Source: an uncultured Clostridia bacterium | Lineage (GTDB): Bacteria; Bacillota; Clostridia; Oscillospirales; Acutalibacteraceae | Length of the DNA: 64,000 bases | Assembly: GCA_947166625.1 (NCBI GenBank) | Contig: CAMVEX010000003.1 | Span: forward strand, 1 to 64,000 | Direction of reading: 5' to 3' | Shown: piece after piece, positions 1-64,000 of the stretch | How the letters are laid out: every line of letters begins with the position of its first letter | Position numbering within the stretch: position 1 is the stretch's first letter | Program-made: the position numbers and the translations under genes | Notes under the pieces: model-generated | Told to the model about the DNA's origin: nothing | Seen by the model: only the letters and a program-made list of their open reading frames with translations | Database searches by the model: none

Positions 1-2
1 AG

Positions 3-3000
3 AGCACGAGACTGCTTTCGGCACTTCTGGCCGTTCTCATGATCGTTGCGATGCTCCCCACGACCGCATTCGCATGGTCTGTCGAGGAAGGCACGAAATG
101 CACCTCCACCTACGGAGATAAGTATCTCGGCTCTGACGGCGACTACTTCTACAGTAAGCCGACAACTACCGCCATCTTCTATAACGATGACGGCAGTTTC
201 TATGTGAAAACCTATAGCTCCGGCAACGCCAAGTACAAATATATGATGATTGACGGCTCCGGCAATCAGCATCATGTGTACTGTATCGAGGGCGGTGTGT
301 CTTTCGATTACAGCGACACCTACAATTCCACCAGCGGCAAGAACAGCAGGTATTTTCAGAACCTGCCCGTTACCGCACAGTTCGGAATCATGATGGCGCT
401 GATGTACGGCTGGCACGAGGGCATGACCTCGCCTGTCCCCGGTACGAACAATGACGATTTCGCGTTTGCAACGCAGTGCATCATTTGGGAGTATCAGCAG
501 CAGCTCCGCACCAGCCCGACGTCGATTGCCTCCAATAACGGCATCGATGCGGACATGTACAACCACACCATCATCGGCAGACCGGCGGAGCTTTGCTACA
601 ACTGGATCTTGGAGCAGATGTCCAAGCACTATGTCGTGCCGAGCTTCTCCTCACGCAATCAGAGCAATGCGCAGACCTACACCATGCTCTATGACGCCGA
701 TAAGGATCAGTACAGCATTACGCTGACCGATACCAACAATACCCTCGCCGACATCAACTTCTCCGAAAGCGGCATTACCGTCACCCGCAGCGGAAATCAG
801 TACACCTTCACAAGCAAGAACATGATTTCCAACGCAGTGATGATCTCCGCGCAGAAGAAAACAAACCTCGGCATGGGCAAGATGCTCATTTGGGGCTGCC
901 CCGGCAAGCAGACGATGGCCTCCGGCGCAGAAGATCCCGTATTCTTCTACTTCAAGCTGAATACGGAAACCAAGGGCGTCGGTCATATCGTGAAAACCAG
1001 CGAGGACGGCAAGGTTGAGGGCATCAAGTTCACGATCACCGGCAATGGCGTCAATGAGACTGTCACGACTGGAAAGAACGGCACGGTCGATCTCGACCTG
1101 CTCCCCGGCACCTATACCGTGACGGAGCTTCCCGATGACAAGTACGAAACGCAGGCGGCTCAGACCGTCACCATCGTCAGCGGCAAGACCTCTACCGTAA
1201 CCTTCAACAACACCCTGCGCCGCGGTGATCTCGAGGTCACCAAGACCGCAGAGGATGGGCTGGTCGAGGGCGTGAAATTCCATCTGTACGGCACTTCCTA
1301 CTGCGGACTGCCTGTGGATGAATATGCCGTCACCAACGCCAGCGGTGTGGCGGTCTTTGACGATGTGCTGATCGGTACCGGCTACACTCTCGAGGAAGTC
1401 GGCACTCCCGACCGTTATATCGTCCCCGACAATCAGACGGCGGTCATTGAATGGAACAAGGTCACGAACAAGAGCTTCGACAACGGACTCAAGCGCGGCG
1501 ACCTCAAAGTCACCAAGACCGCGGAGGACGGGCTCAACGAAGGTCTGAAGTTCCACCTCTACGGCACTTCCTACAGCGGCATCCCCGTGGATGAGTATGC
1601 CGTAACCGACGCCAGCGGCATTGCGACCTTCAAAGACATTCTGATCGGCACCGGCTATACCCTCGAGGAAGTTGATACCCCGATCCGCTATGTTGTCCCC
1701 AACGATCAGACCGCTGCCATCGAATGGAACAAGGTGACCAACAAGAGCTTCGATAACGTACTCAAGAAATGGAATCTGACCGTTACGAAGCAGGACGTGG
1801 AAACCGGTTCTGCCCAGGGCGACGCGAATCTGGCGGGCGCCAAGTACGGTATCTACAAGGGCGATGAGCTGATTGACACCTACGTCACCGATGCGGACGG
1901 CAAGTTCACCACCAAGTATTATGTCTGCGGCACTGATTGGTCGATCAGAGAGCTGGACAGCAGCGAGGGCTACCTCGTTACCCCCGGCAATGAGCAGATC
2001 GGCGTCAGCCCCAAGAACTACACCGCAGAGTACAACAGCGAAGCTATGACGCAGTACGAGCAGGTCAAGAAAGGCAATATCGCTATCATCAAGCACACCG
2101 ATGACGGCGAGACGCAGATCGAGACTCCCGAGGTTGGCGCAGAGTTCGCTGTGTATCTCAAGAGCGCAGGCTCCTATGACAACGCAAAGGACTCCGAGCG
2201 CGATTATCTGATCTGCGACGAAAACGGATTTGCTCAGACAAAGGATCTGCCCTACGGCAGATATACCGTCCAGCAGATTAGTGGCTGGGAAGGCCGCGAA
2301 CTGCTCAAGCCCTTCGACGTGTTCGTCAGCGAGAACGGCGAAACCTATCGCTATCTGATCAACAACGCCAACTTTTATTCCTATGTGAAGGTGGTCAAGA
2401 TCGACAGCACGACCGGCAACACCATCCCGTGCTCCGGCATCGGCTTCCACATCTATGATCCCTCCGGCAATCAGATTCAGATGACCTTCACCTATCCCAC
2501 GGTCACTACCATCGACACCTTCTATACGGACGGCGACGGTATGCTGATCACCCCCGAGAAGCTGGAATACGGTAAGGGGTATTCGCTGGTCGAGGTATCG
2601 GCTCCTTACGGATACGTCCTCAACAGCGATCCCGTGTATTTCGACATTACAGAGGAAAACTCCACGGAGGAAAACGCCGTGACTGTGGTTGTCGTAACCA
2701 AGGAGAACGCGCCTCAGATGGGCGTTATCACCGTGGAAAAGACCGGCGAGTATCTCGCCTCCGTCATTGACACCAAGGACAGCAAGCGCCTGGTTTACGA
2801 GGTCGGCGGTCTGGCCGGTGCCGAGTACACCGTGACCGCAGCCGAGGATATCTACACGCTGGATGGTACCCTGCGCTACAGCAAGGATGAGGTCGTGGCA
2901 GTTCTCGTTACTAAAGAGGACGGCAAGGCTGTGACCGAGCCGCTGTTCCTGGGCAGGTTCCATGTCGTTGAGACAAAGGCTCCTTATGGCATGATCCTCA

Positions 3001-4976
3001 ATCCCACCGTTCAGACTGTTGAGCTGACCTATGCAGGCCAGGAGGTTGAGATTACCGAGACTTCCACCGGCTTCTACAACGAGCGGCAGAAGGTCGAGAT
3101 CGATCTGTACAAGGTCATGGAGCAGAACAGCGTCTTCGGGGTAGGAAACAACGGCGAAATCACCTCCGTCAACTTCGGCCTGTTTGCAGCAGAGGAAATC
3201 GTTGCGGCAGACGGCAGCAGCATTCCCGCTGGCTGGGTGATCGAGGTGGTCGAGTGCAATGAGGACGGCTATGCCGCTTTCAGCACCGATCTTCCCGTTG
3301 GCGCAAAGACCTATGTCAAGGAAATCAGCACCGACAGCCACTATATTCTCTCCGATGAGGAATACCCCGTGGTATTCGAGTATGCCGGTCAGGAAGTCGC
3401 CACCGTCCACATCACCGTGAACGACGGCAAAGACATTCCAAATGAGCTGATCTACGGCATGATCAAGGGCTATAAGGTCAACCGTGAAACCGGCGACAAG
3501 ATCTCCGCCGCTCTGTTCGGTCTCTTCCGTGCGGACGAAACCAGCTTTACCGAGAACAATGCATTCCTTACCGCTGAGTCCGGCGAGGACGGCGTCTTCA
3601 CCTTTGAGAACGTGGTGTACGGCAGCTATACCGTGCGCGAGCTGCGTCCTGCGGCTGGCTATCTCGAAAACGAGACTGTCTATGCCGTGACCGTGAATAA
3701 GGACGGCGACGTGGTTGAGATCACCGTAGTGAACGATCTGATCCCCGAGATCGGCACGACTGCCGCCATCGACGATGAGAAGGAAGTCTGCGCCACCGAG
3801 GTGTTCACGCTTACCGATACGGTCGAGTACAAGCACCTTGTCCCCGGCAAGGAGTACACCGTCAAAGGCATTCTCATGGATAAGGCGACCGGCGAACCGT
3901 TCCTCCAGAACGGAGAGCAGATCACTTCCGAAGTGACCTTCGTTCCCGAAGCGCCTTCCGGCAGCGTGGAGGTGCTGTTTACCTTTGACGCTAAGCTCAT
4001 CAAGACGGACATGAGCATCGTCGTGTTCGAGAGCCTCTACAGCGACAGCAAAGAGCTGACTGTTCATGCGGACATTGAGGACGAGGATCAGACCGTGACG
4101 GTCGTAGTCCCCGAAATCAAGACCGAGGCTTCTACTGACGGAAAGAAAGAAACGACCATCGGCGGCGAGATCACTATTGACGATATCGTTTCCTATCACA
4201 ACCTCACTTCCGGCAAGGAATACGTTGTGAAGGGAACGCTCATGAACAAAGCCACCGGCAAGCCTGTGACTGTGAACGATGAGCCTGTGACTGCGGAAGC
4301 CGCATTCACGCCCGAGAGCAGAGATGGCGAGGTTAAGGTGTCCTTCACCTTCAACTCCTACGTCATTACTGAAACGACAGATGTGGTTGTTTTCGAGAGC
4401 CTCTACCGTGAGGACGTTGAGATCGCAGTTCATGCCGACATCGAGGATGAAGGTCAGTCTGTGAAGGTATACGTCCCCGAGATCAAAACCACTGCTTCCA
4501 TCGACGGCAAGAAAGAAATCACCACCGCTGGCAAGGTGACGATTGAGGATGTGGTGTCCTATACCAATCTCATCCCCGGCACCGAGTACACCATTCGTGG
4601 CACTCTCATGAACAAAGCAACCGGCGAGGTCTTCACCGTGAACGGCGAGACGATCACCGCGGAGGTCAAGTTCACGCCCGAAAACAGGAATGGCGAAGTC
4701 AAGGTGACGTTCACCTTTGATGCGCACGATCTCACCACCAGCACCAAGGTGGTCGTATTCGAAAGCCTGTACCGTGAAGACGTTGAAATCACTACGCATA
4801 AGGACATTGAGGACAAGGATCAGACCGTTACGATCACTCCTCCGCCCGATGTACCTCAGACCGGCGACAACAGCAATCTCGGCGTGTGGATCGGGCTCGG
4901 CGGCGTGGCTCTTGGCGGCGCCATCGCCTGCATCATCATGTATTTCAAGAAGAAGAAAGATGACGGTGAGAAGTAA
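3..4976 (+). CDS. Partial thioester/isopeptide surface adhesin (Cna-B/SpaA and VaFE repeats, VPQTG anchor)
   Basis: The frame is open from base 3, and its first residues already form a hydrophobic signal peptide ending in AFA, so the true start lies left of the window; the internal ATG at 39 is not the start. At least 1657 residues are visible. An N-terminal thioester domain is suggested by a YCIEGG cysteine (282-284) and an ATQCIIWE glutamine (474-476), the pair that forms the covalent Cys-Gln bond in host-binding adhesins. Then come SpaA/Cna-B-like domains, including two near-identical repeats (about 1215-1490 and 1490-1765), and three VaFE-type T-Q ester domains (about 3750-4085, 4110-4450, 4480-4830). 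A VPQTG sorting motif (4851-4865), hydrophobic helix and KKKK tail end the protein. In Tn/ICE modules such proteins sit with a class B sortase, here at 8337. It probably aids cell contact during mating or host attachment (inference). Confidence 0.9.
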   Translation, partial: STRLLSALLAVLMIVAMLPTTAFAWSVEEGTKCTSTYGDKYLGSDGDYFYSKPTTTAIFYNDDGSFYVKTYSSGNAKYKYMMIDGSGNQHHVYCIEGGVSFDYSDTYNSTSGKNSRYFQNLPVTAQFGIMMALMYGWHEGMTSPVPGTNNDDFAFATQCIIWEYQQQLRTSPTSIASNNGIDADMYNHTIIGRPAELCYNWILEQMSKHYVVPSFSSRNQSNAQTYTMLYDADKDQYSITLTDTNNTLADINFSESGITVTRSGNQYTFTSKNMISNAVMISAQKKTNLGMGKMLIWGCPGKQTMASGAEDPVFFYFKLNTETKGVGHIVKTSEDGKVEGIKFTITGNGVNETVTTGKNGTVDLDLLPGTYTVTELPDDKYETQAAQTVTIVSGKTSTVTFNNTLRRGDLEVTKTAEDGLVEGVKFHLYGTSYCGLPVDEYAVTNASGVAVFDDVLIGTGYTLEEVGTPDRYIVPDNQTAVIEWNKVTNKSFDNGLKRGDLKVTKTAEDGLNEGLKFHLYGTSYSGIPVDEYAVTDASGIATFKDILIGTGYTLEEVDTPIRYVVPNDQTAAIEWNKVTNKSFDNVLKKWNLTVTKQDVETGSAQGDANLAGAKYGIYKGDELIDTYVTDADGKFTTKYYVCGTDWSIRELDSSEGYLVTPGNEQIGVSPKNYTAEYNSEAMTQYEQVKKGNIAIIKHTDDGETQIETPEVGAEFAVYLKSAGSYDNAKDSERDYLICDENGFAQTKDLPYGRYTVQQISGWEGRELLKPFDVFVSENGETYRYLINNANFYSYVKVVKIDSTTGNTIPCSGIGFHIYDPSGNQIQMTFTYPTVTTIDTFYTDGDGMLITPEKLEYGKGYSLVEVSAPYGYVLNSDPVYFDITEENSTEENAVTVVVVTKENAPQMGVITVEKTGEYLASVIDTKDSKRLVYEVGGLAGAEYTVTAAEDIYTLDGTLRYSKDEVVAVLVTKEDGKAVTEPLFLGRFHVVETKAPYGMILNPTVQTVELTYAGQEVEITETSTGFYNERQKVEIDLYKVMEQNSVFGVGNNGEITSVNFGLFAAEEIVAADGSSIPAGWVIEVVECNEDGYAAFSTDLPVGAKTYVKEISTDSHYILSDEEYPVVFEYAGQEVATVHITVNDGKDIPNELIYGMIKGYKVNRETGDKISAALFGLFRADETSFTENNAFLTAESGEDGVFTFENVVYGSYTVRELRPAAGYLENETVYAVTVNKDGDVVEITVVNDLIPEIGTTAAIDDEKEVCATEVFTLTDTVEYKHLVPGKEYTVKGILMDKATGEPFLQNGEQITSEVTFVPEAPSGSVEVLFTFDAKLIKTDMSIVVFESLYSDSKELTVHADIEDEDQTVTVVVPEIKTEASTDGKKETTIGGEITIDDIVSYHNLTSGKEYVVKGTLMNKATGKPVTVNDEPVTAEAAFTPESRDGEVKVSFTFNSYVITETTDVVVFESLYREDVEIAVHADIEDEGQSVKVYVPEIKTTASIDGKKEITTAGKVTIEDVVSYTNLIPGTEYTIRGTLMNKATGEVFTVNGETITAEVKFTPENRNGEVKVTFTFDAHDLTTSTKVVVFESLYREDVEITTHKDIEDKDQTVTITPPPDVPQTGDNSNLGVWIGLGGVALGGAIACIIMYFKKKKDDGEK

Positions 4977-4987
4977 GAGGATTCACA

Positions 4988-5320
4988 ATGATGAAGAAGG
5001 TGTATATCTGCGCTCCGTTATGCGGGGATATCCAAGGTAATCTCGATAAAGCAAAGAGATACACCGAATACGCACTGAAGTGCGGCACTGCTCCGGTAGT
5101 GCCGCACTTCTATGCCCTCTGCCTAAACGATGATATCCCGAGTGAGCGTGAAATCGGGCTTTCCGCAGGAATGAGCCTGCTGTGGTTCTGCGATGAGCTG
5201 TGGATCTTCGGTGATACCATCACCGAAGGAATGCGGCGCGAAATCGACTTCTGCAAAAATCTCAATATCAAAACCCGCGCTGTGAAAGACAGCGAAATCA
5301 AAAAAGTATTAGGAGGATAA
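4988..5320 (+). CDS. DUF4406/DUF7768-like nucleoside deoxyribosyltransferase-fold protein
   Basis: 110 residues. It begins MMKKVYICAPLCGD, the 'YI(C/A)xP(L/Y)xG' opening typical of the nucleoside 2-deoxyribosyltransferase-like fold (DUF4406/DUF7768). Further family-like points are VVPHFYAL near residue 38, a GLSAGMSLLWFCDELWIFG core (about 57-75), and the closing helix around EGMRREIDFC. Its start has AGAGG at about 4976. It lies 11 bp after the adhesin and its stop overlaps an unused ATG of the next gene, so it belongs to the same operon. Members are common in Clostridial mobile elements. A nucleotide or nucleotide-sugar ligand is a family-based guess; no activity can be shown from the sequence. 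Confidence 0.75.
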   Translation: MMKKVYICAPLCGDIQGNLDKAKRYTEYALKCGTAPVVPHFYALCLNDDIPSEREIGLSAGMSLLWFCDELWIFGDTITEGMRREIDFCKNLNIKTRAVKDSEIKKVLGG

Positions 5321-5325
5321 TGCAC

Positions 5326-5658
5326 ATGAAAAAGAAATCTCTTCGGATCATTCTTTCCCTCGCAATCTGTGTGATGGTCATGACCATGTTCAGCGTGACT
5401 GCATTTGCGGCCGGCGACGTATCCGGCGCCATCGAGAGCACCTGGAATGCAGCGAAGTCTCAGGTGCAGACCGTCGTCAACAACGTGGTTTTCCCTGTGA
5501 TCGATATGATCCTTGCCATCCTGTTCTTCGTCAAGGTCGGCACCTCGTATTTCGAGTACAGAAAACACGGCCAGTTTGAGTTCGCTGCGCCCTGCATTCT
5601 GTTCGCCTGCCTCATCTTCACTCTGACCGCACCTCTGTATATCTGGTCGATCCTGTAA
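5326..5658 (+). CDS. DUF3852-like small membrane protein of the conjugation module
   Basis: 110 residues: N-terminal signal/anchor (KKSLRIILSLAICVMVMTMF, cleavage after AFA), a short amphipathic middle, and two hydrophobic segments at about residues 55-73 and 88-108. This pattern and the position just before a TrbL/VirB6-like gene match the DUF3852 proteins of Tn916/CTn-type elements, which resemble small VirB2/pilin-like subunits. Two in-frame ATGs exist (5320 and 5326). AGGAGG at 5311-5316 sits 9 nt before the second and only 3 nt before the first, so 5326 is preferred. A role in the mating channel is inferred from context. Confidence 0.75.
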   Translation: MKKKSLRIILSLAICVMVMTMFSVTAFAAGDVSGAIESTWNAAKSQVQTVVNNVVFPVIDMILAILFFVKVGTSYFEYRKHGQFEFAAPCILFACLIFTLTAPLYIWSIL

Positions 5659-5667
5659 GTCAGAGCG

Positions 5668-6078
5668 ATGACATTCTACGAGCAGGAACTCAAAAAACTG
5701 TTCGGCAACAGCGACGTCATCCGTGACGCGAAGTACAGCGGTAAGACCCTCCTCGGTAGAATCGACGACGAACTGCGGGTAAAACTGCAGTTCGTCTATA
5801 CCGGGACGAGAGATCACTATAATGCACTGCGGCTGAAGATCATCAACCGCACGGATGGCGAAGTTGACGCCGAAACCTTCAAATTCAGCGATATTCTCGG
5901 TGGAAATCCTGCGTATCAGAACAACCCGTTTGCAAAGGAAATCCACGTTTGGGAGAACAACGGAAAAGCCGATTGGTACGGCTACCGTCCTTCTCCCGCA
6001 GCCTATCAGAAGATCGCCGATACCGTGAACGATTATATTTCCATGTACCAGGAGGAAGACATGGGAATGACCTTATAA
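5668..6078 (+). CDS. Hypothetical ICE accessory protein
   Basis: 136 residues, soluble, no signal peptide or membrane helix. The middle (VKLQFVYTGTRDHYNALRLK) looks like mixed beta strands and the C-terminal third is helical (SPAAYQKIADTVNDYISMY). I do not recognise a named family. It is 9 bp after the DUF3852-like gene and 26 bp before the TrbL-like gene in the same direction, so it is part of the conjugation operon. The ribosome site is weak (CAGAGCG), which suggests translational coupling. Conserved unknowns of this size are usual here in Clostridial conjugative elements; function unknown. Confidence 0.7.
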   Translation: MTFYEQELKKLFGNSDVIRDAKYSGKTLLGRIDDELRVKLQFVYTGTRDHYNALRLKIINRTDGEVDAETFKFSDILGGNPAYQNNPFAKEIHVWENNGKADWYGYRPSPAAYQKIADTVNDYISMYQEEDMGMTL

Positions 6079-6104
6079 CCCTCTGGAAAGGACGGTGATA
6101 ACCT

Positions 6105-7040
6105 ATGTTTGATTGGCTTGGAGATCTAATATCCGGCATCGGTGACGCTATCGGAGGCGCCTTTGATTATATCGGTGAATCCATTGCCAACACGATATTC
6201 AACTCCATCCTCCAATGGCTGTATGAGATCATTTACGGCGCCATTTCGGATTTCTTCGAGATGATCGGCAATATGGGCGCTGAAATCTTCGACCTGTCAT
6301 GGGTGCAGGCAACAGTAAGGCTGTTCACTCTGTTTGGATGGTCTCTATTCGCGGTCGGTACGGTTGTAGCCATCTTTGATGTGGCGATAGAGTATCAGAA
6401 TGGCAGAGCTAACATTAAAACCGCATGTATCAATATTCTGAAGGGCTTCTTTGCCTGCAGTTTGATCGGAGTGGTTCCCATAGAACTGTACAAGTTCTGT
6501 ATCAGCCTGCAGAACACGTTTTCTCACGATCTAATCAGCATGGCAGCCGGAGGAATCAACGAAAACCTTGCTGAAGTAGGACTTGGAGTCCTCGTTAGTT
6601 CTTTTTCTCCAAGCGTGACCGCAACATTCGGGCTTTTGAGCCTGCTCTGCATGATTGCTTTTGCATACTGCGTAATCAAGGTGTTCTTCCAGAATATCAA
6701 GCGCGGCGGCATCCTGCTCGTGCAGATGGCAGTCGGAAGCCTGTATATGTTCAGCGTACCACGAGGGTATTCCGACGGCTTTAATCAATGGTGCAAGCAG
6801 GTTGCGGCCATCTGTCTGACAGCATTTATGCAGACAACTCTGCTGTTCCTCGGGCTGATGACCTTTCCGAGCAATATGCTTCTCGGCCTCGGCATCATGC
6901 TTGCCGCCAACGAAGTACCTCGCATCGCCCAGCAGTTCGGTCTCGACAGCTCCGTCAAGGTGAACATGATGAGCGTTGTTCATGCTACCACCACCGCCGT
7001 CAATCTGACCCGCAGTGTGGCGAAGGTAGCCGGAAAGTAA
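6105..7040 (+). CDS. VirB6/TrbL-like conjugation channel membrane protein
   Basis: 311 residues with an amphipathic, glycine-rich N-terminus (FDWLGDLISGIGDAIGGAFDYIG) and about six hydrophobic segments (around residues 70-95, 108-125, 150-172, 178-200, 203-220, 230-262), as in VirB6/TrbL-like polytopic proteins of Gram-positive type IV secretion systems. It lies between small membrane proteins and the PrgI/VirB4 genes, the standard order for these channels. It probably forms the inner-membrane channel with the VirB4 ATPase at 9163. The family name rests on topology and gene order rather than a diagnostic motif. Confidence 0.8.
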   Translation: MFDWLGDLISGIGDAIGGAFDYIGESIANTIFNSILQWLYEIIYGAISDFFEMIGNMGAEIFDLSWVQATVRLFTLFGWSLFAVGTVVAIFDVAIEYQNGRANIKTACINILKGFFACSLIGVVPIELYKFCISLQNTFSHDLISMAAGGINENLAEVGLGVLVSSFSPSVTATFGLLSLLCMIAFAYCVIKVFFQNIKRGGILLVQMAVGSLYMFSVPRGYSDGFNQWCKQVAAICLTAFMQTTLLFLGLMTFPSNMLLGLGIMLAANEVPRIAQQFGLDSSVKVNMMSVVHATTTAVNLTRSVAKVAGK

Positions 7041-7053
7041 TCGGAGGTACAAC

Positions 7054-7440
7054 ATGAAAGAAAACAAGGAACTGACACGAGATGATATCGCTATCGACCA
7101 TGACATGGAAGTCGACTGCGATGAAGGCCGAGAGATCACTGTGTATATCGAAGCGTGGTTCGATGTGGACAAAAAGTTCCACATCGAAACCGCCTCGGAT
7201 GATGACACCTGGCTGAACATGTACGGCCGCTACAATCCTTTCGATGACTCTCTGCAGATTGAGTGCGAGATCAGCCGACAGGACGGCTCCTCGTATTTTG
7301 ACTACGAGCCGACCAAGGACGAAGCCCAGCTTATCAAGGACATGATCGCGGTGAAGATTCAGGAGGACTACCATCAAACCCCGCAGGAGTTCTGCGAGGA
7401 TTACTACGCCGAAGATCCGACGATTGGAGGAATACTATGA
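7054..7440 (+). CDS. Hypothetical acidic ICE protein
   Basis: 128 residues, strongly acidic (many D/E, for example IDHDMEVDCDEGREITVYIEAW), predicted soluble with alternating strands and a C-terminal helix (DEAQLIKDMIAVKIQEDY). A clear TCGGAGG ribosome site lies just before the ATG. Its stop overlaps the next start as ATGA at 7437-7440, which indicates coupled translation with the PrgI-like gene. I do not recognise the family; acidic unknowns occur at this place in many Clostridial ICEs. Function unknown. Confidence 0.75.
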   Translation: MKENKELTRDDIAIDHDMEVDCDEGREITVYIEAWFDVDKKFHIETASDDDTWLNMYGRYNPFDDSLQIECEISRQDGSSYFDYEPTKDEAQLIKDMIAVKIQEDYHQTPQEFCEDYYAEDPTIGGIL

Positions 7441-7697
7441 CGCACTATATCTATCCGCAGAACCTCAAGGCCGCAGCGAACATGTGGCTATGGAGCCTGC
7501 GGGATTTCGCAATTATGGGCGTTGCCGCCCTGCTCTCCATAGTGATCCTGGTGGAGCTGCATCTGATGCTCCCCGCAGCCGCCACACTTTGCTATGGGTT
7601 TCTTACGATCCGCATGGATGATACGACAATCCTCGATTTCATCCGATATGCGGGTCGTTATTTTATCACCACGCAGCAGTACTACGAATGGAGGTGA
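7437..7697 (+). CDS. PrgI/VirB3-like conjugation membrane protein
   Basis: 86 residues. It opens with YIYPQNLKAAANMWLWSLRDF, then a long hydrophobic hairpin (about residues 27-60, ALLSIVILVELHLMLPAAATLCYGF), and ends with FITTQQYYEW. The short N-terminus, double membrane helix and position immediately upstream of a VirB4 module match PrgI/VirB3-like proteins of Gram-positive type IV secretion. It overlaps the previous gene by 4 bp and has a GGAGG site. It likely docks the VirB4 ATPase to the membrane channel (family knowledge). Confidence 0.8.
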   Translation: MTHYIYPQNLKAAANMWLWSLRDFAIMGVAALLSIVILVELHLMLPAAATLCYGFLTIRMDDTTILDFIRYAGRYFITTQQYYEWR

Positions 7698-7702
7698 GCA
7701 GC

Positions 7703-8356
7703 ATGCCCAAGAAAGAAAAACTGCCCAAGGAAAAGAAACCGCCCAAGCAGGCAAAGCACGAAAAACAGCAGAAGAAAAGAAAAGGCCGCTCAGTGCAGGA
7801 CTTCATCGGCGTGAAGACCTTTACCAAATACGGCCTTATGACGCAGAAGGGCGAGCTTCTGTTTTATCTGGTCAGCCCGACCAATATCTCGGTGCTGTCC
7901 TACGTAAACATCGAGATCAAAATCCGGCATCTGATGATGGTGCTCTCTTCGATCCCCGATATTGAGATTACCTGCACCGACTCGTCCGAATGCTTCGATG
8001 ACAACAAGGCCTATCTCCACGAGCGACTTGAATATGAGCAGAACCCGAAGGTGCGAAAGCTCATCAAGAAAGACATCGAGTTTCTCGACAACGTTCAGGT
8101 GGAGATGGCTACTGCCAGACAGTTCCTCTTTACCGCCCGAATCAAGGCATCGAAGGACAAGCAGGTCTTCGATACAGCCAACCGTGTGGAGAAGATCATC
8201 TCTGAACAGGGCTTTGAGGTGAGAAGAATGCGTAAGGCAGACATCAAGCGGTTCCTCGCCCTTTATTTCGAGGCGAGCATGAACGGAGAACAGATGCCGG
8301 ACATCGATGGCGAACAGTTCTATGAGGTGGACGAAGATGAAGAAGACGAAGCTTAA
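7703..8356 (+). CDS. Basic-tailed conjugation protein preceding the sortase and VirB4
   Basis: 217 residues. The first 35 are very lysine-rich (KKEKLPKEKKPPKQAKHEKQ), followed by a folded region starting SVQDFIGVKTFTKYGLMT and ending in an acidic tail (EVDEDEEDEA). The ATG at 7703 follows GGAGGTGAG at 7690-7698 and is preferred over a weaker in-frame start at 7688. The core resembles the accessory domain that precedes VirB4/TraC ATPases in Clostridial conjugative elements (phrases such as YLVSPTNISVLS and FLFTARIKASKDKQ), so it may be a VirB4 partner. This is inference from position; no catalytic motif is visible. Confidence 0.7.
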   Translation: MPKKEKLPKEKKPPKQAKHEKQQKKRKGRSVQDFIGVKTFTKYGLMTQKGELLFYLVSPTNISVLSYVNIEIKIRHLMMVLSSIPDIEITCTDSSECFDDNKAYLHERLEYEQNPKVRKLIKKDIEFLDNVQVEMATARQFLFTARIKASKDKQVFDTANRVEKIISEQGFEVRRMRKADIKRFLALYFEASMNGEQMPDIDGEQFYEVDEDEEDEA

Positions 8357-9332
8357 TCCCAGGCATCTTTATGCGATTTTTGCCTTTCTGCTGTCGGCGG
8401 TCGTGGTCTTCTGCGGAGTTCAGATCTGGCAGGAGTACAGCAGCCGCCAGAAAGACATCGACGCTTTTGCAGAGCTCTCAGAGCTTGCAGAGATCAAGGA
8501 GCCGGATGAGCCGAAAGAAACAGCGGAGCCGGATACTGCCGATGATGCGGAGAATTCGGATACGGATTCGGATACGCAGGAGGAACAGGAAAACCCTGTT
8601 CTGACGCCGCGCCACGACATCCCGCTTCTGATCAGTCAGAACAGCGACTGCATCGGCTGGATCACCATCGACAACAGCGCCGTGGACTATCCCGTGATGC
8701 ACACCCCGGAATGGCCGCAGAAGTACCTGCGCATGAACTTCTATCAGCAGTACAGCGACTCCGGCGTTCCGTTTCTGGATTACCGCTGTACGCTCGAAAG
8801 CGACAACCTCATCATCTTCGGTCACAACATGCGCAACGGAACCATGTTCTCCTCTCTCAGAGAATATCTGAACGATGGAAGTCTCTCCTCCAATCCGATG
8901 ATCCTGCTGGAAACGGAGGACGGGGCTCACGAGTTCACCATCTTTGCGGTTGCCTGTGTAGATAAGCTCGACTCATGGTACAGCTTCATCGATGCAGAAT
9001 CTGAAGATGCTTTCAATGAAGCTGTCCAAAGAATCATTCAAAACGCCTATTACACCAACGGGGATGCCCCCGTATACGGCGACCGCCTTCTGACGCTGTC
9101 CACCTGCTACGGCAGCACAAGGAGCAGCCGTCTCATCATCATTGCAAAGGAGGAAAATGCAAATGTTTGGAAAACCGAAAGTGCTGACGCCGGCACAGAT
9201 GGAGGAAATTCGGACGAAGGACTTCTTCGATATGATTTTACCCGGGTCCGTGAAATTCTTATCCGACCACTATGTTGTTGGCGACAGTTACCGATCTGTG
9301 TGGGTTATCCGAGAATATCCCCCCTCCACTGA
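8337..9332 (+). CDS. Class B sortase with unusual C-terminal read-through
   Basis: 331 residues: N-terminal anchor (YAIFAFLLSAVVVFCGVQIW), an acidic linker rich in DS/DT (about residues 55-90), then a sortase domain. It has the class B pattern: a CIGWITIDN strand, the catalytic His in IIFGHNMRNGTMFSSL, the Cys in LLTLSTCYGS and the Arg a few residues later (SSRLIII). Start 8337 has GAGGTGG 7 nt upstream and overlaps the preceding gene. It most likely anchors the adhesin encoded at the left end through its VPQTG motif. Oddity: class B sortases normally end shortly after the catalytic Arg, but this frame runs about 60 codons further, overlapping virB4 by 170 nt with a tail (NVWKTESADAG...) that looks like out-of-frame virB4. 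A lost stop codon is likely. Confidence 0.85.
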   Translation: MKKTKLNPRHLYAIFAFLLSAVVVFCGVQIWQEYSSRQKDIDAFAELSELAEIKEPDEPKETAEPDTADDAENSDTDSDTQEEQENPVLTPRHDIPLLISQNSDCIGWITIDNSAVDYPVMHTPEWPQKYLRMNFYQQYSDSGVPFLDYRCTLESDNLIIFGHNMRNGTMFSSLREYLNDGSLSSNPMILLETEDGAHEFTIFAVACVDKLDSWYSFIDAESEDAFNEAVQRIIQNAYYTNGDAPVYGDRLLTLSTCYGSTRSSRLIIIAKEENANVWKTESADAGTDGGNSDEGLLRYDFTRVREILIRPLCCWRQLPICVGYPRISPLH

Positions 9333-10992
9333 GGAACAGGCCATCCTGTCCCAGCTTGCTGACCGCAGTGGCGTGACGCTCCGCATCTATCACCGTCTGG
9401 TGGAAAGCATGGAACAGAGGAAGATTATTCAGAACGCCACCCGGCGAAATAAGCTCAAGAGCGGTGGCAATGACGTAAATGACACCATCGAGGCCGAAGG
9501 CAACTTGCAGGATGTGATCGAACTCCTGGCCAACCTTCGAAAGAACAAGGAACCGCTTCTTCACTGCAGCGTTTTCATTGAACTGAAGGCAAGGAGCATG
9601 GATGCCCTCAAAGAGCTTCAGAGCGATATTGCGATGGAGCTGACGAGATCCAAGATCTCAGTCGACAGGCTGACCTTACGGCAGAAAGAAGGATTCCTGT
9701 CCGTGATCCCGACCGGGTACAATCAGTTCGGTGCGCAGTATGAACGAGTCCTTCCCGCATCCAGCGTGGCAAACCTCTACCCGTTCAACTTCTCGGGCAA
9801 GACCGACCCACAGGGACTGTATATCGGGCGGGACAAGTACGGCACGAATATCCTCGTGGACTTTGACCGCCGCGCCGAGGATAAGACCACAAGCAACGTC
9901 TTGATCCTCGGTAACAGCGGCCAGGGCAAGAGCTATCTGCTCAAGCTGATTCTGACCAATATCCGAGAGTCGGGCAAGGCGATCATCTGCCTGGATCCCG
10001 AGTCCGAGTATGAGGAACTCTGCAATGCCCTGGGCGGCTGCTATATCGACTTCATGAGCGGCGAGTACACGATCAATCCCCTCGAGCCTAAGGCATGGAC
10101 GGACAGCGTCGAAGATATCGACGCCACCACGCCGGAAGCGTTCAAGAAGGTGACGAGGCTGTCCCAGCACATCGCTTTCCTCAAGGACTTTTTCCGCAGC
10201 TATAAGGATTTCTCCGATACGCAGATCGACACCATTGAGATTCTGCTCTCCAAGCTGTATGCCCGCTTCGGCATCACCGACGCCACAGACTACAGCACGA
10301 AGAAGCCCACGGACTTCCCGATCATGGAGGACTTCTACAAGCTGTGCGAGGAAGAATTCTACAGCTACGACAAGCAGCGGAAGTACCTCTATACAGAGGA
10401 CACCCTGCAGGACGTGTGCCTCGGAATCCATTCCATGTGCGTCGGTGCCGAGTCCAAGTATTTCAACGGACACACCAACATCACGGACAGCCACTTCCTC
10501 GTCTTCGGCGTGAAGGGCTTGATGGACACCAACAAGCGGCTCAAGGACGCCATGCTGTTTAACATCCTGTCCTTCATGAGCAATCAGCTTCTCGGTCAGG
10601 GCAAGACGGCGGCGAGCATCGATGAGCTGTACCTGTTCCTCACAAACATGACGGCAATTGAATATATCCGAAACGCTATGAAGCGTGTCCGCAAGAAGGA
10701 CTCCTCGATCATTCTGGCAAGCCAGAACATCGAGGATTTTTTGATTCCCTCGATCCGAGAATTCACAAAGCCCCTGTTCAGCATCCCCACGCATCAGTTC
10801 CTGTTCAACGCCGGTCAGATCAACCCCAAGGAGTATATGGACGCCTTGCAGGTCGAGTCTTCTGAGTTCGAGCTCATCAAATATCCCGAGAGAGGTACCT
10901 GCCTGTTCAGGTGCGGCAACGAGCGATATCTTCTGCAGGTCATCGCTCCAGATTATAAGGCCGCCCTGTTTGGCAAAGCCGGAGGTCGGTAA
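9163..10992 (+). CDS. virB4: VirB4-family conjugation ATPase
   Basis: 609 residues with a cytoplasmic ATPase domain: Walker A GNSGQGKSYLLK (about residues 250-262), Walker B SIDELYLF (about 487-494), and an arginine/sensor stretch IILASQNIEDF, as in VirB4/TraC/ConE proteins that energise type IV secretion. The ATG at 9163 has AAGGAGG at 9147-9153 with 9 nt spacing; the earlier ATGs are too close or upstream. It overlaps the sortase frame and is directly followed by the NlpC/P60 gene (TAATG overlap). No relaxase or coupling protein is in the window; they would be expected to the left. Confidence 0.93.
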   Translation: MFGKPKVLTPAQMEEIRTKDFFDMILPGSVKFLSDHYVVGDSYRSVWVIREYPPSTEEQAILSQLADRSGVTLRIYHRLVESMEQRKIIQNATRRNKLKSGGNDVNDTIEAEGNLQDVIELLANLRKNKEPLLHCSVFIELKARSMDALKELQSDIAMELTRSKISVDRLTLRQKEGFLSVIPTGYNQFGAQYERVLPASSVANLYPFNFSGKTDPQGLYIGRDKYGTNILVDFDRRAEDKTTSNVLILGNSGQGKSYLLKLILTNIRESGKAIICLDPESEYEELCNALGGCYIDFMSGEYTINPLEPKAWTDSVEDIDATTPEAFKKVTRLSQHIAFLKDFFRSYKDFSDTQIDTIEILLSKLYARFGITDATDYSTKKPTDFPIMEDFYKLCEEEFYSYDKQRKYLYTEDTLQDVCLGIHSMCVGAESKYFNGHTNITDSHFLVFGVKGLMDTNKRLKDAMLFNILSFMSNQLLGQGKTAASIDELYLFLTNMTAIEYIRNAMKRVRKKDSSIILASQNIEDFLIPSIREFTKPLFSIPTHQFLFNAGQINPKEYMDALQVESSEFELIKYPERGTCLFRCGNERYLLQVIAPDYKAALFGKAGGR

Positions 10993-12245
10993 TGAGCGCA
11001 ACAGTAGCGGCGGCACTCAAGAAGATTGCCGTCGCCATACTGACCGACAAGAAGGCCCGAAAAGTCGTTCTCGGAATAATCCTCGGCATCCTCATCATTC
11101 TTGTGATGCCCCTTGCTGCGATCATCGCAATTTTCAATGGTGATATCAACATTGATGCGAATCGACTGCAGACACTTGTCGTGCAGAACTTATCTGCGGA
11201 AGAACAGGCAAAGCTGCAGCGGGTAGAAGATCTCATGTATGAGATTGAAGATAAGATGACTGACGCTGGATTTGATAAGCAGCGAGTCAAGGAGGCGCAG
11301 GTGCTTTATGTGCTTGCGCTTTCTGACTTTTCTGAGGAAGAAGGATTCGTGGACAAACTTGTCGGTTGCTTTACCGAAGGGCAGACGGACGCGCAGTTGA
11401 TCTCTGCTGTGAACTCAGCCTTCGGCACAAACCTCTCTGTCGATGAGTTCACGAAGGTGATGAGCGCGATCCGCGCCGTGTATATCTCTACGGCGGGATA
11501 TATCGATCCGAGCACCAAGAACAATTTGGATCTTGTGCAGTGGGCAAAGAACGCCCACTCCAGAGGCTGGGGCTACGTATGGGGAACCTACGGACAGGTC
11601 TTGACGCGGAGCTTGTATAAGGCGAAAGTCGAGCAGTATCCCGATGAGGTCGGCGGCTATGCGGATTTCATTGAAGAACACTGGATCGGCGGCCGCACAG
11701 CAGACTGCGTCGGATTGATCAAAGGCTACGGCTGGTTCGATCCCGAGACTGGAAAGATCGAGTACGGCACAAACGGCATGCCGGATATTGGTGCTGACAC
11801 CATGTATGCAAACGCCGAGGAGAGCGGAACCATCGATACGATCCCGGAAATCCCAGGACTTGCCGTATGGCACGAAGGTCATATCGGTATCTATATCGGA
11901 AATGGTCAGGTCATCCATGCCAGCGGAACGAAGGTGGGCGTCATCCAGACGCCAATCGGCAACAGCGGCTGGACGCACTGGCTGAAGATTCCGTATATCA
12001 CCTATTATGACAGCGATGTCACGGAAGCTCCCAATGAACAACACATTTGGGATGTTCTCTATGCTAAGATCGGCAACCCCTATGGTGTTGCAGGACTGAT
12101 GGGAAATCTCTATGCAGAAAGTGGATTGCAGCCCAACAACCTGCAAAACAGCTATGAGGAATCCCTCGGGTATTCCGACTCCTCCTATACGCAAGCTGTG
12201 GACAGCGGCAGTTACACAAACTTCACGTCCGACAGCGCAGGCTAA
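10992..12245 (+). pseudogene. Bifunctional NlpC/P60 cell-wall hydrolase, truncated in its second domain
   Basis: 417 residues: an N-terminal membrane anchor (VVLGIILGILIILVMPLAAI), a helical linker, an NlpC/P60 (C40) peptidase domain with catalytic Cys in ADCVGLIKG and His in WHEGHIGIYIG, then the beginning of a phage-tail-type lysozyme domain (HIWDVLYAKIGNPYGVAGLM, NLYAESGLQ). In intact Tn916 Orf14/CD1108-like enzymes the lysozyme domain continues for roughly 100 more residues after a D-S-A-G-Y-G-L-A-Q-W motif. Here the frame ends exactly at DSAG with a TAA formed at the junction (12243-12245), and unrelated BREX-type coding sequence starts. Peptidase activity could persist; the glycosidase domain cannot be complete. 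It would locally open peptidoglycan for the mating channel. Confidence 0.85.
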
Positions 12246-13122
12246 GTGTGGCCTTATTCGTATTTCCTATGCAGCAGCGAAGAATTATCTGGGCGATGTC
12301 GCTCCGTTCCTCGATCTGCTGCATGCTATAAAGAAGGCCGGAACAATTCTTGATTCCCAGAAGCAAAAATTCTTGGATCTGCTGATGGCGCACGCGGATG
12401 AATTCAATGCGTTCTACAGCAATCAGGTAGAGCTTTTCAAGAAAGTATGCGCATATTATCTGGACGGCCTTTCTGATGAGGAAGTACGTGCACTTTACCA
12501 GATGATCCCGGTAGGCACGTTTACAAACGATAAGACCGAGTATATGAATCTGATCGATTCAAAGGCAAAAGATTACCGTAATTCTCTGGGAAACGAGCGC
12601 CTCAAAAAGCTCTGGAAGGACAAGACCGGGTCAATTTCTCCAAGGCTGTGGTCGAAAGAGCATCTAATGCCGATTCTCAGCTTGGTGCCTGATCGAGAGG
12701 TTCAAACTGCACGTGCTGCCTTTGAAGCAGTGAACAAGAATCACCCGGATGCCTCTTCTATCGAAAAGGCAATCAACTATCTGGAAAACGCCTCTTTCTA
12801 TAGCCTGATGAATGATCAGAATGCGCTGGATCTCATTTTCCGAGAGTCTATTATCAAATCATTTTCTGTGATGCTGACGGACATCGATGAAGTGAAAGCC
12901 TTCCTAAACAGCAGGATCTCTTCTGATCCTTATGAGTGGTTTGGGCTTCCTGAAGTCGATAAGAAGCTGGAGCAGATGGCTGAGGACAAATATGCCCGCG
13001 AGGGTTGCACACGGGCACTTGAAAAAATTGATGGGATGGATGTTGGCGATGTTAAGCGCTATCTAAAAGAGCTCATCAAGGATAACATGATTGTTGGCAT
13101 GGAGATTATCAAGGAGAACTGA
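12240..13122 (+). pseudogene. C-terminal remnant of a large BREX gene (probably BREX-4 brxC/pglY)
   Basis: From the junction at about 12,240 one frame encodes about 293 residues (AKCGLIRISYAAAKNYLGDV to the end IIKEN). They are helical and soluble, with no N-terminal domain, start codon or ribosome site of their own; the upstream extension of the frame to 12112 only re-reads the lysozyme gene out of frame. The stop lies 11 bp before pglZ. In BREX type 4 the order is brxP, brxC/pglY, pglZ, brxL, so this is best explained as the tail of the large P-loop protein. The assignment rests on position, not on motifs: the Walker motifs would be in the missing part. The gene should be inactive. Confidence 0.6.
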
Positions 13123-13133
13123 GGAGGCAGGGT

Positions 13134-15440
13134 ATGAGCCTAAATCAGTATATACAAAAAATAGACAGGTATCTGTCCAAGGACGAGGGATTACCTATCG
13201 TTGTCGATGTGCAAAATGAAGATGATCAGGCGGAGCTGGTGCAGCATTATCACGTAGGCAAGAATGAACTGATCCCTGCATCGAAGTACTGTGCGCCGGA
13301 TGAAATGCCTCGCTATGAGGAGCTCTTGAATGATCTGGCAACTTTGGACGGTGTGCTGATCGTAACGGGCGTGACTACTTATTTGAAGCTCGATGGAGAG
13401 CAAGCGCTTCAGCGTTTTATGCGCAGGCTACTCAGCATGTCCATCAAAGGCCATGTTATCTTCTTCACATATCAGTGCGAGAAATATTTACCTATTTACG
13501 ACCAAAGAATTGCTCGCAGGATTGTTGTGGTGGAAAATAGCGAGAAACGGATTCCTGATATTGTTTTTGCTGATCCTTCCGTACCTTTGCCAACAAAATA
13601 TGAACCCATCAAGGGAATAGAGAATTTTGCTGCAATGGCAGAAGCAATATCTGCTGACACCATGTATTTGGTGACCGAAAAGAGCAAGGATTCATTTCCG
13701 CATTCCCTGTATAACATCACCAGCCTTCAAAATGCCTATGATGCACTTGTGCTGAAAGACGATTCAACCAGAGCTCTTCCTAAGGAGATTGGGACAAATG
13801 CGCAATGGGGCTACGCAATGAAGCTGTTCGAGCACAAGTCCAGCTGGGCAGATGTTATCGACGACGAATTCGGAAGCCATACCATGCTGGAGCACATCTT
13901 CTCAAATTATGCAAACTTCTCTGCGGATCGAAAGTGGCTGTATTTCATCGCCCTAAAATTATTCGGAGCCAAGAAAAACTGGTGCTTGACTGCTGCTGCT
14001 CGGAAGGCAAACGGCATAAATGATTTCAAGAAGCAGGTCTATCGCTGCATTCTCGACAAGTCTACCGATGACAACGATTTTTGGAAGTGCTATGAGTCCA
14101 GAAAAGGCGTCCTGCAACAAATGGGTAATTCCAGCTCGGAGTTGACTTCGTACTGCAAGGTAGTATTCAGCAAAGGAATCAATACCATCTGCTACCTAAC
14201 GGATAACACACAGAAGGAGCAGGAGACTATATTTTCATTCCTTGACCAATATGGTCTGGAGATGGATCGAAGCAAATTATTGGACGTCCTGTCGAAGGTC
14301 TATCCAGCGCTGTATCAATATTTGCTTCCTTACCGGTTTGGGAATGATCTGTTGGACCAGTATTTTCAGGACTACAAGTATCAGAAGGTCATCAACAAGA
14401 TTCTTCCCGAATTTGAAGCGGAGGTGGAGGAACAGGCCGAGAAACGCGAATACAATTATATCCTGTCTCCAAGAACATCTGTGATCGAAAGCCTGAACAG
14501 AAAAGACGCACAGCTCTATTTCATGGACGCTATGGGTGTGGAGTACCTTGGATATATTCTTGCGGTCTGTAAAGAATTAAACCTGATTGCGAACGTTAAG
14601 GTTTGCGTTGCTGAGTTGCCGTCTATCACGAGCCGCAACAAAGAGTTCTTAGAGCTATTTGCAGACGCCAAGTATCAGACTGTATCGATCAAGGACATTG
14701 ATGATATTAAGCATCATGGAAAATACGATTTTGACTTCTATAAAAACTCAAAGCTTCCAATTCATCTTATCAAGGAGCTGGAGGTAATCAGGACAGCCCT
14801 TGTGAAGATCAGGGATGATCTGTCGGAGAGTCCGTTGCAGCGTGTATTCATGATTGCAGACCACGGTGCGAGCAGGCTTGCCGTCCTTCATGATACAGAA
14901 AATGTGTGGGAGATGACAGAAAACGGTCAACATTCCGGAAGATGCTGCCTGAAGAGCGATGTCGATGAAAAACCTGATTTTGCAGCAGATGCAGGCGACT
15001 TCTGGGCGCTGGCCAACTATGACCGCTTTAAAGGTGGCAGGAAGGCAAATGTCGAGGTGCATGGCGGAGCCACACTTGAGGAATTATGTGTGCCTATCAT
15101 AGAACTCACCCATATGGCAGAAAAGCCCGAAATAGCGTTGATGCCGGTAGATAGCGATGATTTCGCCATCGGGGATATCCCGGAGATTGAAGTGAGCTTC
15201 CGAAAAAAAGCAGCATTGAAGATATTCTCCACTGTAAGCCTGCAGAATGTGAGCCTTTCCGTCGATGGAACATTCTACCCTGCTACAGACCTTGGCAATA
15301 ACTGTTATTGGGTCGATATGCCGGAACTGAAGAAGCAGGGCACTTATTATGCGGATGTTTGTTCCGGAGATAACGTGCTTGCTGAAGACTTGCCGTTCGT
15401 CATTAAGAAGGAAGGCCAGAAAGAAAGAAGCCTTTTGTAA
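13134..15440 (+). CDS. pglZ: BREX-type PglZ alkaline-phosphatase-superfamily protein (BREX-4-like)
   Basis: 768 residues, the usual size for PglZ. The C-terminal half carries the alkaline phosphatase-fold PglZ domain: LYFMDAMGVEYLGYI (metal-binding Asp), FMIADHGASRLAV (Asp-His pair) and NVEVHGGATLEELCVPII (the HGG..E motif typical of PglZ). The N-terminal half is helical with no clear motif. Its start is supported by GAGGAGG 9 nt before the ATG. PglZ is the one gene shared by all BREX phage-defence types; its phosphatase-fold activity is not fully understood. It is followed 16 bp later by brxL and preceded by a truncated brxC-like tail, so the protein looks intact within a broken system. Confidence 0.85.
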   Translation: MSLNQYIQKIDRYLSKDEGLPIVVDVQNEDDQAELVQHYHVGKNELIPASKYCAPDEMPRYEELLNDLATLDGVLIVTGVTTYLKLDGEQALQRFMRRLLSMSIKGHVIFFTYQCEKYLPIYDQRIARRIVVVENSEKRIPDIVFADPSVPLPTKYEPIKGIENFAAMAEAISADTMYLVTEKSKDSFPHSLYNITSLQNAYDALVLKDDSTRALPKEIGTNAQWGYAMKLFEHKSSWADVIDDEFGSHTMLEHIFSNYANFSADRKWLYFIALKLFGAKKNWCLTAAARKANGINDFKKQVYRCILDKSTDDNDFWKCYESRKGVLQQMGNSSSELTSYCKVVFSKGINTICYLTDNTQKEQETIFSFLDQYGLEMDRSKLLDVLSKVYPALYQYLLPYRFGNDLLDQYFQDYKYQKVINKILPEFEAEVEEQAEKREYNYILSPRTSVIESLNRKDAQLYFMDAMGVEYLGYILAVCKELNLIANVKVCVAELPSITSRNKEFLELFADAKYQTVSIKDIDDIKHHGKYDFDFYKNSKLPIHLIKELEVIRTALVKIRDDLSESPLQRVFMIADHGASRLAVLHDTENVWEMTENGQHSGRCCLKSDVDEKPDFAADAGDFWALANYDRFKGGRKANVEVHGGATLEELCVPIIELTHMAEKPEIALMPVDSDDFAIGDIPEIEVSFRKKAALKIFSTVSLQNVSLSVDGTFYPATDLGNNCYWVDMPELKKQGTYYADVCSGDNVLAEDLPFVIKKEGQKERSLL

Positions 15441-15456
15441 TTTGGGAGGTAATCTT

Positions 15457-16914
15457 ATGGAAAGCAAACTAAGAGAATGCTTTGATGAGATGGTTGTATA
15501 TAAAGACTTGAAGAAAAGCAACTTCTTCTCGTCTCTTGGCTTGCCATCCTTCCTCAGGGACTGGGTCTTGAAGAAGTTTGAAGATGATGAAGGAAACTAT
15601 GATATAGAGGAAGTTGCCGAATTCATTCAGACTTATCTTCCCAGAAAGGAAGAATGGATTAGCATCAAGAATCGTATCATCTATGAAAATGAGCGAGTAA
15701 AGATTCTTACAAAGGTTGGTATCGATATCGATATTAAAACAGGTGACATTTCCTTCTCGCTTCCCACCTTTGGTCTCTCCAATAAGGAGACAATCATTGA
15801 GCCTCACGTCTGGGATTCCTATAAGGAGGAACTGACGAATGGGCAGGAAACATGGGGAGTGATAGAGCTCGGGTACCGCATGCCAGACGACACTGCAAAG
15901 CCTAAGATCCCGGGAAAAATAAAAATGACCGGGTTTACCAACTTTTGCCCTTATGTTGCTGATCTTGACTTCTTTAAAGATGCACGTGCGGAGTTCACAG
16001 TTTCGGAATGGATCGATGTTGTGCTTGGAGCGATTGACTACAACGCACAGGGTTACAAGGATGAAGACGAGAAGCTTGCCATGCTTGCCCGTCTGCTTCC
16101 CTTTGTGGAGAAGCGTCTCAATCTTCTGGAACTGGCTCCAAAGGGTACTGGTAAATCCTACGTTTTCGGAAATGTCAGCAAGTATGGCCTTCTCACCGAT
16201 GGCGGCAAAATTACCAGAACAAAGATGTTCTACGATAAGTCTCGCAGGGCACCCGGCTTTATTGTTGGGAATGACTTTGTTGCCATCGATGAGGTAAAGC
16301 TGGTTACTTTTGACAACATCAACGAGATGCGCTCGGTCATGCAGGGTTATATGGAGCGTGGGCGCTTCAACGTTGATGGCTATGATGGTGAGTCTTTCGC
16401 AGGGGTTGTCCTGTTGGGTAACATCTCTATTGAGAACATGGATGAGTATACAAGCATGTTTTCTGAGCTTCCTGTGCTGTTCCAAGAAAGTGCGCTGGTG
16501 GATCGAATCCATGGATTTATCAAAGGTTGGGACATCCCCAAGATGAAGGACAATCTTAAGGTGTCTGGTTGGGCCCTGAATTCTGAGTACTTTTGCACGG
16601 TAATGCATATGCTCAGGGATGATGCCAGCTATCGTGCCATTGTGGATGCACTGGTAGATTTTTCTGACAATGCGTATGTCCGGCATACGGAAGCTGTTAA
16701 GAGAATTGCCACTGCTTATTTAAAGCTGCTGTTTCCCAACGTGCGGACTGTGTCCGATGTCAATCCCAAGGAGTTTATGAAGTACTGCCTGCGTCCTGCC
16801 ATTAAGATGCGCAAAACAATCTGGCGACAGCTCTCCATTCTCGATGCTGAATATAAAAACGAGGATAAGCTTATGCCGGAATTTACATTGAAGGAAATAA
16901 ACGATGAAGAATAA
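15457..16914 (+). CDS. brxL: BrxL-like AAA+ protein of BREX
   Basis: 485 residues. Features: an N-terminal helical domain (KLRECFDEMVVYKDLKKSNFF), AAA+ core with Walker A LAPKGTGKSYVFG (about residue 231) and Walker B FVAIDEVKLV (about 274), then sensor-like LLGNISIEN and a short C-terminal helical region. This matches BrxL. It ends soon after the AAA+ core, so the Lon-protease-like C-terminal domain of the longer type 1 BrxL (about 680 residues) seems absent. The ATG at 15457 has GGGAGG about 6 nt upstream, and the longer in-frame start at 15349 lies inside pglZ and is not credible. It overlaps the next gene by 11 bp. BrxL is thought to act as a DNA-bound ring needed for phage exclusion. Confidence 0.82.
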   Translation: MESKLRECFDEMVVYKDLKKSNFFSSLGLPSFLRDWVLKKFEDDEGNYDIEEVAEFIQTYLPRKEEWISIKNRIIYENERVKILTKVGIDIDIKTGDISFSLPTFGLSNKETIIEPHVWDSYKEELTNGQETWGVIELGYRMPDDTAKPKIPGKIKMTGFTNFCPYVADLDFFKDARAEFTVSEWIDVVLGAIDYNAQGYKDEDEKLAMLARLLPFVEKRLNLLELAPKGTGKSYVFGNVSKYGLLTDGGKITRTKMFYDKSRRAPGFIVGNDFVAIDEVKLVTFDNINEMRSVMQGYMERGRFNVDGYDGESFAGVVLLGNISIENMDEYTSMFSELPVLFQESALVDRIHGFIKGWDIPKMKDNLKVSGWALNSEYFCTVMHMLRDDASYRAIVDALVDFSDNAYVRHTEAVKRIATAYLKLLFPNVRTVSDVNPKEFMKYCLRPAIKMRKTIWRQLSILDAEYKNEDKLMPEFTLKEINDEE

Positions 16915-17101
16915 TTGCGTTATCTGTGGCAAGCAGAATCTCAATAGGGACACTGTCGGGATCAACAAGAAACTCCTTGGAACGGACATCGAGAACTTTT
17001 ATTGTATGGAATGTCTGGCAGATTATCTTGAATGTACAGTAGATGAGCTGTTAGATAAGATTGAAGAATTCAAAGCCGAGGGATGCAAATTATTCTTGTG
17101 A
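16904..17101 (+). CDS. Small Cys-rich (putative zinc-binding) protein between brxL and the cysteine desulfurase
   Basis: 65 residues with two cysteine pairs, CVICGK at residues 5-10 and YCMECLADYLE at about 33-43, spaced like a treble-clef/zinc-ribbon knuckle, followed by an acidic amphipathic helix (TVDELLDKIEEFKAEGC) and a further Cys. The start overlaps the end of brxL (16904-16914) and the stop is 9 bp before the desulfurase, so all three are translationally linked. I do not recognise a named family. The position suggests a sulfur carrier/adaptor or zinc-binding partner of the desulfurase (inference). Confidence 0.8.
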   Translation: MKNNCVICGKQNLNRDTVGINKKLLGTDIENFYCMECLADYLECTVDELLDKIEEFKAEGCKLFL

Positions 17102-17110
17102 GATGATGAT

Positions 17111-18235
17111 ATGAAGCGTCTGATTTATGCTGATAACGCAGCAACTACGCAATTGGATATAGAGGCTTTTGAAGCGATGAAGCCATACTTGCTTCAGGAG
17201 TACGGCAATGCTTCTCAACCCTATTCATTTGCTCGACAACCCAAAAAGGCGATACAAGAGGCACGGGAAACCATAGCCTCTTGTATTGGTGCGCTGCCGG
17301 AAGAAATCTATTTTACCTCTGGTGGAACCGAAAGTGATAACTGGGCCATTAAAGGTGCGGCATTCTGCAGCCATGATCATAGGGCAACTATAACGACAGC
17401 GTTTGAGCATCATGCAGTTCTTCATGCATGCGAGGCTATTGAACTGCTTGGTTATCCGGTTGCCTATATGTGGCCGGATGGGAACGGGATCGTTTCTCCT
17501 GAAATACTTGAGCATTATATTACAGATAATACATTATTGGTCAGCGTGATGTTTGCAAACAACGAGATAGGCAGTATCCAGCCTATAAAAGAGCTTTGCA
17601 GGCTTGCTCATTCACACGGGGCTTTGTTTCACACGGATGCAGTTCAGGCTATTGGTCATGTCAATATAGATGTTAATGAGCTTGGTGTAGATATGCTTTC
17701 TGCATCTGCCCATAAATTTAATGGGGCAAAAGGCGTCGGGTTTCTGTATATAAGGAAAGGAACTCCAATCACACCTTATGCGGACGGTGGGGCACAGGAG
17801 CATGGTCTTCGTGCAGGAACTGAGAACGTTGCTGGAATTGTTAGCATGGCTACAGCTTTGAGAGTGAATATCGAAAGACTTAACGTAAATCAAGAACATG
17901 TCATCAGCCTTGAGCGAATGCTTCTTAGCAACATAAATAGGAGCGGTATTCATTATATTCGGAACGGCGGTGGTCATACCTTGCCGGGTATTATCAGTCT
18001 TTCCTTTGACGGCAAAGATGGCGAGTCTATCCTTCATAGGATGGATTTGATGGGGATTTGCATCTCAACTGGCTCCGCGTGTGACAGCAGGGACACAGAA
18101 ATCTCTCATGTGTTACGGGCAATCCGAATCCCTGAGAATCTCGCGAAAGGAACCATTCGGATTTCTCTTGGAAAACACAATACTACGGATGATGTTGAAG
18201 CTATTGTTTCAGCTTTAAAAAAAATACTTCTGTAG
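17111..18235 (+). CDS. NifS/IscS/DndA-like cysteine desulfurase
   Basis: 374 residues, typical length. PLP enzyme hallmarks are present: the MKRLIYADNAATTQLD opening, HAVLHACEA (His stacking on PLP), FHTDAVQAIGHV (Asp), SASAHKFNGAKGVGFLYI with the PLP lysine after AHK, and active-site Cys in STGSACDSRD. It would mobilise sulfur from cysteine to an acceptor as a persulfide. Its location directly behind brxL and the Cys-rich protein, and the fact that BREX-4 systems encode a PAPS-reductase-like BrxP related to DndC, suggest it supplies sulfur for a DNA phosphorothioate-type modification, as DndA does. BrxP itself is missing here. Housekeeping Fe-S or tRNA thiolation is the alternative. Confidence 0.88.
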   Translation: MKRLIYADNAATTQLDIEAFEAMKPYLLQEYGNASQPYSFARQPKKAIQEARETIASCIGALPEEIYFTSGGTESDNWAIKGAAFCSHDHRATITTAFEHHAVLHACEAIELLGYPVAYMWPDGNGIVSPEILEHYITDNTLLVSVMFANNEIGSIQPIKELCRLAHSHGALFHTDAVQAIGHVNIDVNELGVDMLSASAHKFNGAKGVGFLYIRKGTPITPYADGGAQEHGLRAGTENVAGIVSMATALRVNIERLNVNQEHVISLERMLLSNINRSGIHYIRNGGGHTLPGIISLSFDGKDGESILHRMDLMGICISTGSACDSRDTEISHVLRAIRIPENLAKGTIRISLGKHNTTDDVEAIVSALKKILL

Positions 18236-18280
18236 CACACATTTCAATTGTTCAAAACTGCGACTGTCCTAACACTGGTG

Positions 18281-18300
18281 TGCAGTTCATTCGTACTGCA
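18281..18300. promoter_or_regulatory. Inverted repeat upstream of the WYL regulator
   Basis: TGCAGT (18281-18286) and ACTGCA (18295-18300) form a perfect 6-bp inverted repeat with an 8-nt spacer, 37 bp before the WYL gene start. It could be an operator for that regulator or a small hairpin between the desulfurase stop and the next transcript. No good promoter hexamers are evident next to it. Confidence 0.35.
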
Positions 18301-18336
18301 ATGATTTTCTCGCCTTTCAGAAACGAGGATAATTGA

Positions 18337-19320
18337 ATGGATATTAAAGCGAAACTTCGCCCATTCTATGTGGCAAAAATGCTCTATGAGCAAACAGACG
18401 AAGATCATTACTTGACGATTGCTCAAATCATGGAGCAGCTTGATAAAGACTACGGTATCTCCACTTCACGCGGAACTGTCGGTGACGATATCAAGGCTCT
18501 CCAGGAGCTCGGAGTAGAGATTGCCGTAGAGTCATCTACACAAAAACGATATTATATGATCGGTCGGCGGTTTGACCTTCCGGAGCTCAAGACTATGATT
18601 GACGCCATTGAGTCTGCCCGATTCATTCCAAAGGAAAAGAGCGCAGCATTAGTCAAGAAGATCGGCTCTCTCACGAGCTTCCACAACACAGAAAAGCTCG
18701 TGAGAAACGTGGATGTTGAGAACCGGATCAAGGCAGACAATGAAAAGGTCTATTACATCATGGAAGCTCTGAATGACGCGATCAACTCTCGAAAGAAGGT
18801 TTCGTTCCAGTATTTCACCTACAACGTGCGGAAAGAGCAAAAACTGCGCCACGATGGATACACCTATGTATTTAGCCCATATAAGCTGATCTGGAATGGC
18901 GATTACTATTATGTGGTCGGATATTCCGAAAAGCATAAAGGGATCGGTAGCTTCCGTATTGATCGGATTGTTCGGCAACCGACCATATTGGATGAAGACG
19001 CCAAGCAGCCCCCACGCTCTTTCGATCTGAATGATTATCTGAATTCCATGTTTCGCATGTATAACGGGGAGCGCAAACAGATCGAATTGGTCTGCGACAA
19101 TGATGTGATGGACGCCATCATAGATAAGTTCGGGAAGGACGTCACCGTTCTCGCAAACGATATGAAGTCATTCCGCGCGGTGGTGAGCACTGCCGTCGGC
19201 CCTGTTTTCTATAGCTGGGTTTTCGGATTCGGAGGCAAGGTATCTATCAAGTCCCCCGAGGACGTCAAAAAGTCCTATGCAGCCATGGTAAAACAGGTCG
19301 CAGAAGCCTTAACCGAATAA
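18337..19320 (+). CDS. HTH-WYL domain transcriptional regulator
   Basis: 327 residues: N-terminal winged helix-turn-helix (about 20-75, YLTIAQIMEQLDKDYGISTSRGTVGDDIKALQ reads as the DNA-binding unit), a helical linker, then a WYL domain (about 150-225, with KLIWNGDYYYVVGY and SFRIDRIVR) and a C-terminal WCX-like extension. WYL regulators bind nucleic-acid or nucleotide ligands and commonly repress phage-defence operons, including BREX (BrxR) and CBASS/CapW examples. It sits 100 bp behind the desulfurase in the same direction and before the lexA module, so it may control the BREX-type cargo. A strong terminator follows at 19344. Confidence 0.9.
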   Translation: MDIKAKLRPFYVAKMLYEQTDEDHYLTIAQIMEQLDKDYGISTSRGTVGDDIKALQELGVEIAVESSTQKRYYMIGRRFDLPELKTMIDAIESARFIPKEKSAALVKKIGSLTSFHNTEKLVRNVDVENRIKADNEKVYYIMEALNDAINSRKKVSFQYFTYNVRKEQKLRHDGYTYVFSPYKLIWNGDYYYVVGYSEKHKGIGSFRIDRIVRQPTILDEDAKQPPRSFDLNDYLNSMFRMYNGERKQIELVCDNDVMDAIIDKFGKDVTVLANDMKSFRAVVSTAVGPVFYSWVFGFGGKVSIKSPEDVKKSYAAMVKQVAEALTE

Positions 19321-19343
19321 GGAACCGTTCTCTTTCAAAGCGA

Positions 19344-19375
19344 GGAGGTGTGACCGATTGGTCGCACCTCCTTTT
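19344..19375 (+). terminator. Rho-independent terminator after the WYL gene
   Basis: GGAGGTGTGACC and GGTCGCACCTCC form a 12-bp stem (one G-U) with a 4-nt loop at 19344-19371, followed by TTTT. It separates the WYL gene from the lexA promoter 20 bp further on. Confidence 0.85.
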
Positions 19376-19393
19376 CGATTTTCTGTTACCCTC

Positions 19394-19445
19394 TTGCAAT
19401 CTCGAAAATTCTGAGTATAATAACGTATGTGGAACGCAAAGTTCC
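19394..19445 (+). promoter_or_regulatory. lexA promoter with palindromic operator
   Basis: TTGCAA (19394-19399) and TATAAT (19416-19421) are separated by 16 bp, a good sigma-A promoter. Just downstream, where transcription should begin, lies the perfect inverted repeat GGAAC-N5-GTTCC (19431-19445). It resembles a LexA-type GAAC/GTTC operator but with a 5-nt rather than the classic 4-nt centre, so it is a candidate autoregulatory site for the element's own LexA-like protein. Confidence 0.7.
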
Positions 19446-19467
19446 AGATAGAAACAGAGGTGCTGAT

Positions 19468-20082
19468 ATGAGATCGAAAAGCCAAGAAACTCTGGACGCG
19501 ATACTGAAGTTCGTGAACAAGTACTACCAACAGAATCGCAATGCTCCTTCAATCATCGAAGTAGCCGACGGCGTCGGCGTGGGCAAAACAACTGCCTATC
19601 GGTATCTGCAGGAGTTAAGCGAGCGCGGCCTGCTTGAATACAGCAGAGGGATCGCAGCAGCTCCAAAGAGCGCCAAGATGAAGACAGCCTATGTATCCGC
19701 CCCGTTAGTAGGCTCCATTCAGTGCGGCTGCCCCGAGGAGGAACAGGAAATGGTCGAGGAGTATGTCAGCCTGCCTGTTTCCATGTTCGGCAACGGAGAG
19801 TTTTATATTCTTCGTGCCAAGGGAGATTCAATGGTCGACGCCGGAATCGAAGAAGATGATCTGCTTGTTATCGAGCGCAATTGCCCTGCTTCCGAAGGGG
19901 ATATAGTCGTTGCGCTCGATCCCGAAAACCAGAATACTCTGAAACGGTTTGCCGGTTATGACGAGGACTCCGAGAGCTATCTTCTGGCTTATGAGAACGA
20001 GAAGAAGTATCCCGGAAAAGTCATCAGAGTCAAGAGCTTCAAAGTTCAGGGAGTCGCTCGTCATGTGATCAAGTCCCTCTAA
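19468..20082 (+). CDS. lexA: LexA-family SOS repressor (S24 autopeptidase)
   Basis: 204 residues: N-terminal winged helix (APSIIEVADGVGVGKTTAYRYLQ, about residues 20-50), a cleavage region LVGSIQCGCPEEE with a Cys-Gly site as used by many Gram-positive LexA proteins, then a peptidase S24 fold with the nucleophile Ser in AKGDSMVDAGI and the general-base Lys in NTLKRFAGY. The ATG at 19468 follows AGAGGTG; the upstream GTG at 19429 lies in the promoter/operator and is rejected. It heads a run of repair genes (Y-polymerase, YolD-like, SRAP) in one direction, so it probably represses them until DNA damage. Being inside mobile DNA, it is likely a second, element-borne LexA. Confidence 0.88.
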   Translation: MRSKSQETLDAILKFVNKYYQQNRNAPSIIEVADGVGVGKTTAYRYLQELSERGLLEYSRGIAAAPKSAKMKTAYVSAPLVGSIQCGCPEEEQEMVEEYVSLPVSMFGNGEFYILRAKGDSMVDAGIEEDDLLVIERNCPASEGDIVVALDPENQNTLKRFAGYDEDSESYLLAYENEKKYPGKVIRVKSFKVQGVARHVIKSL

Positions 20083-20109
20083 TAATCAAGCGATGGGAGA
20101 TGTTTTTTC

Positions 20110-20304
20110 ATGAGTGCAGTAGATGTAAGGTGCCCTGCCTGCGGCACGGTCAACAAGTCTGTGGACTTAGAAGAGACAGACGGATGGATGGAATGCGAAA
20201 GTTGCGGAGAGGTTACGCAGCAGATGAAGTATGTCACCACAAGGCGTGTGCCCCGCTATGAGCTGAATGAGGTTAAAGTACTTGTTCCGCTTTCGCAGAA
20301 ATAA
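20110..20304 (+). CDS. Small zinc-ribbon protein
   Basis: 64 residues with two CxxC knuckles, CPACGT (residues 8-13) and CESCGE (about 29-34), a classic short zinc ribbon, followed by a basic stretch (KYVTTRRVPRYEL). A GGGAGATG-type ribosome site precedes the ATG. It lies 27 bp after lexA and 18 bp before another Cys4 protein, within the presumed SOS operon. Nucleic-acid or protein binding is likely; no closer function can be given. Confidence 0.7.
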   Translation: MSAVDVRCPACGTVNKSVDLEETDGWMECESCGEVTQQMKYVTTRRVPRYELNEVKVLVPLSQK

Positions 20305-20322
20305 GAGTAAAGGAGTACGGCG

Positions 20323-20532
20323 ATGCTGGATTGGATTATTTACTCCTGGTATTGCCCGAACTGTAAGGAAGAAGTTGCGGGGCTGAAAGACAAGAAAAAC
20401 CAGATAAAAGTAAAATGCAGCCGGTGCGGAGCTGAGATGATCCGCACGATTGTAGGCCGGAGGCACGATGTAATCGACATCTACGCTCCGGCTGGTGAGA
20501 AACACCACGATGCAGAAGTGCAGCTGAGCTAA
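20323..20532 (+). CDS. Second small zinc-ribbon protein
   Basis: 69 residues. CPNCKEE (about residues 11-17) and CSRCGAEM (about 34-41) form a zinc ribbon; the C-terminus is charged (RRHDVIDIYAPAGEKHHD). GGAGTACGGCG precedes the ATG. Together with the preceding gene it forms a pair of tiny Cys4 proteins between lexA and the Y-family polymerase. I do not recognise either as a named family; the shared operon suggests a role tied to repair or regulation of the element. Confidence 0.68.
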   Translation: MLDWIIYSWYCPNCKEEVAGLKDKKNQIKVKCSRCGAEMIRTIVGRRHDVIDIYAPAGEKHHDAEVQLS

Positions 20533-20570
20533 GTACAGCTCGCATTACCTGCAGAAAAGAAGGGCGTGAT

Positions 20571-20606
20571 ATGAGAACCTATGGAACGAACCTACATCTG
20601 CATTGA
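20571..20606 (+). CDS. Possible 11-residue leader peptide overlapping the polymerase start
   Basis: AGAAGGGCG (about 20558-20566) is placed well for an ATG at 20571 that reads 11 codons (MRTYGTNLHLH) to a TGA at 20604. The polymerase ATG at 20581 lies inside it in another frame and has no good site of its own. Translation of the polymerase may therefore depend on this short frame (coupling). It could also be chance. Confidence 0.3.
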   Translation: MRTYGTNLHLH

Positions 20607-21978
20607 TCTCAAGTCATATTACGCATCCGTAGAATGTGTTCATCGGGGACTCGATCCGCTTAAGGCAAACCTGCTGGTAGCGGACGAGTCCCGATCCGAC
20701 CAAACGATCTGTTTGGCGGTCTCCCCCTCTCTGAAGGCAAAGGGCGTCCCAGGACGGCCAAGGCTCTTCGAGGCAAAGCAGAAAATCAGGGAGTACGAGA
20801 TCCGCTGCCATACAAAGGTCGACTACATTATCGCAGTCCCGCGGATGGCAGAATACGAAAGAATCTCCGCTCAGATCTACAGCATCTACCTGCGATACGT
20901 GGCGCCGGAAGATATCCACGTCTATTCCATTGATGAATGCTTTATAGACTGTACCTGCTATCTCCACGCATACCGAAAAGAAGCCGAGAAGCTGAATACC
21001 AATGCGGCTCATATCATGGCAATGACGATGATAAGAGACGTGCTGAAAACGACCGGCATCACAGCTACCGTTGGGATCGGCACAAACCTCTATCTGGCGA
21101 AGGTGGCAATGGACATAGTCGCCAAGAAGCAGCCGGCAGATAAAGACGGCGTCAGGATTGCAGAACTCAATGAAGACTCGTACAAGTTCCTGCTGTGGGA
21201 TCACAAGCCGCTCACCGATTTCTGGCAGATAGGTCACGGAAAGGCCAGGCGGCTTGAAAAAGCATACATGTTTACGATGGGCGATATCGCAGCTCGTACA
21301 CAGTGGGATGAGGAGTTCTTCTACAAGACCTTCGGAATTGACGGCGAGATCTTAGTTGATCACGCCTGGGGTATAGAGCCGGTTACGATGGCAGATATTA
21401 AGTCGTATAAGAGCGATGGACACAGCCTCAGTAACGGCCAAGTGCTTCCGAGGCCATATAAGTATGAGGAGGCGCGGCTCGTTTTTCGTGAGATGATTGA
21501 AGTGCTCTGCACGGATATGTTCTCGAAGAACCTTGTGTCGCCCACATGCTCATGGTGGGTCTCGTATGACTATAAGAGTCTGGAAGCCTGCCCCTTTTAC
21601 GACGGCCCGCTGAGCATCGACTTCTACGGACGCCTCCACCCCAAACACAGTAACGGCACCGTGAAGCTGCCGACCGTCACGAACAACATTCAGATTATCA
21701 CGGCGCCGCTGCTGAAATCCTTTGATGACAAGACGGATCATCGGCTGCTTTATCGAAGGCTGGGAGTCTGCGCAAATGACGTAAAGGAAGACAGCGGAGT
21801 GTTTCAGCTTAACATGTTTATCGACTATGAAGCTCTCGAGAGAGACAGAAAACTCCAGGGAGCCATGCTTGAAGTACGCAGAAAATTCGGATCAAATGCC
21901 TTGTGTAAGGGGATGAACCTTATGGAAGGCGCCACCACATTAGAAAGAAATCAGCAGATAGGCGGTCATAAAGCCTGA
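20581..21978 (+). CDS. Y-family DNA polymerase (UmuC/DinB/UvrX type)
   Basis: 465 residues. The catalytic palm is clear: CIDLKSYYASVECVHRG (first carboxylate, residues about 5-20) and YSIDECFIDCT (SIDE motif, about 115-125). ATVGIGTNLYLAKVAMDI follows as the thumb-side motif, and there is a little-finger domain in the C-terminal third. It performs translesion synthesis past DNA damage. The company of lexA, a YolD-like gene and SRAP matches Gram-positive mobile uvrX-yolD-type cassettes. Start codon choice is uncertain at the ribosome-site level (see the overlapping leader), but the protein begins at the correct place for the family. Confidence 0.93.
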   Translation: MERTYICIDLKSYYASVECVHRGLDPLKANLLVADESRSDQTICLAVSPSLKAKGVPGRPRLFEAKQKIREYEIRCHTKVDYIIAVPRMAEYERISAQIYSIYLRYVAPEDIHVYSIDECFIDCTCYLHAYRKEAEKLNTNAAHIMAMTMIRDVLKTTGITATVGIGTNLYLAKVAMDIVAKKQPADKDGVRIAELNEDSYKFLLWDHKPLTDFWQIGHGKARRLEKAYMFTMGDIAARTQWDEEFFYKTFGIDGEILVDHAWGIEPVTMADIKSYKSDGHSLSNGQVLPRPYKYEEARLVFREMIEVLCTDMFSKNLVSPTCSWWVSYDYKSLEACPFYDGPLSIDFYGRLHPKHSNGTVKLPTVTNNIQIITAPLLKSFDDKTDHRLLYRRLGVCANDVKEDSGVFQLNMFIDYEALERDRKLQGAMLEVRRKFGSNALCKGMNLMEGATTLERNQQIGGHKA

Positions 21979-22011
21979 GTCGCTTCCTGCTGATTCAGGA
22001 GGTAAACTCAA

Positions 22012-22548
22012 GTGAGCAGCATAGGCGTTATGGCGATGCCTGCCGACTTTCGCTACCGGGATGTATTTTTAAAAGGAAAGCCGCAGCATGATCGCTTTGA
22101 CCTGTTTCGCATTCGGCATCCAAGCATGGATGTCGGTCGCAGAGCAAAGATATTCTCCCCCTTCGACGCATTGAAGGGATTCAACGAAGCGATTGCTTCA
22201 AAGGATGTCCTGTACCGTGAACGCGTTGAATTGAGCGATGAAGATCGAACCGAGCTGGACCGCAGACTCCGTATTCTCAAAGGGCTCACATACAACGGGC
22301 ATATGGCTCGAGAAAACCGCGTTAAGATAACGGTGTTATTCTATGTCCCCTGCCTCGATGAGCATAACGAGGCATTCGGAATCCGCGGACGCTATCGGAA
22401 GATAACAGGCACCTGCTGGAATGTCGATGAAATCTACGGAAGCATTTTGGTAGATAAAACACGGATCAGTTTTGATGATATCCTTCGGATCGGGAATGCG
22501 GACGGTGTTTTTCAGAAGGACTGGTCAACCGAATACCCGGTAGACTGA
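22012..22548 (+). CDS. YolD-like protein
   Basis: 178 residues starting with GTG at 22012, chosen because CAGGAGG lies about 9 nt upstream. The centre, GRRAKIFSPFDALKGFNEAI, matches the YolD-like signature (basic residue, F-x-P-F-x-A-L-x-G), and the C-terminal half is a beta-rich region. In Bacillus and many mobile elements yolD precedes or follows a Y-family polymerase (uvrX), and the protein is thought to be an accessory factor of it, possibly UmuD-like. Spacing to the polymerase is 33 bp. Confidence 0.78.
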   Translation: MSSIGVMAMPADFRYRDVFLKGKPQHDRFDLFRIRHPSMDVGRRAKIFSPFDALKGFNEAIASKDVLYRERVELSDEDRTELDRRLRILKGLTYNGHMARENRVKITVLFYVPCLDEHNEAFGIRGRYRKITGTCWNVDEIYGSILVDKTRISFDDILRIGNADGVFQKDWSTEYPVD

Positions 22549-22569
22549 ATCAGTTAGGAGTGATAGCCC

Positions 22570-23187
22570 ATGTGCACAAGATTCTATGTGGAACCCGACA
22601 CGGAAGAAATCCGAGAGATCATCGCCGAAGTACAGCGGTCTCAGTTGTCCGGCAAGTTCATCAAAGCAGGAAATGCAATCCTGACTTCAGGCGAAATCCG
22701 CCCGACAAATGTTGTGCCTGTCATTGCTCCCAGCAGAGCGGGAAGAAGAACTGCTTTCCCAATGAAATGGGGATTTCAGATACCAGGCAGGTCGCTTCTC
22801 GTCAACGCAAGAGTCGAAACGGCAGCTGAGAAGCCAACTTTCAAAGAGGCTTGGGAGAAGCACCGTTGCATCGTTCCGGCTTCCTGGTACTATGAATGGG
22901 AGCATCTGACAGGAAACAGCGGTCAGAAAAAGGTCGGGGACAAATACATGATCCAGCCGAGAGGTTCCTCCATGACATGGCTTGCCGGATTGTACCGTAT
23001 TGAGGACGGGCTCCCCGTTTTCACTGTATTAACCAAGGAGCCTACGGAGGATCTGAGAAGAATCCACGACAGGATGCCGCTGATCCTGCCGGAAGATCGG
23101 ATTGATGAATGGATCAATCCCCTTACAAATCCAAAGGAAATCCTTCGGTACTCCATAACAGACATGGTTATGGAAAAGGCTGTATAA
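22570..23187 (+). CDS. SRAP/HMCES-type abasic-site DNA shielding protein (YedK-like)
   Basis: 205 residues. The initiator Met is followed by the catalytic Cys2 (MCTRFYVE), which cross-links to abasic sites in single-stranded DNA. Other SRAP landmarks are PTNVVPVIAPS, KWGFQIPG, NARVETAAEKPTFKEAW, RCIVPASWYYEWEH and the histidine motif RIHDRMPLIL. It protects abasic DNA during replication and fits the SOS operon; the proximity to the YolD-like gene (21 bp) supports co-expression. Complete and without anomalies. Confidence 0.93.
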   Translation: MCTRFYVEPDTEEIREIIAEVQRSQLSGKFIKAGNAILTSGEIRPTNVVPVIAPSRAGRRTAFPMKWGFQIPGRSLLVNARVETAAEKPTFKEAWEKHRCIVPASWYYEWEHLTGNSGQKKVGDKYMIQPRGSSMTWLAGLYRIEDGLPVFTVLTKEPTEDLRRIHDRMPLILPEDRIDEWINPLTNPKEILRYSITDMVMEKAV

Positions 23188-23221
23188 GCCGCAACAATCT
23201 GCTTTGCGAGGTGAGGCCATA

Positions 23222-23548
23222 ATGGTCTATACAAATTTGAACCGCATCCAGTTCGGAAACGGTGACGTCAGCGTCATGGTCTCAATGGCAGGAACGAGAA
23301 AAGAGCCTCAGGCCATGCTCGTATTCCAGAACCGGGAACCGACAAAGATCGGAAGGATCGATGAAGACGCCGATCTCAGCAGAACCAAACTCGGCGCCTA
23401 TAACCCGAACAAAGACATTGCGATGCTGTTTTCAAAGCCGGAGAGCATCGACTGCGTGATATCCGCTCTCCTGGCCGTTAAGAAAGCCACATTCGGAAAG
23501 AACAATCTGGCACACATCTATCTGGATGAGAAGCCTGCGATAGATTAA
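23222..23548 (+). CDS. Hypothetical protein in the SOS/repair module
   Basis: 108 residues. The ATG at 23222 follows GAGGTGAG, so the upstream in-frame ATG at 23204 is not used. It reads as a small alpha/beta protein: NRIQFGNGDVSVMVSM, a charged loop, KDIAMLFSKPESIDCVISALLAVKKATFG, ending LAHIYLDEKPAID. No membrane segment, Cys cluster or known motif. It lies 34 bp after SRAP and 18 bp before another short gene and is probably co-transcribed. Function unknown. Confidence 0.7.
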   Translation: MVYTNLNRIQFGNGDVSVMVSMAGTRKEPQAMLVFQNREPTKIGRIDEDADLSRTKLGAYNPNKDIAMLFSKPESIDCVISALLAVKKATFGKNNLAHIYLDEKPAID

Positions 23549-23566
23549 GAAAACGGAGGGTTGGAA

Positions 23567-23809
23567 ATGACAATGCGTGAAGCCTTTGTAAAAGAACGCA
23601 ATGACGCCCTGTTCAGCATGGACAGGAAGAAGATCGAAGCGTACTGCGCCAAGCATGGCGATACCGAAACCGCCGAGCTGCCGGATCAGTTATTCTGGGC
23701 CGGTGTATATAAAGCCATCTGCGCGATCCGCAACGCACCCGAAGATAAAGTGCGGGAAGCTCGAACATGGCTTGCGTCTCATGGTTTCTCAGACACCATA
23801 AGACTCTAA
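23567..23809 (+). CDS. Hypothetical small helical protein
   Basis: 80 residues from the ATG at 23567 (CGGAGGG at 23554-23560). Entirely helical in appearance (MREAFVKERNDALFSMDRKK, ...FWAGVYKAICAIRNAPEDKV...), charged, no motif recognised. It is the last gene before a 500-bp non-coding, hairpin-rich region with a strong terminator. Function unknown. Confidence 0.65.
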   Translation: MTMREAFVKERNDALFSMDRKKIEAYCAKHGDTETAELPDQLFWAGVYKAICAIRNAPEDKVREARTWLASHGFSDTIRL

Positions 23810-23810
23810 A

Positions 23811-24308
23811 CTAAAACCAAATCAACGGCAAAACGACGGAATGGCTGAGATGAAACAGGCTGCATAAGTCCATCTCTAGGTCACTTGACCGTGCGGCAGC
23901 AATGCCCGAACATTCACCGGTAGTTATTCCAGACATACGTGAGAGGCCACCGGCAAGGTAAGACACTATAGCTCTATCTATAGGGTCTGCCTTGTCGGTG
24001 GTCTTTTTCTTTTTGCCGCCGACGCCCAACAAATACATATTCGCAGCCTGAAGTACAAAGGCAGAGGATACAAATACGCTGATCTCGATTTCTTTGAGAA
24101 AGCCGTATGGGTACCCTTAGATTTCTGCACCCTTTTTCAGGTATGCGGCAATCGGAGTCCTTTTCGCCAGCGTGATTTGTGTCCTACCTGTTACGCCAGG
24201 CGGAAAGGACTTTTATGTTGTGTCATTGGCTCTGCTATGTGGCGGCATACCCGTGATCTCCGATTTCGATTCCACACCACAAATCGAAATCAAAAAGGAG
24301 ATCACAAA
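23811..24308 (+). ncRNA. Hairpin-rich non-coding region 1 with internal terminator; candidate structured RNA
   Basis: About 500 bp without a convincing gene. It holds GAGATG/CATCTC, a GGTCA-CT-TGACC palindrome near 23880, and a very long terminator-like hairpin (23945-24003, T-tract to 24014). It also holds a second long stem, AGTCCTTTTCGCC (24156-24168) with GGCGGAAAGGACT (24199-24211), extended inward by GCGTGA/TTACGC, and a 9-bp stem GATTTCGAT/ATCGAAATC (24262-24291) ending just before the AAGGAG site of the next gene. The sigma-gene frame stays open upstream with several Cys codons, but it runs straight through these stems, so I regard it as accidental. The region may be a small RNA plus a structured 5' leader. 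Confidence 0.5.
23945..24014 (+). terminator. Strong rho-independent terminator
   Basis: The left arm starting GGCCACCGGCAAGG (23945) pairs with the right arm ending CCTTGTCGGTGGTC (24003) over about 18 pairs including G-U pairs, with a nested CTATAG/CTATAG hairpin in the loop. It is followed by TTTTTCTTTTT (24004-24014). It ends the SOS/repair transcript or a small RNA. Confidence 0.85.
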
Positions 24309-24779
24309 ATGGCAATTAATTTTGGCGCTGAATATAAGCGCTTTGAAAAAGAAATGGCAAAGAAGCATGAGCTATATGCTCAGCTCGGTATGAGTCAGGA
24401 GCAGATTGATGCTCTTGATGAATTCGACAAGGAGGAATTCCTCTCCGACAACACTTACAAGCGGCATGTCCAGTCTTTGAGTATGGATGAAGACTCCGAA
24501 AATCCCGAAGACCTTCATCCGCTGTTCAAGAAGTTCGGAGATGTGCTCTCAGTCGAGCTCAAGGTCACTTTCAGGGATAAATACGCCTGGCTGGACGAAA
24601 TATCCTCTCCCGAACTCACAAAGAAACTGCTTTCTCTGGCACCGGAGGATCTCGAATTGCTGGATGCTTACGTCTTCGGAGAGAAGACCCAGGTTGAACT
24701 TGCGAAGAAAAACGGGATCTCACAGAAGAACATCTCAAAAAAGCTCAATCGCATAAGGCGGTTTTTAGCCGGAGACTGA
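24309..24779 (+). CDS. Sigma-70 region 4-like helix-turn-helix protein
   Basis: 156 residues from the ATG at 24309 with AAGGAG at 24295-24300. The N-terminus is acidic and helical (YAQLGMSQEQIDALDEFDKEEF). The C-terminus, SLAPEDLELLDAYVFGEKTQ followed by a turn and SQKNISKKLNRIRRFLAG, is the helix-turn-helix shape of sigma region 4/phage-type sigma-like regulators (compare ...E..LL...F.G.TQ.E.A...G.SQ..IS). No region 2 is visible, so it is not a full sigma factor. Such proteins are frequent beside Clostridial ICE regulation genes. Flanked on both sides by long structured non-coding DNA. Confidence 0.75.
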   Translation: MAINFGAEYKRFEKEMAKKHELYAQLGMSQEQIDALDEFDKEEFLSDNTYKRHVQSLSMDEDSENPEDLHPLFKKFGDVLSVELKVTFRDKYAWLDEISSPELTKKLLSLAPEDLELLDAYVFGEKTQVELAKKNGISQKNISKKLNRIRRFLAGD

Positions 24780-24834
24780 ATTCACATCAGTTTTTTCAAG
24801 TTTTTTTCGGCAAGGGGTATATTTTCGCCTTTCT

Positions 24835-25346
24835 CGTGCTCTACCAAGTGAGAGGATCTTTTTTCTCTCGTTTGGTCTTTGACAACTGAATAGTCTGGAT
24901 GCCGAGGGAACTCCCTCCTCTGTCCGAAAGGACAAGCTGCCGGATGTGAGCGCCAGGACTCCGCAAAACCAGCGGACGAGCGATACATCACACGCCGGGT
25001 CGGCCGGAAAACAGTATCGGCCGATTGGCGATGACAAGAGGTGGGCGAATAATGATACTTCTGCAAGGCAATGCAGCTCGCCGGAAGGCGGGATAAGTAT
25101 GTTACGGGTTGGAATGGATACCCGCTACGGCTTATATGATCCCGGTTGCTGAGAAAAGAGTCTCAGCATGGATACTGTCGGGAACTCCGCATCCACCCTA
25201 TATCAGCAGATTTCTTTTTCTGCTGTGTCCGTCGGGGCCGAGAGAAATAGACGGATCTCAAACTACCACAAAATTACGAAAAGAAATTTGGTGGCAGAAC
25301 TACTGTGCAGGAGCGTTAACGCTCCTGCATACCATTCTGCTACCAA
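24835..25346 (+). ncRNA. Hairpin-rich non-coding region 2; candidate large structured RNA/leader of the helicase gene
   Basis: Nearly 600 bp lie between the sigma-like gene and the helicase ATG with no credible gene. At least eleven stems are readable: 24844-24875 (11 bp), 24904-24917 (6 bp), 24921-24934 (TGTCC-GAAA-GGACA, GNRA loop), 24960-24976, 25000-25024 (7 bp), 25079-25090 (CGCC-GGAA-GGCG), 25105-25124, 25148-25167 (6 bp), 25204-25225, 25228-25255 (6 bp). The last is 25288-25346, a 12-bp stem enclosing a perfect 24-nt palindrome at 25306-25329. The density and the GNRA-type loops indicate a folded RNA. Strand is set by the G-U pairs and loop types. It could be a free ncRNA or a regulatory leader; I could not match it to a named class. 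Confidence 0.6.
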
Positions 25347-25374
25347 GCACCCCGAGAGAAGGAGGATCTTCAAC

Positions 25375-27648
25375 ATGTTTGAAATCACATATAACGACAG
25401 CGATACGCTGCAGAACTTCATAGACGCGGATAAAGCCTACCACGGAGCCGTTTACGACTTCACCTTTGAAGGAAGGTTTATCGTCTATCATTTCTTTGTA
25501 AAAGACACCGCCCGGTATGTCGCCCTGGACAGCATGACGGGATACGGTTCCGAGATTACCCGCAGAAGAAAAGACAATCTCTTCGATTCCCGCAGTTATC
25601 ACAGCATGACGCCGATGGTGCTTGACTCCATCAAATACACCGGCGACAAACGGTATCTGAACGTAATCGTCAACAATCCGCTGGAGGCGATTGAGTCCAT
25701 CTTCCGCACGATCCTTCCTGAGTATGGATTCACCGTTCGAGAGGATCAGATAAAACTCAGCCAGGACATGTACCTTGGGCTCACCGGAAAACAGGTCGCC
25801 ATCTGCGAAGCGGAAGTTGGCACCGGCAAGACGCTTGCTTACCTGATCGCATCTTTCGTTGCAAAGGAGCGTTACGCAGCGGAGTATGGTTTCAATCTCC
25901 CCGTTACGATCAGCACATCCAGTATCGAGCTCCAGAAGATGATCGTTGAAAAGGAAGTGCCGCAGCTCTCCCGCATGCTTCAGGATTACGGTCTGATCAA
26001 GCACCCGCTCTGCGCCGTTGTTCGTAAAGGCAAAGAGCACTACTTCTGCAAAGCCCGCTACTACGATTACCTCAGCAAGATCATGGATCATAAGGAGAAG
26101 TACCGGAACATGATCGACTACTTTACGGCGAACAAAATCGCGGTTCGGGCTTTCGATCTCGACCTCTGGGACATGCCTGCCGCCATCAAAGGCAAGGTTT
26201 GCGTCAAAGGCAGATGCAGTCATTGCGAATACAGAGATGACTGCCGTTACTCCCGCTATGTGAAGGCAGCCAATGATAAAGGCGCTGTTGATTTTCAGGT
26301 AACCAATCATAATATGTTTCTGACCAGCATCAAGGCGTCCGATTGCGAAGCGACTTCCGGAATCATTCAGAGAAGCCCTTACGTGGTGATCGATGAGGCC
26401 CACAAGCTTCTCGAAGCGGCGCAGGCAACCTTCGGCGAACAGTTCTCCGAAGGGATGATCCAGAAGTATATCAACTCCGTCAGATACCTCAAATCCGAAA
26501 GAGTCAAAGAGGATGCGTACAACTACTTCCTGGATAAAGCGAAGAAAACCAACCAGCAGCTCTTCGCCATGCTTCGCAGGATGATCCCTGACGGCGAGTT
26601 CAATGATGAGCGCACCTTTGGTATCACGATTCCCGATGCAGGCGTCTCCCTCATCCTCCGGCTTGCAGAAACGATTGCCATGATCGAGGCCGGCCGGAAA
26701 CCCCATAGAGGAGCATACGAGATGGACGGCAAAAGGATCATCAATGTGCTGGAGCAGTTTGTGCGGCAAAACGACAGCAACATCTGGCTCGAATTGGAAG
26801 ACGGCAACAGCCTTTCTCTGTGCTGCTGCCCGCGGAACATGGCAGATGTGATGGAGAAGAATGTGTGGAACCGATCCGTCAGCTATGTCCTGACCTCCGG
26901 TACCATGAGTGATGGAAGGGACTTTTCGTTCTTCAAGAAGGAAAACGGAATTGCCCGCCTCTCCAAACACCTCGTGAGCGAGTGCTCGACTGCCTCCCCC
27001 TTTGACTATCAGAACCATACCAGGATGTACATCCCCGAAGACATGCCCGCGCCGGATAACAAAAGTGATGACTATATCAATGCCATCACGGAAAGAATCC
27101 TCCGGCTCATCGATGCGACCAACGGTCACACCGCCATTCTGTTCACATCGTATAAAGTCCTGCAGGCCGTGTACGAAAGAGCCATTCATCAGCTCGGCAA
27201 GTACGAAGTGTTCTGCATGACAAGGAACAACAGGAAGGTCATCAGTGATTTCCGCAAGAGCAGGAACGGCGTTCTGTTTGCTTCCGGCTCTATGTGGGAG
27301 GGCGTGGATTGTGTCGGTGACGGGCTCTCCTCCGTGATTATCGTCCGTCTGCCGTTCCCTCTGAGATCGGCAGCAATGGAGCAGAAGAAGGAAGCAGTCG
27401 GAGATGTGGCAAAGTTCGTCCATGAATATGCCGTCCCCGAGATGCTGATCAAGCTCCGCCAGGGCGTCGGAAGACTGATCCGCTGTGAGACAGACACCGG
27501 CGTGATTTCGATCCTGGACTCCCGAGCCGCTACAGGCAGCTATGTTCCGAGAGTGAAAATGGCTCTCCTCAAGTATCCGACCGTGGATTCCGTTGAGGAG
27601 GTTAAATCCTTCATGGAGAGTGTGAAGGGAGAGGATTACTATGCCTGA
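25375..27648 (+). CDS. DinG/XPD-like superfamily 2 DNA helicase
   Basis: 757 residues from the ATG at 25375 (GGAGGATC site at about 25361). Motif I is CEAEVGTGKTLAYLIA, the DEAH box is VVIDEAHKLLEAA, motif V/VI-like elements are FASGSMWEGVDCVGD and LRQGVGRLIR. A cysteine set between motifs I and II (HYFCKARYYD, CVKGRCSHCEYRDDC) is the Fe-S cluster region of XPD/DinG helicases. These unwind DNA 5' to 3' and resolve R-loops or structured DNA; DinG is SOS-linked in many bacteria. The gene stands alone after the 500-nt structured leader, and the stop overlaps the next small gene. Confidence 0.9.
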   Translation: MFEITYNDSDTLQNFIDADKAYHGAVYDFTFEGRFIVYHFFVKDTARYVALDSMTGYGSEITRRRKDNLFDSRSYHSMTPMVLDSIKYTGDKRYLNVIVNNPLEAIESIFRTILPEYGFTVREDQIKLSQDMYLGLTGKQVAICEAEVGTGKTLAYLIASFVAKERYAAEYGFNLPVTISTSSIELQKMIVEKEVPQLSRMLQDYGLIKHPLCAVVRKGKEHYFCKARYYDYLSKIMDHKEKYRNMIDYFTANKIAVRAFDLDLWDMPAAIKGKVCVKGRCSHCEYRDDCRYSRYVKAANDKGAVDFQVTNHNMFLTSIKASDCEATSGIIQRSPYVVIDEAHKLLEAAQATFGEQFSEGMIQKYINSVRYLKSERVKEDAYNYFLDKAKKTNQQLFAMLRRMIPDGEFNDERTFGITIPDAGVSLILRLAETIAMIEAGRKPHRGAYEMDGKRIINVLEQFVRQNDSNIWLELEDGNSLSLCCCPRNMADVMEKNVWNRSVSYVLTSGTMSDGRDFSFFKKENGIARLSKHLVSECSTASPFDYQNHTRMYIPEDMPAPDNKSDDYINAITERILRLIDATNGHTAILFTSYKVLQAVYERAIHQLGKYEVFCMTRNNRKVISDFRKSRNGVLFASGSMWEGVDCVGDGLSSVIIVRLPFPLRSAAMEQKKEAVGDVAKFVHEYAVPEMLIKLRQGVGRLIRCETDTGVISILDSRAATGSYVPRVKMALLKYPTVDSVEEVKSFMESVKGEDYYA

Positions 27649-27826
27649 CGCCTGCAAGCCGGATATGGGAGCGTCCTCGCCGAAAAGCGAGGACGCTCCT
27701 GTAATCACACACATTGAAACAAACATCTTCGACATCGAGGAGATCTATCCGAACTGCACAGTGCAGGTGCTCCGCAACAGCGTCACCGGCGAGGTCAGTG
27801 TCGGATGGTGGAAGAACGGAGAGTAG
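27641..27826 (+). CDS. Hypothetical small protein
   Basis: 61 residues, start overlapping the helicase end by 8 bp. It is acidic, with FDIEEIYPNCTVQVLRNS and a closing VSVGWWKNGE; the pattern suggests a small beta-rich protein. I do not recognise it. Coupling to the helicase and a 3-bp gap to the next small frame support it being real. Function unknown. Confidence 0.55.
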   Translation: MPDACKPDMGASSPKSEDAPVITHIETNIFDIEEIYPNCTVQVLRNSVTGEVSVGWWKNGE

Positions 27827-27829
27827 CCC

Positions 27830-27988
27830 ATGTTATCTGAAGTACAGACGAAAAGCGCCAATTATCTCCGCATCCTCGCCGTCCTTAAAGCTCTGCGAGA
27901 GCGAGGATACATCAATGACAAGGAATATGCCAGGGCGAAGAAATACTATCGCAAGCTCACCGGCGCTGATATTGTGATCGCAGATTAA
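27830..27988 (+). CDS. Small SHOCT-like protein
   Basis: 52 residues, MLSEVQTKSANYLRILAVLK then ERGYINDKEYARAKKYYRKL. The latter resembles the SHOCT motif (L..L...G.I...EY...K..LL), a short helical module seen in many mobile elements. It starts 4 bp after the previous stop. Function unknown; it may be an adaptor or regulator of the recombinase genes downstream. Confidence 0.55.
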   Translation: MLSEVQTKSANYLRILAVLKALRERGYINDKEYARAKKYYRKLTGADIVIAD

Positions 27989-28034
27989 AAAGATATTTCT
28001 TCCGATTTTCGCTGGACTTGTCAAGTTCCGTGGA

Positions 28035-28089
28035 TATAATCTGTGTTGCCGACAAAAAGAGGTTTGCCCTAAAATGTAGGGCAAACCTC
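28035..28089 (+). promoter_or_regulatory. Recombinase-operon promoter element and perfect 13-bp hairpin
   Basis: TATAAT at 28035-28040 (no good -35 hexamer) precedes a perfect inverted repeat: GAGGTTTGCCCTA (28059-28071), 5-nt spacer, TAGGGCAAACCTC (28077-28089). The repeat would form at the very 5' end of the transcript, 23 bp before the first recombinase start and immediately upstream of its AAAGGAGG site. There is no T-tract, so it is not a terminator. It could be an operator, a translation-control hairpin or part of a recombination site. Confidence 0.55.
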
Positions 28090-28112
28090 CCTAAAGGAAA
28101 GGAGGAAGACAC

Positions 28113-29654
28113 ATGGCTCAAGCAAAGCTGATCTCGCCAGTATCCAGGCAAGCATATGAGCGGACGAAGGTCGCAGCCTATTGCCGTGTATCTTCCAATT
28201 CCGCTGATCAGCTCAACTCATATGCCACACAGATCAGGGCGTATACCAAGCTGATAAAGAGCAATGACTCGTGGGAACTCATCGAGATATTTGCCGACGA
28301 AGGACTCAGCGGTATGAAAGCTGAGAACAGAGTCGAGTTCCAGCGTATGATCGAGATGTGTGAGCACAAGCAGATCGATCTGATCATCACCAAATCTGTT
28401 TCCCGATTCGCCCGAAACGTGAAAGAGGCTCTGGAATATGTCCGAAAGCTCAAGCTTCTCGGCATCGGCGTCCAGTTTGAAAAAGAAGGCATCTACACCC
28501 TGGCGCTGGGAGATGAGATGCTGCTCAATACATTTTCCGCCATCGCGCAGGAGGAGTCAAAGGCGATCTCACAGAACCAGCGGCTCTCCATCGTAAAGCG
28601 GATGGAACGAGGCGAATATGTTGACAGCAACGCCCCATATGGCTTCCGGCTGCAGGACAAGAAGCTCGAAGCCTTTGACCGGGAAGCCGATGTAGTGCGC
28701 TACATCTTCCAACAATATCTTAGTGGATGGTCGACCAGTGAAATAGCAAGGGATCTGACCGAAAAAGGCATCCAGACCAAGCTCGGCAAAGAGCAGTGGC
28801 GATCCACAAAGATATCCTATATTCTCTCCAACGAGCGATACGTGGGTGACTGCAGATATCAGAAGACATACCGAGACACCACCGTTCCCTTCAAGCAGTC
28901 GAAGAACCGCGGTCAGGAAGATATGTTCTATGCCAGCGAAACTCATGATCCGATCATAGACAGGGAGTCCTTCGAGAAGGTTCAGGCATTGCTGCAAGAC
29001 CGAAAGGAAAGGTTTTCAAAGTCCGAACAACTGAATATCTATCCTCTAACGAGCCGCATTCGGTGTTCCGAATGCGGCTCGGTCTTTCGCAGGAAGGTTC
29101 GGAACGGAGCAATCAAATGGGTATGTGCCAGACACAGCGCCGACACCCATGCCTGCCCTTCGGGATACTACAGTGAAGAACGGATCTATGACGGATTCAT
29201 CACCATGGTAAACAAGCTCCGATTCGGAGAAGAACGGATTCTCGACCAGGTGATCGCAAAGCTTGAAACGGCTGCAGCCCTGTATAAGCGCAATAATATC
29301 TCTGCCGGAAAGATGAGCCAGAGCATTGCCGAGCTGAACGCAAAGCTTGTCATGCTCGAGCAGCTCCGCTCGAAAGGCTACCTTGCCATAGAGGTATATC
29401 AGTCACAGACCAGGGATATCCAGAAGCAGATCAGCAACCTGAAATCTGAGCGAAGGAGCGCCTTTGAATCCACGATCCAGACTATGCTCGATGATGTCTT
29501 GAAAATGAGATCACTGCTCAATGAAATAGAGGAACCCCTCGAGGAGTTCGATGACAAGCTGTTTCACGAACTCGTCAAGGGTATCAAAATAAATAAGCAG
29601 GACGAAATAACCGTCACTTTCCTTGGCGGCCTGAAATTCACCGAGCTGATATAG
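28113..29654 (+). CDS. Large serine recombinase 1 (catalytic)
   Basis: 513 residues. N-terminal resolvase domain with the nucleophile motif VAAYCRVSS (Ser about residue 29), GLSGMKAENRVEFQRMIE, and TKSVSRFARNVKEAL; then the recombinase domain (EREADVVRYIFQQYLSG-like stretch), a zinc beta-ribbon (RIRCSECGSVFRR ... CARHSADTHACPSG) and a C-terminal coiled coil (about 390-470). It is a site-specific integrase/excisionase of the large serine type. First of three tandem recombinase genes, with AAAGGAGG before the start. Likely moves the element or an inner cassette. Confidence 0.93.
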   Translation: MAQAKLISPVSRQAYERTKVAAYCRVSSNSADQLNSYATQIRAYTKLIKSNDSWELIEIFADEGLSGMKAENRVEFQRMIEMCEHKQIDLIITKSVSRFARNVKEALEYVRKLKLLGIGVQFEKEGIYTLALGDEMLLNTFSAIAQEESKAISQNQRLSIVKRMERGEYVDSNAPYGFRLQDKKLEAFDREADVVRYIFQQYLSGWSTSEIARDLTEKGIQTKLGKEQWRSTKISYILSNERYVGDCRYQKTYRDTTVPFKQSKNRGQEDMFYASETHDPIIDRESFEKVQALLQDRKERFSKSEQLNIYPLTSRIRCSECGSVFRRKVRNGAIKWVCARHSADTHACPSGYYSEERIYDGFITMVNKLRFGEERILDQVIAKLETAAALYKRNNISAGKMSQSIAELNAKLVMLEQLRSKGYLAIEVYQSQTRDIQKQISNLKSERRSAFESTIQTMLDDVLKMRSLLNEIEEPLEEFDDKLFHELVKGIKINKQDEITVTFLGGLKFTELI

Positions 29655-29663
29655 GAGCAAGCC

Positions 29664-30575
29664 ATGAAGAAGACACGCTTTATACCATACGGATACACCA
29701 TGCGAAATGGGCGAACCGTCATTGAGCACGGCGAAGCTGACATTATCCGATATATCTTCAATGAGTATATCAAAGGAGCCTCTCTCAAAGATCTGGCCGA
29801 GGAACTGACAGCTCGCAGAGTGCCTTATACGGAAAAGACGGAAGTATGGGATAAAGCGAGGATTGCGAGGATCATCGATAACGCCAAATACACCGGCTCT
29901 GAAATCTATGACCCCATCATCGATGAGGATACGTTTGAGGAAGCAGCGGCGGCAAAAGCAGCCCGTCAGCGCAATCAGATCGTGAGCGAATGCGAAGGCA
30001 TCGCCCTGATGCGAGATCGAATCCGGTGCGGTCACTGCGGTGCTCCGATGGTACGGCACATCTGCTCCAAACGAAAAGTCAAAGAAAGCTGGACCTGCAC
30101 AAACGATGCCTGCGGATGCCGAGTGAGGATCAGCGATACCGACCTTCTGATGAAGGTCACGCTCCTCATGAATCGAATCATCGAAAACACTGATCTCATG
30201 GTGCCGAAGCCGAGAAAGAGATTGAAAGACTCTCCCGCAATACAACGGCTTCAAAATGAGATCGACAATGAGCTCTCCGTGGAGCAGCCAAGCGAGAAGT
30301 TCATCGCCTCCCGTATCTGCGAGATAGCAAGTCAGCTTTACAGAGAGACAAACGCAAAGGAGCAAATCGCCGCTCGCATCGCTCAAAAGCGGGTCATTCT
30401 CATGAACCCTCAAACAGAGTTCAACTCAGTCTACTTCACCGATCTTGTTGAGAATGTGATCCTCGAGGCTCCCGCCAGAGTGTCCCTTCTCACAAAGACC
30501 GATGTTCAAATAAGCGAAGGAGAACCCGAATATGGATGTCAAGAAAATACCGAAGAAGACGGTGACGCTGATTGA
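29664..30575 (+). CDS. Recombinase 2: DNA-binding half only, no catalytic domain
   Basis: 303 residues. It begins directly in the recombinase domain (KTRFIPYGYTMRNGRTVIEHGEADIIRYIFNEY) and has the zinc ribbon (RIRCGHCGAPM ... WTCTNDACGCRVRI) and a C-terminal helical region. The whole N-terminal resolvase domain with its serine is absent. It is 9 bp after recombinase 1 and overlaps recombinase 3 by 44 bp, with its own start after GGAGCAAGCC. The clean start and intact frame argue that it is a genuine subunit rather than debris. It may direct the catalytic partners to particular sites (inference). Confidence 0.85.
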   Translation: MKKTRFIPYGYTMRNGRTVIEHGEADIIRYIFNEYIKGASLKDLAEELTARRVPYTEKTEVWDKARIARIIDNAKYTGSEIYDPIIDEDTFEEAAAAKAARQRNQIVSECEGIALMRDRIRCGHCGAPMVRHICSKRKVKESWTCTNDACGCRVRISDTDLLMKVTLLMNRIIENTDLMVPKPRKRLKDSPAIQRLQNEIDNELSVEQPSEKFIASRICEIASQLYRETNAKEQIAARIAQKRVILMNPQTEFNSVYFTDLVENVILEAPARVSLLTKTDVQISEGEPEYGCQENTEEDGDAD

Positions 30576-32163
30576 GCCGAAACGATCAATCCTCGTCGAT
30601 AAAGAGAAATACCATCAGAAGCGCGTCGCCGCATATTGCCGTGTCTCAACGGACAGCGAGGAGCAGCTCACGTCCTATGTGAATCAGAAGAAGTTCTACA
30701 CGGACATGATCGCCAGGAACACCGAGTGGCAATTCGCCGGTCTGTATGCCGATGAAGGAATCTCGGGAACCCGTGCAGACAAGCGTCCAGAGTTCAATAA
30801 CATGATCAAGGCCTGCCTTGCGGGAAAGATCGACTATGTCATTACAAAATCCGTCTCCCGCTTCGCCCGAAACACGGTGGACTGCCTGGACTATGTCCGC
30901 ATGCTGAGAGCAAGAGGAATCGGAATCTTCTTCGAGGAGCAGAACATCGATACGCTGAAAAGCGACAGCGAACTGTACCTCGTCATCTACGCAGGCTTCG
31001 CCCAATCCGAATCCGAAAGCATCAGCAAGAACATCACATGGAGTTACCGAAAGAACTTCGAGGACGGCAAACCCATCTTCATGTTTAAGAAGCTGCTCGG
31101 CTACAGAAAAGGAGAAGACGGAGAACCCGAGATCGTCCCCAAGGAAGCCGAAATAGTGGAACGCATCTACACCATGTACCTGTCGGGCATGACGGTAGAC
31201 GTCATTTCAAGTCAGCTCCAGTCAGAGCATATCGTGATCCCCGGCAAGAAGTTCAGCTTCGGGAAGAACATGGTCATGAATATACTGAAGAATGAAAAGT
31301 ACTGCGGAGACTGCATCCTTCAGAAAACCGTAACCGTTGACTGCATCTCAAAGACAAGGAAGAAAAACGAAGGCGAAGCTCCCATGTATATCGTGGAGAA
31401 CAGCCATCCTGCAATCATCAGCAGAGAGATGTTCAATCGGGCTCAGGAGGAACTGAGCAAACGGAAAGCCCGATCCCCGCAATCACAGAAAACGGCGATT
31501 ACCGCCTCTGGCAAGTATTCCAAGTACGCGCTGACAGACGTTCTGATCTGCGCAGAATGCGGAAGCAGATATAAGCGCGTGACCTGGACGAGTCTCGGTC
31601 AGAAACGGATCGTGTGGCGCTGTGTCAACCGCTTGGACAACGGAAAGAAGTACTGCCAGCACTCTCCGACACTGAGCGAACCTGCCCTGCAGGAAGCGAT
31701 TGTGAGAGCCTTAAACAAGTTCAATGACGAGGACACCTCAACATACCTCACTCTGATGAAAGCCACAATCGGCGAAGCTATCGGCGCCAACGGCGGCTCT
31801 GATGAGATTGATCTGCTGGAGCGGCGAATCGATGCCCTGAACAGCCGTATGCTGAAAATGGTCAGTGACAGCGTTGAGAGAGGCGCCGATATGGAGGAGA
31901 ACGAAGATGAGTTCAAAACCATCTCCGAACAGATCGAGCAGCTCAACCGCAGAATAGAAGCCATCCGAAAGAGCGAGGGCAGCGATGAGGATCAGCAAGA
32001 ACGCCTGAACCTGATCCAAGCCACCATCGATCAGAGAGAAGCCCATCGTGACACATACGATGACGCCATCGTCCGTCAGATGATCGAGTGCGTCAAAGTC
32101 CACGAAGGAGGAAAGCTCACCATCATCTTTGGAGGCGGCTATGAGATAGAGGAACAGATCTGA
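30532..32163 (+). CDS. Large serine recombinase 3 (catalytic)
   Basis: 543 residues. Catalytic domain with VAAYCRVSTDSEEQLTSY, GISGTRADKRPEFNNMI and TKSVSRFARNTVDCLDY; recombinase domain around KEAEIVERIYTMYLSGMT; zinc ribbon CAECGSRYKR ... CVNRLDNGKKYCQH; then a long coiled coil (about 410-500). The frame starts inside the end of recombinase 2 with AAGGAGAACCCG upstream. It ends with TGA directly against the stop of the opposite-strand DUF6551 remnant (no spacer and no terminator), which is unusual and suggests a nearby recombination boundary. Confidence 0.93.
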   Translation: MDVKKIPKKTVTLIEPKRSILVDKEKYHQKRVAAYCRVSTDSEEQLTSYVNQKKFYTDMIARNTEWQFAGLYADEGISGTRADKRPEFNNMIKACLAGKIDYVITKSVSRFARNTVDCLDYVRMLRARGIGIFFEEQNIDTLKSDSELYLVIYAGFAQSESESISKNITWSYRKNFEDGKPIFMFKKLLGYRKGEDGEPEIVPKEAEIVERIYTMYLSGMTVDVISSQLQSEHIVIPGKKFSFGKNMVMNILKNEKYCGDCILQKTVTVDCISKTRKKNEGEAPMYIVENSHPAIISREMFNRAQEELSKRKARSPQSQKTAITASGKYSKYALTDVLICAECGSRYKRVTWTSLGQKRIVWRCVNRLDNGKKYCQHSPTLSEPALQEAIVRALNKFNDEDTSTYLTLMKATIGEAIGANGGSDEIDLLERRIDALNSRMLKMVSDSVERGADMEENEDEFKTISEQIEQLNRRIEAIRKSEGSDEDQQERLNLIQATIDQREAHRDTYDDAIVRQMIECVKVHEGGKLTIIFGGGYEIEEQI

Positions 32164-32868
32164 TCAGAGAGCGCCCTCCTCGACTTCGGATTCGTCATTC
32201 CAGTCCTCATCCGATACGGACGAATCCTCCAAGCCGGAGAAGATAGAAGACTCCCGTGCATGCAGCTTATTGATCGAAAGCCGCTGTGCGGGGTTTTTCT
32301 TTTTGCCGTTATACTCAATCAGCATCGCCTCTGCGTAGCCCATCGAACCGGCATGCCGCTCCTTTGCTATACGGACGAGCTGCTTGACGGAAATGGCGCC
32401 AACCTTCTCCTTGAAAATCTCGTCATTAAGCTGTTCACCGAAGACAGAGATCAGCTTGGTTATGCCGTTCAGTATGTTTGCCGAGAACGAGTTCATATCT
32501 CCTTCCCAGGTGCCGATACAGAGCCTGAGTACCCGGCTGAGCATGTGATAACCATACTTCCGGTAAATCTGCTCCAGCGTTGAAACGGCACAGATCACAC
32601 AAGGTGCTTTCTTTGTGCCTATTTCAAGGCCATATGACTCCACAAGATCTCTGATGATGAGTTGATCATCATTCCCGGCTTCCAGATTTGCCAGGTACAC
32701 TTCATACGGGCTTAGAGGTTTGACGAATTTCTGCTGATTGGCAAAGATGTCAGCCTCATGCTCATAGACAAGCTCCTCGTATATCATACACCACACAGGA
32801 GTATCGCGTGAGCCTGAAACCAAAGCAACGATCTCGATTGTGTGCTGACCGTTGAATACATAGTTTAG
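32164..32868 (-). pseudogene. DUF6551/ParB-like protein, 5' part lost
   Basis: Reading the minus strand from about 32,868, one frame runs LNYVFNGQHTIEIVALVSGS, WCMIYEELVYEHEADIFANQ and on to an acidic tail (EDWNDESEVEEGAL). The FNGQHT motif and EADIFANQQK follow the pattern of DUF6551 ParB-like proteins of Clostridial mobile elements. The N-terminal part, including the family's usual start, is missing, and the frame is entered out of phase from a truncated serine recombinase. About 234 codons remain. No start codon with a ribosome site lies at the break, so it is probably not expressed as a functional protein. Confidence 0.75.
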
Positions 32869-33388
32869 CCTGGAAGGTCAGTGCCATTTGTGAGTCATCG
32901 TTCAGCGAGAAGATCGCCTCGGACTCAAAGAAGACTCCGACCCGAGGTTTGAGCTCTGCGAGACTGCGAACCGTACCGATGAAATCCTCCACGTTTCTTG
33001 CAAATCGGGAAACTGACTTGGTGATAATCATGTCGATCTTCCCGGCGCGACAGTCGGCAATCATTTTATTGAATTCATCACGCTTTTTAAGAGAAGTTCC
33101 GCTGATGCCTTCATCGGCGTAGATCTTGACCAGCGTCCAGTTCGGATGCCGTGTAACAAACTCCTCATAATACTTCTTCTGCAGTTCATACGAAGTGGTC
33201 TGACGGACGTCATCAGTCGAGACGCGGACGTAAATCGCAACCCGCTGGTTGACGTCATTGTCGTAGTAGTCCGTCTGCTTCTTGGCGGGAATGAATAAGT
33301 AGTTCTCAGGGTCAATGGTTACGTTATACCGCTTCTTGACCTTCTGCTTCTGCTGTTCCTTCCGGCGCTTGGTCTCAGTATCACGCAT
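32869..33388 (-). pseudogene. Serine recombinase, catalytic N-terminus only, truncated at a junction
   Basis: The start at 33388 (second ATG after GGAGGTG, 8 nt spacing) leads to a basic N-terminus, then a resolvase domain with VAIYVRVSTDD, GISGTSLKKRDEFNKMIADC, TKSVSRFARNVEDFIG and NDDSQMALTFQA. At that last motif, where family members continue into the recombinase domain, the sequence switches to DUF6551 coding sequence in another frame; about 35 foreign residues follow to a stop at 32762. The DNA-binding half is therefore missing. The upstream gene overlaps it by 8 bp on the same strand. Confidence 0.8.
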
Positions 33389-34007
33389 CCGCATCACCTC
33401 CGATCAATAGTGGCTTTTCCTCTTCCTCATCATCCGGCAGCAGCTCCCAATCCTCTGATGGAAAGAACTCTGTGTCGTGATTGTCGTGCTGATAATAGGA
33501 CGCGAGCGTGAAGATGTTTTCCGAAACGAAGTAGATCCCAACCGGTTTCTCAAGAGCCGCAAGCATACGAGCCAGGATCGTGATCTCGTAATGCTTCTTT
33601 GAGACGTTTGACACCTTCTGTGTGATGACCAGATCCACCTTACCGGCGAAGCAGTCATCCAGCAGCCTGCACCACTCCCTGGCGCTTTCCATATTCGGCG
33701 CGGTGGCTCCCTCGTCAATGTAGAAGTCAACCAGCTCCCAGTTCGGAAGAAGTGCCATTGTATCCTGGTACTGCCGGATGTGGTAGTCCAGGTAGTTGTC
33801 ATGTTTTGTCTGATTGAAATAGCGAATATAGATGCCGACACGGTAATGATGCTTTGGGCTTGGCTGTTCGTGCCGGATCGATTTCAGCCACGCCTTGTGT
33901 TCAACAATCTTCTGATCAAGCTCATAGTTCCCCGTGAAGGGAACCGAGAAGTCTGGAATAGCTTCAGCCTCAGCAAGTTTATTGAATACTTCCAGCTCTT
34001 CGGACAT
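33381..34007 (-). CDS. Resolvase-like protein lacking the catalytic residues
   Basis: 208 residues from the ATG at 34007 (GGAGGTG upstream). The fold of a serine-recombinase catalytic domain is visible (YRVGIYIRYFNQTKHDNYLD, WELVDFYIDEG, LVITQKVSNVSKKHYEITI, VGIYFVSENIFTL). But the RVST serine is replaced (IRYFNQ) and the SRFAR arginines are replaced (SNVSK). There is no recombinase or zinc domain, only an acidic tail (PDDEEEEKPLL). It overlaps the truncated catalytic paralogue downstream by 8 bp. It is probably a regulatory partner of that recombinase; the intact frame favours a retained function. Confidence 0.8.
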   Translation of the reverse strand: MSEELEVFNKLAEAEAIPDFSVPFTGNYELDQKIVEHKAWLKSIRHEQPSPKHHYRVGIYIRYFNQTKHDNYLDYHIRQYQDTMALLPNWELVDFYIDEGATAPNMESAREWCRLLDDCFAGKVDLVITQKVSNVSKKHYEITILARMLAALEKPVGIYFVSENIFTLASYYQHDNHDTEFFPSEDWELLPDDEEEEKPLLIGGDADA

Positions 34008-34069
34008 AGTGAGCACCTCCATGTGACATCGGGATAAGCACATTTTATCGGCTAAAGCCGAAAAAAAGA

Positions 34070-34105
34070 ATAAACCGAGGGTCAAGTGAATGACTCTCGG
34101 TTTAT
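34070..34105. repeat. 36-nt hairpin repeat, copy A
   Basis: ATAAACCGAGGGTCA, 6-nt loop, TGACTCTCGGTTTAT: 15-bp arms with one G-U. A second copy with the same arm length, loop length and base pattern lies at 48668-48703, and the right half alone recurs at about 35068-35083. Lies between two minus-strand genes; followed by AAAAAAA at 34112 on the plus strand. May act as a terminator or be a mobile repeat. Confidence 0.7.
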
Positions 34106-34146
34106 GAAAGGCAAAAAAATAGCAGGCCAGAAGCAAATCTGACCTG

Positions 34147-34515
34147 TTAAAAGATGTTATCCGGTTTTGGCGTATGCATTGATCGTTTGACTTCCTTAAC
34201 GATCTTGAGAATCGAATCGATCTCCGTCGGAGTGCAGCCCTCCAGGACTTCGGCGAACTCGCTCTTGTAGAGATTGTTTACCTCGGGAATGTCTGAGCGA
34301 AGGAGCACATCGGCAGAAACCTGCAGTGCTTCAACGATGCCGATAAAGGTTGTCAGTCTCATTGAGGACTTTCCGGTTTCAATATCGCTGACCTGAGAAA
34401 GTGAGATGTTCGCCTTATCCGCAAGATCAGACTGGCTCATATTCTTCTTAATACGGATTTCTCGGATTCGTTTTCCCACTTCTACGACTGCCTCTGACCG
34501 CGGATTGACTCCCAT
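34147..34515 (-). CDS. XRE-family (Cro/C1) regulator A
   Basis: 122 residues. GKRIREIRIKKNMSQSDLADKANISLSQVSDIETGKSS is a standard Cro/C1 helix-turn-helix (residues about 13-50), followed by a helical C-terminal dimerisation part (TPTEIDSILKIVKEVKRSM). The start at 34515 has GGAGGTGAGAG 7 nt upstream, better than the in-frame ATG at 34530. It is divergent from regulator B (34654), and both share residue patterns such as ALQVSAD(V/E)LL, so they are related. The 138-bp gap contains a palindromic operator. Confidence 0.9.
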   Translation of the reverse strand: MGVNPRSEAVVEVGKRIREIRIKKNMSQSDLADKANISLSQVSDIETGKSSMRLTTFIGIVEALQVSADVLLRSDIPEVNNLYKSEFAEVLEGCTPTEIDSILKIVKEVKRSMHTPKPDNIF

Positions 34516-34557
34516 TTCTCTCACCTCCATTTAGGGTTAAGCACATACCCTAATAAA

Positions 34558-34622
34558 ATTATATCGGGATTACGCCAAGTTGCCATAGCGTAAACGCCAT
34601 CATTTCGTGTTTACGCTATAAT
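34558..34622. promoter_or_regulatory. Divergent promoter region with a perfect 10-bp operator palindrome
   Basis: TAGCGTAAAC (34586-34595) and GTTTACGCTA (34609-34618) form a perfect inverted repeat with a 13-nt spacer. The right arm overlaps the plus-strand -10 TATAAT (34617-34622). The minus-strand -10 is ATTATA read on the plus strand at 34558-34563. A regulator bound here would block the plus promoter directly, so auto- or cross-repression by the two XRE proteins is expected. Confidence 0.7.
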
Positions 34623-34653
34623 AGAACCAACTTTATTTTTAGGAGGTTCTATT

Positions 34654-35016
34654 ATGGCAATCAATTTCGTGCAAATCGGCAAACACATCGGGGAGATCAG
34701 AAAGCGTCGCGGTCTCTCCCAGCAGAAGCTCTCGGAGATCATCGACAAGTCTCCAACCTACCTCAGCTACATCGAAGGCGGGCTGAAGTGCATGAGTCTC
34801 GACACCTTCGTCTCCATCGCAAATGCGCTTCAGGTTTCCGCGGACGAACTTCTCAAGGACAACATCGAGAACAACATCAAGGTGGCAAACCACGAGTTTG
34901 CCTCATTGATCGCGGACTGCAGCGAGTATGAGAAGCGAGTCCTTCTGTCGATGCTGAAGACCGCAAAGACCGCCATGCGGGAGAACAGGCACCTTCTCTT
35001 GACCCGGCGCAAGTAA
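34654..35016 (+). CDS. XRE-family (Cro/C1) regulator B
   Basis: 120 residues; GKHIGEIRKRRGLSQQKLSEIIDKSPTYLSYIEGG is the helix-turn-helix, followed by TFVSIANALQVSADELLKD, a motif shared with regulator A, and a helical C-terminus with a basic end (LLLTRRK). AGGAGG (34641-34646) and a TATAAT promoter precede it. It transcribes away from regulator A, an arrangement reminiscent of lysogeny-type switches of phages and ICEs. Confidence 0.9.
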   Translation: MAINFVQIGKHIGEIRKRRGLSQQKLSEIIDKSPTYLSYIEGGLKCMSLDTFVSIANALQVSADELLKDNIENNIKVANHEFASLIADCSEYEKRVLLSMLKTAKTAMRENRHLLLTRRK

Positions 35017-35256
35017 ATTATATGGATACTTTTTGAGAGACGCAATCGACCGAAAGTCAACGACTTCACTCCTGGTTTATGAAATCGAAGTTGGCCTGGT
35101 CGGTTTATTTGTGTTCTCTCTGGACTTGTGCGGATGCCGCCGGTATTGTGTCTTGCTGCCGGTATTACATTTTCGCCGAATCCGATTACATTTTCGGGAT
35201 AATCAAGATTTTTCAAGGGCTCATCAGTATAATAAAGTGCGGAAGGATGATGAACG
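35017..35256. other. 240-bp intergenic stretch, no gene recognised
   Basis: Short overlapping frames exist but none has a ribosome site or protein-like composition. It contains CACTCCTGGTTTATGAA at about 35068, matching the right half of the hairpin repeats at 34070 and 48668, and two GCCGGTATT words in tandem near 35140-35170. A TATAAT-like word (AGTATAATAA, about 35226) lies 30 bp before the next gene and is its likely -10. Confidence 0.4.
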
Positions 35257-35955
35257 ATGATCTATTTCACGGGCGATATCCACGGCGCGGTCGATGGTAT
35301 TGCTGACTTCGTAAATAAAATGCATCCCACCATGGAGGACGTGATTGTCCTCCTGGGGGATGTTGGAGCGAACTATTATACAGGCCGCCGGGACAACCTG
35401 CTGAAAGCCTTTCTCAATGACGCCGGAACGGTGTTCCTCTGTATTCACGGGAACCATGAAAGGCGTCCGAACACCATACCGGGATATGTTGAAACAGAGT
35501 GGAATGGCGGGAAGGCATGGGTTCAGCCGGAGTATCCCAATCTGATCTTTGCCAAAGACGGCGAGATCTATACGCTGAACGGACTCCGCTACCTTGTGAT
35601 CGGCGGCGCCTACAGTGTGGACAAGTACTACCGATTAAACCGCGGCTGGGGCTGGTGGTCTGACGAACAGCCATCGCCTGAGATCAAGGCATTCGTAGAG
35701 CAGCAGATCAAAAGCAAGCCCTTCGACATAGTCTTGTCGCATACATGCCCGTATAAGTACGAGCCAACCGAGATGTTCCTCGGTGGCATCGACCAGAGCA
35801 CCGTGGATGACAGCACAGAGCGTTGGCTTGATACCATCGAGGAAGCCGTCGAATACAGGGCGTGGTTCTGCGGACACTGGCATACGGACAAGAGGATCGA
35901 CAAAATGCACTTCCTGTTCCACTCCTTCGAATCCGATGAACAATTCAATGCATAA
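35257..35955 (+). CDS. Calcineurin-like metallophosphoesterase 1
   Basis: 232 residues. The full set of metallophosphoesterase motifs is readable: YFTGDIHG (residues 3-10), VLLGDVGANY, IHGNHERRP, VLSHTCPYKY and WFCGHWHTDK. These bind two metals. The YSVDKYYRLNRGWGWWSDEQ stretch is typical of small phage/plasmid phosphoesterases. Substrate unknown (nucleotide, protein phosphate or RNA cap are family possibilities). It is the first of three phosphoesterases in 2.6 kb. Start: ATGATC at 35257 after GGAAGGATGATG. Confidence 0.9.
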   Translation: MIYFTGDIHGAVDGIADFVNKMHPTMEDVIVLLGDVGANYYTGRRDNLLKAFLNDAGTVFLCIHGNHERRPNTIPGYVETEWNGGKAWVQPEYPNLIFAKDGEIYTLNGLRYLVIGGAYSVDKYYRLNRGWGWWSDEQPSPEIKAFVEQQIKSKPFDIVLSHTCPYKYEPTEMFLGGIDQSTVDDSTERWLDTIEEAVEYRAWFCGHWHTDKRIDKMHFLFHSFESDEQFNA

Positions 35956-35997
35956 CGGAAGCTTGCCACCGACAGAAAAGAAAGACAAAGAAAAACC

Positions 35998-36612
35998 ATG
36001 ATTTATTACATCGCGGATATGCACTTCGGACACAAGAACGTGCTCCGCTTCGACAACCGTCCTTTTGCGGATGCGGATCTGATGGATGAAGTGCTGATTC
36101 ATAACTGGAACGAGCGTGTCACCAACGAAGATACAGTCTATGTTCTTGGCGACGCCTTCTGGAAAAACGAAGAAAACAGCGTGAAGATCATCCAGAGGCT
36201 CAACGGTCACAAGCACCTGATCCGAGGAAATCACGACCGAGTCCACGGCCGGCTGCGATTCCATTGGGAGAGCATCGAGCAGTATGCTGAAATCAATGAC
36301 GGGAATACGCTGGTCATCATGAGCCACTATCCCATCATGTTCTATAAGAACCAGCACTACGGCGCCGTCATGCTCTACGGCCACGTGCACAACACCCGAG
36401 AGTGGCAGCTCGTCGAGAAGTGGAAGCTTGAGCAGTGGGATATGGGCATTCCGAGCCGACTGATCAATGTGGGCTGCATGATGGACTATATGAGATACAC
36501 GCCTCGCACCCTCGAAGAACTGCTGGAAGCCAACCCAATGCCGGTATTCGACAGAATTCGACAAGATGGGACGCCCGTTGGCACTTCAACGGAGGACACA
36601 GGCAATGAATAA
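35998..36612 (+). CDS. Calcineurin-like metallophosphoesterase 2
   Basis: 204 residues: YIADMHFGHKNVLRF, VYVLGDAFWK, IRGNHDRVHG, IMSHYPIMFY and LYGHVHNTREW supply all metal ligands. The 'ADMHFGH.N...F..RPF' opening belongs to the small phosphoesterase group common in phages and islands. It ends with a tail that overlaps the next start by 8 bp. It differs clearly from the first and third phosphoesterases, so the three are not a recent tandem duplication. Confidence 0.9.
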   Translation: MIYYIADMHFGHKNVLRFDNRPFADADLMDEVLIHNWNERVTNEDTVYVLGDAFWKNEENSVKIIQRLNGHKHLIRGNHDRVHGRLRFHWESIEQYAEINDGNTLVIMSHYPIMFYKNQHYGAVMLYGHVHNTREWQLVEKWKLEQWDMGIPSRLINVGCMMDYMRYTPRTLEELLEANPMPVFDRIRQDGTPVGTSTEDTGNE

Positions 36613-36922
36613 CCAGGACAAGCTTATCGAGGATGTGGAAGTAATCGTAAGGAAGATAAAGGAGCTTCACGATTTGGCCTATGTTCAGTATTCCCAATTG
36701 GTGGATTCGGTACTGGCCGGCAGCCTTACGGATGAAAGACAGATTGAGCACATTCTCGACGGCATAATAGACTTCGGAGATGACCTGCGCTTCCTGGAAT
36801 TGTCCAAGAAGCTTTGCCGCCATATCTACTACCAAAACCCGCAACTTGTGGGCAACTTCGTCAACATGTATCGAATGATGTTCGAGGAGAAAGAGGATAC
36901 CGATGGAAATGGTGACGATTGA
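36605..36922 (+). CDS. Hypothetical helical protein
   Basis: 105 residues from the ATG at 36605 (overlaps the preceding stop). All-helical and charged: KLIEDVEVIVRKIKELHDLA, a Leu-rich middle, LSKKLCRHIYYQNPQLVGNF, and an acidic end. It overlaps the following antitoxin-like gene by 20 bp. No family recognised. The tight overlaps on both sides support co-translation in one operon with the phosphoesterases. Confidence 0.65.
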   Translation: MNNQDKLIEDVEVIVRKIKELHDLAYVQYSQLVDSVLAGSLTDERQIEHILDGIIDFGDDLRFLELSKKLCRHIYYQNPQLVGNFVNMYRMMFEEKEDTDGNGDD

Positions 36923-37121
36923 GGTCAAGCTCCCAAAAGAAATATACGATAAAGCTTCTGAGATTCTCGCCAAGCAGGGCCTTACTATGGAAGATGCCCT
37001 CATCCTGTTCTTCGAAGAAACAGTCAGACTTGGGCGAATTCCTTTCGAGTACACCGAGGAGGATCTCGAAGAAGCCAGGAGATGGGAGAAGATGATGAAC
37101 GATGATCTATGTGATGTCTGA
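36903..37121 (+). CDS. RelB/DinJ-like ribbon-helix-helix antitoxin, no toxin beside it
   Basis: 72 residues: TIEVKLPKEIYDKASEILAKQG, then MEDALILFFEETVRLGRIPFEY, the strand-helix-helix of RelB/DinJ antitoxins, and a charged C-terminus that would normally wrap the toxin. It is flanked by a helical unknown and a phosphoesterase, with 20-bp overlaps on each side. No RelE/YafQ-like ORF is adjacent. Either an orphan antitoxin/regulator, or one of the neighbours is an unrecognised partner. Confidence 0.8.
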   Translation: MEMVTIEVKLPKEIYDKASEILAKQGLTMEDALILFFEETVRLGRIPFEYTEEDLEEARRWEKMMNDDLCDV

Positions 37122-37851
37122 TATCCACGGCAATGCCATCCGATTCAACTCCATCATGGAGCAGATCAACCTGCAGCCGGAGGACACGCTCTATGTTCTC
37201 GGAGATGTCATTGATCGCTACCCGGACGGAATCAGGATACTTCGCCTGCTGATGGATCTGCCCAATGTGAAGATGCTCTTGGGCAATCACGAATATATGA
37301 TGCTGAACGCCCTGGACCGGCTTGACAAAGACAATCCAGAGTATCCCCACGCTCTCAGGCTGTGGTACCGAAACGGCGGTGACGTAACACACGAATATAT
37401 CAAGCACATTCGGAAGTCTATCCGCAAAGAGGTCTTCGATTACCTCCACAGCCTGCCTCTGAACATCGACATAGAGGTCAACGGCAAGTCGTATCTGCTG
37501 GTGCATGGAGGAGCTATCCCAGCATATCACCGTTATATGTACAGATACGACAGCCAAGAAGAATACGCGGTCTGGAATCGCATTTACTACAATGCCCCTG
37601 ATATTGAGGGCAAAATCATAATCTTCGGTCATACACCAACGTCGGAATACCAGCACAACAACCCGCTTGAAATATGGCGGTCACCGTCAGGAGGCAAGAT
37701 CGGGATCGATTGCGGGTGCGGTTTCCCGCATCCCTTATCCCAAGGGCGGCATCCCGCATACGGAAGACTTGCGTGCCTGCGGCTGGATGACATGAAAGTG
37801 TTCTATTCCGAAGAAGATATCCCCGAGGAGGTGGAGAAAGTTGTTTGGTAA
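37102..37851 (+). CDS. Serine/threonine-phosphatase-like metallophosphoesterase 3
   Basis: 249 residues: YVMSDIHGNAIRF, YVLGDVIDRYPDG, LLGNHEYMML, LVHGGAIPAY and IFGHTPTSEY form the PPP-type motif set (GDxHG, GDxxDR, GNHE, HGG), closest to bacterial PrpE/PP1-like protein phosphatases. GIDCGCGFPHPLSQGRHPAYGRLACLRL-like C-terminus is usual for the group (last residues interact with metal loop). It starts within the RelB-like gene and ends inside the next frame, so translation is coupled. Protein dephosphorylation or Ap4A hydrolysis are family options. Confidence 0.9.
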   Translation: MIYVMSDIHGNAIRFNSIMEQINLQPEDTLYVLGDVIDRYPDGIRILRLLMDLPNVKMLLGNHEYMMLNALDRLDKDNPEYPHALRLWYRNGGDVTHEYIKHIRKSIRKEVFDYLHSLPLNIDIEVNGKSYLLVHGGAIPAYHRYMYRYDSQEEYAVWNRIYYNAPDIEGKIIIFGHTPTSEYQHNNPLEIWRSPSGGKIGIDCGCGFPHPLSQGRHPAYGRLACLRLDDMKVFYSEEDIPEEVEKVVW

Positions 37852-39115
37852 GTTAACTCAGCCCAAAGTGGATCACTACATCCATTGGCTCAGCAGAGAT
37901 GAGCACTTTGGAATGCACGGCTGCGTCTACGATGATAAGAGCGACAAGCTGCTTGATGAATTCTTTGAACTGATCGAGCAGATCGCGCCGGTCTCAAAGA
38001 CCGGAGCAAGGGCGCTCTGGCTTCGCGCGGAACGCGGGCCAATCGAGGATTACGGGAACGCAGAGGAAGAAGTAGCCTGCGGCGATTTCGATTCTGTCGA
38101 GCAGTTCATTGAAGAATGGAAAGCATGGTTTCCGGAAGAAATCAAGTGGTATCAGCTACAGGCCGTTCAACTCAAAGACGAGGGATACAGAGCGGTCATG
38201 CTCGGGCATAAATATGTAATCGTTCAGGACAAACGCAGAGAGCCCGCCGGATTCCCGAATGAGATTCCCGAGTTTGTCCAATGGCTGATAGACGGAGTCA
38301 AAGAGTGTATCGAAATGCTCAAAGCAGGAACATATAACGACTTCATCAAAGAGAACCTGCCTCCGGAGCATCGAACCGGCAAGATCCTTCGCAAGCATTA
38401 TTGGGACGTATGGCCGGAGGCAAGAAAAGAGTTCTTCGAAAACATCTCCAAAGAAGATGTTGAGGAGTTCATTCGGAAGGCGTCTGCTCAGGGCGAAGGT
38501 TCCGAAACGGTCAAGGATCGACTGCCATCCATGACGGCAAACGACTTCTTCCGGTTCTGTGCAATGGGATACGCGGAGAACAAATACAACGGCTGCGACA
38601 AAACCCCGAAGGAACAGTATTATCTCCATGCGGATGGTCGGGATGACGGGCTGAAAGATCTTAATCCTGACGATCCCGAGGCATTCCATGCCTGGCTCCA
38701 TGACTACTCCCGCGGAGGCGGGCATCCCTGGGAGGTCTGCAGAGGAGGCAATTCAACACATGTTTCGCTGCGGCCAATGGACGACAAAGACGGATATTTT
38801 CTCTACCTGGACGGTGACGCCTGGAACAGAACCATTGAGACGGTCAAGTTCTATCTTGCCCTGACACGGGCAGGCATCCCTGTGTATCTTCTCGAAGCCC
38901 ACACTCTGGCAGACAGACTTGCGGAAAAAGAGTGGATCGGGATCGTGCCTAATGGTGTGATGCCTGCATATTGCGAGAGCTGGTTTCCCAACGAGCACAT
39001 TATCGACTACATGAACCTGCCCTATGATGATCGGGAGAAGTTCCTTCCGTTCTGCGTGTGGTATGACGAGGAGCCGATCAAGCTGCTGTCCTCGAAGGAA
39101 GGTGTTCCAGAATGA
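37841..39115 (+). CDS. Hypothetical 424-residue protein of the phosphoesterase cluster
   Basis: It starts with TTG at 37841, chosen because GAGGAGGTGG lies about 8 nt upstream. It is soluble, rich in aromatic and acidic residues, with FFELIEQIAPVSKTGARALW, AVMLGHKYVIVQDK, a central DFFRFCAMGYAENKYNG segment (about residue 230), WLHDYSRGGGHPWEVCRGGN and a C-terminal FYLALTRAGIPVYLLEAHTL. The middle and end resemble uncharacterised proteins of phage/ICE islands; I do not recognise a catalytic motif. It overlaps both neighbours (10 and 4 bp), so it is part of the 35.2-39.5 kb operon. Confidence 0.7.
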   Translation: MFGKLTQPKVDHYIHWLSRDEHFGMHGCVYDDKSDKLLDEFFELIEQIAPVSKTGARALWLRAERGPIEDYGNAEEEVACGDFDSVEQFIEEWKAWFPEEIKWYQLQAVQLKDEGYRAVMLGHKYVIVQDKRREPAGFPNEIPEFVQWLIDGVKECIEMLKAGTYNDFIKENLPPEHRTGKILRKHYWDVWPEARKEFFENISKEDVEEFIRKASAQGEGSETVKDRLPSMTANDFFRFCAMGYAENKYNGCDKTPKEQYYLHADGRDDGLKDLNPDDPEAFHAWLHDYSRGGGHPWEVCRGGNSTHVSLRPMDDKDGYFLYLDGDAWNRTIETVKFYLALTRAGIPVYLLEAHTLADRLAEKEWIGIVPNGVMPAYCESWFPNEHIIDYMNLPYDDREKFLPFCVWYDEEPIKLLSSKEGVPE

Positions 39116-39495
39116 GCGGAGGGTGTTGGAACTATATGAATGACTCGACCGCAAGCGAAATCCTCGGTTATCACATCTATGTCGGATATGGCCTGGACAG
39201 CGAAAGGCATAATGAGAATTACAAAATGGTAGTAAGAGATAATCCGTTAGGTGATCCCGAAATCTCGGCTTTGGTGTATGACGTCTTCTGTTTGCTCCAC
39301 TCTTACGATTGGGCTGAATCCGGTGATACTGATATGGATGCCTATCAAAAGGATGTTGCAATCTTCAAAGACCGATGGTTCAAAAAAGCAAGGAGAGATC
39401 GGATCAAAGAGATGATCGATATCAGCATCGAGAAACTCCAAGAGGAGTTGTATCAGGCATTCGGATTTGAAACAGACAGCAGCAGTGAACCATGA
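39112..39495 (+). CDS. Hypothetical protein starting MSGGCWNY
   Basis: 127 residues. ATGA overlap with the previous stop. The opening SGGCWNYMNDS recalls a group of small unknown proteins found in phages and plasmids that begin S-G-G-x-W-N-Y. The rest is helical and ends with IKEMIDISIEKLQEELYQAF. No catalytic motif. Last gene of the phosphoesterase operon; a new promoter seems to follow before the 39569 gene. Function unknown. Confidence 0.65.
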   Translation: MSGGCWNYMNDSTASEILGYHIYVGYGLDSERHNENYKMVVRDNPLGDPEISALVYDVFCLLHSYDWAESGDTDMDAYQKDVAIFKDRWFKKARRDRIKEMIDISIEKLQEELYQAFGFETDSSSEP

Positions 39496-39568
39496 GTTCA
39501 ATGACTTTTTCGCTTAGACCCGATACAATAAGCACAGACAATCAATCTAAATGACGAGGTGAATGTAT

Positions 39569-40207
39569 ATGAATTTGAAAGAAGCATTCCGTTACCAGAA
39601 CAAGCTCCAGTCCTTCATGGACGAAGCCCAGGGCATCCTGGATCGTGACGCCAATGTCACGAAGGTGGAGAACACCTATCTGCGGCACAAGGTGATGGCA
39701 GAGGCAGAGGATGAGACTGTTCTCATCGCCCCCGAAACCGAATACTACGAGCAGATCACTGATATTGCTCAGTTTCTGCTGTATCTGCTGGGAGAAAAAG
39801 ACAAGCTGTTTGCGGCGATCCGCAAGGCAAAGGACGCTCTTGACATCGATATGGACAGCGAGGTCAGCCTCAATGCCACTCGGCAGAGCATCGCCCATAC
39901 CTTCAAGCGGATGAACGATCTGCGCAACTCTGAACAGACCATCTCCAACGGCGGCACCGGCTACCGCTTCAATGCCGAAGGCAATCAGATTTCCTATCGC
40001 TGCGACGTCAAGCGCGTGACTACGATCAACTATGACCGCAACGTCATCCGCGCCGAGCTCGGCAAGCTGAACAAGCAGGCTGACGAGACTTCCACGAAGA
40101 TCGATCTGTGCCTGGTCACCTCTACGGTGGACTATGAGCCGCCCTTTGATGTGAACTCCAGCTTCGCCGAAGCATTCGAGGCATACACGGAAAACGCCAG
40201 GGCTTAA
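39569..40207 (+). CDS. Hypothetical helical protein (DUF6847-like)
   Basis: 212 residues from the ATG at 39569; GAGGTG at 39556-39561 has ideal 7-nt spacing to it, while the ATG at 39563 is too close. N-terminal two thirds are helical (YQNKLQSFMDEAQGILDRDA, ISDIAQFLLYLLGEKDKLF-like), with a strand section GTGYRFNAEGNQISYRCDVK and a helix with LGKLNKQADETSTKIDL. The composition and phrases match a family of unknown proteins (DUF6847-type) in Clostridial islands. Its codon use is more C-rich than that of its neighbours. Function unknown. Confidence 0.65.
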   Translation: MNLKEAFRYQNKLQSFMDEAQGILDRDANVTKVENTYLRHKVMAEAEDETVLIAPETEYYEQITDIAQFLLYLLGEKDKLFAAIRKAKDALDIDMDSEVSLNATRQSIAHTFKRMNDLRNSEQTISNGGTGYRFNAEGNQISYRCDVKRVTTINYDRNVIRAELGKLNKQADETSTKIDLCLVTSTVDYEPPFDVNSSFAEAFEAYTENARA

Positions 40208-40218
40208 CGCCCTGGCGT
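40194..40218 (+). terminator. Stop-overlapping hairpin (probable terminator)
   Basis: ACGCCAGGGC (40194-40203) and GCCCTGGCGT (40209-40218) are a perfect 10-bp stem with a 5-nt loop that contains the stop codon of the preceding gene. The T-tract is weak (ACTATTTT), so it may be a terminator or an mRNA-stabilising stem. Confidence 0.6.
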
Positions 40219-40542
40219 AGACCGACTATTTTGGGTGCGGCAAGATAAGAGAATACGGATACCGGTTCAGGTGCAGATGAACTATAAGGCTGCACACATC
40301 CGTAAGGATATTCCGGTTCGGCTCACCCTACGAGCCTTCATGATAGGAAGAAAGAAGCGTTCAGTTTCTCCATCACCGCCCTACATCCTTACAGCAGAAC
40401 CGCTCTTTCGTCACCACTCTCATTCTTGCTTCCGAACTGACATCTCCATTGTGAGGCATGCAAGCCTAACTCGCTGGTTACGAGATTACAATGATCAATT
40501 ACTGATCTTCTTCTCCGTGAGCTGCGTCTAAAGTGTGACACG
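40219..40542. other. 320-bp intergenic stretch without a recognised gene
   Basis: A plus-strand frame of 98 codons (40235-40531) and minus-strand frames cross it, but their composition (clusters of Ser, His, Arg, and a hydrophobic/Cys ending) is not protein-like and no ribosome site supports them. Some self-complementary words are present (for example GTGTGACACG near 40528) but no strong stem. I see nothing assignable. Confidence 0.35.
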
Positions 40543-40911
40543 TCATGCCGCCGACAAAGCAAACGGGACAAATGGTTGAAGTTGCATCGGACTCTTGCCG
40601 TATCCAAAATAGCCGGTCATTAAATGACTTGAGCAGCAGGACTCAGCCTGCTGCTCACCGACGATATGCAGTTTTACCGCAACGGGAACCAGGATCTGAT
40701 CCATCGGAACCTCAAAGAGATTTCCAAGTGCGTACAGATTATCTACGGTGGGAAGGCTTTCGCCTTTCTGCCACTTGTAGATTGCCCGAGGTTCCTCAAA
40801 GCCGAAGTAGCTCTGCAGATCTCGAACAGTGAAGCCGCGCTCCATGCGCAGGCGTCGGATGTTGTTTCCCGTGGCGACAAGGTCAATCACGGGATAGGCT
40901 TTAATGCCCAT
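40543..40911 (-). CDS. XRE-family regulator C
   Basis: 122 residues; ATG at 40911 with AAGGAGG 7 nt upstream on the minus strand. GNNIRRLRMERGFTVRDLQSYFGFEEPRAIYKWQKGES is a Cro/C1 helix-turn-helix with the 'RAIYKWQ.G..LP..DNL' variant common in Clostridial elements, followed by LGNLFEVPMDQILVP. The last 30 residues (CCSSHLMTGYFGYGKSP) look degenerate and may be an extension caused by loss of the normal stop. Divergent from the gene at 40999. Confidence 0.85.
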   Translation of the reverse strand: MGIKAYPVIDLVATGNNIRRLRMERGFTVRDLQSYFGFEEPRAIYKWQKGESLPTVDNLYALGNLFEVPMDQILVPVAVKLHIVGEQQAESCCSSHLMTGYFGYGKSPMQLQPFVPFALSAA

Positions 40912-40998
40912 GACAATCGCCTCCTTCAAGAGAGTGATATATAAGAATAGCAGAATGAAACGGAAAATGCAAGAGAAATTGCAAAAATGGAGGTTAAT

Positions 40999-41367
40999 TT
41001 GAGAGAAAAGCTGTATTGGACGATTGAAAAGTTCTCCCTCCGGTATGACTATTTCATGTTCTTTGACACGACACCGTACCTCGCGGATCAGTTATTCATC
41101 CGGCACCAAGTCAGAGTATGGTTTGACTCTGAATATGCAAAAGAAGGTTCTCCATATCTTGCGATATTCTGTCACGTCAGAAAAAAGGACGTTCCGAAGT
41201 TCCTTGCAGCTCTCGAAGATCTCAAAAAAAGCATGATGCTATGCGGGCATCCTAACTATGAGGCCGAAATCAGCAGCTTCATGGACAATGTAGAAAAGAT
41301 GAAAGGAGTCGTGCTCGATAATGAAAATGACGCCGCTCAAAAAGCAGAGCAAAAACGAACAGCGTAA
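40999..41367 (+). CDS. Hypothetical protein
   Basis: 122 residues using TTG at 40999, since GGAGG (40989-40993) precedes it by 5 nt while the in-frame ATG at 40987 overlaps that site. Alpha/beta appearance: YWTIEKFSLRYDYFMFFDTT, HQVRVWFDSEYAKEGSPYLA, a KKKDVPKFLAALEDLKKS-like helix and a charged tail (AAQKAEQKRTA). No recognised family. The 3' end overlaps the small frame at 41321. Confidence 0.55.
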   Translation: MREKLYWTIEKFSLRYDYFMFFDTTPYLADQLFIRHQVRVWFDSEYAKEGSPYLAIFCHVRKKDVPKFLAALEDLKKSMMLCGHPNYEAEISSFMDNVEKMKGVVLDNENDAAQKAEQKRTA

Positions 41368-41491
41368 ATACTACTCATCCAAGCGAGGCTCCTGGAACGG
41401 GGTCTCGCCTATAACCCGTATTGTACAAAGCAGGAGGGTTTATGACAGAAACCGCATTAAACGAGAAGATCGCCGAGCTTCAGGAGAATGA
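41321..41491 (+). CDS. Possible 56-residue basic protein
   Basis: A short frame (MKMTPLKKQSKNEQRKYYSS, then KRGSWNGVSPITRIVQS, ending in a basic tail) overlaps both neighbours. The KKQSK...Q..YY...RGSWNG..P.TR motif recurs, as I recall, in small basic proteins of Clostridial islands, which is why I list it. AAAGGAG lies about 12 nt before the ATG, longer than ideal. Unknown function; nucleic-acid binding is possible given the charge. Confidence 0.45.
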   Translation: MKMTPLKKQSKNEQRKYYSSKRGSWNGVSPITRIVQSRRVYDRNRIKREDRRASGE

Positions 41492-41801
41492 TTCGGAAAC
41501 TGCACATCAGAGACAGAAAGCTCGCCGCAGATTACGGAGAATCACCGGTGTCCGCAAAACAGACAACCTACTTCGGATAATCAATTACGGAGGATATGCT
41601 CCGCACCGTGGATATATCGATTGGGGCTTTAGCGGAAGAACGCTGCTCCATACAGGCGAATATATCAAGTATCCCAAGAACAGCAATTGCCAAAGATGGA
41701 TCAAGAGAGAAACGAGCCGCCGGGTTCGCAGATACAGGGACGTCCCCGTAAAGGGAAACTATTACCGTCGCCTGTTCGATTATTGGTGGACACTGTATTG
41801 A
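41442..41801 (+). CDS. Hypothetical basic protein
   Basis: 119 residues from the ATG at 41442 (AGGAGGG about 6 nt upstream; the in-frame start at 41421 has none). N-terminal helix, then strongly basic and aromatic: HQRQKARRRLRRITGVRKT, INYGGYAPHRGYIDWGFSG, RWIKRETSRRVRRYRDVPV, ending YWWTLY. Likely to bind nucleic acid. It overlaps the preceding 56-residue frame. Common as an unknown in Clostridial islands; function not known. Confidence 0.65.
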   Translation: MTETALNEKIAELQENDSETAHQRQKARRRLRRITGVRKTDNLLRIINYGGYAPHRGYIDWGFSGRTLLHTGEYIKYPKNSNCQRWIKRETSRRVRRYRDVPVKGNYYRRLFDYWWTLY

Positions 41802-41815
41802 GGAGGTGACCTTGA

Positions 41816-42265
41816 TTGGATGACAAGGATAAATTGCAGCGGGGGCTTATGGCAAAACTTGCTGAGTTGGAGAGCAATCATAAGGGGCGCCTTCCTCCGG
41901 ATGATATCCATTTTCGCCTCCGCAGAGATATGGAAAACTCACAAGTCGGCTCTCCTGTTATATCGAAGGAGCTTTTCTGTAAGGCAATCCAATTGCTTCA
42001 AGAGCAAGAGGCGGTCGATGACGAGTTCGGTCGAGCCTTGCAGAAGGTTGGCAACGGTCATTTCGTATTCGGAACGGAGAATAAATATCGGGAAGCTCTT
42101 CTCCTGGTTCTCAAAGCAGGTCTCAACGATCAGTACGACTACATAGATTGGTGGCTGTACGAAGGCGCTCCCGACTATAAGGTTTGGAGCGAGGATGAGT
42201 CAAGAGAATGGGATCTGACGGAACCGAGGGCTCTGTACGATTTCATCACAACAGAATGCAAATAA
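41816..42265 (+). CDS. Hypothetical protein
   Basis: 149 residues from TTG at 41816, with GAGGAGGTG 7 nt upstream deciding the start. Helical and acidic: KLQRGLMAKLAELESNHKG, FCKAIQLLQEQEAVDDEFG, ALLLVLKAGLNDQYDYIDWW, EWDLTEPRALYDFITTEC. The last part resembles small unknown proteins next to phage/ICE modules. Last clear island gene before the chromosomal-looking DUF438 gene. Function unknown. Confidence 0.6.
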   Translation: MDDKDKLQRGLMAKLAELESNHKGRLPPDDIHFRLRRDMENSQVGSPVISKELFCKAIQLLQEQEAVDDEFGRALQKVGNGHFVFGTENKYREALLLVLKAGLNDQYDYIDWWLYEGAPDYKVWSEDESREWDLTEPRALYDFITTECK

Positions 42266-42458
42266 AGCTTTGCCAATGCAACCGGGTCGAGATCTGCAGG
42301 TCGCGGCTCGAAGAGGCGTATCAACAGCGAAGTGACCACGAAATTGCGCGTATGATAGTCAAACCCGTGGGTGCACAGAAAGCCGGGATAGGAGTCGGAG
42401 CGGTCTGGAGGAAAGTGGCGCCAAAGGCAAAGCTTTTATTTGAGTTGCGAGGTGCAGA

Positions 42459-42566
42459 ATGCAGATTGACATTCATAGAGAGCAAAAGACAGTTTGTATC
42501 TGGTTGTCCCGGAAAGAGACATCCGAATACAAAATAAGTGTTGAATATTCTCGAGGAGGAAGATAA
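42459..42566 (+). CDS. Possible 35-residue relic protein
   Basis: ATG at 42459 after GAGGTG gives MQIDIHREQKTVCIWLSRKE and 15 more residues to a stop. The 'I.I....K.V.IWL...E' beginning is like the start of a small ICE protein family, which would normally be about 60 residues, so this may be a truncated copy. The rest of 42,266-42,658 holds no convincing gene apart from this frame and the DUF438 promoter. Confidence 0.3.
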   Translation: MQIDIHREQKTVCIWLSRKETSEYKISVEYSRGGR

Positions 42567-42583
42567 CGCTTCCACACTCATTC

Positions 42584-42627
42584 ATGTTGTTTGAACAACA
42601 TACAATAAGAGAGAATAGCAGTATACT
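42584..42627 (+). promoter_or_regulatory. Crp/Fnr-type box and promoter of the DUF438 sensor gene
   Basis: ATGTTGTTTGAACAACAT (42584-42601) is a perfect 18-bp palindrome. TATACT (42622-42627) places the likely transcription start near 42634, so the box is centred at about -41.5, the classic class II activator position for Crp/Fnr proteins. A close match lies between the crp-like gene and the hcp operon (45270-45287). Confidence 0.7.
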
Positions 42628-42659
42628 TTCCATAACCAGAATATAAGGAGAGTATCGAT

Positions 42660-44174
42660 ATGGCAAAGAAGCTTGATCTTACGAAGTCTGTTTACGAGCT
42701 GACTCAGGAGTATCCTGAACTGATCGATATTATGGCGGGGCTTGGTTTTACCGAGATCACGAAGAAACCGGTACTTCACTCTGCGGGAAAGATTATGACC
42801 ATCCCTAAGGGCGCAAAAATGAAGAACATCCCGATGATGAACGTTGTGGCCGCGTTTATGTCAAAGGGATTTGAGTTCGTGGGCGAGATGCCGGATATGG
42901 CCGTTTCCCCGGGAGCTGCGGAAGAAATGTCCCAGGCTTTGGCTGATCCCAAAACCCGTACCGAGCAGCTGAAGGCGTATCTTCGCCGTCTTGGTGATGG
43001 GGAGGATCTGGACGCTGTTCGCGCCGATTTTGTCCGTGAATTTGGGGAAGTCGAGGCGTCCGAGATCATGAAAGCCGAGCAGGAGCTTATGAAGGAAGGC
43101 ACTCCACTTACCGAGGTGCAAAAGCTCTGCGATATCCATTCCGCACTTTTCCACGGAGCAACAACGGAGGAACGGATCGCCAATGCGGAGAAGGACGTAG
43201 AGGCATCTCTGCTTCGTGAAAAAGCAGCAGCCGAGCTGAAAAAGCGGGACTCCTATCCGAAGAAAGACTATTCGGACAAGAAAGCTCGCGCTGCGGCGAT
43301 GGAAGAAATCGTTGGGCATCCTCTGTATACGTTGACGAAGGAAAATCATGCGCTGGCAAGCCTGCTTGCCAGCTTTAAGGAAAGTGGAGACCTGGCGCTG
43401 ATCCCCGCAATCCGTGAGCTTTCCATCCATTACGCAAAGAAAGGAGATCTGCTTTATCCCCTGCTGAAGGTGAAATACGGCGTTTCAGGCCCCTCCGACG
43501 TAATGTGGACTGTAGACGATGAAATCCGTGACGAGCTTGGCACGCTGGCGATGGAAACCGAGCGCGGGGATTCCTGGAACGCCCGCCTTGATGCGGTGCT
43601 GAAGCGTGCCGAAGAAATGATCTATAAGGAGCAGAACATTCTATTCCCCATCTGCGCAGTGAATTTCTCGGAAGAAGAATGGTATGGAATTTATCACGAC
43701 GTTAAGGATTACGATATCTGCTTCGGTGTGGCTCAGGAAATCTGGGAAAAGGCTGAAAAGTGTCAGTCTTCTAAAGCAATCGGCACCGGCGACGAAATCG
43801 TCCTTCCGGGCGGGCACATGACGATTGAACAGCTGACCGCGCTTCTGAATACCATCCCCATGGAGATTACCTTCGTCGATGCGGAGAACATCAATCGCTT
43901 CTTTAATGAGGGGGCCAAGGTATTCAAACGCCCAGGCATGGCCATCGACCGCGAGGTCTTCTCCTGCCATCCGCCGAAGATCGAACCGATGGTACGCCAG
44001 ATCATCGATGATTTCCGGAATAACCGCAGGGATGAAGTTCCCGTCTGGATGGAAAAGGGCGGCAGGACAATGCTGGTGAAGTATATGGCTGTTCGAGACA
44101 AGACCGGAAAGTACCTCGGCACAGTCGAGCTGGTACAGGATATGGAATTTGCAAAGGAACACTTCAAAAACTGA
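42660..44174 (+). CDS. DUF438/hemerythrin/PAS-domain redox sensor-like protein
   Basis: 504 residues. N-terminal DUF1858-like segment (LTKSVYELTQEYPELIDIMAGLGF), DUF438 (about 80-165), a hemerythrin-like four-helix part (HPLYTLTKENHALASLLASF, EMIYKEQNILFPICAVNFSE) and a C-terminal PAS domain (MEITFVDAENINRFFNEG...FSCHPP...VELVQDM). This order is a known fusion in anaerobes, tied to oxygen/NO or heme sensing. The gene has its own Crp/Fnr-type promoter and a terminator shared with DUF488. Likely a partner in nitrosative/redox stress control with the hcp operon. Confidence 0.9.
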   Translation: MAKKLDLTKSVYELTQEYPELIDIMAGLGFTEITKKPVLHSAGKIMTIPKGAKMKNIPMMNVVAAFMSKGFEFVGEMPDMAVSPGAAEEMSQALADPKTRTEQLKAYLRRLGDGEDLDAVRADFVREFGEVEASEIMKAEQELMKEGTPLTEVQKLCDIHSALFHGATTEERIANAEKDVEASLLREKAAAELKKRDSYPKKDYSDKKARAAAMEEIVGHPLYTLTKENHALASLLASFKESGDLALIPAIRELSIHYAKKGDLLYPLLKVKYGVSGPSDVMWTVDDEIRDELGTLAMETERGDSWNARLDAVLKRAEEMIYKEQNILFPICAVNFSEEEWYGIYHDVKDYDICFGVAQEIWEKAEKCQSSKAIGTGDEIVLPGGHMTIEQLTALLNTIPMEITFVDAENINRFFNEGAKVFKRPGMAIDREVFSCHPPKIEPMVRQIIDDFRNNRRDEVPVWMEKGGRTMLVKYMAVRDKTGKYLGTVELVQDMEFAKEHFKN

Positions 44175-44182
44175 CACATATG

Positions 44183-44221
44183 AAAAACTCTCTGCCCGTT
44201 GATAAGGACAGAGAGTTTTTT
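44183..44221. terminator. Bidirectional terminator
   Basis: AAAAACTCTCTG ... CAGAGAGTTTTTT form a long stem with A-tract on the left and T-tract on the right, between the convergent DUF438 and DUF488 genes. It can end transcription in both directions. Confidence 0.85.
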
Positions 44222-44222
44222 C

Positions 44223-44594
44223 TTAGCCTTTCATTTTTGCTTCCAGCCACTGCCTCAATACAATGGCATTATTATATTCCTCGTTTTTTGCCGCATACAG
44301 CAGAGTTATATTACCTTCCCGCAGTTTTTCTATACAGAGGCTCATAAATTCCTTCGCTGCAGGATTGACGTTCAGCTCCTGTATGTACCTTGTCGTGAAC
44401 TCATCATACCGTTCCGGCATATGCGCAAACCAATTCCGCAGTTCACTCGTTGGAGCAATATCCTTCCTCCACAAATCAATTGCAGCAACTTCTTTTTTGA
44501 CTCCTCTTGGCCAGAGTCTGTCGACGAGAATCCGGTATCCGTCTGAGATTTCCGCCGGGTTGTAAATTCGTTTACACAAGAGTTCATTCATCAT
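44223..44594 (-). CDS. DUF488 family protein
   Basis: 123 residues. KRIYNPAEISDGYRILVDRLWPRGVKKEVAAID and the following WRKDIAPTSELRNWF and FTTRYIQEL... with LLYAAKNEEYNNAIVLRQWL give the DUF488 pattern (R-I..P....G.R.LVDR.WPRG.K). The fold is small alpha/beta; function unproven, with links to stress or nucleic acids only suggested. It overlaps the crp-like gene by 11 bp on the same strand, so the two are co-expressed. Confidence 0.9.
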   Translation of the reverse strand: MMNELLCKRIYNPAEISDGYRILVDRLWPRGVKKEVAAIDLWRKDIAPTSELRNWFAHMPERYDEFTTRYIQELNVNPAAKEFMSLCIEKLREGNITLLYAAKNEEYNNAIVLRQWLEAKMKG

Positions 44595-45255
44595 GCGCAG
44601 CCTCGTTTAGCGTGAATTCATTCCGATGATAGGTGATCAGCCCGTCCTTCTGCATCTTGGAGAGCTCGTTGGACATGGCGCTGCGGTCTACAGCAAGATA
44701 GTCCGCAAGCTGCTGGCGGTCAAACGGGATCGTGAAATGTGTGCTTCCATGCTCTAATGCCTGCTCCGAAAGATAGGAGAGCAGCCTTTCGCGCAAGGAT
44801 TTTGACGCCGTATGCATCATCCGAGTAGATAGATTCAGATTCTTCTGTGCGGATATCTTCAGCATATTCTGAATGATTCTTGTGTGGAATGCACATCCCC
44901 TTTGGCAGGTCGTCAGCATGTTCCGCATATTCAGAAACAACACCTCCGTCTCCTCACAGGAGACGATATCGCAGATTAATTCTTTCCCGGGAATTGCGGC
45001 ATAGTTTTCCGCAAACACCTGTCCTTTGCCGATGTGTCCGAAAATGTGACTGCTACCCCAGTAGAAATTGACAACGATATTTACGCTGCCGGAGAGAATC
45101 AGTCCGATTTCGCCGACGGATGAACCTGCACGGAATATTACCTCATCTTTCCTATAGCTATGCTCCCTCGCATTCAGGCAGGAAAGCATCTCTTTGATTT
45201 CATCTTCCTTGATTCCATGAAACAGCGGCGTGTTCGCCAGAAAAAAAGTATTCAT
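44584..45255 (-). CDS. Crp/Fnr-family regulator (HcpR-like by context)
   Basis: 223 residues from the ATG at 45255; the in-frame extension to 45291 lies in the promoter. N-terminal cyclic-nucleotide-binding-fold domain (FHGIKEDEIKEMLSCLNARE, AGSSVGEIGLILSGSVNIV, GQVFAENYAAIPGKELICDI) and a C-terminal winged helix (DRQQLADYLAVDRSAMSNEL). It lacks an N-terminal Cys cluster, so it is not a classic FNR; heme- or NO-responsive HcpR-like proteins regulate hcp in anaerobes. It is divergent from the hcp operon with a shared operator. Likely activates that operon and represses itself. Confidence 0.88.
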   Translation of the reverse strand: MNTFFLANTPLFHGIKEDEIKEMLSCLNAREHSYRKDEVIFRAGSSVGEIGLILSGSVNIVVNFYWGSSHIFGHIGKGQVFAENYAAIPGKELICDIVSCEETEVLFLNMRNMLTTCQRGCAFHTRIIQNMLKISAQKNLNLSTRMMHTASKSLRERLLSYLSEQALEHGSTHFTIPFDRQQLADYLAVDRSAMSNELSKMQKDGLITYHRNEFTLNEAAHDE

Positions 45256-45269
45256 AAAAAACGCTCCGT

Positions 45270-45329
45270 TCGTTGTTGTACCAACATACACGTTGGCTTG
45301 ATTATACTAAAATAAGCTCAGAAAATCAA
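45270..45329. promoter_or_regulatory. Divergent crp-like/hcp-operon control region
   Basis: On the minus strand ATGTTGGTACAACAACGA (plus 45270-45287) matches the 42584 palindrome at 13 of 18 positions with identical spacing. The minus-strand promoter for the crp-like gene is TTGATT (45324-45329) and TATAAT (45301-45306) with 17-bp spacing, so the box lies downstream of its start (repression). The plus-strand -10 is TATACT (45303-45308) without a usable -35, as expected for an activated promoter. Confidence 0.65.
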
Positions 45330-45348
45330 GTACGGGAGGTAAATTCTC

Positions 45349-45564
45349 ATGGAAAACACATATGTCAATGAAAAAACGCTGATCGGTGAGATCGTAAACA
45401 ACTATCCCGAAACGGCGGAAGTGCTGTTCGGCATCGGTATGCACTGCCTCGGCTGCCCGGCTTCGCAGGCTGAAAGTCTGGAAGACGCCTGTGCCGTTCA
45501 CGGATTCGAGCCGGGGCCCGTAGTGAAAGCCATCAACGATAAGATCGCCGAGAGCAGAAAGTGA
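45349..45564 (+). CDS. DUF1858 redox-disulfide protein of the hcp operon
   Basis: 71 residues with the DUF1858 pattern LIGEIVNNYPETAEVLFGIGMHCLGCPAS; the HCxxC cysteines are the putative redox pair, and members are annotated as hybrid-cluster-protein-associated redox proteins. GGGAGG precedes the start. It is the first gene of the run to hcp and is related to the N-terminus of the DUF438 protein. It probably works with Hcp in nitric oxide/hydroxylamine stress. Confidence 0.9.
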   Translation: MENTYVNEKTLIGEIVNNYPETAEVLFGIGMHCLGCPASQAESLEDACAVHGFEPGPVVKAINDKIAESRK

Positions 45565-45571
45565 GAATCCT

Positions 45572-46147
45572 ATGAGCGCATTTTTGGGGCCGATCCATTT
45601 CTGGCTGTATCACAAAATCGGCAAGCAGGAAGAGTTGACAAAGGCAATTACCGCGTATGCAAAACGGGAGGGCTGGATCAAAGATCAGGCGAAATACACA
45701 AAAGACCTTCCGGCGCTGGAAGACGTCATCGACGAGAGCAACATCCACGGCTGGCTGCAGGAACAGATTCACGATGCAGAGACGCGCTATGCCGACCTGG
45801 TCGGCACCGTTTCGAATACGACACGATTTGAGGAAATCCGCGGCGTTGCTTTTGCGTTTGGAAAGAAATATACTTTGCAAGCTTCCACCTCTCCGACAGA
45901 AGCCTATAAAGCATTCGAGGATTTCTTTGTGAACGGCATGCCCTGCGATAGAGTAAATTCGGTCGTTTCGGAGTCGGAGTATGAATTGTCCTGGACGATG
46001 ACGCAGGACATCCATGCACAGTATTGGAAAGATGGATCGGAGATCTATTACACCCTTCGAAGTGAAGTGATGCGCGGCATGTTAAACGGGACGGGACTTG
46101 TTCTTGCATCCAACGACAATGTGACCTATACAATTAATAGGCAGTGA
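45572..46147 (+). CDS. Uncharacterised protein of the hcp operon
   Basis: 191 residues, 7 bp after the DUF1858 gene. It starts with SAFLGPIHFWLYHKIGKQEE, continues helical, and has a conserved-looking end (ECELSWTMTQDIHAQYW-type segment, then DGSEIYYTLRSEVMRGMLNG). Histidines at residues 9 and 13, plus HAQYW and HGWLQ, could bind a metal or heme. I do not recognise a named family, but its place between DUF1858 and cupin genes recurs next to hcp in anaerobes. Probably a redox or heme-binding partner (inference). Confidence 0.65.
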   Translation: MSAFLGPIHFWLYHKIGKQEELTKAITAYAKREGWIKDQAKYTKDLPALEDVIDESNIHGWLQEQIHDAETRYADLVGTVSNTTRFEEIRGVAFAFGKKYTLQASTSPTEAYKAFEDFFVNGMPCDRVNSVVSESEYELSWTMTQDIHAQYWKDGSEIYYTLRSEVMRGMLNGTGLVLASNDNVTYTINRQ

Positions 46148-46151
46148 GGTC

Positions 46152-46805
46152 ATGAAAGAGAAGGTCGGGGAAGTTTTCTCCATAGCAAAAGATAATCAGC
46201 CGGTGCCCGGCTGCACAATTTCAAAGGCCGTGCACAGTGGAGAAAATGACATTATCTATTTTTCGCTGGGGAAGAACACGGACATCAGTGCAGAAATCTA
46301 TTCCTATTACAAATTGCTCATCATAGCTGACGGTAGCATGGAGGTCTATGGCGCGGGTGGTTATTCTAAACAGCTGCATACCGGTGAATCCATAATCACA
46401 TTGACAGATACTCCGATGGGTATGAGAACATCAGAATGCGCTGTCTATACTGAAATCACGGTAAGGAGGAATGATACCATGAGCGAAGCAATCAAGGCAG
46501 GAGAAGTCTTCAAACTGGCGGAGCTCGTTCCCTATGTGGAGGGCAAGATCGTCAATATGGACGTGGTACATAACGATAAAATGAAGCTTGTGGTCATGGC
46601 GTTTGATGAGGGAACCGGCCTCTCCGAGCACGCAGCTCCCGGTGAGGCGATCATCTTTGCACTGGACGGCGAGGGCGTTATCGGTTATGAAGGTGAGAAT
46701 CATCCCATCAAGGCGGGTGAAAACTTCCACTTTGCAAAAGCAGGACTCCACAGCGTAACGGCTGTGAAGAAGTTCAAGATGGCACTGCTGCTTACGCTGG
46801 AATAA
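46152..46805 (+). CDS. Double cupin-domain protein
   Basis: 217 residues built from two cupin barrels: residues 1-105 (a VSGENDIIYFSLGK-like opening, LIIADGSMEVYGAGG, HTGESIITL) and 106-217 (KLVVMAFDEGTGLSEHAAPG, IIFALDGEGVIGYEG, IKAGENFHFAKAGLHSV). The second half keeps the His and Glu of a cupin metal site (LSEHAAPGEAI, GLHSV). A GTG/ATG in the middle (about 46480) could start the second barrel alone. Cupins are usual near hcp in Clostridia. Sensor or binding function assumed. Confidence 0.82.
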   Translation: MKEKVGEVFSIAKDNQPVPGCTISKAVHSGENDIIYFSLGKNTDISAEIYSYYKLLIIADGSMEVYGAGGYSKQLHTGESIITLTDTPMGMRTSECAVYTEITVRRNDTMSEAIKAGEVFKLAELVPYVEGKIVNMDVVHNDKMKLVVMAFDEGTGLSEHAAPGEAIIFALDGEGVIGYEGENHPIKAGENFHFAKAGLHSVTAVKKFKMALLLTLE

Positions 46806-46837
46806 AACGATAACCAAGAGAAAGCGAGGAATATCAG

Positions 46838-47023
46838 ATGAAATACTTTGTCAATGACGGATGTATCAGCTGCGGACTGTGTGAGGGAACCTGTCCGGAA
46901 GTCTTCTCCATGACAGATACCGGGAAAGCAAAGGCAATCGAAGCAGAAGTTTATGCTGAATATGAATCCGCTGCAGCGGAAGCCAAGGACGGCTGCCCCG
47001 TTGGAGCCATTGAAGAAGTGTAA
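46838..47023 (+). CDS. Ferredoxin
   Basis: 61 residues: CISCGLCEGTCPEVF and a second Cys in DGCPVGAIEEV give one complete 4Fe-4S set (C-x2-C-x2-C-x3-CP..., closing C-P). The short form with one cluster is typical of Clostridial electron donors. It is 32 bp after the cupin gene and 13 bp before hcp, so it is probably the electron donor for Hcp. Confidence 0.92.
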   Translation: MKYFVNDGCISCGLCEGTCPEVFSMTDTGKAKAIEAEVYAEYESAAAEAKDGCPVGAIEEV

Positions 47024-47036
47024 GGAGGAGATTCAA

Positions 47037-48629
47037 ATGGATACACAGATGTTTTGTTTTCAATGTGAGCAGACCGCAGGCGGCAAGGGCTGCACGAAAT
47101 CCGGCGTCTGCGGCAAGAAACCGGATATTGCCAGTCTGCAGGATCAGTTAACCGGAGCTCTGGTTGGGCTTGCCCGTGCAACGGACGGCAATACTCAGCC
47201 GACCGAGAACACCTATAAGCTGCTTATCAAAGGGCTGTTCACAACCGTCACCAATGTGAACTTCAATGAAACGACAATCAAAGCATTAATTGACGAAGTG
47301 CATGCGGAAAAAGAAAGCCTCGTACCCCGCTGCTCCGATTGCGGAGCACCCTGCGGCAGAAACGATGACTACGATATGACGAAGGTCTGGGATGCAGACG
47401 AGGACATCCGCAGCTTGAAATCCCTAATTCTGTTCGGCATTCGCGGAATGGCAGCCTATGCCTATCATGCCGGCATACTCGGATACTCCAATCAGCGAGT
47501 CAATGAATTCCTTGCGAAGGCGCTGTTTGCCATCGGTGAGGATTGGGGCATGGATGAGTTGCTGCCTGTCGTCTTGGAGGTTGGCGAGGTCAACTTCATC
47601 TGTATGGAGATGCTGGACAAAGCCAATACCGAAACCTACGGCAAGCCCGTACCAGCAACTGTGCCGCTCATGGTGGAGAAGGGACCGTTTATCGTCATCA
47701 CCGGTCATGATCTGTACGATCTGAAACAACTGCTTGAGCAGACGAAGGATAAGGGTATCAATATCTATACACACGGTGAGATGCTACCTGCTCATGGTTA
47801 TCCGGAGCTGAAGAAGTATCCGCATCTTAAGGGTAACTTCGGTACGGCATGGCAGAATCAGCAGAAGGAATTTGCCAATCTTCCCGCCCCGATCCTGTTC
47901 ACCACCAACTGCCTTATGCCGCCGAAGGACAGTTATAAAGACCGTGTATTCACCACCGAAGTGGTATCCTATCCGGAAATCGTGCATATCGGTGAAGACA
48001 AGGATTTTACTCCGGTGATCGAAAAAGCTCTGGAGCTTGGAGGCTTCTCAGAGGATACGCAGTTAACCGGCATCAACGGCGGTACGTCTGTTACTACCGG
48101 CTTCAGCCACAGCACAATTCTCGGCGTTGCGGATACGGTTATCGATGCTGTTAGAAGCGGCGCGATCAAGCATTTCTTCCTGATTGGCGGCTGCGACGGC
48201 GCAAAGCCGGGGCGTAACTATTACACCGAGCTTGTAAAGCAGGCTCCTGCCGATACCATCATACTGACGCTTGCCTGCGGCAAGTTCCGCTTCAACGACC
48301 TGGACATCGGAACCATCGGCGGTTTGCCCCGCATCATGGATATGGGACAGTGCAACGATGCCTTCGGAGCGGTCAAGGTTGCTGTTGCTCTCGCAGAGGC
48401 GTTTGGCTGCAGCGTAAACGAGCTGCCGCTGTCCATCATTCTTTCGTGGTATGAACAGAAAGCGGTATGCGTGTTGCTGACCCTGCTATATCTGGGCATC
48501 AAGAATATTCGTCTTGGCCCAACGCTTCCTGCGTTTGTATCTCCCAATGTGCTGAATTATCTTGTTGAGCACTATAACATTGCGCCGACTACAACTCCGG
48601 AAGAAGATTTGAAAGATATTCTGGGATAA
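47037..48629 (+). CDS. hcp: Hydroxylamine reductase (hybrid cluster protein)
   Basis: 530 residues from the ATG at 47037 (AAGGAGG 8 nt upstream; the ORF extension to 46953 lies in the ferredoxin gene). The N-terminal MFCFQCEQTAGGKGCTKSGVCG gives the clostridial-type C-x2-C-x11-C-x6-C-like cysteine set of the cubane cluster; GGTSVTTGFSHS, GCDGAKPGRNYY and LACGKFRFN, and LSIILSWYEQKAVCVLL ligate the hybrid cluster. Hcp reduces hydroxylamine and nitric oxide. It is the last gene of the operon driven from the Crp/Fnr-type promoter, hence likely induced by nitrosative stress. Confidence 0.95.
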   Translation: MDTQMFCFQCEQTAGGKGCTKSGVCGKKPDIASLQDQLTGALVGLARATDGNTQPTENTYKLLIKGLFTTVTNVNFNETTIKALIDEVHAEKESLVPRCSDCGAPCGRNDDYDMTKVWDADEDIRSLKSLILFGIRGMAAYAYHAGILGYSNQRVNEFLAKALFAIGEDWGMDELLPVVLEVGEVNFICMEMLDKANTETYGKPVPATVPLMVEKGPFIVITGHDLYDLKQLLEQTKDKGINIYTHGEMLPAHGYPELKKYPHLKGNFGTAWQNQQKEFANLPAPILFTTNCLMPPKDSYKDRVFTTEVVSYPEIVHIGEDKDFTPVIEKALELGGFSEDTQLTGINGGTSVTTGFSHSTILGVADTVIDAVRSGAIKHFFLIGGCDGAKPGRNYYTELVKQAPADTIILTLACGKFRFNDLDIGTIGGLPRIMDMGQCNDAFGAVKVAVALAEAFGCSVNELPLSIILSWYEQKAVCVLLTLLYLGIKNIRLGPTLPAFVSPNVLNYLVEHYNIAPTTTPEEDLKDILG

Positions 48630-48667
48630 GTACAGGTCAATTATCTGAGATTTCAGCTAAAATTGGA

Positions 48668-48703
48668 ATAAACCAGGAGTCAGCATCTTGACTCCTGGTT
48701 TAT
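48668..48703. repeat. 36-nt hairpin repeat, copy B
   Basis: ATAAACCAGGAGTCA, 6-nt loop, TGACTCCTGGTTTAT: perfect 15-bp arms. It matches copy A (34070-34105) in arm and loop length and at most positions. It lies 38 bp after the hcp stop and could end that transcript, although no T-tract follows. Confidence 0.7.
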
Positions 48704-48819
48704 GAAGGAGAAATCGACCTCAATAGCACAAAAAAGTAAAATATCTTTTTTGGTGCAACGTGCCAAAAAGAAACTCTGATTTTGATGGATTAGGGTTTCT
48801 TTTCTTTTATCCCTTATTG

Positions 48820-48909
48820 CGAGAGCAGTGGGCAACAAGGTTTTGCCGGAGGAGGTCCCTGCTACGAAAGCAGTGAGTAACAAGGCTTTGACGGAGGCAG
48901 TTCCTTATA
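48820..48909. repeat. Two 45-bp imperfect tandem units
   Basis: Unit 1 contains GAGAGCAGTGGGCAACAAGG and unit 2 GAAAGCAGTGAGTAACAAGG at the same offset, continuing TTTTGCCGGAGGAGGTCC versus CTTTGACGGAGGCAGTTC. About three quarters of positions agree. It resembles dispersed short repeats of Ruminococcaceae genomes. Confidence 0.6.
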
Positions 48910-49228
48910 TTACAAATGGTTTCGTAATTTTTTTGATATGTGGACGATAACTTAAAATGCCTCTCCGGATCGCTTCGGGAGAGGATTCTTTGCGTTTTTT
49001 GCATTTTTTCGATTTTGCCTGTCAAACATCTATTTTGGGTCAAATCATTCGTTTGTGATCATTCCGGTAATTTCAGGCGGTTATCGGTAACAATTTCATT
49101 TATGCTTTTGAGGAAAGCAATCTTAAATTCTTCTGTGTAAAAGGATTGCAAATATTCTGATACCGTGTTATCTTTTTATCAAGAGTAAGGCGGAGCGGAA
49201 GGCTCTGCGTCAAAAAGAGGTGTGAAAA

Positions 49229-50626
49229 ATGCCGGAAGAATACAGGCGAAATTATGATTACAGCAAAACGCTGTGGATGAAAATGTTTCTTGCGCGCCCT
49301 GATTTTGAGCACGGCAGAAGCGAGGTGCTCATCACATTTGAGCAGGCGCTCGACATCATTAAAACCGTTGACGCCCTGACTCAGGGCATAACAAAAATAA
49401 TTTACCTTGTCGGCTGGCAGGGCCTTGGGCACGATGACTGCTACCCCGTTATGGAGGAGGTAAATCCCTTCCTCAAACGCGAATGTGACGAAACGCCGCG
49501 CGACAGCTTTCTGTGGCTTTACGGCGAGGCGAAAAAATACAATACGGTGATCAGCATTCATGGCAACATTTCCGATGCGGTGGTGCAGACTCCGATATTT
49601 GATGAGCTCAGGGCGGCAAACGCGCTTGCAAACGATATTAACGGAGAGCCCGCGGTGTTGCAGATCCTCAACGGGCTCGACTGCTATAAGACTTCGTATC
49701 CGCAGCTTTGGGAGAGCGGAATTTTCAAAAGGATTTTTGACCGCCTCTGCGAAGTTTTGCCGATAAGGGAAGCCGGTACAATACATCTTGACAATTTCTG
49801 CATTGCCGAAAGCCTGAATCCTGCGACCTACCTTGATGAGCAGGATGAGGCAAGGAACAAAATGCTCGATTACATAAACTCGCTCGGTATAGATGTCACA
49901 AGCGAATACACCTACCGCGAGGCGCACTTCAGAAACGAATCTCCAAGCCACCCAAACAGGGAGATGTATGCTCAGGCAGGCGAGGATATGAGCGAGGTCG
50001 ATTGGAGAGATATACCCATACGCACGCTCGGCAGAATACCCGCCACCTGGTGGACAAGCTGTGTGAGTGCGCGCGAGTGTATTGAAATCCCGCCGTCGCT
50101 TTACAGCGGTCACCTTGTCGATAAGGCGCTGCTCGCCGTTTTTTACGGCGCGATGCACGGCGAGGATATCTGGCTGAGCAGGGGCAACTGCCCCGCGGAC
50201 TGGGAGGATGAGTTCATTTATCAGTTTTGCACTCTTCAGCTCCCGTATTTTTATCTCAACCGATTGAAACGCCTCGATATCGAAGAAAACGACGGAGATT
50301 ATACTGCATATTTTTCGGAGAATACCGTCAGTTGCGGCAAGGGAAAACGGATCGTCAAAAACGGCATAACCATCAAAGACGGCGACGATGTTCTGCTGCC
50401 GCTTGACGACGAAAAAAGCATCTTCATTGCTTACTCAAAAAACGGCAGATCCGGTGAATGGAACATACCTGACGCAGATTTCACAAAAGCGGATGTATAT
50501 GAAATCGCCGCAGGAGGCAACAAGCCTGCCGGCACCGCAGAAATAAAGGGCGGAAAAATTATCCTTGATGTTAAGCCGGGCAAGGCGCTCAGAATAAATG
50601 CCTGCTTTCAAAAAGCGGAAATATGA
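49229..50626 (+). CDS. Putative glycoside hydrolase-like protein (GH101-like barrel)
   Basis: 465 residues, no signal peptide. Strand-helix pattern of a (beta/alpha)8 barrel: KIIYLVGWQGLGHDDCYPVM, NTVISIHGNISDAVV, AGTIHLDNFCIAES (an Asp at a strand end), MLDYINSLGIDVTSEYTY, then a beta-sheet C-terminal domain (GKGKRIVKNGITIKDGDDVL). The GH101 endo-alpha-N-acetylgalactosaminidase core shows similar 'H.D.F' and 'GI...TE' strands, so a mucin-type glycan hydrolase or a relative is likely. The lack of a signal suggests a cytoplasmic or partial enzyme. GAGGTG precedes the ATG. Confidence 0.5.
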   Translation: MPEEYRRNYDYSKTLWMKMFLARPDFEHGRSEVLITFEQALDIIKTVDALTQGITKIIYLVGWQGLGHDDCYPVMEEVNPFLKRECDETPRDSFLWLYGEAKKYNTVISIHGNISDAVVQTPIFDELRAANALANDINGEPAVLQILNGLDCYKTSYPQLWESGIFKRIFDRLCEVLPIREAGTIHLDNFCIAESLNPATYLDEQDEARNKMLDYINSLGIDVTSEYTYREAHFRNESPSHPNREMYAQAGEDMSEVDWRDIPIRTLGRIPATWWTSCVSARECIEIPPSLYSGHLVDKALLAVFYGAMHGEDIWLSRGNCPADWEDEFIYQFCTLQLPYFYLNRLKRLDIEENDGDYTAYFSENTVSCGKGKRIVKNGITIKDGDDVLLPLDDEKSIFIAYSKNGRSGEWNIPDADFTKADVYEIAAGGNKPAGTAEIKGGKIILDVKPGKALRINACFQKAEI

Positions 50627-51038
50627 AGCAACAGCCGAATGCTGCAAATTCCCCGGCGGCAAAATCCTGATGACAATCAGGGAGGAGATACGTTCAGAAA
50701 TGAAGGAAGACAATAAAATACCGTTATAAACATCGACCCCGGTGCCGTGCAGGCACCGGGATTATTTGCGTGATGAAAGCGGTGCGGCGGCCGCGCGGCA
50801 TAAAAAAGCAGATTTATCACAGCTTTGCAGCTCGTTCTTCCGAAGCGGGCTTCGTTTTTTGCTGATATCGCAATTATTTTTCGGTAAATTCTCCAAAATT
50901 TTGACGGTTGCAGCGGATTTGGCAATCGAATATGTGAAAATACGGCGGTTTTCGGCTTAAAGGGCATAAAATGCATTAGTTATCCGTGTGTTTCGGTATG
51001 TTATATTTACTCGAAAAATAATAAAAGGATATGAACGA
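50627..51038. other. 410-bp intergenic region with a hairpin
   Basis: CCCGGTGCC (50738-50746) and GGCACCGGG (50752-50760) form a perfect 9-bp stem with a 5-nt loop, followed by ATTATTT; it is probably the terminator of the glycosidase-like gene. The rest is A/T-rich near the end, with short frames but no good gene. No strong promoter pair stands out before 51039. Confidence 0.55.
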
Positions 51039-51323
51039 ATGTATGAAATTGACTTTCTTTCGCAAAAAGAGCTTCGGCGGCTGAGCAGAAAAGACCTTCT
51101 TACCATACTGCTTGAGAAGAATGAGGAGCTTGAAAAAACAAAAGCCGAGCTTGAAGCCCGGCAGCGCGAAATCACCGAAAGGGAAGAAAAATTCACGCGC
51201 GAAGTTTTATCCGCAATTTCGGAAATAAAGGAAGCGGTCAGCGAAATGAAAGGATCTGCCGACTCCGGCTCGGGCTCCGGCAGGCGTTCGGAGGAAATAT
51301 CGGATGCGGAATCACAGATATAA
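51039..51323 (+). CDS. Coiled-coil protein of the pilus locus
   Basis: 94 residues from the ATG at 51039 (in-frame extension to 50988 has no ribosome site). Nearly all coiled coil: LRRLSRKDLLTILLEKNEEL, EKTKAELEARQREITEREEK, followed by KEAVSEMKGS and a Ser/Gly tail. It overlaps the signal peptidase by 20 bp. Likely a small assembly or regulatory partner of the pilus genes. Unknown family. Confidence 0.65.
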   Translation: MYEIDFLSQKELRRLSRKDLLTILLEKNEELEKTKAELEARQREITEREEKFTREVLSAISEIKEAVSEMKGSADSGSGSGRRSEEISDAESQI

Positions 51324-51888
51324 GAGAGAGAGCCTGTCGGTCGTGCTGAGAGCCGAATTGAGAAGGCTTGAGATCAGATCGAAATTTTTACAATCCGTCA
51401 GGATGACCGTGGTCACCCTGCTTGTCACAGCGGCGGCAGCGGTCCTGACCTCCGTTTTGTTTTTCCCCGTGCTGCGTATTTACGGCTCGTCAATGAGCCC
51501 GTCTCTCTCAAGCGGGGATATAGTCATAGCCGTGAAAAATAAAAAGATCGCCCGCGGCGATATGGTGGCGTTTTATTACGGAAACAAAGTGCTGATAAAG
51601 AGATGCATCGCGACGGCGGGGGAGTTTGTAGATATTGATCCGCAAGGCGGCGTATCAATCGACGGCGAATATATCGAGGAAGATCATATCTCCGAAAAAG
51701 CGCTCGGCGAATGCGATATCGAACTCCCGTATCAGGTGCCCGAAAAGAGATATTTTGTGATGGGAGATCATCGCAGCACCTCAATAGATTCAAGGAGCAG
51801 CAAGCTCGGCTGCGTCTCGGAGGAGCAGATCATTGGCAAAATAATATTTGTGATACCGCGGAGCCTTATCGGGATCAGAAGGGCTTAA
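51304..51888 (+). CDS. Signal peptidase I (pilus-locus type)
   Basis: 194 residues: an N-terminal membrane segment (VVTLLVTAAAAVLTSVLFFPVL), then the catalytic serine in IYGSSMSPSLSSGDIV, the catalytic lysine in VLIKRCIATAGE, and the MGDHRSTSIDSRS box. These are all signal peptidase I motifs. Dedicated signal peptidases occur in Gram-positive pilus operons, where they assist pilin maturation (SipA-like). It overlaps the coiled-coil gene, and the 150 bp downstream contains hairpins and a small leader frame. Confidence 0.92.
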   Translation: MRNHRYKRESLSVVLRAELRRLEIRSKFLQSVRMTVVTLLVTAAAAVLTSVLFFPVLRIYGSSMSPSLSSGDIVIAVKNKKIARGDMVAFYYGNKVLIKRCIATAGEFVDIDPQGGVSIDGEYIEEDHISEKALGECDIELPYQVPEKRYFVMGDHRSTSIDSRSSKLGCVSEEQIIGKIIFVIPRSLIGIRRA

Positions 51889-51914
51889 AGCCCAATGGAT
51901 TTTTTAATAAAACA

Positions 51915-52015
51915 CATCAGACTGTCAGATAATTCCGTAAACGAAAGTCTGATGCGAATACTTCGCAAATACGGAAAAGGAGGTTAAAATGAACGGACCT
52001 TATTTACGGATTTAA
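51915..52015 (+). promoter_or_regulatory. Leader region: 9-bp stem and 8-residue leader frame
   Basis: CATCAGACT (51915-51923) and AGTCTGATG (51946-51954) pair perfectly, then TGCGAA/TTCGCA is a small hairpin, and AAGGAGG 6 nt before an ATG at 51989 begins the frame MNGPYLRI ending with TAA (52013-52015). A perfect ribosome site on an 8-codon frame just before a secreted protein gene suggests translational attenuation or a real micropeptide. Confidence 0.4.
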
Positions 52016-52050
52016 TTATCTATGCAATTCACATAAAGGAGACTGACAAA

Positions 52051-52521
52051 ATGAAGAAAATCATTGCTTTTATTTTAGCCGCGCTTACGATAGTTTCTTT
52101 ATCCTGCGTCGCGGTTTCCGCTGAGGAAGCTCCTCAGCCCGAAGAAGTCAAGCTTGTGAGCGCCGAAATCGTTTCGGTGCCTTTGAAAAACAGGATCGTT
52201 TTCATGGACGGCGCTCCCGAAACGCCCGAAGGCATAAAGGTCAAGCTTAATTACAGCGACAACACCTCCGCCACGGTCGTCATAGAGAAAAAAGACGGAA
52301 TGTATTTCGCGGGAAAAGAAAAGGTCTATCCCGGCGAGACGATACTGATCGTCAGACACGGCATTTTTGTCACAAGAGTTTATTTTGACGGCAGCGAAGG
52401 CGATACTATGGATGAAACAGTTTATGTAAGCTACAGATATCTCGCTCTGTCGAGCAGACTTAATATTTTTAACTTATTCAGAATGATTTTTGCGAGAAAC
52501 AGATTCGTGGTAGCAGATTAA
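52051..52521 (+). CDS. Small secreted protein (paralogue of the 57545 gene)
   Basis: 156 residues with a signal peptide (KKIIAFILAALTIVSLSCVA, cleavage after VSA). Mature part: VKLVSAEIVSVPLKNRIVFM, then ETPEGIKVKLNYSDNTSATV, YFAGKEKVYPGETILIV and a basic, aromatic end. The PLKN..F....ETP.GI.V.L.Y..(D)NTS pattern repeats in the gene at 57545, so they form a family of beta-sandwich-like secreted proteins. Its role next to pilins suggests a pilus-associated or cell-surface factor. Family not recognised. Confidence 0.7.
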   Translation: MKKIIAFILAALTIVSLSCVAVSAEEAPQPEEVKLVSAEIVSVPLKNRIVFMDGAPETPEGIKVKLNYSDNTSATVVIEKKDGMYFAGKEKVYPGETILIVRHGIFVTRVYFDGSEGDTMDETVYVSYRYLALSSRLNIFNLFRMIFARNRFVVAD

Positions 52522-52532
52522 CACAAAGACTG

Positions 52533-52576
52533 TGAGCGTTTGCCGCTCATAAAATAACGGAATTCACCGAATTCCG
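52533..52576 (+). terminator. Two adjacent hairpins before the adhesin gene
   Basis: TGAGCG/CGCTCA (52533-52549) and CGGAATTC/GAATTCCG (52558-52576) form two close stems; the second is followed by CGTAAAAAACAAAAAA. They may terminate or attenuate transcription entering the large adhesin gene. Confidence 0.5.
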
Positions 52577-52597
52577 CGTAAAAAACAAAAAAGGGTA

Positions 52598-55500
52598 ATG
52601 CTGAGGATGGAAAAAAGAATTTACGAGACAATTAAACAAATTCTTTATCGAAACAGGAAAGAATCATGGAGGAAGGCGCTCACGGCGTTGATCGCCTGCG
52701 CCGTTGTTTTCTTTGTTGTTTCGTCCTTGGTATTACCCGCGATAACCATAGAAAACAGGAACGAAAATATTACGGAAAACGCCATGCAGGCATTTTCCGT
52801 TTCAGATAAAGCTACGCCGAAAATGAAAAGAGCGTGGACAAGGTCGGGCACGGTTTATTCAAGCGACCTTGCCGATTTTGTGACTCAGGTGGTGATCACC
52901 GACGCAAACGGTAATGAGATCCCGCAGAACGGAACGGTCTATATCGGCGAAAGCTATGATATTAAAATTTCTTTTTCGGAAAATAATATAAGCGGTCAGG
53001 AAAAGCAGTTCGCTTATAACAACGACGGATTCCTCACCTATCAGATACCGTCTTTATTTGAATGCTCTCAGGTGACAAACGGCGTTTTGACCGACAGCAC
53101 CGGAGCGGCGGTCGGCAACTATTATATTGACTCCGGAGGGCTTTTGCGGGTCAGATTCATTGACGGATATATAGACTCGACAAAGGCTTCGATGACCATA
53201 ACTCTCAGCTCCACCGCAGGCAGCTCATCGGGCACGGGGATAAAGCCCATCGACTTCGGCGGATATATCATCGAGGTCAATGTTTCCGGGGCGGGGCTGC
53301 TTGATGTTGAAAAGACGGCAGGCAATTATGACGCGCGCACTCATTCGATAGATTATGAGGTGAAGGTCACGGCCCGGTGCGGGACGGTATCAAATATCAC
53401 ATATACCGATACTCCTACTTCATCCGGGCTGACAGTCGATCAGAATTCAATAATATATACGAGCCTCGACGGTCTGACCGTATATCAGACCATGCCGACT
53501 TCTCTGGCGGCGGGCGAGGGATTTCTGGTGAAATACAAGGCATATCTTGCTCCGGGTATTTATCAGAATGAAACGATAGATTATAAAGCGAAAAATAAAG
53601 CTGTTGTCACGGGAACGAATGATGACGGCGCGGTTTCCGCCGAGGATACGGAGGAAAAAAGGATAAAGACATCCTTCCTTGAAAAAAAGGGAAAGGATGA
53701 GCCCGGCCACAGCCGTATAAGATGGACCGTCACCGTGGGAGACGGCTCATCGGTGGTTGACGGAATGACGGTAACCGATCTTCCCGGCAGCGGCCTTTCG
53801 TTTGATACGCAGTCGGGTATAACTGCCGTGCCGTGGATATATACGCAGACGGGCGAGCTTGTCGAGGGGACCGCATTGAATATTCCCTTCGGCGCGAATC
53901 CGTCAAGTATCACTCTGCCTACGGGTATAGGCGCGTATAAATATGTTTTGCAATATAATACGGATTACACGCTGAATGCGGGCGTCACCACGCAGGATTT
54001 TACGAATACCGTCAGCGTGAATCATCCGACGCACGGTGTTATACAAAAAGAAACGACCGTCACAGGCCATGCCGTGGGGGCTCCTCCCGAAATATCCAAA
54101 ACCGTTGAAAAAAACGCGGCGGCAAATTCCCTGCATTATTCCATAGATATTGAAGTCCCGGGCTTTTATGCAGGCACCAAGGGATTTTATCTCTATGACA
54201 GCTACACAAAAGTGACTTTTGCAGGGACGGAATACTTTTTCGGAAGAGATCTTGAAAATCTGACCGTATATACGGAAAACGCATACGGAGCGATCGGAAC
54301 ATATTCTCCGTATTCCGGCGGCTCAACAGACTATACATACCTTGTCGGGACATCATCAGACCCGAGAAGCATCTATTTTTACTTCAACACCAACTCGGCG
54401 TCATCATCAAAATCAAACTGGATAGAGACGGATGATGTGACACTGCATATCGAGTATGATCTGCCTCTTGACTCGACTGTTTATACAAGAGAAAACGGCG
54501 TTTACGAAACGGCGGATACAGATTTGCAATATCTCATAAGCGAGGAGCTTTCTCTGCTTAACCGGGCAAGACTGTATTACAGCGAAGGAGCAATGTATGT
54601 TGAGGATAACGCCGAATACAGAGAGGTTTCGGATAAGCCGTTCAGAAAGAGCGGAAGCGTAAACGGCGACGGAACCATAGATTATTATGTTGTATTCAGC
54701 AACCGCGATGAAAATTTCAACACGGTCCTGCAAAGGAAGATGAAGCAGCTTATATTTCATGACACTCTTGTATCGCCGGGCATGAGCTATGTGGACGGCT
54801 CGCTCTATTGCGATATGTATAACACGGATCTGAGCCGTATCAGAGCCACATATCTGTATTCGCAGAGCATTTCGGCTTATACGACCCTGAGCGCTTCGGC
54901 TGAGTATTTTGAGTTTTTCAGCGGAGACAGCGGCGCCTACCCCACTCTTTATGAAGCGGCTCAGCACTCAACGCTCGCGGGCAGCTCAACAAGCTCGTCG
55001 CGCCTTGTCTTCCGATACAAGGTCCGGGTGGATCCGGAAAATGCGATTTTTCAGAACGGGGACGCATCCGCTCCGCTGAGCAACACAGCGAGACTCACGG
55101 GAATAATGCCCGATAATTCGCCGTTTGATACGGGCCCCGCCGATTGTACGGTGCAATATGACATAGATATGGTCAAAAAAGAGGTGGAGCATAGTCAGGG
55201 CAGCAACAGAGCCGATTTTACCATAACGCTCAATCCCTCCGGCATTGATATTCTTGAAGATGCGACTTCGATGACGGTCGTTGACAGGATGACGGCAAAT
55301 CTCAGGATAGTGCTCAGCACGATAAAGGTTTATCAGAAGCAGGCGGGAGATTGGGTCGAAATGACCCCGATCTACACCTATGACGAGGCTCAGAATTCGC
55401 TGAGCTTCATCCTGCCCGATAATGTGCCTATAAAGATAACTTACACTACGCTGATAACCGAAACCGGCGAAGGAGTGAATATCGGGAACAGTATAGTAAT

Positions 55501-56104
55501 AGACGGATTTTCCGAATACAGCTCGGTGATAAATACCGAATTCAATGTGGATGACACCGGCGGCGCTGCGAGCGCGGATAACTTCAGCATGACGGTCTTG
55601 AAACAAGCTTCTGATACTCATCTGCCGCTTTCGGGCGCGGTGTTTGCGCTCTACGGCCCTCAGAATTCCGAGCGGCAGGGCACGCCTCCCGCGGGAACGC
55701 CGGGGAGCATAACCGTTTCGGGAATCACGCTTTGGTATTATGAATCATACACTACCCTGTCGGACGGCACGGCGCATATCGAGAAAAACAATAACGGAGT
55801 TGCGATGTTTTCCGTGCAGGGGCTCTATGCCCTGAAAGAAATCACGGCTCCGAGCGGCTATCATCTCGCAACGGACCCGATTTGCTTTTACGCGGATGAA
55901 AGACCGGACGGCGGCATCGCCTCTGTCCCTGTTGTGCTTTCCGAAACGCCGGCAGTTGTCCCGAATGATCCGTTCACATATTCTCTCCCCGCGACGGGCG
56001 GCTCGGGAACGGTGATGATAAGGGCTTCCGGTGCTTTGCTGCTGCTTGTTTCTGCTTGGTATTTTATAAGAAAAAAGGCGGGGGCGGATACGATCCGAGC
56101 CTGA
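52598..56104 (+). CDS. Large isopeptide-domain pilus adhesin (LPATG sorting signal)
   Basis: 1168 residues. Basic N-terminus followed by a membrane/signal segment (ALIACAVVFFVVSSLVLPAI). The body is a chain of isopeptide-forming fimbrial domains (D2-like: VEKTAGNYDARTHSIDYEVK, RIRWTVTVGDGSSVVDGMTV, ADFTITLNPSGIDIL) and a C-terminal SpaA/Cna-B domain (SMTVLKQASDTHLPLSGAVF ... LYALKEITAPSGYHL with the reactive E-x-x-A-P-x-G-Y element). The LPATG motif (55985-55999), a hydrophobic helix and IRKKAG tail complete the sorting signal. It is probably the tip or ancillary pilin/adhesin. It is very long, intact and contains one of the two sortase substrates upstream of the major pilin. Confidence 0.9.
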   Translation: MLRMEKRIYETIKQILYRNRKESWRKALTALIACAVVFFVVSSLVLPAITIENRNENITENAMQAFSVSDKATPKMKRAWTRSGTVYSSDLADFVTQVVITDANGNEIPQNGTVYIGESYDIKISFSENNISGQEKQFAYNNDGFLTYQIPSLFECSQVTNGVLTDSTGAAVGNYYIDSGGLLRVRFIDGYIDSTKASMTITLSSTAGSSSGTGIKPIDFGGYIIEVNVSGAGLLDVEKTAGNYDARTHSIDYEVKVTARCGTVSNITYTDTPTSSGLTVDQNSIIYTSLDGLTVYQTMPTSLAAGEGFLVKYKAYLAPGIYQNETIDYKAKNKAVVTGTNDDGAVSAEDTEEKRIKTSFLEKKGKDEPGHSRIRWTVTVGDGSSVVDGMTVTDLPGSGLSFDTQSGITAVPWIYTQTGELVEGTALNIPFGANPSSITLPTGIGAYKYVLQYNTDYTLNAGVTTQDFTNTVSVNHPTHGVIQKETTVTGHAVGAPPEISKTVEKNAAANSLHYSIDIEVPGFYAGTKGFYLYDSYTKVTFAGTEYFFGRDLENLTVYTENAYGAIGTYSPYSGGSTDYTYLVGTSSDPRSIYFYFNTNSASSSKSNWIETDDVTLHIEYDLPLDSTVYTRENGVYETADTDLQYLISEELSLLNRARLYYSEGAMYVEDNAEYREVSDKPFRKSGSVNGDGTIDYYVVFSNRDENFNTVLQRKMKQLIFHDTLVSPGMSYVDGSLYCDMYNTDLSRIRATYLYSQSISAYTTLSASAEYFEFFSGDSGAYPTLYEAAQHSTLAGSSTSSSRLVFRYKVRVDPENAIFQNGDASAPLSNTARLTGIMPDNSPFDTGPADCTVQYDIDMVKKEVEHSQGSNRADFTITLNPSGIDILEDATSMTVVDRMTANLRIVLSTIKVYQKQAGDWVEMTPIYTYDEAQNSLSFILPDNVPIKITYTTLITETGEGVNIGNSIVIDGFSEYSSVINTEFNVDDTGGAASADNFSMTVLKQASDTHLPLSGAVFALYGPQNSERQGTPPAGTPGSITVSGITLWYYESYTTLSDGTAHIEKNNNGVAMFSVQGLYALKEITAPSGYHLATDPICFYADERPDGGIASVPVVLSETPAVVPNDPFTYSLPATGGSGTVMIRASGALLLLVSAWYFIRKKAGADTIRA

Positions 56105-56163
56105 TGACCGGTCGGGAATCGGAATAATAAACGATTAGCCCCTGCCGAATACAGGAGGAAAAA

Positions 56164-57246
56164 ATGAAAAAAAGCAAATGCAAAGTCATGGGCAGACATA
56201 AGAAACCGTTCATTTTCTTATCGGCGTTAATACTCATTTCGCTGCTTACGGCAATTTCCGTTTTTTCCGCATTTTATATAGACAGCCTGATCCATAAATA
56301 CAGAAACAAATCATCAAAAGAAATATCGGATGTATTGACGGATATGTCATTTATGGAAATATGCGGTGAAGTGAATGAACTCAGCGCGCAGGGGGCTGAA
56401 CTGTCCGATTTTATTGCTCATGCCTCGGTGATGGCTGAAAAAGCGGAGCATATAAACAGCGATAATCTTATGGAAATAATCAACGATCCCGGCAACAGTG
56501 AAAATCTCAGGATAATAGTTTTGCAGATTCTTGATTACAAGGGCATAGAGCTCGATGACGGGAATATAAAAGATCTGCACCGGATAGTGAAAGAAAAGAA
56601 AGCAAACAACATAATTCTGCAATACATAATTTGGATATTGCCCGAAAGCAAGGGAACGGACAAACTGATGGAAAGCGTCGCGCTCGGAGATAATGACGAA
56701 ATGGCTTTTCAAGCGCTCAGAAGGCTGAATATGGATAACCCGGAGCAGGCTGTTTTGATAGCGAGGAAGTTTATCAAGGATGACATAAAGGGAGAAAGAA
56801 AAAGAATCGCCATAATGGTCATTTCTCAATATCTGAGAAAATCAGATGATGAAAAAGAGAAAAGCAACTGGGTTTCTTATTGCGATAAAGAGCTGGCAAA
56901 AAGCATTCATGCGGATAACTTTATGCTTTCGAATACCATTATTGATTCGCTTTCGGGGATGAGATATTTAGGGGCAGTTGATTATCTCATAAACAGTGAT
57001 TTGATCGATGAAACTGAAAAACGATGCGCAGTATCTGAAAACTACAGAACCATTATCGACGCCTTATCCGATAATCCTACCGATCTCGTCATAAAAACCG
57101 CAATAAGAGCTATGGAAATTCGCCCGGTCAAAGAGACGATTGCCAAACTGGAAGAGACAGTAGAAAAAACCGGGAGGGAGTACGATTTAACGCATGTTTT
57201 GTCGTTGGAAGCTGAGCCCGCAAACAGAAGCTATGATCTGGATTAA
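56164..57246 (+). CDS. Membrane-anchored HEAT-like repeat protein
   Basis: 360 residues: basic N-terminus and one membrane helix (FIFLSALILISLLTAISVFS), then pairs of helices about 35 residues long, e.g. NLRIIVLQILDYKGIELDDG, NIILQYIIWILPESKG and AVLIARKFIKDDIKGERKR, like HEAT/ARM-type repeats. No catalytic motif. The gene is A/T-richer than the pilin genes around it. Together with the two following genes it looks like an insert between adhesin and major pilin. Function unknown; protein-protein scaffolding is typical of the repeats. Confidence 0.65.
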   Translation: MKKSKCKVMGRHKKPFIFLSALILISLLTAISVFSAFYIDSLIHKYRNKSSKEISDVLTDMSFMEICGEVNELSAQGAELSDFIAHASVMAEKAEHINSDNLMEIINDPGNSENLRIIVLQILDYKGIELDDGNIKDLHRIVKEKKANNIILQYIIWILPESKGTDKLMESVALGDNDEMAFQALRRLNMDNPEQAVLIARKFIKDDIKGERKRIAIMVISQYLRKSDDEKEKSNWVSYCDKELAKSIHADNFMLSNTIIDSLSGMRYLGAVDYLINSDLIDETEKRCAVSENYRTIIDALSDNPTDLVIKTAIRAMEIRPVKETIAKLEETVEKTGREYDLTHVLSLEAEPANRSYDLD

Positions 57247-57258
57247 GGAGGAGATTGT

Positions 57259-57528
57259 ATGAAAAAATGTTTTGATTTCATTACAGGTTTAATTGTCTCC
57301 GTAATGCTTGCGGTTTCATTTTCTACCGTTTCTTATGCGATAAAAGGTTTTCAGGGATTTGCCGTCTATAGAGATCAGGCGGTAGGCGATAATTGGCACG
57401 CTGCTCTGATGAGCGGAGAAACTCCGAGAGGTGATGAAGCGGTTATTCAAGCCGCAACACTTCTGCATACCGTTAGATATGGAGATTGGGACAGCTTCAT
57501 TCCCGGGAATAAAGTCTTTAAACATTGA
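57259..57528 (+). CDS. Small secreted protein, probably truncated papain-like (YiiX/NlpC-type)
   Basis: 89 residues: signal peptide (FITGLIVSVMLAVSFSTVSY) followed by GFQGFAVYRDQAVGDNWHAALM, TLLHTVRYGDWDSFIPGNK and a stop. The A-x-Y-R-D...W-H-A-A-L-M... pattern is the N-terminal part (with catalytic-like His) of a permuted papain-like hydrolase family that continues well beyond this point (usually around 150 residues or more), so the C-terminus seems missing. Whether it keeps activity is doubtful. GGAGGAG precedes the ATG. Confidence 0.55.
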   Translation: MKKCFDFITGLIVSVMLAVSFSTVSYAIKGFQGFAVYRDQAVGDNWHAALMSGETPRGDEAVIQAATLLHTVRYGDWDSFIPGNKVFKH

Positions 57529-57544
57529 TAAAAGGAACATAACA

Positions 57545-57988
57545 ATGAAAATCACAAAAATTACCTTTAAGACCTTGTCAATTCTTTTGCCTTTGGTTAT
57601 GCTTTTCCAGCTTGGTACAATTAGTTTTGCTGAAGAAGCAATTGATTCAAAAGAACTTATAGGCGCTGAAATCATATCTATTCCCTTAAAAAATTTGATC
57701 ACATTTGGTGGCGGCAAAGCGGAAACACCGGACGGTATCAGAGTTGAGTTATATTATGATAATACTTCTCGTATAGCAACTATTTACAAAAAAGGGGAAA
57801 GCTACTATGCCGATGATGAGATGCTCGTTATACAACCGGACCTTGATGTGGTAAGTTATGGACTGTTAACTGAAACTTTGCTTTTTGAAAATGGCATAAA
57901 AACTCAATATAACTATTATTCTTCCCGTTTGTTTCCGCTCAAATATGTCATCGGAATTATAGGAAACATAGATGTAAAAATCAATTAA
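57545..57988 (+). CDS. Small secreted protein (paralogue of the 52051 gene)
   Basis: 147 residues from the ATG at 57545 (GGAACATAACA site weak; the in-frame extension to 57431 lies in the previous gene). Signal peptide KTLSILLPLVMLFQLGTISF, then AEIISIPLKNLITFGGGKAE, TPDGIRVELYYDNTSRIATI and a hydrophobic end. Compared with the protein at 52051 the core aligns at 'A E I (I/V) S (I/V) P L K N' and 'E T P (E/D) G I (K/R) V (K/E) L', so it is a divergent duplicate. A/T-rich like its two neighbours. Unknown function. Confidence 0.68.
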   Translation: MKITKITFKTLSILLPLVMLFQLGTISFAEEAIDSKELIGAEIISIPLKNLITFGGGKAETPDGIRVELYYDNTSRIATIYKKGESYYADDEMLVIQPDLDVVSYGLLTETLLFENGIKTQYNYYSSRLFPLKYVIGIIGNIDVKIN

Positions 57989-58073
57989 AATAAACCCCTT
58001 TAAGCCCGATATTTCAATAAACTTCGGGATCAGCGATAGATAAAATAAAATTCAATTATGAAAGGAAAAACAA

Positions 58074-59603
58074 ATGAAAAAGACGAAGAAAATCCTTATC
58101 CTACTCTGCGCGCTTATTTTGGCCGCTCAGTTGGCGGTAAATTCCGTCGCGGACGGCACGACTTACACACTTACTCTGAATAACACGGGCGAGACCGCCC
58201 ACACTTTTGAGATCTATCAGGTCTTCACGGGCGATCTTTCCGTTAACGCGGCAAGTCAGAAGGTCCTCTCAAACATAGTCTGGGGCAGCGGTGTTGATTC
58301 ATCGGGACAGACCGCATTCGGCAATGCCGCCGCAAAGGCGGAGACTCTCGCCTCGGAATCAGACGCGAAGGCTTTCGCAAATGCTCTTGTTTCGGGCAAT
58401 TATCTTACAAATCCGTCAACCAAAACGGTTGCGGCAGGCTCAAGCGATACGGTCACTGGGCTCGCACCCGGCTACTACCTTATAAAGGATCAGGCGAATA
58501 CTCAGACCGGTCAGGGCAGCGCTTACACCTCATATATTCTTGAGGTCGTGGGCAATGTCACCGCCTCTCCCAAAATAGGGCTGCCCACGGTTGAAAAGAA
58601 AGTAAAAGATATCAACGATACAAACAGCTCCGATATTTCGGGCAGCGCGTGGCAGGATTCTGCCGACCACGATATAGGCGACACGATTCCTTATCAGATA
58701 ACCGGCACTCTGCCCGAGAATTATGCAGACTACGGCGCATACTACTATCAGTTTAACGATACGATGAGCGCGGGTCTGACCTATCAGGCGGATGCGAAAG
58801 TCTATGTTGATAACAACGGCACCGAAACCGAGATCACATCTCAGGTCACGGTTGCTCCCTCAGCCGAAGCGGCAGGCGCGACCCTGAGCGTTACCATCGC
58901 AGACACAAAGTCTCTCACCGGCGTAACCGTTGACAAAGACAGCAAAATAATCGTCAGATATACCGCTGTTTTGAATAATAACGCGGTCATCGGCGCGGCG
59001 GGCAATGATAACACCGTTACCCTTACCTATTCAAACGACCCCAACCCCGGCGGAACAGGCACCGGCACCACCACTCCGGATAAAGCGATCGTTTTCACCT
59101 ATCAGATAACCGTAAACAAGGTGGATCAGAATAACGACCCCCTTCCCAATGCGGGCTTTACCCTCTATAAGAAGGATTCAAACGGAGACTGGCAGACCGT
59201 AAAGACCTACGCTGCGGGCGCGGCGACGACCTTCACATTCTCAGGGCTTGACGACGGCGATTATAAGCTGGTTGAAACCGAAGTCCCGAGCGGATTCAAT
59301 AAATTCGGTGATCTTGAATTTACCATCACAGCCGTCCACGAAACGACTGCCGACGATCCCTCGCTCATCTCGCTGAATTCGGCGACGGCAAACGGCGATG
59401 TCATCACTCTCGCCGGCACACAGCAGGCGACAGTCAATCTCACGGGCGGCGTGATCTCGACGGATATAGTAAACAGAAGCGGCTCGACCCTTCCCTCGAC
59501 CGGCGGCATCGGCACCGCGATATTTTACACTCTCGGCGGTCTGCTTGTGATCGGCGCGATAATACTTTTCATAAGCAGGAAACGCACCCTTTCCGAAATC
59601 TGA
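58074..59603 (+). CDS. Major pilin-like isopeptide protein (LPSTG sorting signal)
   Basis: 509 residues: signal peptide (ILILLCALILAAQLAVNSVA), an N-terminal domain with ATFEIYQVFTG-like strand, the pilin motif region PTVEKKVKDIND (lysine used for polymerisation), a D2 fimbrial domain with DIGDTIPYQITGTLPENYAD, a C-terminal Cna-B/SpaA domain (ITVNKVDQNNDPLPNAGFTL, DGDYKLVETEVPSGFNKF with the E-box-like Glu) and LPSTG, a hydrophobic helix and RKRTL. The gene is followed 10 bp later by a class C sortase, the usual pilin-polymerase pairing. Confidence 0.92.
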   Translation: MKKTKKILILLCALILAAQLAVNSVADGTTYTLTLNNTGETAHTFEIYQVFTGDLSVNAASQKVLSNIVWGSGVDSSGQTAFGNAAAKAETLASESDAKAFANALVSGNYLTNPSTKTVAAGSSDTVTGLAPGYYLIKDQANTQTGQGSAYTSYILEVVGNVTASPKIGLPTVEKKVKDINDTNSSDISGSAWQDSADHDIGDTIPYQITGTLPENYADYGAYYYQFNDTMSAGLTYQADAKVYVDNNGTETEITSQVTVAPSAEAAGATLSVTIADTKSLTGVTVDKDSKIIVRYTAVLNNNAVIGAAGNDNTVTLTYSNDPNPGGTGTGTTTPDKAIVFTYQITVNKVDQNNDPLPNAGFTLYKKDSNGDWQTVKTYAAGAATTFTFSGLDDGDYKLVETEVPSGFNKFGDLEFTITAVHETTADDPSLISLNSATANGDVITLAGTQQATVNLTGGVISTDIVNRSGSTLPSTGGIGTAIFYTLGGLLVIGAIILFISRKRTLSEI

Positions 59604-59613
59604 TCTGCTGAGA

Positions 59614-60465
59614 ATGAAGAAGCACCTATCCTCCATGCTTCTCATACTCGTTTTTTCAGTCGGAAGCGGGCTCATATTGTATCCGTCGCTCAGCGACCGG
59701 TGGAATTCCCTGCATCAGTCCAAAGCGATAGCGAGCTATATCGAGTCCGTTTCCGATCTGAAAGAGGAAAGATATGAGACGATGATGGAGGAAGCAAAGG
59801 AATACAACAAAAATCTTGCTCAGAAGGGCACCTGCTTTTTGCTGACGGAAGAAGAAAAACGGGTGTATGACGGAATATTGAATTTTGATATTTCGGGAAT
59901 AATGGGATATATAGATATTGATATTATCCGATGCAGGCTGCCCGTTTATCACGGCACGGATGACTCCGTTTTGCAATCCGGAGTGGGCCATATTTCAGGC
60001 TCTTCATTCCCCGTGGGAGGTGAAGACACTCACTGCCTTCTTTCGGGTCACCGAGGTCTGCCTTCGGCAAAAATCTTCAGCGATCTTGACAGGCTCACGC
60101 CCGGAGATACCTTCGTGCTCCATACGATGAATGAGATACTTGTGTATGAGGTGGATAAAGTGAGCATAGTCTTGCCCGAGGATACGAGCGCTCTGAGCAT
60201 CGAAAAAGGCAGGGATATGTGTACCCTCATCACCTGCACACCTTATGCCGTGAATTCTCACAGACTGCTTGTAAGAGGTCACAGAATATCATACAGGGGG
60301 AATACCGATCTGAGGGTATCTCCGGACGCTGTCGCGGCTGACCCTTTGCCGATCTCGGCTTTGATTTACATACCGCTGCTGATTATCGGATATATCATAT
60401 TCAATATACGCGCCGCAAGAAGGAAGAAGCTCAATCAAATCCGTAAAAAGATCGGACTAGGCTGA
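59614..60465 (+). CDS. Class C (pilin-polymerising) sortase
   Basis: 283 residues with an N-terminal membrane segment (LLILVFSVGSGLILYPSLSD) and a C-terminal one (ISALIYIPLLIIGYIIF), the two-helix layout of class C sortases. Catalytic His in LLSGHRGLPSAKIF, Cys in TLITCTPYAVNSHRLLVRG (TLxTC), Arg in the same segment. A DRWNSLHQSKAI... segment before the core likely includes the lid. It would polymerise the LPSTG pilin at 58074 and add the adhesin and minor pilin. Starts 10 bp after the pilin stop. Confidence 0.93.
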   Translation: MKKHLSSMLLILVFSVGSGLILYPSLSDRWNSLHQSKAIASYIESVSDLKEERYETMMEEAKEYNKNLAQKGTCFLLTEEEKRVYDGILNFDISGIMGYIDIDIIRCRLPVYHGTDDSVLQSGVGHISGSSFPVGGEDTHCLLSGHRGLPSAKIFSDLDRLTPGDTFVLHTMNEILVYEVDKVSIVLPEDTSALSIEKGRDMCTLITCTPYAVNSHRLLVRGHRISYRGNTDLRVSPDAVAADPLPISALIYIPLLIIGYIIFNIRAARRKKLNQIRKKIGLG

Positions 60466-60489
60466 TTCCTTTCGGGAGGAGATATACAA

Positions 60490-61341
60490 ATGACTGTGAA
60501 AAACGCCCGCAAAGCCGCCGTTCTGCTCATCCTAACTTTAATATTGCTGCCCGTCCGGGCGTTTTTCTGCCCTGCCGCTTTTGCTGAAAACGGCGGGGAT
60601 ACAGCCGCGCGCCGAAAGGGGTCGCTCTGCATAGTTGCGGATGAAAAGACGATCGGCACCGATTCTTATGTCACTCTGTTTTTTGCGGCGAAAGCGCTGC
60701 CGGACGGCGGATATGAATATACGGAGCAATACGGGCGATGCAGCATCCCGCTCGATAAAATCGGCAGGAAGGAAACCGCGGGGAGCCTCGCCGCCTTTAC
60801 GCTCAAAAACGGGATTGAGGGCGAGCGCAGGTTTTTTGACGGCGGAGGCAGGGCACGATATACGGAGCTTGAAGAGGGGATTTATCTCATTGTCGGAGAC
60901 AGAAGCGCCCGATTTGAGCCTTTTACGCTTGTGATACCGCAGTATGACGAAAAAACGGCATCCTATAATTTTGATGTAACGGCATATCCGAAGGTTTCCG
61001 GCGATACTCCGCCGGCGACCTCGCCGTCATCAAGTTCTTTCCCTGCTACGGTCACAAACCCTCACGGCGTCGTCACTACCGCGGTGAGCAGCTCTCACTC
61101 CGTATATACGCCGCCCGGCGATTCGGTCACACATTCAAGATATTCAACGACCGGGAGAAATACCGGGAGACACACAGACAGACAAACCGAAAACAATGAA
61201 AACAATTCTGAAAATACTAAAGCCGAAGTGAAAAACGAGCGCCTGCCTCAGACCGGTCTGCTGTGGTGGCCCGTATTGCTGCTGTTTGGCATAGGCGCTG
61301 GATTCATTCTTTCGGCTTTTACGGTGAATAAAATAAAATGA
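60490..61341 (+). CDS. Minor pilin-like LPQTG surface protein
   Basis: 283 residues. A signal segment (AVLLILTLILLPVRAFFCPA), one SpaA/pilin-like beta domain (SLCIVADEKTIGTDSYVTLF, ARYTELEEGIYLIVGDRSAR), a Ser/Thr/Pro-rich linker (about residues 175-240) and an LPQTG motif, hydrophobic segment and a short basic tail. The T-E-L-E-E-G-I-Y motif resembles the E-box of pilins. It overlaps the next sortase by 4 bp (ATGA), suggesting that sortase is dedicated to it, probably as the base pilin that is linked to the wall. Confidence 0.85.
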   Translation: MTVKNARKAAVLLILTLILLPVRAFFCPAAFAENGGDTAARRKGSLCIVADEKTIGTDSYVTLFFAAKALPDGGYEYTEQYGRCSIPLDKIGRKETAGSLAAFTLKNGIEGERRFFDGGGRARYTELEEGIYLIVGDRSARFEPFTLVIPQYDEKTASYNFDVTAYPKVSGDTPPATSPSSSSFPATVTNPHGVVTTAVSSSHSVYTPPGDSVTHSRYSTTGRNTGRHTDRQTENNENNSENTKAEVKNERLPQTGLLWWPVLLLFGIGAGFILSAFTVNKIK

Positions 61342-61931
61342 AAAACAAAGAGTTTCTTTCACCCGGCAAAATACTCATAATAATAGGAGTTTTCTTTATC
61401 CTCTCGGCAATACTCATAATAACGGTCAACACCCTCACCGCCGTGCGCGCGGGAAATCTGGCGGAGGAAATACTCAGCGAAATGAATTCATCCATGAGAG
61501 CAGATCCTTCCAAAACGGGCGGCAAAAAGGGCGAGAGCGTGATGAATATAAGGGGCAACGATTATGTCGGAGTTTTGATTTTCCCTTCTCTGGCTCTGTC
61601 TTTGCCGATCATGGAGGATTGGAGCGAGGATAATTCAAAGGTTTCTCCGTGCAAATATTCTGGCTCGCCTCAGAGCGGCGATTTTATTATCGCGGGCCAT
61701 AATTACAAGAAGCATTTCGGCTCGCTCAAAAGAATAGCCTATGACGATACGATATGGTTTGCGGATGTTTCAGGGCTGACCTATATCTATAAGGTCAGGG
61801 CGATAGAGGATCTTTACCCCTATCAGACGGATGAGCTTAAAAGCGGGGAGTGGGATCTCACGCTTTTTACCTGCACGGATTCGGGGAAAACGAGGCTCAC
61901 GGTCAGATGCAAGCTGATCGAGGTGCGTTAG
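61338..61931 (+). CDS. Second sortase of the pilus locus
   Basis: 197 residues, one N-terminal helix (IIIGVFFILSAILIITVNTL). Catalytic His in IIAGHNYKKHFGSLKRIAY, Cys in LTLFTCTDSGKTRLTVRCKL, with the Arg in the same segment. The single helix, GHN motif and LFTC suggest a class B- or D-like housekeeping type rather than a polymerase. Because it overlaps the LPQTG protein gene, it probably attaches the finished pilus or its base protein to peptidoglycan. The exact class is not certain. Confidence 0.87.
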   Translation: MKNKEFLSPGKILIIIGVFFILSAILIITVNTLTAVRAGNLAEEILSEMNSSMRADPSKTGGKKGESVMNIRGNDYVGVLIFPSLALSLPIMEDWSEDNSKVSPCKYSGSPQSGDFIIAGHNYKKHFGSLKRIAYDDTIWFADVSGLTYIYKVRAIEDLYPYQTDELKSGEWDLTLFTCTDSGKTRLTVRCKLIEVR

Positions 61932-61953
61932 TGCGGCGTTAGTCCCTATATGT

Positions 61954-62027
61954 TATAATACAAAGGTCGGAGCCTGTCGGCTTAACTGACCGGACAGTCT
62001 CCTGACCCGCGCGGGGGGCTTTTTTCG
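61954..62027 (+). ncRNA. Candidate short RNA with its own extended -10 promoter and terminator
   Basis: TGTTATAAT (extended -10, TATAAT 61954-61959) places a start at about 61966. The first 43 nt form a long stem: GGTCGGAGCCTGTC (61965-61978) with GACAGTCTCCTGACC (61993-62007). Next CCCGC/GCGGG (62006-62015) and a T-tract to 62025 make a terminator-like end. The two stems overlap by about 2 bases, so they could compete. Either a ~60-nt small RNA or an attenuator in front of the sensor kinase; the terminator may also end the sortase transcript. Confidence 0.45.
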
Positions 62028-62054
62028 GATTTGCCCTGCGCGGCGGCAATATGA

Positions 62055-62060
62055 TATAAT
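62055..62060 (+). promoter_or_regulatory. Extended -10 promoter of the two-component genes
   Basis: TGATATAAT (TATAAT at 62055-62060) has the TGn extension and lies 33 bp before the kinase ATG at 62093. No canonical -35 is visible. It gives the kinase/regulator pair its own transcript, separate from the pilus genes. Confidence 0.6.
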
Positions 62061-62092
62061 TATCTGCGATTAAAACAGAAAGCGTGAGAATT

Positions 62093-63601
62093 ATGAAGCA
62101 TGGCGACTGCCGTAAGAGCGAAACCGACATCACCCGCGAGAGACTGATAAAGGCACTTTTTGAAACATACGAATGCCTCTATGATATTGACGCCGAAACA
62201 TTTGAATACAAATGCTATTATGAGAGCAATTCATTCAGCGAGCTTGAAATAAAAAACAGCGGCGATAATTTTTTTGAGGAAGTTAAGGCGAATATACCTA
62301 AAACGATATATTCGCAGGATAGGAAATATGTGTCTGATATGCTGTCCCGTGAAAAGATAGCCGCCGATCTTAAAGAGGGAGAATACTATTCTTTTGTTTA
62401 CAGACTGATGATCAACGGCCGGCCCGTCTATCATAAAATCAGGGCTATCAAGGAGCGCATTGGCGACAGAGAGCATATCCTGCTCGGGGTCCGCAATGTT
62501 GACGAAACCTTGCGGCAGGAAAAGGCGCATGCGGACGCTCTCGAATCCATGTATCAAAAAGAGAGAAACCACCTCAAGGCAGTGCTTTCAAGCGCAGCCG
62601 GCTATCTTGAGATAAATCTGACCCGCGACAAAATAATGGAGGCGTCGGTCGATTTCCTCGGTGATTATTTATCGGGCTCCGATGAACTCCCTCTTGCCCG
62701 TGGAATGAATTACAGCGATTTTGAAAGGCTGATGTGTCAGATCCCGGTCACGGAAAACGCGGAGAAATATTCGCTGGTCAGCGACCGCAATTATCTTACG
62801 GAATGCTTTGAAAGCGGTGAAATGAGAGCTTCGGTATATTTTTCCCTCAGATCTGCGGACGGCTCGGAGCAGCCTTTCAGAAAGGTGTATTTCCTGTATA
62901 AAGACAGCGCTTCGGGCGATATTTTTTCATTTTGCGTCATTTATGATCTTACCGAGCATCAGAAGAAGGAAAAAGAATTCAAAGCCCTTGAAAATGAGCT
63001 GCGAATGAGCAGGATCAGAAATTTTACCAGCCAAATGCAGCCGCATTTCCTCTATAACGCTCTGGGCTCGATCCAGGAAATAATGCTTGAAAACCCGAAT
63101 TACGCGAGCGAGCTGCTCGGAGATTTCACGGTCCATCTGAGGAGCTGCATACGCGCCATGGAAAATGATGACCCCGTTCCCTTTGAGAGAGAGCTCGACA
63201 ATATCAAAGCTTATGTAAATATCGAAAAAATGCGTTTCGGCGACAGGCTCAAGGTGGTTTATGATATAAAAACGATGGATTTTGATATCCTGCTGCTGAG
63301 CATTCAGCCCCTCGTCGAAAACGCGATAAGGCACGGAATATATAAAAAAGGAGCCCTCGGCGGCACCGTGACCGTAAAAACAAAAGAGCGGAAATATGAT
63401 TATTATATCGAGGTCAGGGATGACGGAGTCGGCTTTGATTACGGGGAGGTAATGAGCCGCGGCAAATCGGGCAAAAGCGATTCCGCCGGTCTGAAAAACA
63501 TAATTTTCAGGCTCGATAAAGTGATGAATGCCAAGGTAGAGATAATGAGCGCCCCCGGCAGCGGAACGAAAGTTGCCGTCAGCATACCGAAAGGAGAATG
63601 A
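62093..63601 (+). CDS. LytS/YehU-type sensor histidine kinase
   Basis: 502 residues from the ATG at 62093 (GTG at 62084 is less likely). N-terminal part soluble, with two PAS-like regions (about 20-150 and 190-290); then a coiled linker (EHQKKEKEFKALENELRMSR), and the His-kinase core: MQPHFLYNALGSIQEIML (phosphoacceptor His of the LytS class), then QPLVENAIRHGI (N box), RDDGVGFDYGEV and SAGLKNIIFRL (G boxes). No membrane segment is visible, unusual for LytS but seen in cytoplasmic PAS members. It precedes its response regulator by 1 bp and probably controls the pilus or surface genes upstream. Confidence 0.9.
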   Translation: MKHGDCRKSETDITRERLIKALFETYECLYDIDAETFEYKCYYESNSFSELEIKNSGDNFFEEVKANIPKTIYSQDRKYVSDMLSREKIAADLKEGEYYSFVYRLMINGRPVYHKIRAIKERIGDREHILLGVRNVDETLRQEKAHADALESMYQKERNHLKAVLSSAAGYLEINLTRDKIMEASVDFLGDYLSGSDELPLARGMNYSDFERLMCQIPVTENAEKYSLVSDRNYLTECFESGEMRASVYFSLRSADGSEQPFRKVYFLYKDSASGDIFSFCVIYDLTEHQKKEKEFKALENELRMSRIRNFTSQMQPHFLYNALGSIQEIMLENPNYASELLGDFTVHLRSCIRAMENDDPVPFERELDNIKAYVNIEKMRFGDRLKVVYDIKTMDFDILLLSIQPLVENAIRHGIYKKGALGGTVTVKTKERKYDYYIEVRDDGVGFDYGEVMSRGKSGKSDSAGLKNIIFRLDKVMNAKVEIMSAPGSGTKVAVSIPKGE

Positions 63602-63602
63602 T

Positions 63603-64000
63603 ATGAGAGCGATAATCGTTGATGACGAGCCTTTAATGGTAAAAAAATTTTTGAGATTAAGCTCCGGAATAGAAGATCTTGAGATCATCGGTGAATACAC
63701 ATCGGCTGAGGAGGCTCTCAAAGGCTGCGCTGAAACAGCCCCGGATATTGCCTTTCTCGATGTTGAGATGCCGGTGATGAACGGCATGGAGCTCGCGAAA
63801 AAACTGCGCGAGATAAGAAAAGACATAATGATAGTCTTTATTTCGGCTTATGACAAATATATCTGGGATTCCAATAAAATCGGCGGAGATTATTACATAA
63901 TCAAACCCTATAAGGAGGAGACCCTCCGGACGGTAATGGATAAAATGCGGCTCATCGCCCATCGCCAGAGGAAGAATATTCAGATAATCACATTCGGCAA
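63603..64000 (+). CDS. Response regulator, receiver domain (incomplete at window end)
   Basis: About 132 residues are visible and the frame is open at the right edge. It has the receiver domain: acidic pocket DDE (residues 7-9), phosphoacceptor Asp in IAFLDVEMPVMNGMEL, FISAYDKYIW (Thr/Ser-Tyr switch), and YIIKPYKEETL (Lys-Pro). The output domain (LytTR-type or AraC-type in these pairs) is outside the window, so the type cannot be told. Stop/start spacing to the kinase gene is 1 bp. It will be partner to that kinase. Confidence 0.93.
   Translation, partial: MRAIIVDDEPLMVKKFLRLSSGIEDLEIIGEYTSAEEALKGCAETAPDIAFLDVEMPVMNGMELAKKLREIRKDIMIVFISAYDKYIWDSNKIGGDYYIIKPYKEETLRTVMDKMRLIAHRQRKNIQIITFG

Follow-up and report, generated by a model that had tools for sequence, protein, structure and literature searches.

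A dinG-type structured RNA ahead of integration genes in an uncultured Clostridia bacterium and its homology to the canT region of Tn916

The locus and its mobile-element setting

The window, meaning the whole 64-kb stretch of DNA that was analysed, contains a densely folded region at 24,835-25,346, between two genes on the + strand. The upstream gene (24,309-24,779) encodes a sigma-70-like small protein that matches TIGR02937 at 33.8 bits, below the cut-off of 42.9. The downstream gene (25,375-27,648) had been called a DinG-like helicase from the sequence alone, and its product is indeed a relative of DinG/YoaA-type helicases: it matches PF13307 above the cut-off and the NCBIfam DinG/YoaA models with scores that all fall below theirs. 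Three genes with profile matches to serine recombinases follow on the + strand (28,113-29,654, 29,664-30,575 and 30,532-32,163); in the middle one, the N-terminal resolvase domain gave no match. The order is sigma-like gene (a weak match), RNA, dinG and three serine recombinases, with the RNA reading toward the integration genes and the element end on that side. The opposite end of the element is cut off by the contig ends.

Several other features adjoin this module. Two strong inverted repeats without a clear T run lie between dinG and the first recombinase gene (27,666-27,701 and about 28,055-28,095); a terminator search called neither of them. Directly beyond the three recombinase genes, more recombinase-like ORFs in the opposite orientation (32,164-34,136, - strand) possibly represent a second element or remnants. 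Upstream of the RNA are an SOS-type gene cluster at 19,468-23,187 (a LexA-like S24 peptidase, a Y-family polymerase and an SRAP protein) and, at 12,112-16,914, part of a BREX-type defence locus, identified with PADLOC models (the C-terminal part of BrxC, 161 bits; PglZ, 298.5; BrxL, 674). A cysteine desulfurase gene adjoins the BREX genes at 17,111-18,235 (DndA/SspA models, 425 and 423 bits).

On the + strand, the predicted folding energy of the region is -201.9 kcal/mol, whereas its shuffles average -158.8 (sd 6.7; z -6.47), and none of 100 shuffles folds as well. The - strand also folds well (z -5.56), so stability alone does not settle the choice of strand. The open frame that runs into dinG from upstream ranges from 2 to 182 codons in 16 loci; because it is short in several of them (L014, L032, L060 and L062), the region before dinG is read as non-coding. 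These results uphold the sequence-only reading, which had described about 500 nt of densely folded non-coding DNA with GNRA-type loops; the latter are found as GAAA within 24,922-24,933 and GGAA within 25,077-25,092. The possibility that DinG extends N-terminally across the 3′ hairpin (see below) was rejected, as the in-frame open stretch is not conserved across the 16 loci. The mean open stretch before dinG is about 53 codons in the dinG frame versus about 26 in the other two frames, and its last part may be translated in some loci.

Rfam matches and relatives

The middle of the region, 25,051-25,135 (+), is a dinG RNA (RF03082; 80.8 bits against a gathering threshold of 46.9), the sole Rfam family to reach its gathering threshold in the window. 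The earlier impression that the region matches no known class is thereby corrected. The pemK RNA model (RF02913) matches 25,049-25,102 at 28.8 bits, below its threshold of 34.8, so that the window copy is a relative of pemK RNAs rather than a member. At E values up to 5, Rfam matches around the region comprise dinG, pemK, two eukaryotic families and nothing else. The ATAATGATACTTCYG start of the pemK family and its whole upstream domain are common with the window RNA, whereas the second half of pemK is unlike it. Rfam labels pemK as cis-regulatory and dinG as an sRNA; both motifs are said to originate from Weinberg 2017. The Rfam dinG model is 87 nt long, whereas the conserved element exceeds 300 nt, from a BoxA-like site to beyond the closing helix P1.

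Searches with RF03082 gave matches in 5 of 398 genomes of the family, 4 of 391 of the class and 5 of 398 of the phylum, with the window's own genome counted in each sample. Seven genome contigs and three viral contigs came in through DinG searches, which further pointed to three contigs of a phage collection with DinG identities of 31-33%. In all, 23 loci show the RNA core. Of the seven loci with upstream DNA among those genome and viral contigs, six have it and L010 does not. In that locus, the DNA ahead of the DinG relative (L010:3001) looks like an unrelated gene, possibly as a result of misassembly.

Matches to pemK occur in 54 of 196 sampled class genomes, with up to six per genome; 15 such loci were taken and 12 analysed, with L067, L074 and L075 set aside as near-duplicates. 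A blastn search of the region against plasmids and phages gave no match, and a DinG protein search against plasmids gave 281 records, all below 60% identity. Looser core patterns returned four and four viral contigs, among which Rfam and reading recognised only the known L017 as a relative.

The core structure

Helices were assessed with an alignment-free swap test, in which the pairing of a strand with its own partner is compared with its pairing to partners swapped among loci. The test omits the truncated L006 and the near-duplicates L008, L009 and L033. For helices with hand-set strands (P1, P2, P11 and the 3′ hairpin), swapped pairing amounts to 45-62%.

A core of about 300 nt is closed by P1, formed by GGATGCCGAG at 24,897-24,906 and CTCCGCATCC at 25,185-25,194. 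Hand-set P1 strands are 93% paired with their own partners versus 56% when swapped in 19 loci, and in the loose alignment-free test 14 of 20,000 shuffles reach the own mean. The long-range helix P2 joins CCCTCCTCT at 24,913-24,921, in the segment after P1, to AGAGGTGGG at 25,037-25,045, the bases directly ahead of the conserved AATGATAC, and encloses P3, a kink-turn-like arm and P5. Evidence for P2 includes covariation, 89% own-locus pairing of the hand-set strands (19 loci) and a swap test in which 0 of 20,000 shuffles reach the observed value in the 19 dinG-type loci, the 12 pemK-type loci and all 31 together. With looser windows, the alignment-free counts are 0 for P2 and 8 for P4, again out of 20,000.

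Within P2, the P3 hairpin (24,922-24,933, GAAA loop) is a feature of part of the family, with 73% of alignment cells paired and many gaps. The P4 arm (24,940-24,998) contains the internal loop CGC-CAG-GA ... C-GA-GCG. Kink-turns of the Kt-7 type consist of a C stem, a 3-nt bulge, tandem GA pairs and an NC stem, and the window has this pattern. Both strands are likewise recognised in 17 of 19 dinG-type loci (L014 and L028 are the exceptions). The first strand is recognised in 10 of 12 pemK-type loci. Helix pairs flanking the kink-turn covary, while the C stem is invariant. The P5 hairpin (25,000-25,025), with AACAGTAT in its loop, has 94% of cells paired and changes on both sides at all six pairs. 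Pairing of this loop with ATACTGT ahead of the P1 3′ strand is weak, with 2,712 of 20,000 shuffles reaching its score; the partners change in a compensating manner in L001 (ACAGTATC/GATACTGT) and L004 (CAACAT/ATGTTG). The most conserved motif, ATAATGATAC, follows P2 at 25,049-25,058. Further downstream, a CCCG...CGGG helix with an inner hairpin (25,141-25,182) is predicted by single-sequence folding and looks alike in close relatives.

A 27-row alignment, made of loci that reach E < 0.01 with the covariance model R1 (see below) or were used to train it, gives a similar picture, although its statistics lean toward the model because the alignment was fitted to it; the swap tests are independent of the alignment. 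In it, 87.0% of cells are paired versus 53.4% after shuffling and 29-42% in slid versions; changes on both sides occur in 280 cells versus 87, and the covariation score is 0.633 versus 0.148. The number of pairs changed on both sides (31 of 34, shuffle mean 27.6) carries little weight alone. RNAalifold on the same rows predicts 29 pairs, 26 of them with double changes. An initial MAFFT/RNAalifold alignment was set aside, as P1 and P2 were misplaced in some rows. The covariation-backed fold spans about 320 nt and appears to be new.

The large structured RNA with compensatory changes that had been proposed for this mobile DNA is thus supported, as P1, P2 and the P2-enclosed domain covary; homologues free of compensatory changes, which would have spoken against the proposal, were looked for with swap tests and covariation, and compensation was found instead. 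The counts of G-U against A-C pairs differ with the method: hand-set helices favour the + strand (28 G-U versus 3 A-C), whereas loose unbiased counts do not (P2, 10/20; P1, 44/35; P4, 10/14).

The BoxA-like site

A BoxA-like element, CTTTGACAACTGAATA, lies at 24,877-24,892, ahead of P1, and has the same placement in all 20 full-length dinG-type loci. Directly ahead of it, in a BoxB-like position, is a hairpin at 24,844-24,875 that folds alone; by eye, hairpins occupy the same place in several relatives. Across the 20 loci, 10-16 of the 16 bases match the yardstick. The score of 10 in L027, L030 and L032 is weak by itself, with the position unchanged and TTGACAA kept; in L068, the script probably mis-assigned the element.

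Resemblance to the BoxA of rRNA leaders is moderate. The 23S leader of a genome of the same family matches at 14 of 16 bases, 94 bases ahead of the gene, and other leaders match at 12, but unrelated places in the same rRNA loci reach 12-13, which counts against the antitermination-leader reading developed below. The comparison rests on leaders of relatives, as a search of the window's own genome did not find its 23S gene. From the likeness to rRNA leaders, NusB/S10 may have a role at the BoxA-like site.

The 3′ part and the linkage to dinG

The core is followed by a probable H-type pseudoknot (25,196-25,255), in which CCC at 25,196-25,198 would pair with GGGG at 25,234-25,237. The latter lies in the loop of the P11 stem (25,228-25,233/25,250-25,255), and this loop ends in AAATA. 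In nine loci, P11 strands are 94% paired with their own partners versus 52% when swapped. An extra hairpin at 25,204-25,225 is inserted within the proposed pseudoknot. By eye, many loci have CCC after P1, then a hairpin whose loop starts with GGG and ends with AAATA; the C/G pairing is not proven by this, because its pairs do not vary.

A hairpin of about -40 kcal/mol (25,287-25,346) stands directly ahead of the dinG ribosome-binding site. It is built around a perfect 24-nt palindrome at 25,306-25,329, as the sequence-only reading had noted for the final stem. In 13 dinG-linked loci, its hand-set outer and inner stems are 100% and 99% paired with their own partners versus 62% and 49% when swapped. 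The hairpin was not found ahead of dinG in L028 and L061, and none was seen in the five loci without DinG. Its exact pattern was found in 1 of 394 genomes of the order (the window's own) and in one viral contig already in the set. The hairpin may act as a site of its own for control or processing.

A covarying hairpin so near the dinG start could indicate that the RNA is a 5′ leader regulating dinG itself, for example at the level of translation through the hairpin at the ribosome-binding site. A DinG relative does come after the RNA in 18 of the 23 loci; this count is biased because nine loci were found through DinG, and among those found with RF03082 it is 9 of 14. In G253, G314, G240 (78% complete) and G853, however, the core is present without a DinG relative at E <= 1e-10, and the pemK-type and Tn916-type relatives precede other genes. 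By our own reading of the sequences, the genes downstream of relatives encode MazF/PemK, ParA, Xis, RepA-type or mobilisation proteins; the xis genes and one pemK/mazF also carry those annotations. The RNA is therefore not tied to DinG, and its occurrence ahead of varied mobile-element genes suits a leader that serves whichever operon follows. A leader dedicated to dinG is thus quite unlikely, although regulation of dinG by the 3′ hairpin alone may still hold. The same four genomes weaken the idea of a dedicated partner RNA of DinG, which was also considered.

Homology to the canT region of Tn916

The canT region of Tn916, described by Wirachman & Grossman 2024 (PMC11658703), is the 452-nt stretch between orf8 and xis. 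It is an orientation-specific processive antiterminator, most likely an RNA, that acts in cis and not in trans, and transcription past terminator T1 in circular Tn916 needs it (PMC11658703). Its predicted secondary structures were complicated to relate to activity, and tertiary structure was suspected (PMC11658703). In our single-sequence folds, the Tn916-type region is mildly better than shuffles (z -2.63).

A covariance model, R1, was built from 11 dinG-type upstream domains ending just ahead of the Rfam segment (24,877-25,050 in the window), and the domain is supported by covariation as well. Among 28 unseen loci, 19 are matched by R1 at E < 0.01 (L067, L074 and L075, near-duplicates, among the 19), with matches ending at or beside the conserved motif. 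It recovers L060-L062, where Rfam gives nothing up to E 1. In L081, the tet(M) element of pCF10 (Tn916 type), R1 scores 52.9 bits (E 1.7e-10). Matches are weak in L079, L077, L069 and L082 (E 0.066, 0.13, 0.35 and 0.74), and L027, L030, L068, L080 and L084 gave no match, L084 not being known to carry the RNA; the weak score of the vanB-type L082 and these absent matches count against the antitermination-leader reading. In a control with 194 kb from 17 other sources, the window among them, the highest-scoring match apart from the window RNA has 22.6 bits (E 0.0024), barely below the L060 score of 23.1. In the window's own genome, R1 finds the window copy only.

In both L081 and L082, a vanB element which we take to be of Tn1549 type, the RNA fills the stretch between an HTH gene and xis, and pemK scores 55.0 and 57.8 bits. 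Tn916- and vanB-type elements have the RNA between sigma-like/HTH genes and xis-int; L081 and L082 carry an annotated sigma-70 family gene two genes ahead of xis, and several relatives likewise have small sigma-like ORFs ahead of the RNA. A blastn search with one pemK-type locus gave 44 plasmid records, 37 of them from Enterococcus, mostly through xis and the RNA end. Tn916 canT and the window RNA have in common their place between sigma-like/HTH genes and integration genes, the upstream domain, the BoxA-like site, P1, P2, the kink-turn-like loop and the ATAATGATAC motif. Taken together, the sequence comparisons establish that the window RNA is homologous to the Tn916 canT region and to pemK RNAs. 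The differences are that canT precedes xis-int with a tyrosine recombinase, whereas the window copy stands ahead of dinG and the serine recombinase genes, carries the extra 3′ hairpin and belongs to Rfam dinG rather than pemK.

Mutational data provide a further point of contact. The inactivating S3 change, from ATA to TGC, alters a tyrosine codon of orf5, an antisense frame (PMC11658703). The orf5 of L081, with 83 codons as in that paper, has two tyrosines only, and both correspond to sense ATA inside GATAATGATAC. The S3 change thus appears to fall in the most conserved motif of the family, a position deduced from the orf5 tyrosines rather than from the published figure; both candidate positions lie in the motif that the window has at 25,049-25,058.

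ROOL, GOLLD and HEARO are large structured RNAs of mobile DNA, to which the region had been likened from its sequence. That kinship is not supported: none of them has an Rfam match in the window, and the homology leads to canT instead. The size, the compact multi-helix core, the mobile-element setting and the varied downstream genes would suit a trans-acting large ornate RNA (ROOL/GOLLD/OLE-like) that is released from the transcript and works as RNA or RNP, with BoxA merely protecting a long untranslated RNA from termination. Given the Rfam result and the Tn916 homologue, which works in cis rather than in trans (PMC11658703), such an RNA is unlikely here.

A probable antitermination leader

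The homology to a region mapped as canT points to a cis-acting antitermination leader, and we consider it likely that the window region is a canT-like leader heading an integrative element's integration-module operon. The nascent leader would carry a BoxA-like site of the rRNA-leader kind and would then fold into the P1-closed core of about 300 nt, with its kink-turn-like arm and a probable H-type pseudoknot after it. By homology to canT, the folded RNA would act in cis on its own RNA polymerase, converting it to a termination-resistant form that could read through the module and, in the circular element, into genes at the other end. Activity has been demonstrated for canT; that the window copy acts like canT is suggested by homology and position, and read-through beyond the recombinases would follow by extension. 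The put RNA of HK022, the EAR RNA of the Bacillus eps operon and conAn2 of pLS20 are other cases of RNA-based processive antitermination (PMC11658703), likened to the window RNA by description and without an Rfam match in the window.

Several observations count against this reading. No terminator-like site that an antiterminator would have to overcome was found on the + strand at 25,350-32,400. No clear promoter was found directly upstream of the RNA in the window; inside the RNA, two promoter-like sites were found on the + strand versus 0.6 expected. Some canT fragments show behaviour that no fold explains (PMC11658703). By eye, TTGACA-17-TATAAT precedes the BoxA-like site in L004 only. L026 has two tandem copies of a stretch that resembles TTGGTTGTGAAAATC...ACAAATAAGGAATGAGAAG ahead of the BoxA-like site, perhaps a duplicated promoter region.

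The folding of both strands, the relaxase, replication or recombinase genes near several copies and the loose G-U versus A-C counts, which show no RNA-strand preference, could instead reflect a single-stranded DNA element, such as an origin of transfer or of second-strand synthesis. This is very unlikely in light of the BoxA-like site, the kink-turn-like motif, the single orientation toward the following genes and the hand-set helices with their excess of G-U over A-C. Moreover, the homologous region of Tn916 works in one orientation and most likely as RNA, and the oriT and sso of that element map to sites separate from canT (PMC11658703).

Beyond the proposed antitermination leader in the window, dinG RNA, pemK RNA and canT probably form one superfamily of BoxA-led cis antitermination RNAs with a kink-turn, many with a pseudoknot, that head mobile-element operons in Bacillota. 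A shared tertiary fold would explain why minimum-energy folds do not reveal canT activity. The copy in the window would be a dinG-type member, whose extra hairpin may tune DinG separately. The joining of dinG, pemK and canT, together with the BoxA-like site and the kink-turn, seems to be new: no paper linking the three was found in the open-access literature, and PMC11658703 contains none of the words boxA, pemK, Nus, NusB and Rfam. The dinG and pemK motifs, for which no established role was found, gain a candidate function through canT. In turn, the named parts (BoxA-like site, P1, P2, kink-turn and conserved motif) provide canT with a structure backed by covariation, one that its discoverers were unable to obtain by folding single sequences (PMC11658703). 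An antitermination mechanism in a common group of integrative elements, including use of the rRNA-type NusB/S10 pathway, becomes directly testable.

Other RNA elements lie near some copies. L081 has a match to Rfam SQ2397, a cis-regulator of an HTH gene, at 989-1218 (229.8 bits), with a weak match in L082. Two unrelated loci carry c-di-GMP-I riboswitches about 1.1-1.3 kb upstream of the RNA and on its strand: L030 (2884-2973; 81.6 bits) and L031 (2720-2808; 74.3 bits), both on the - strand.
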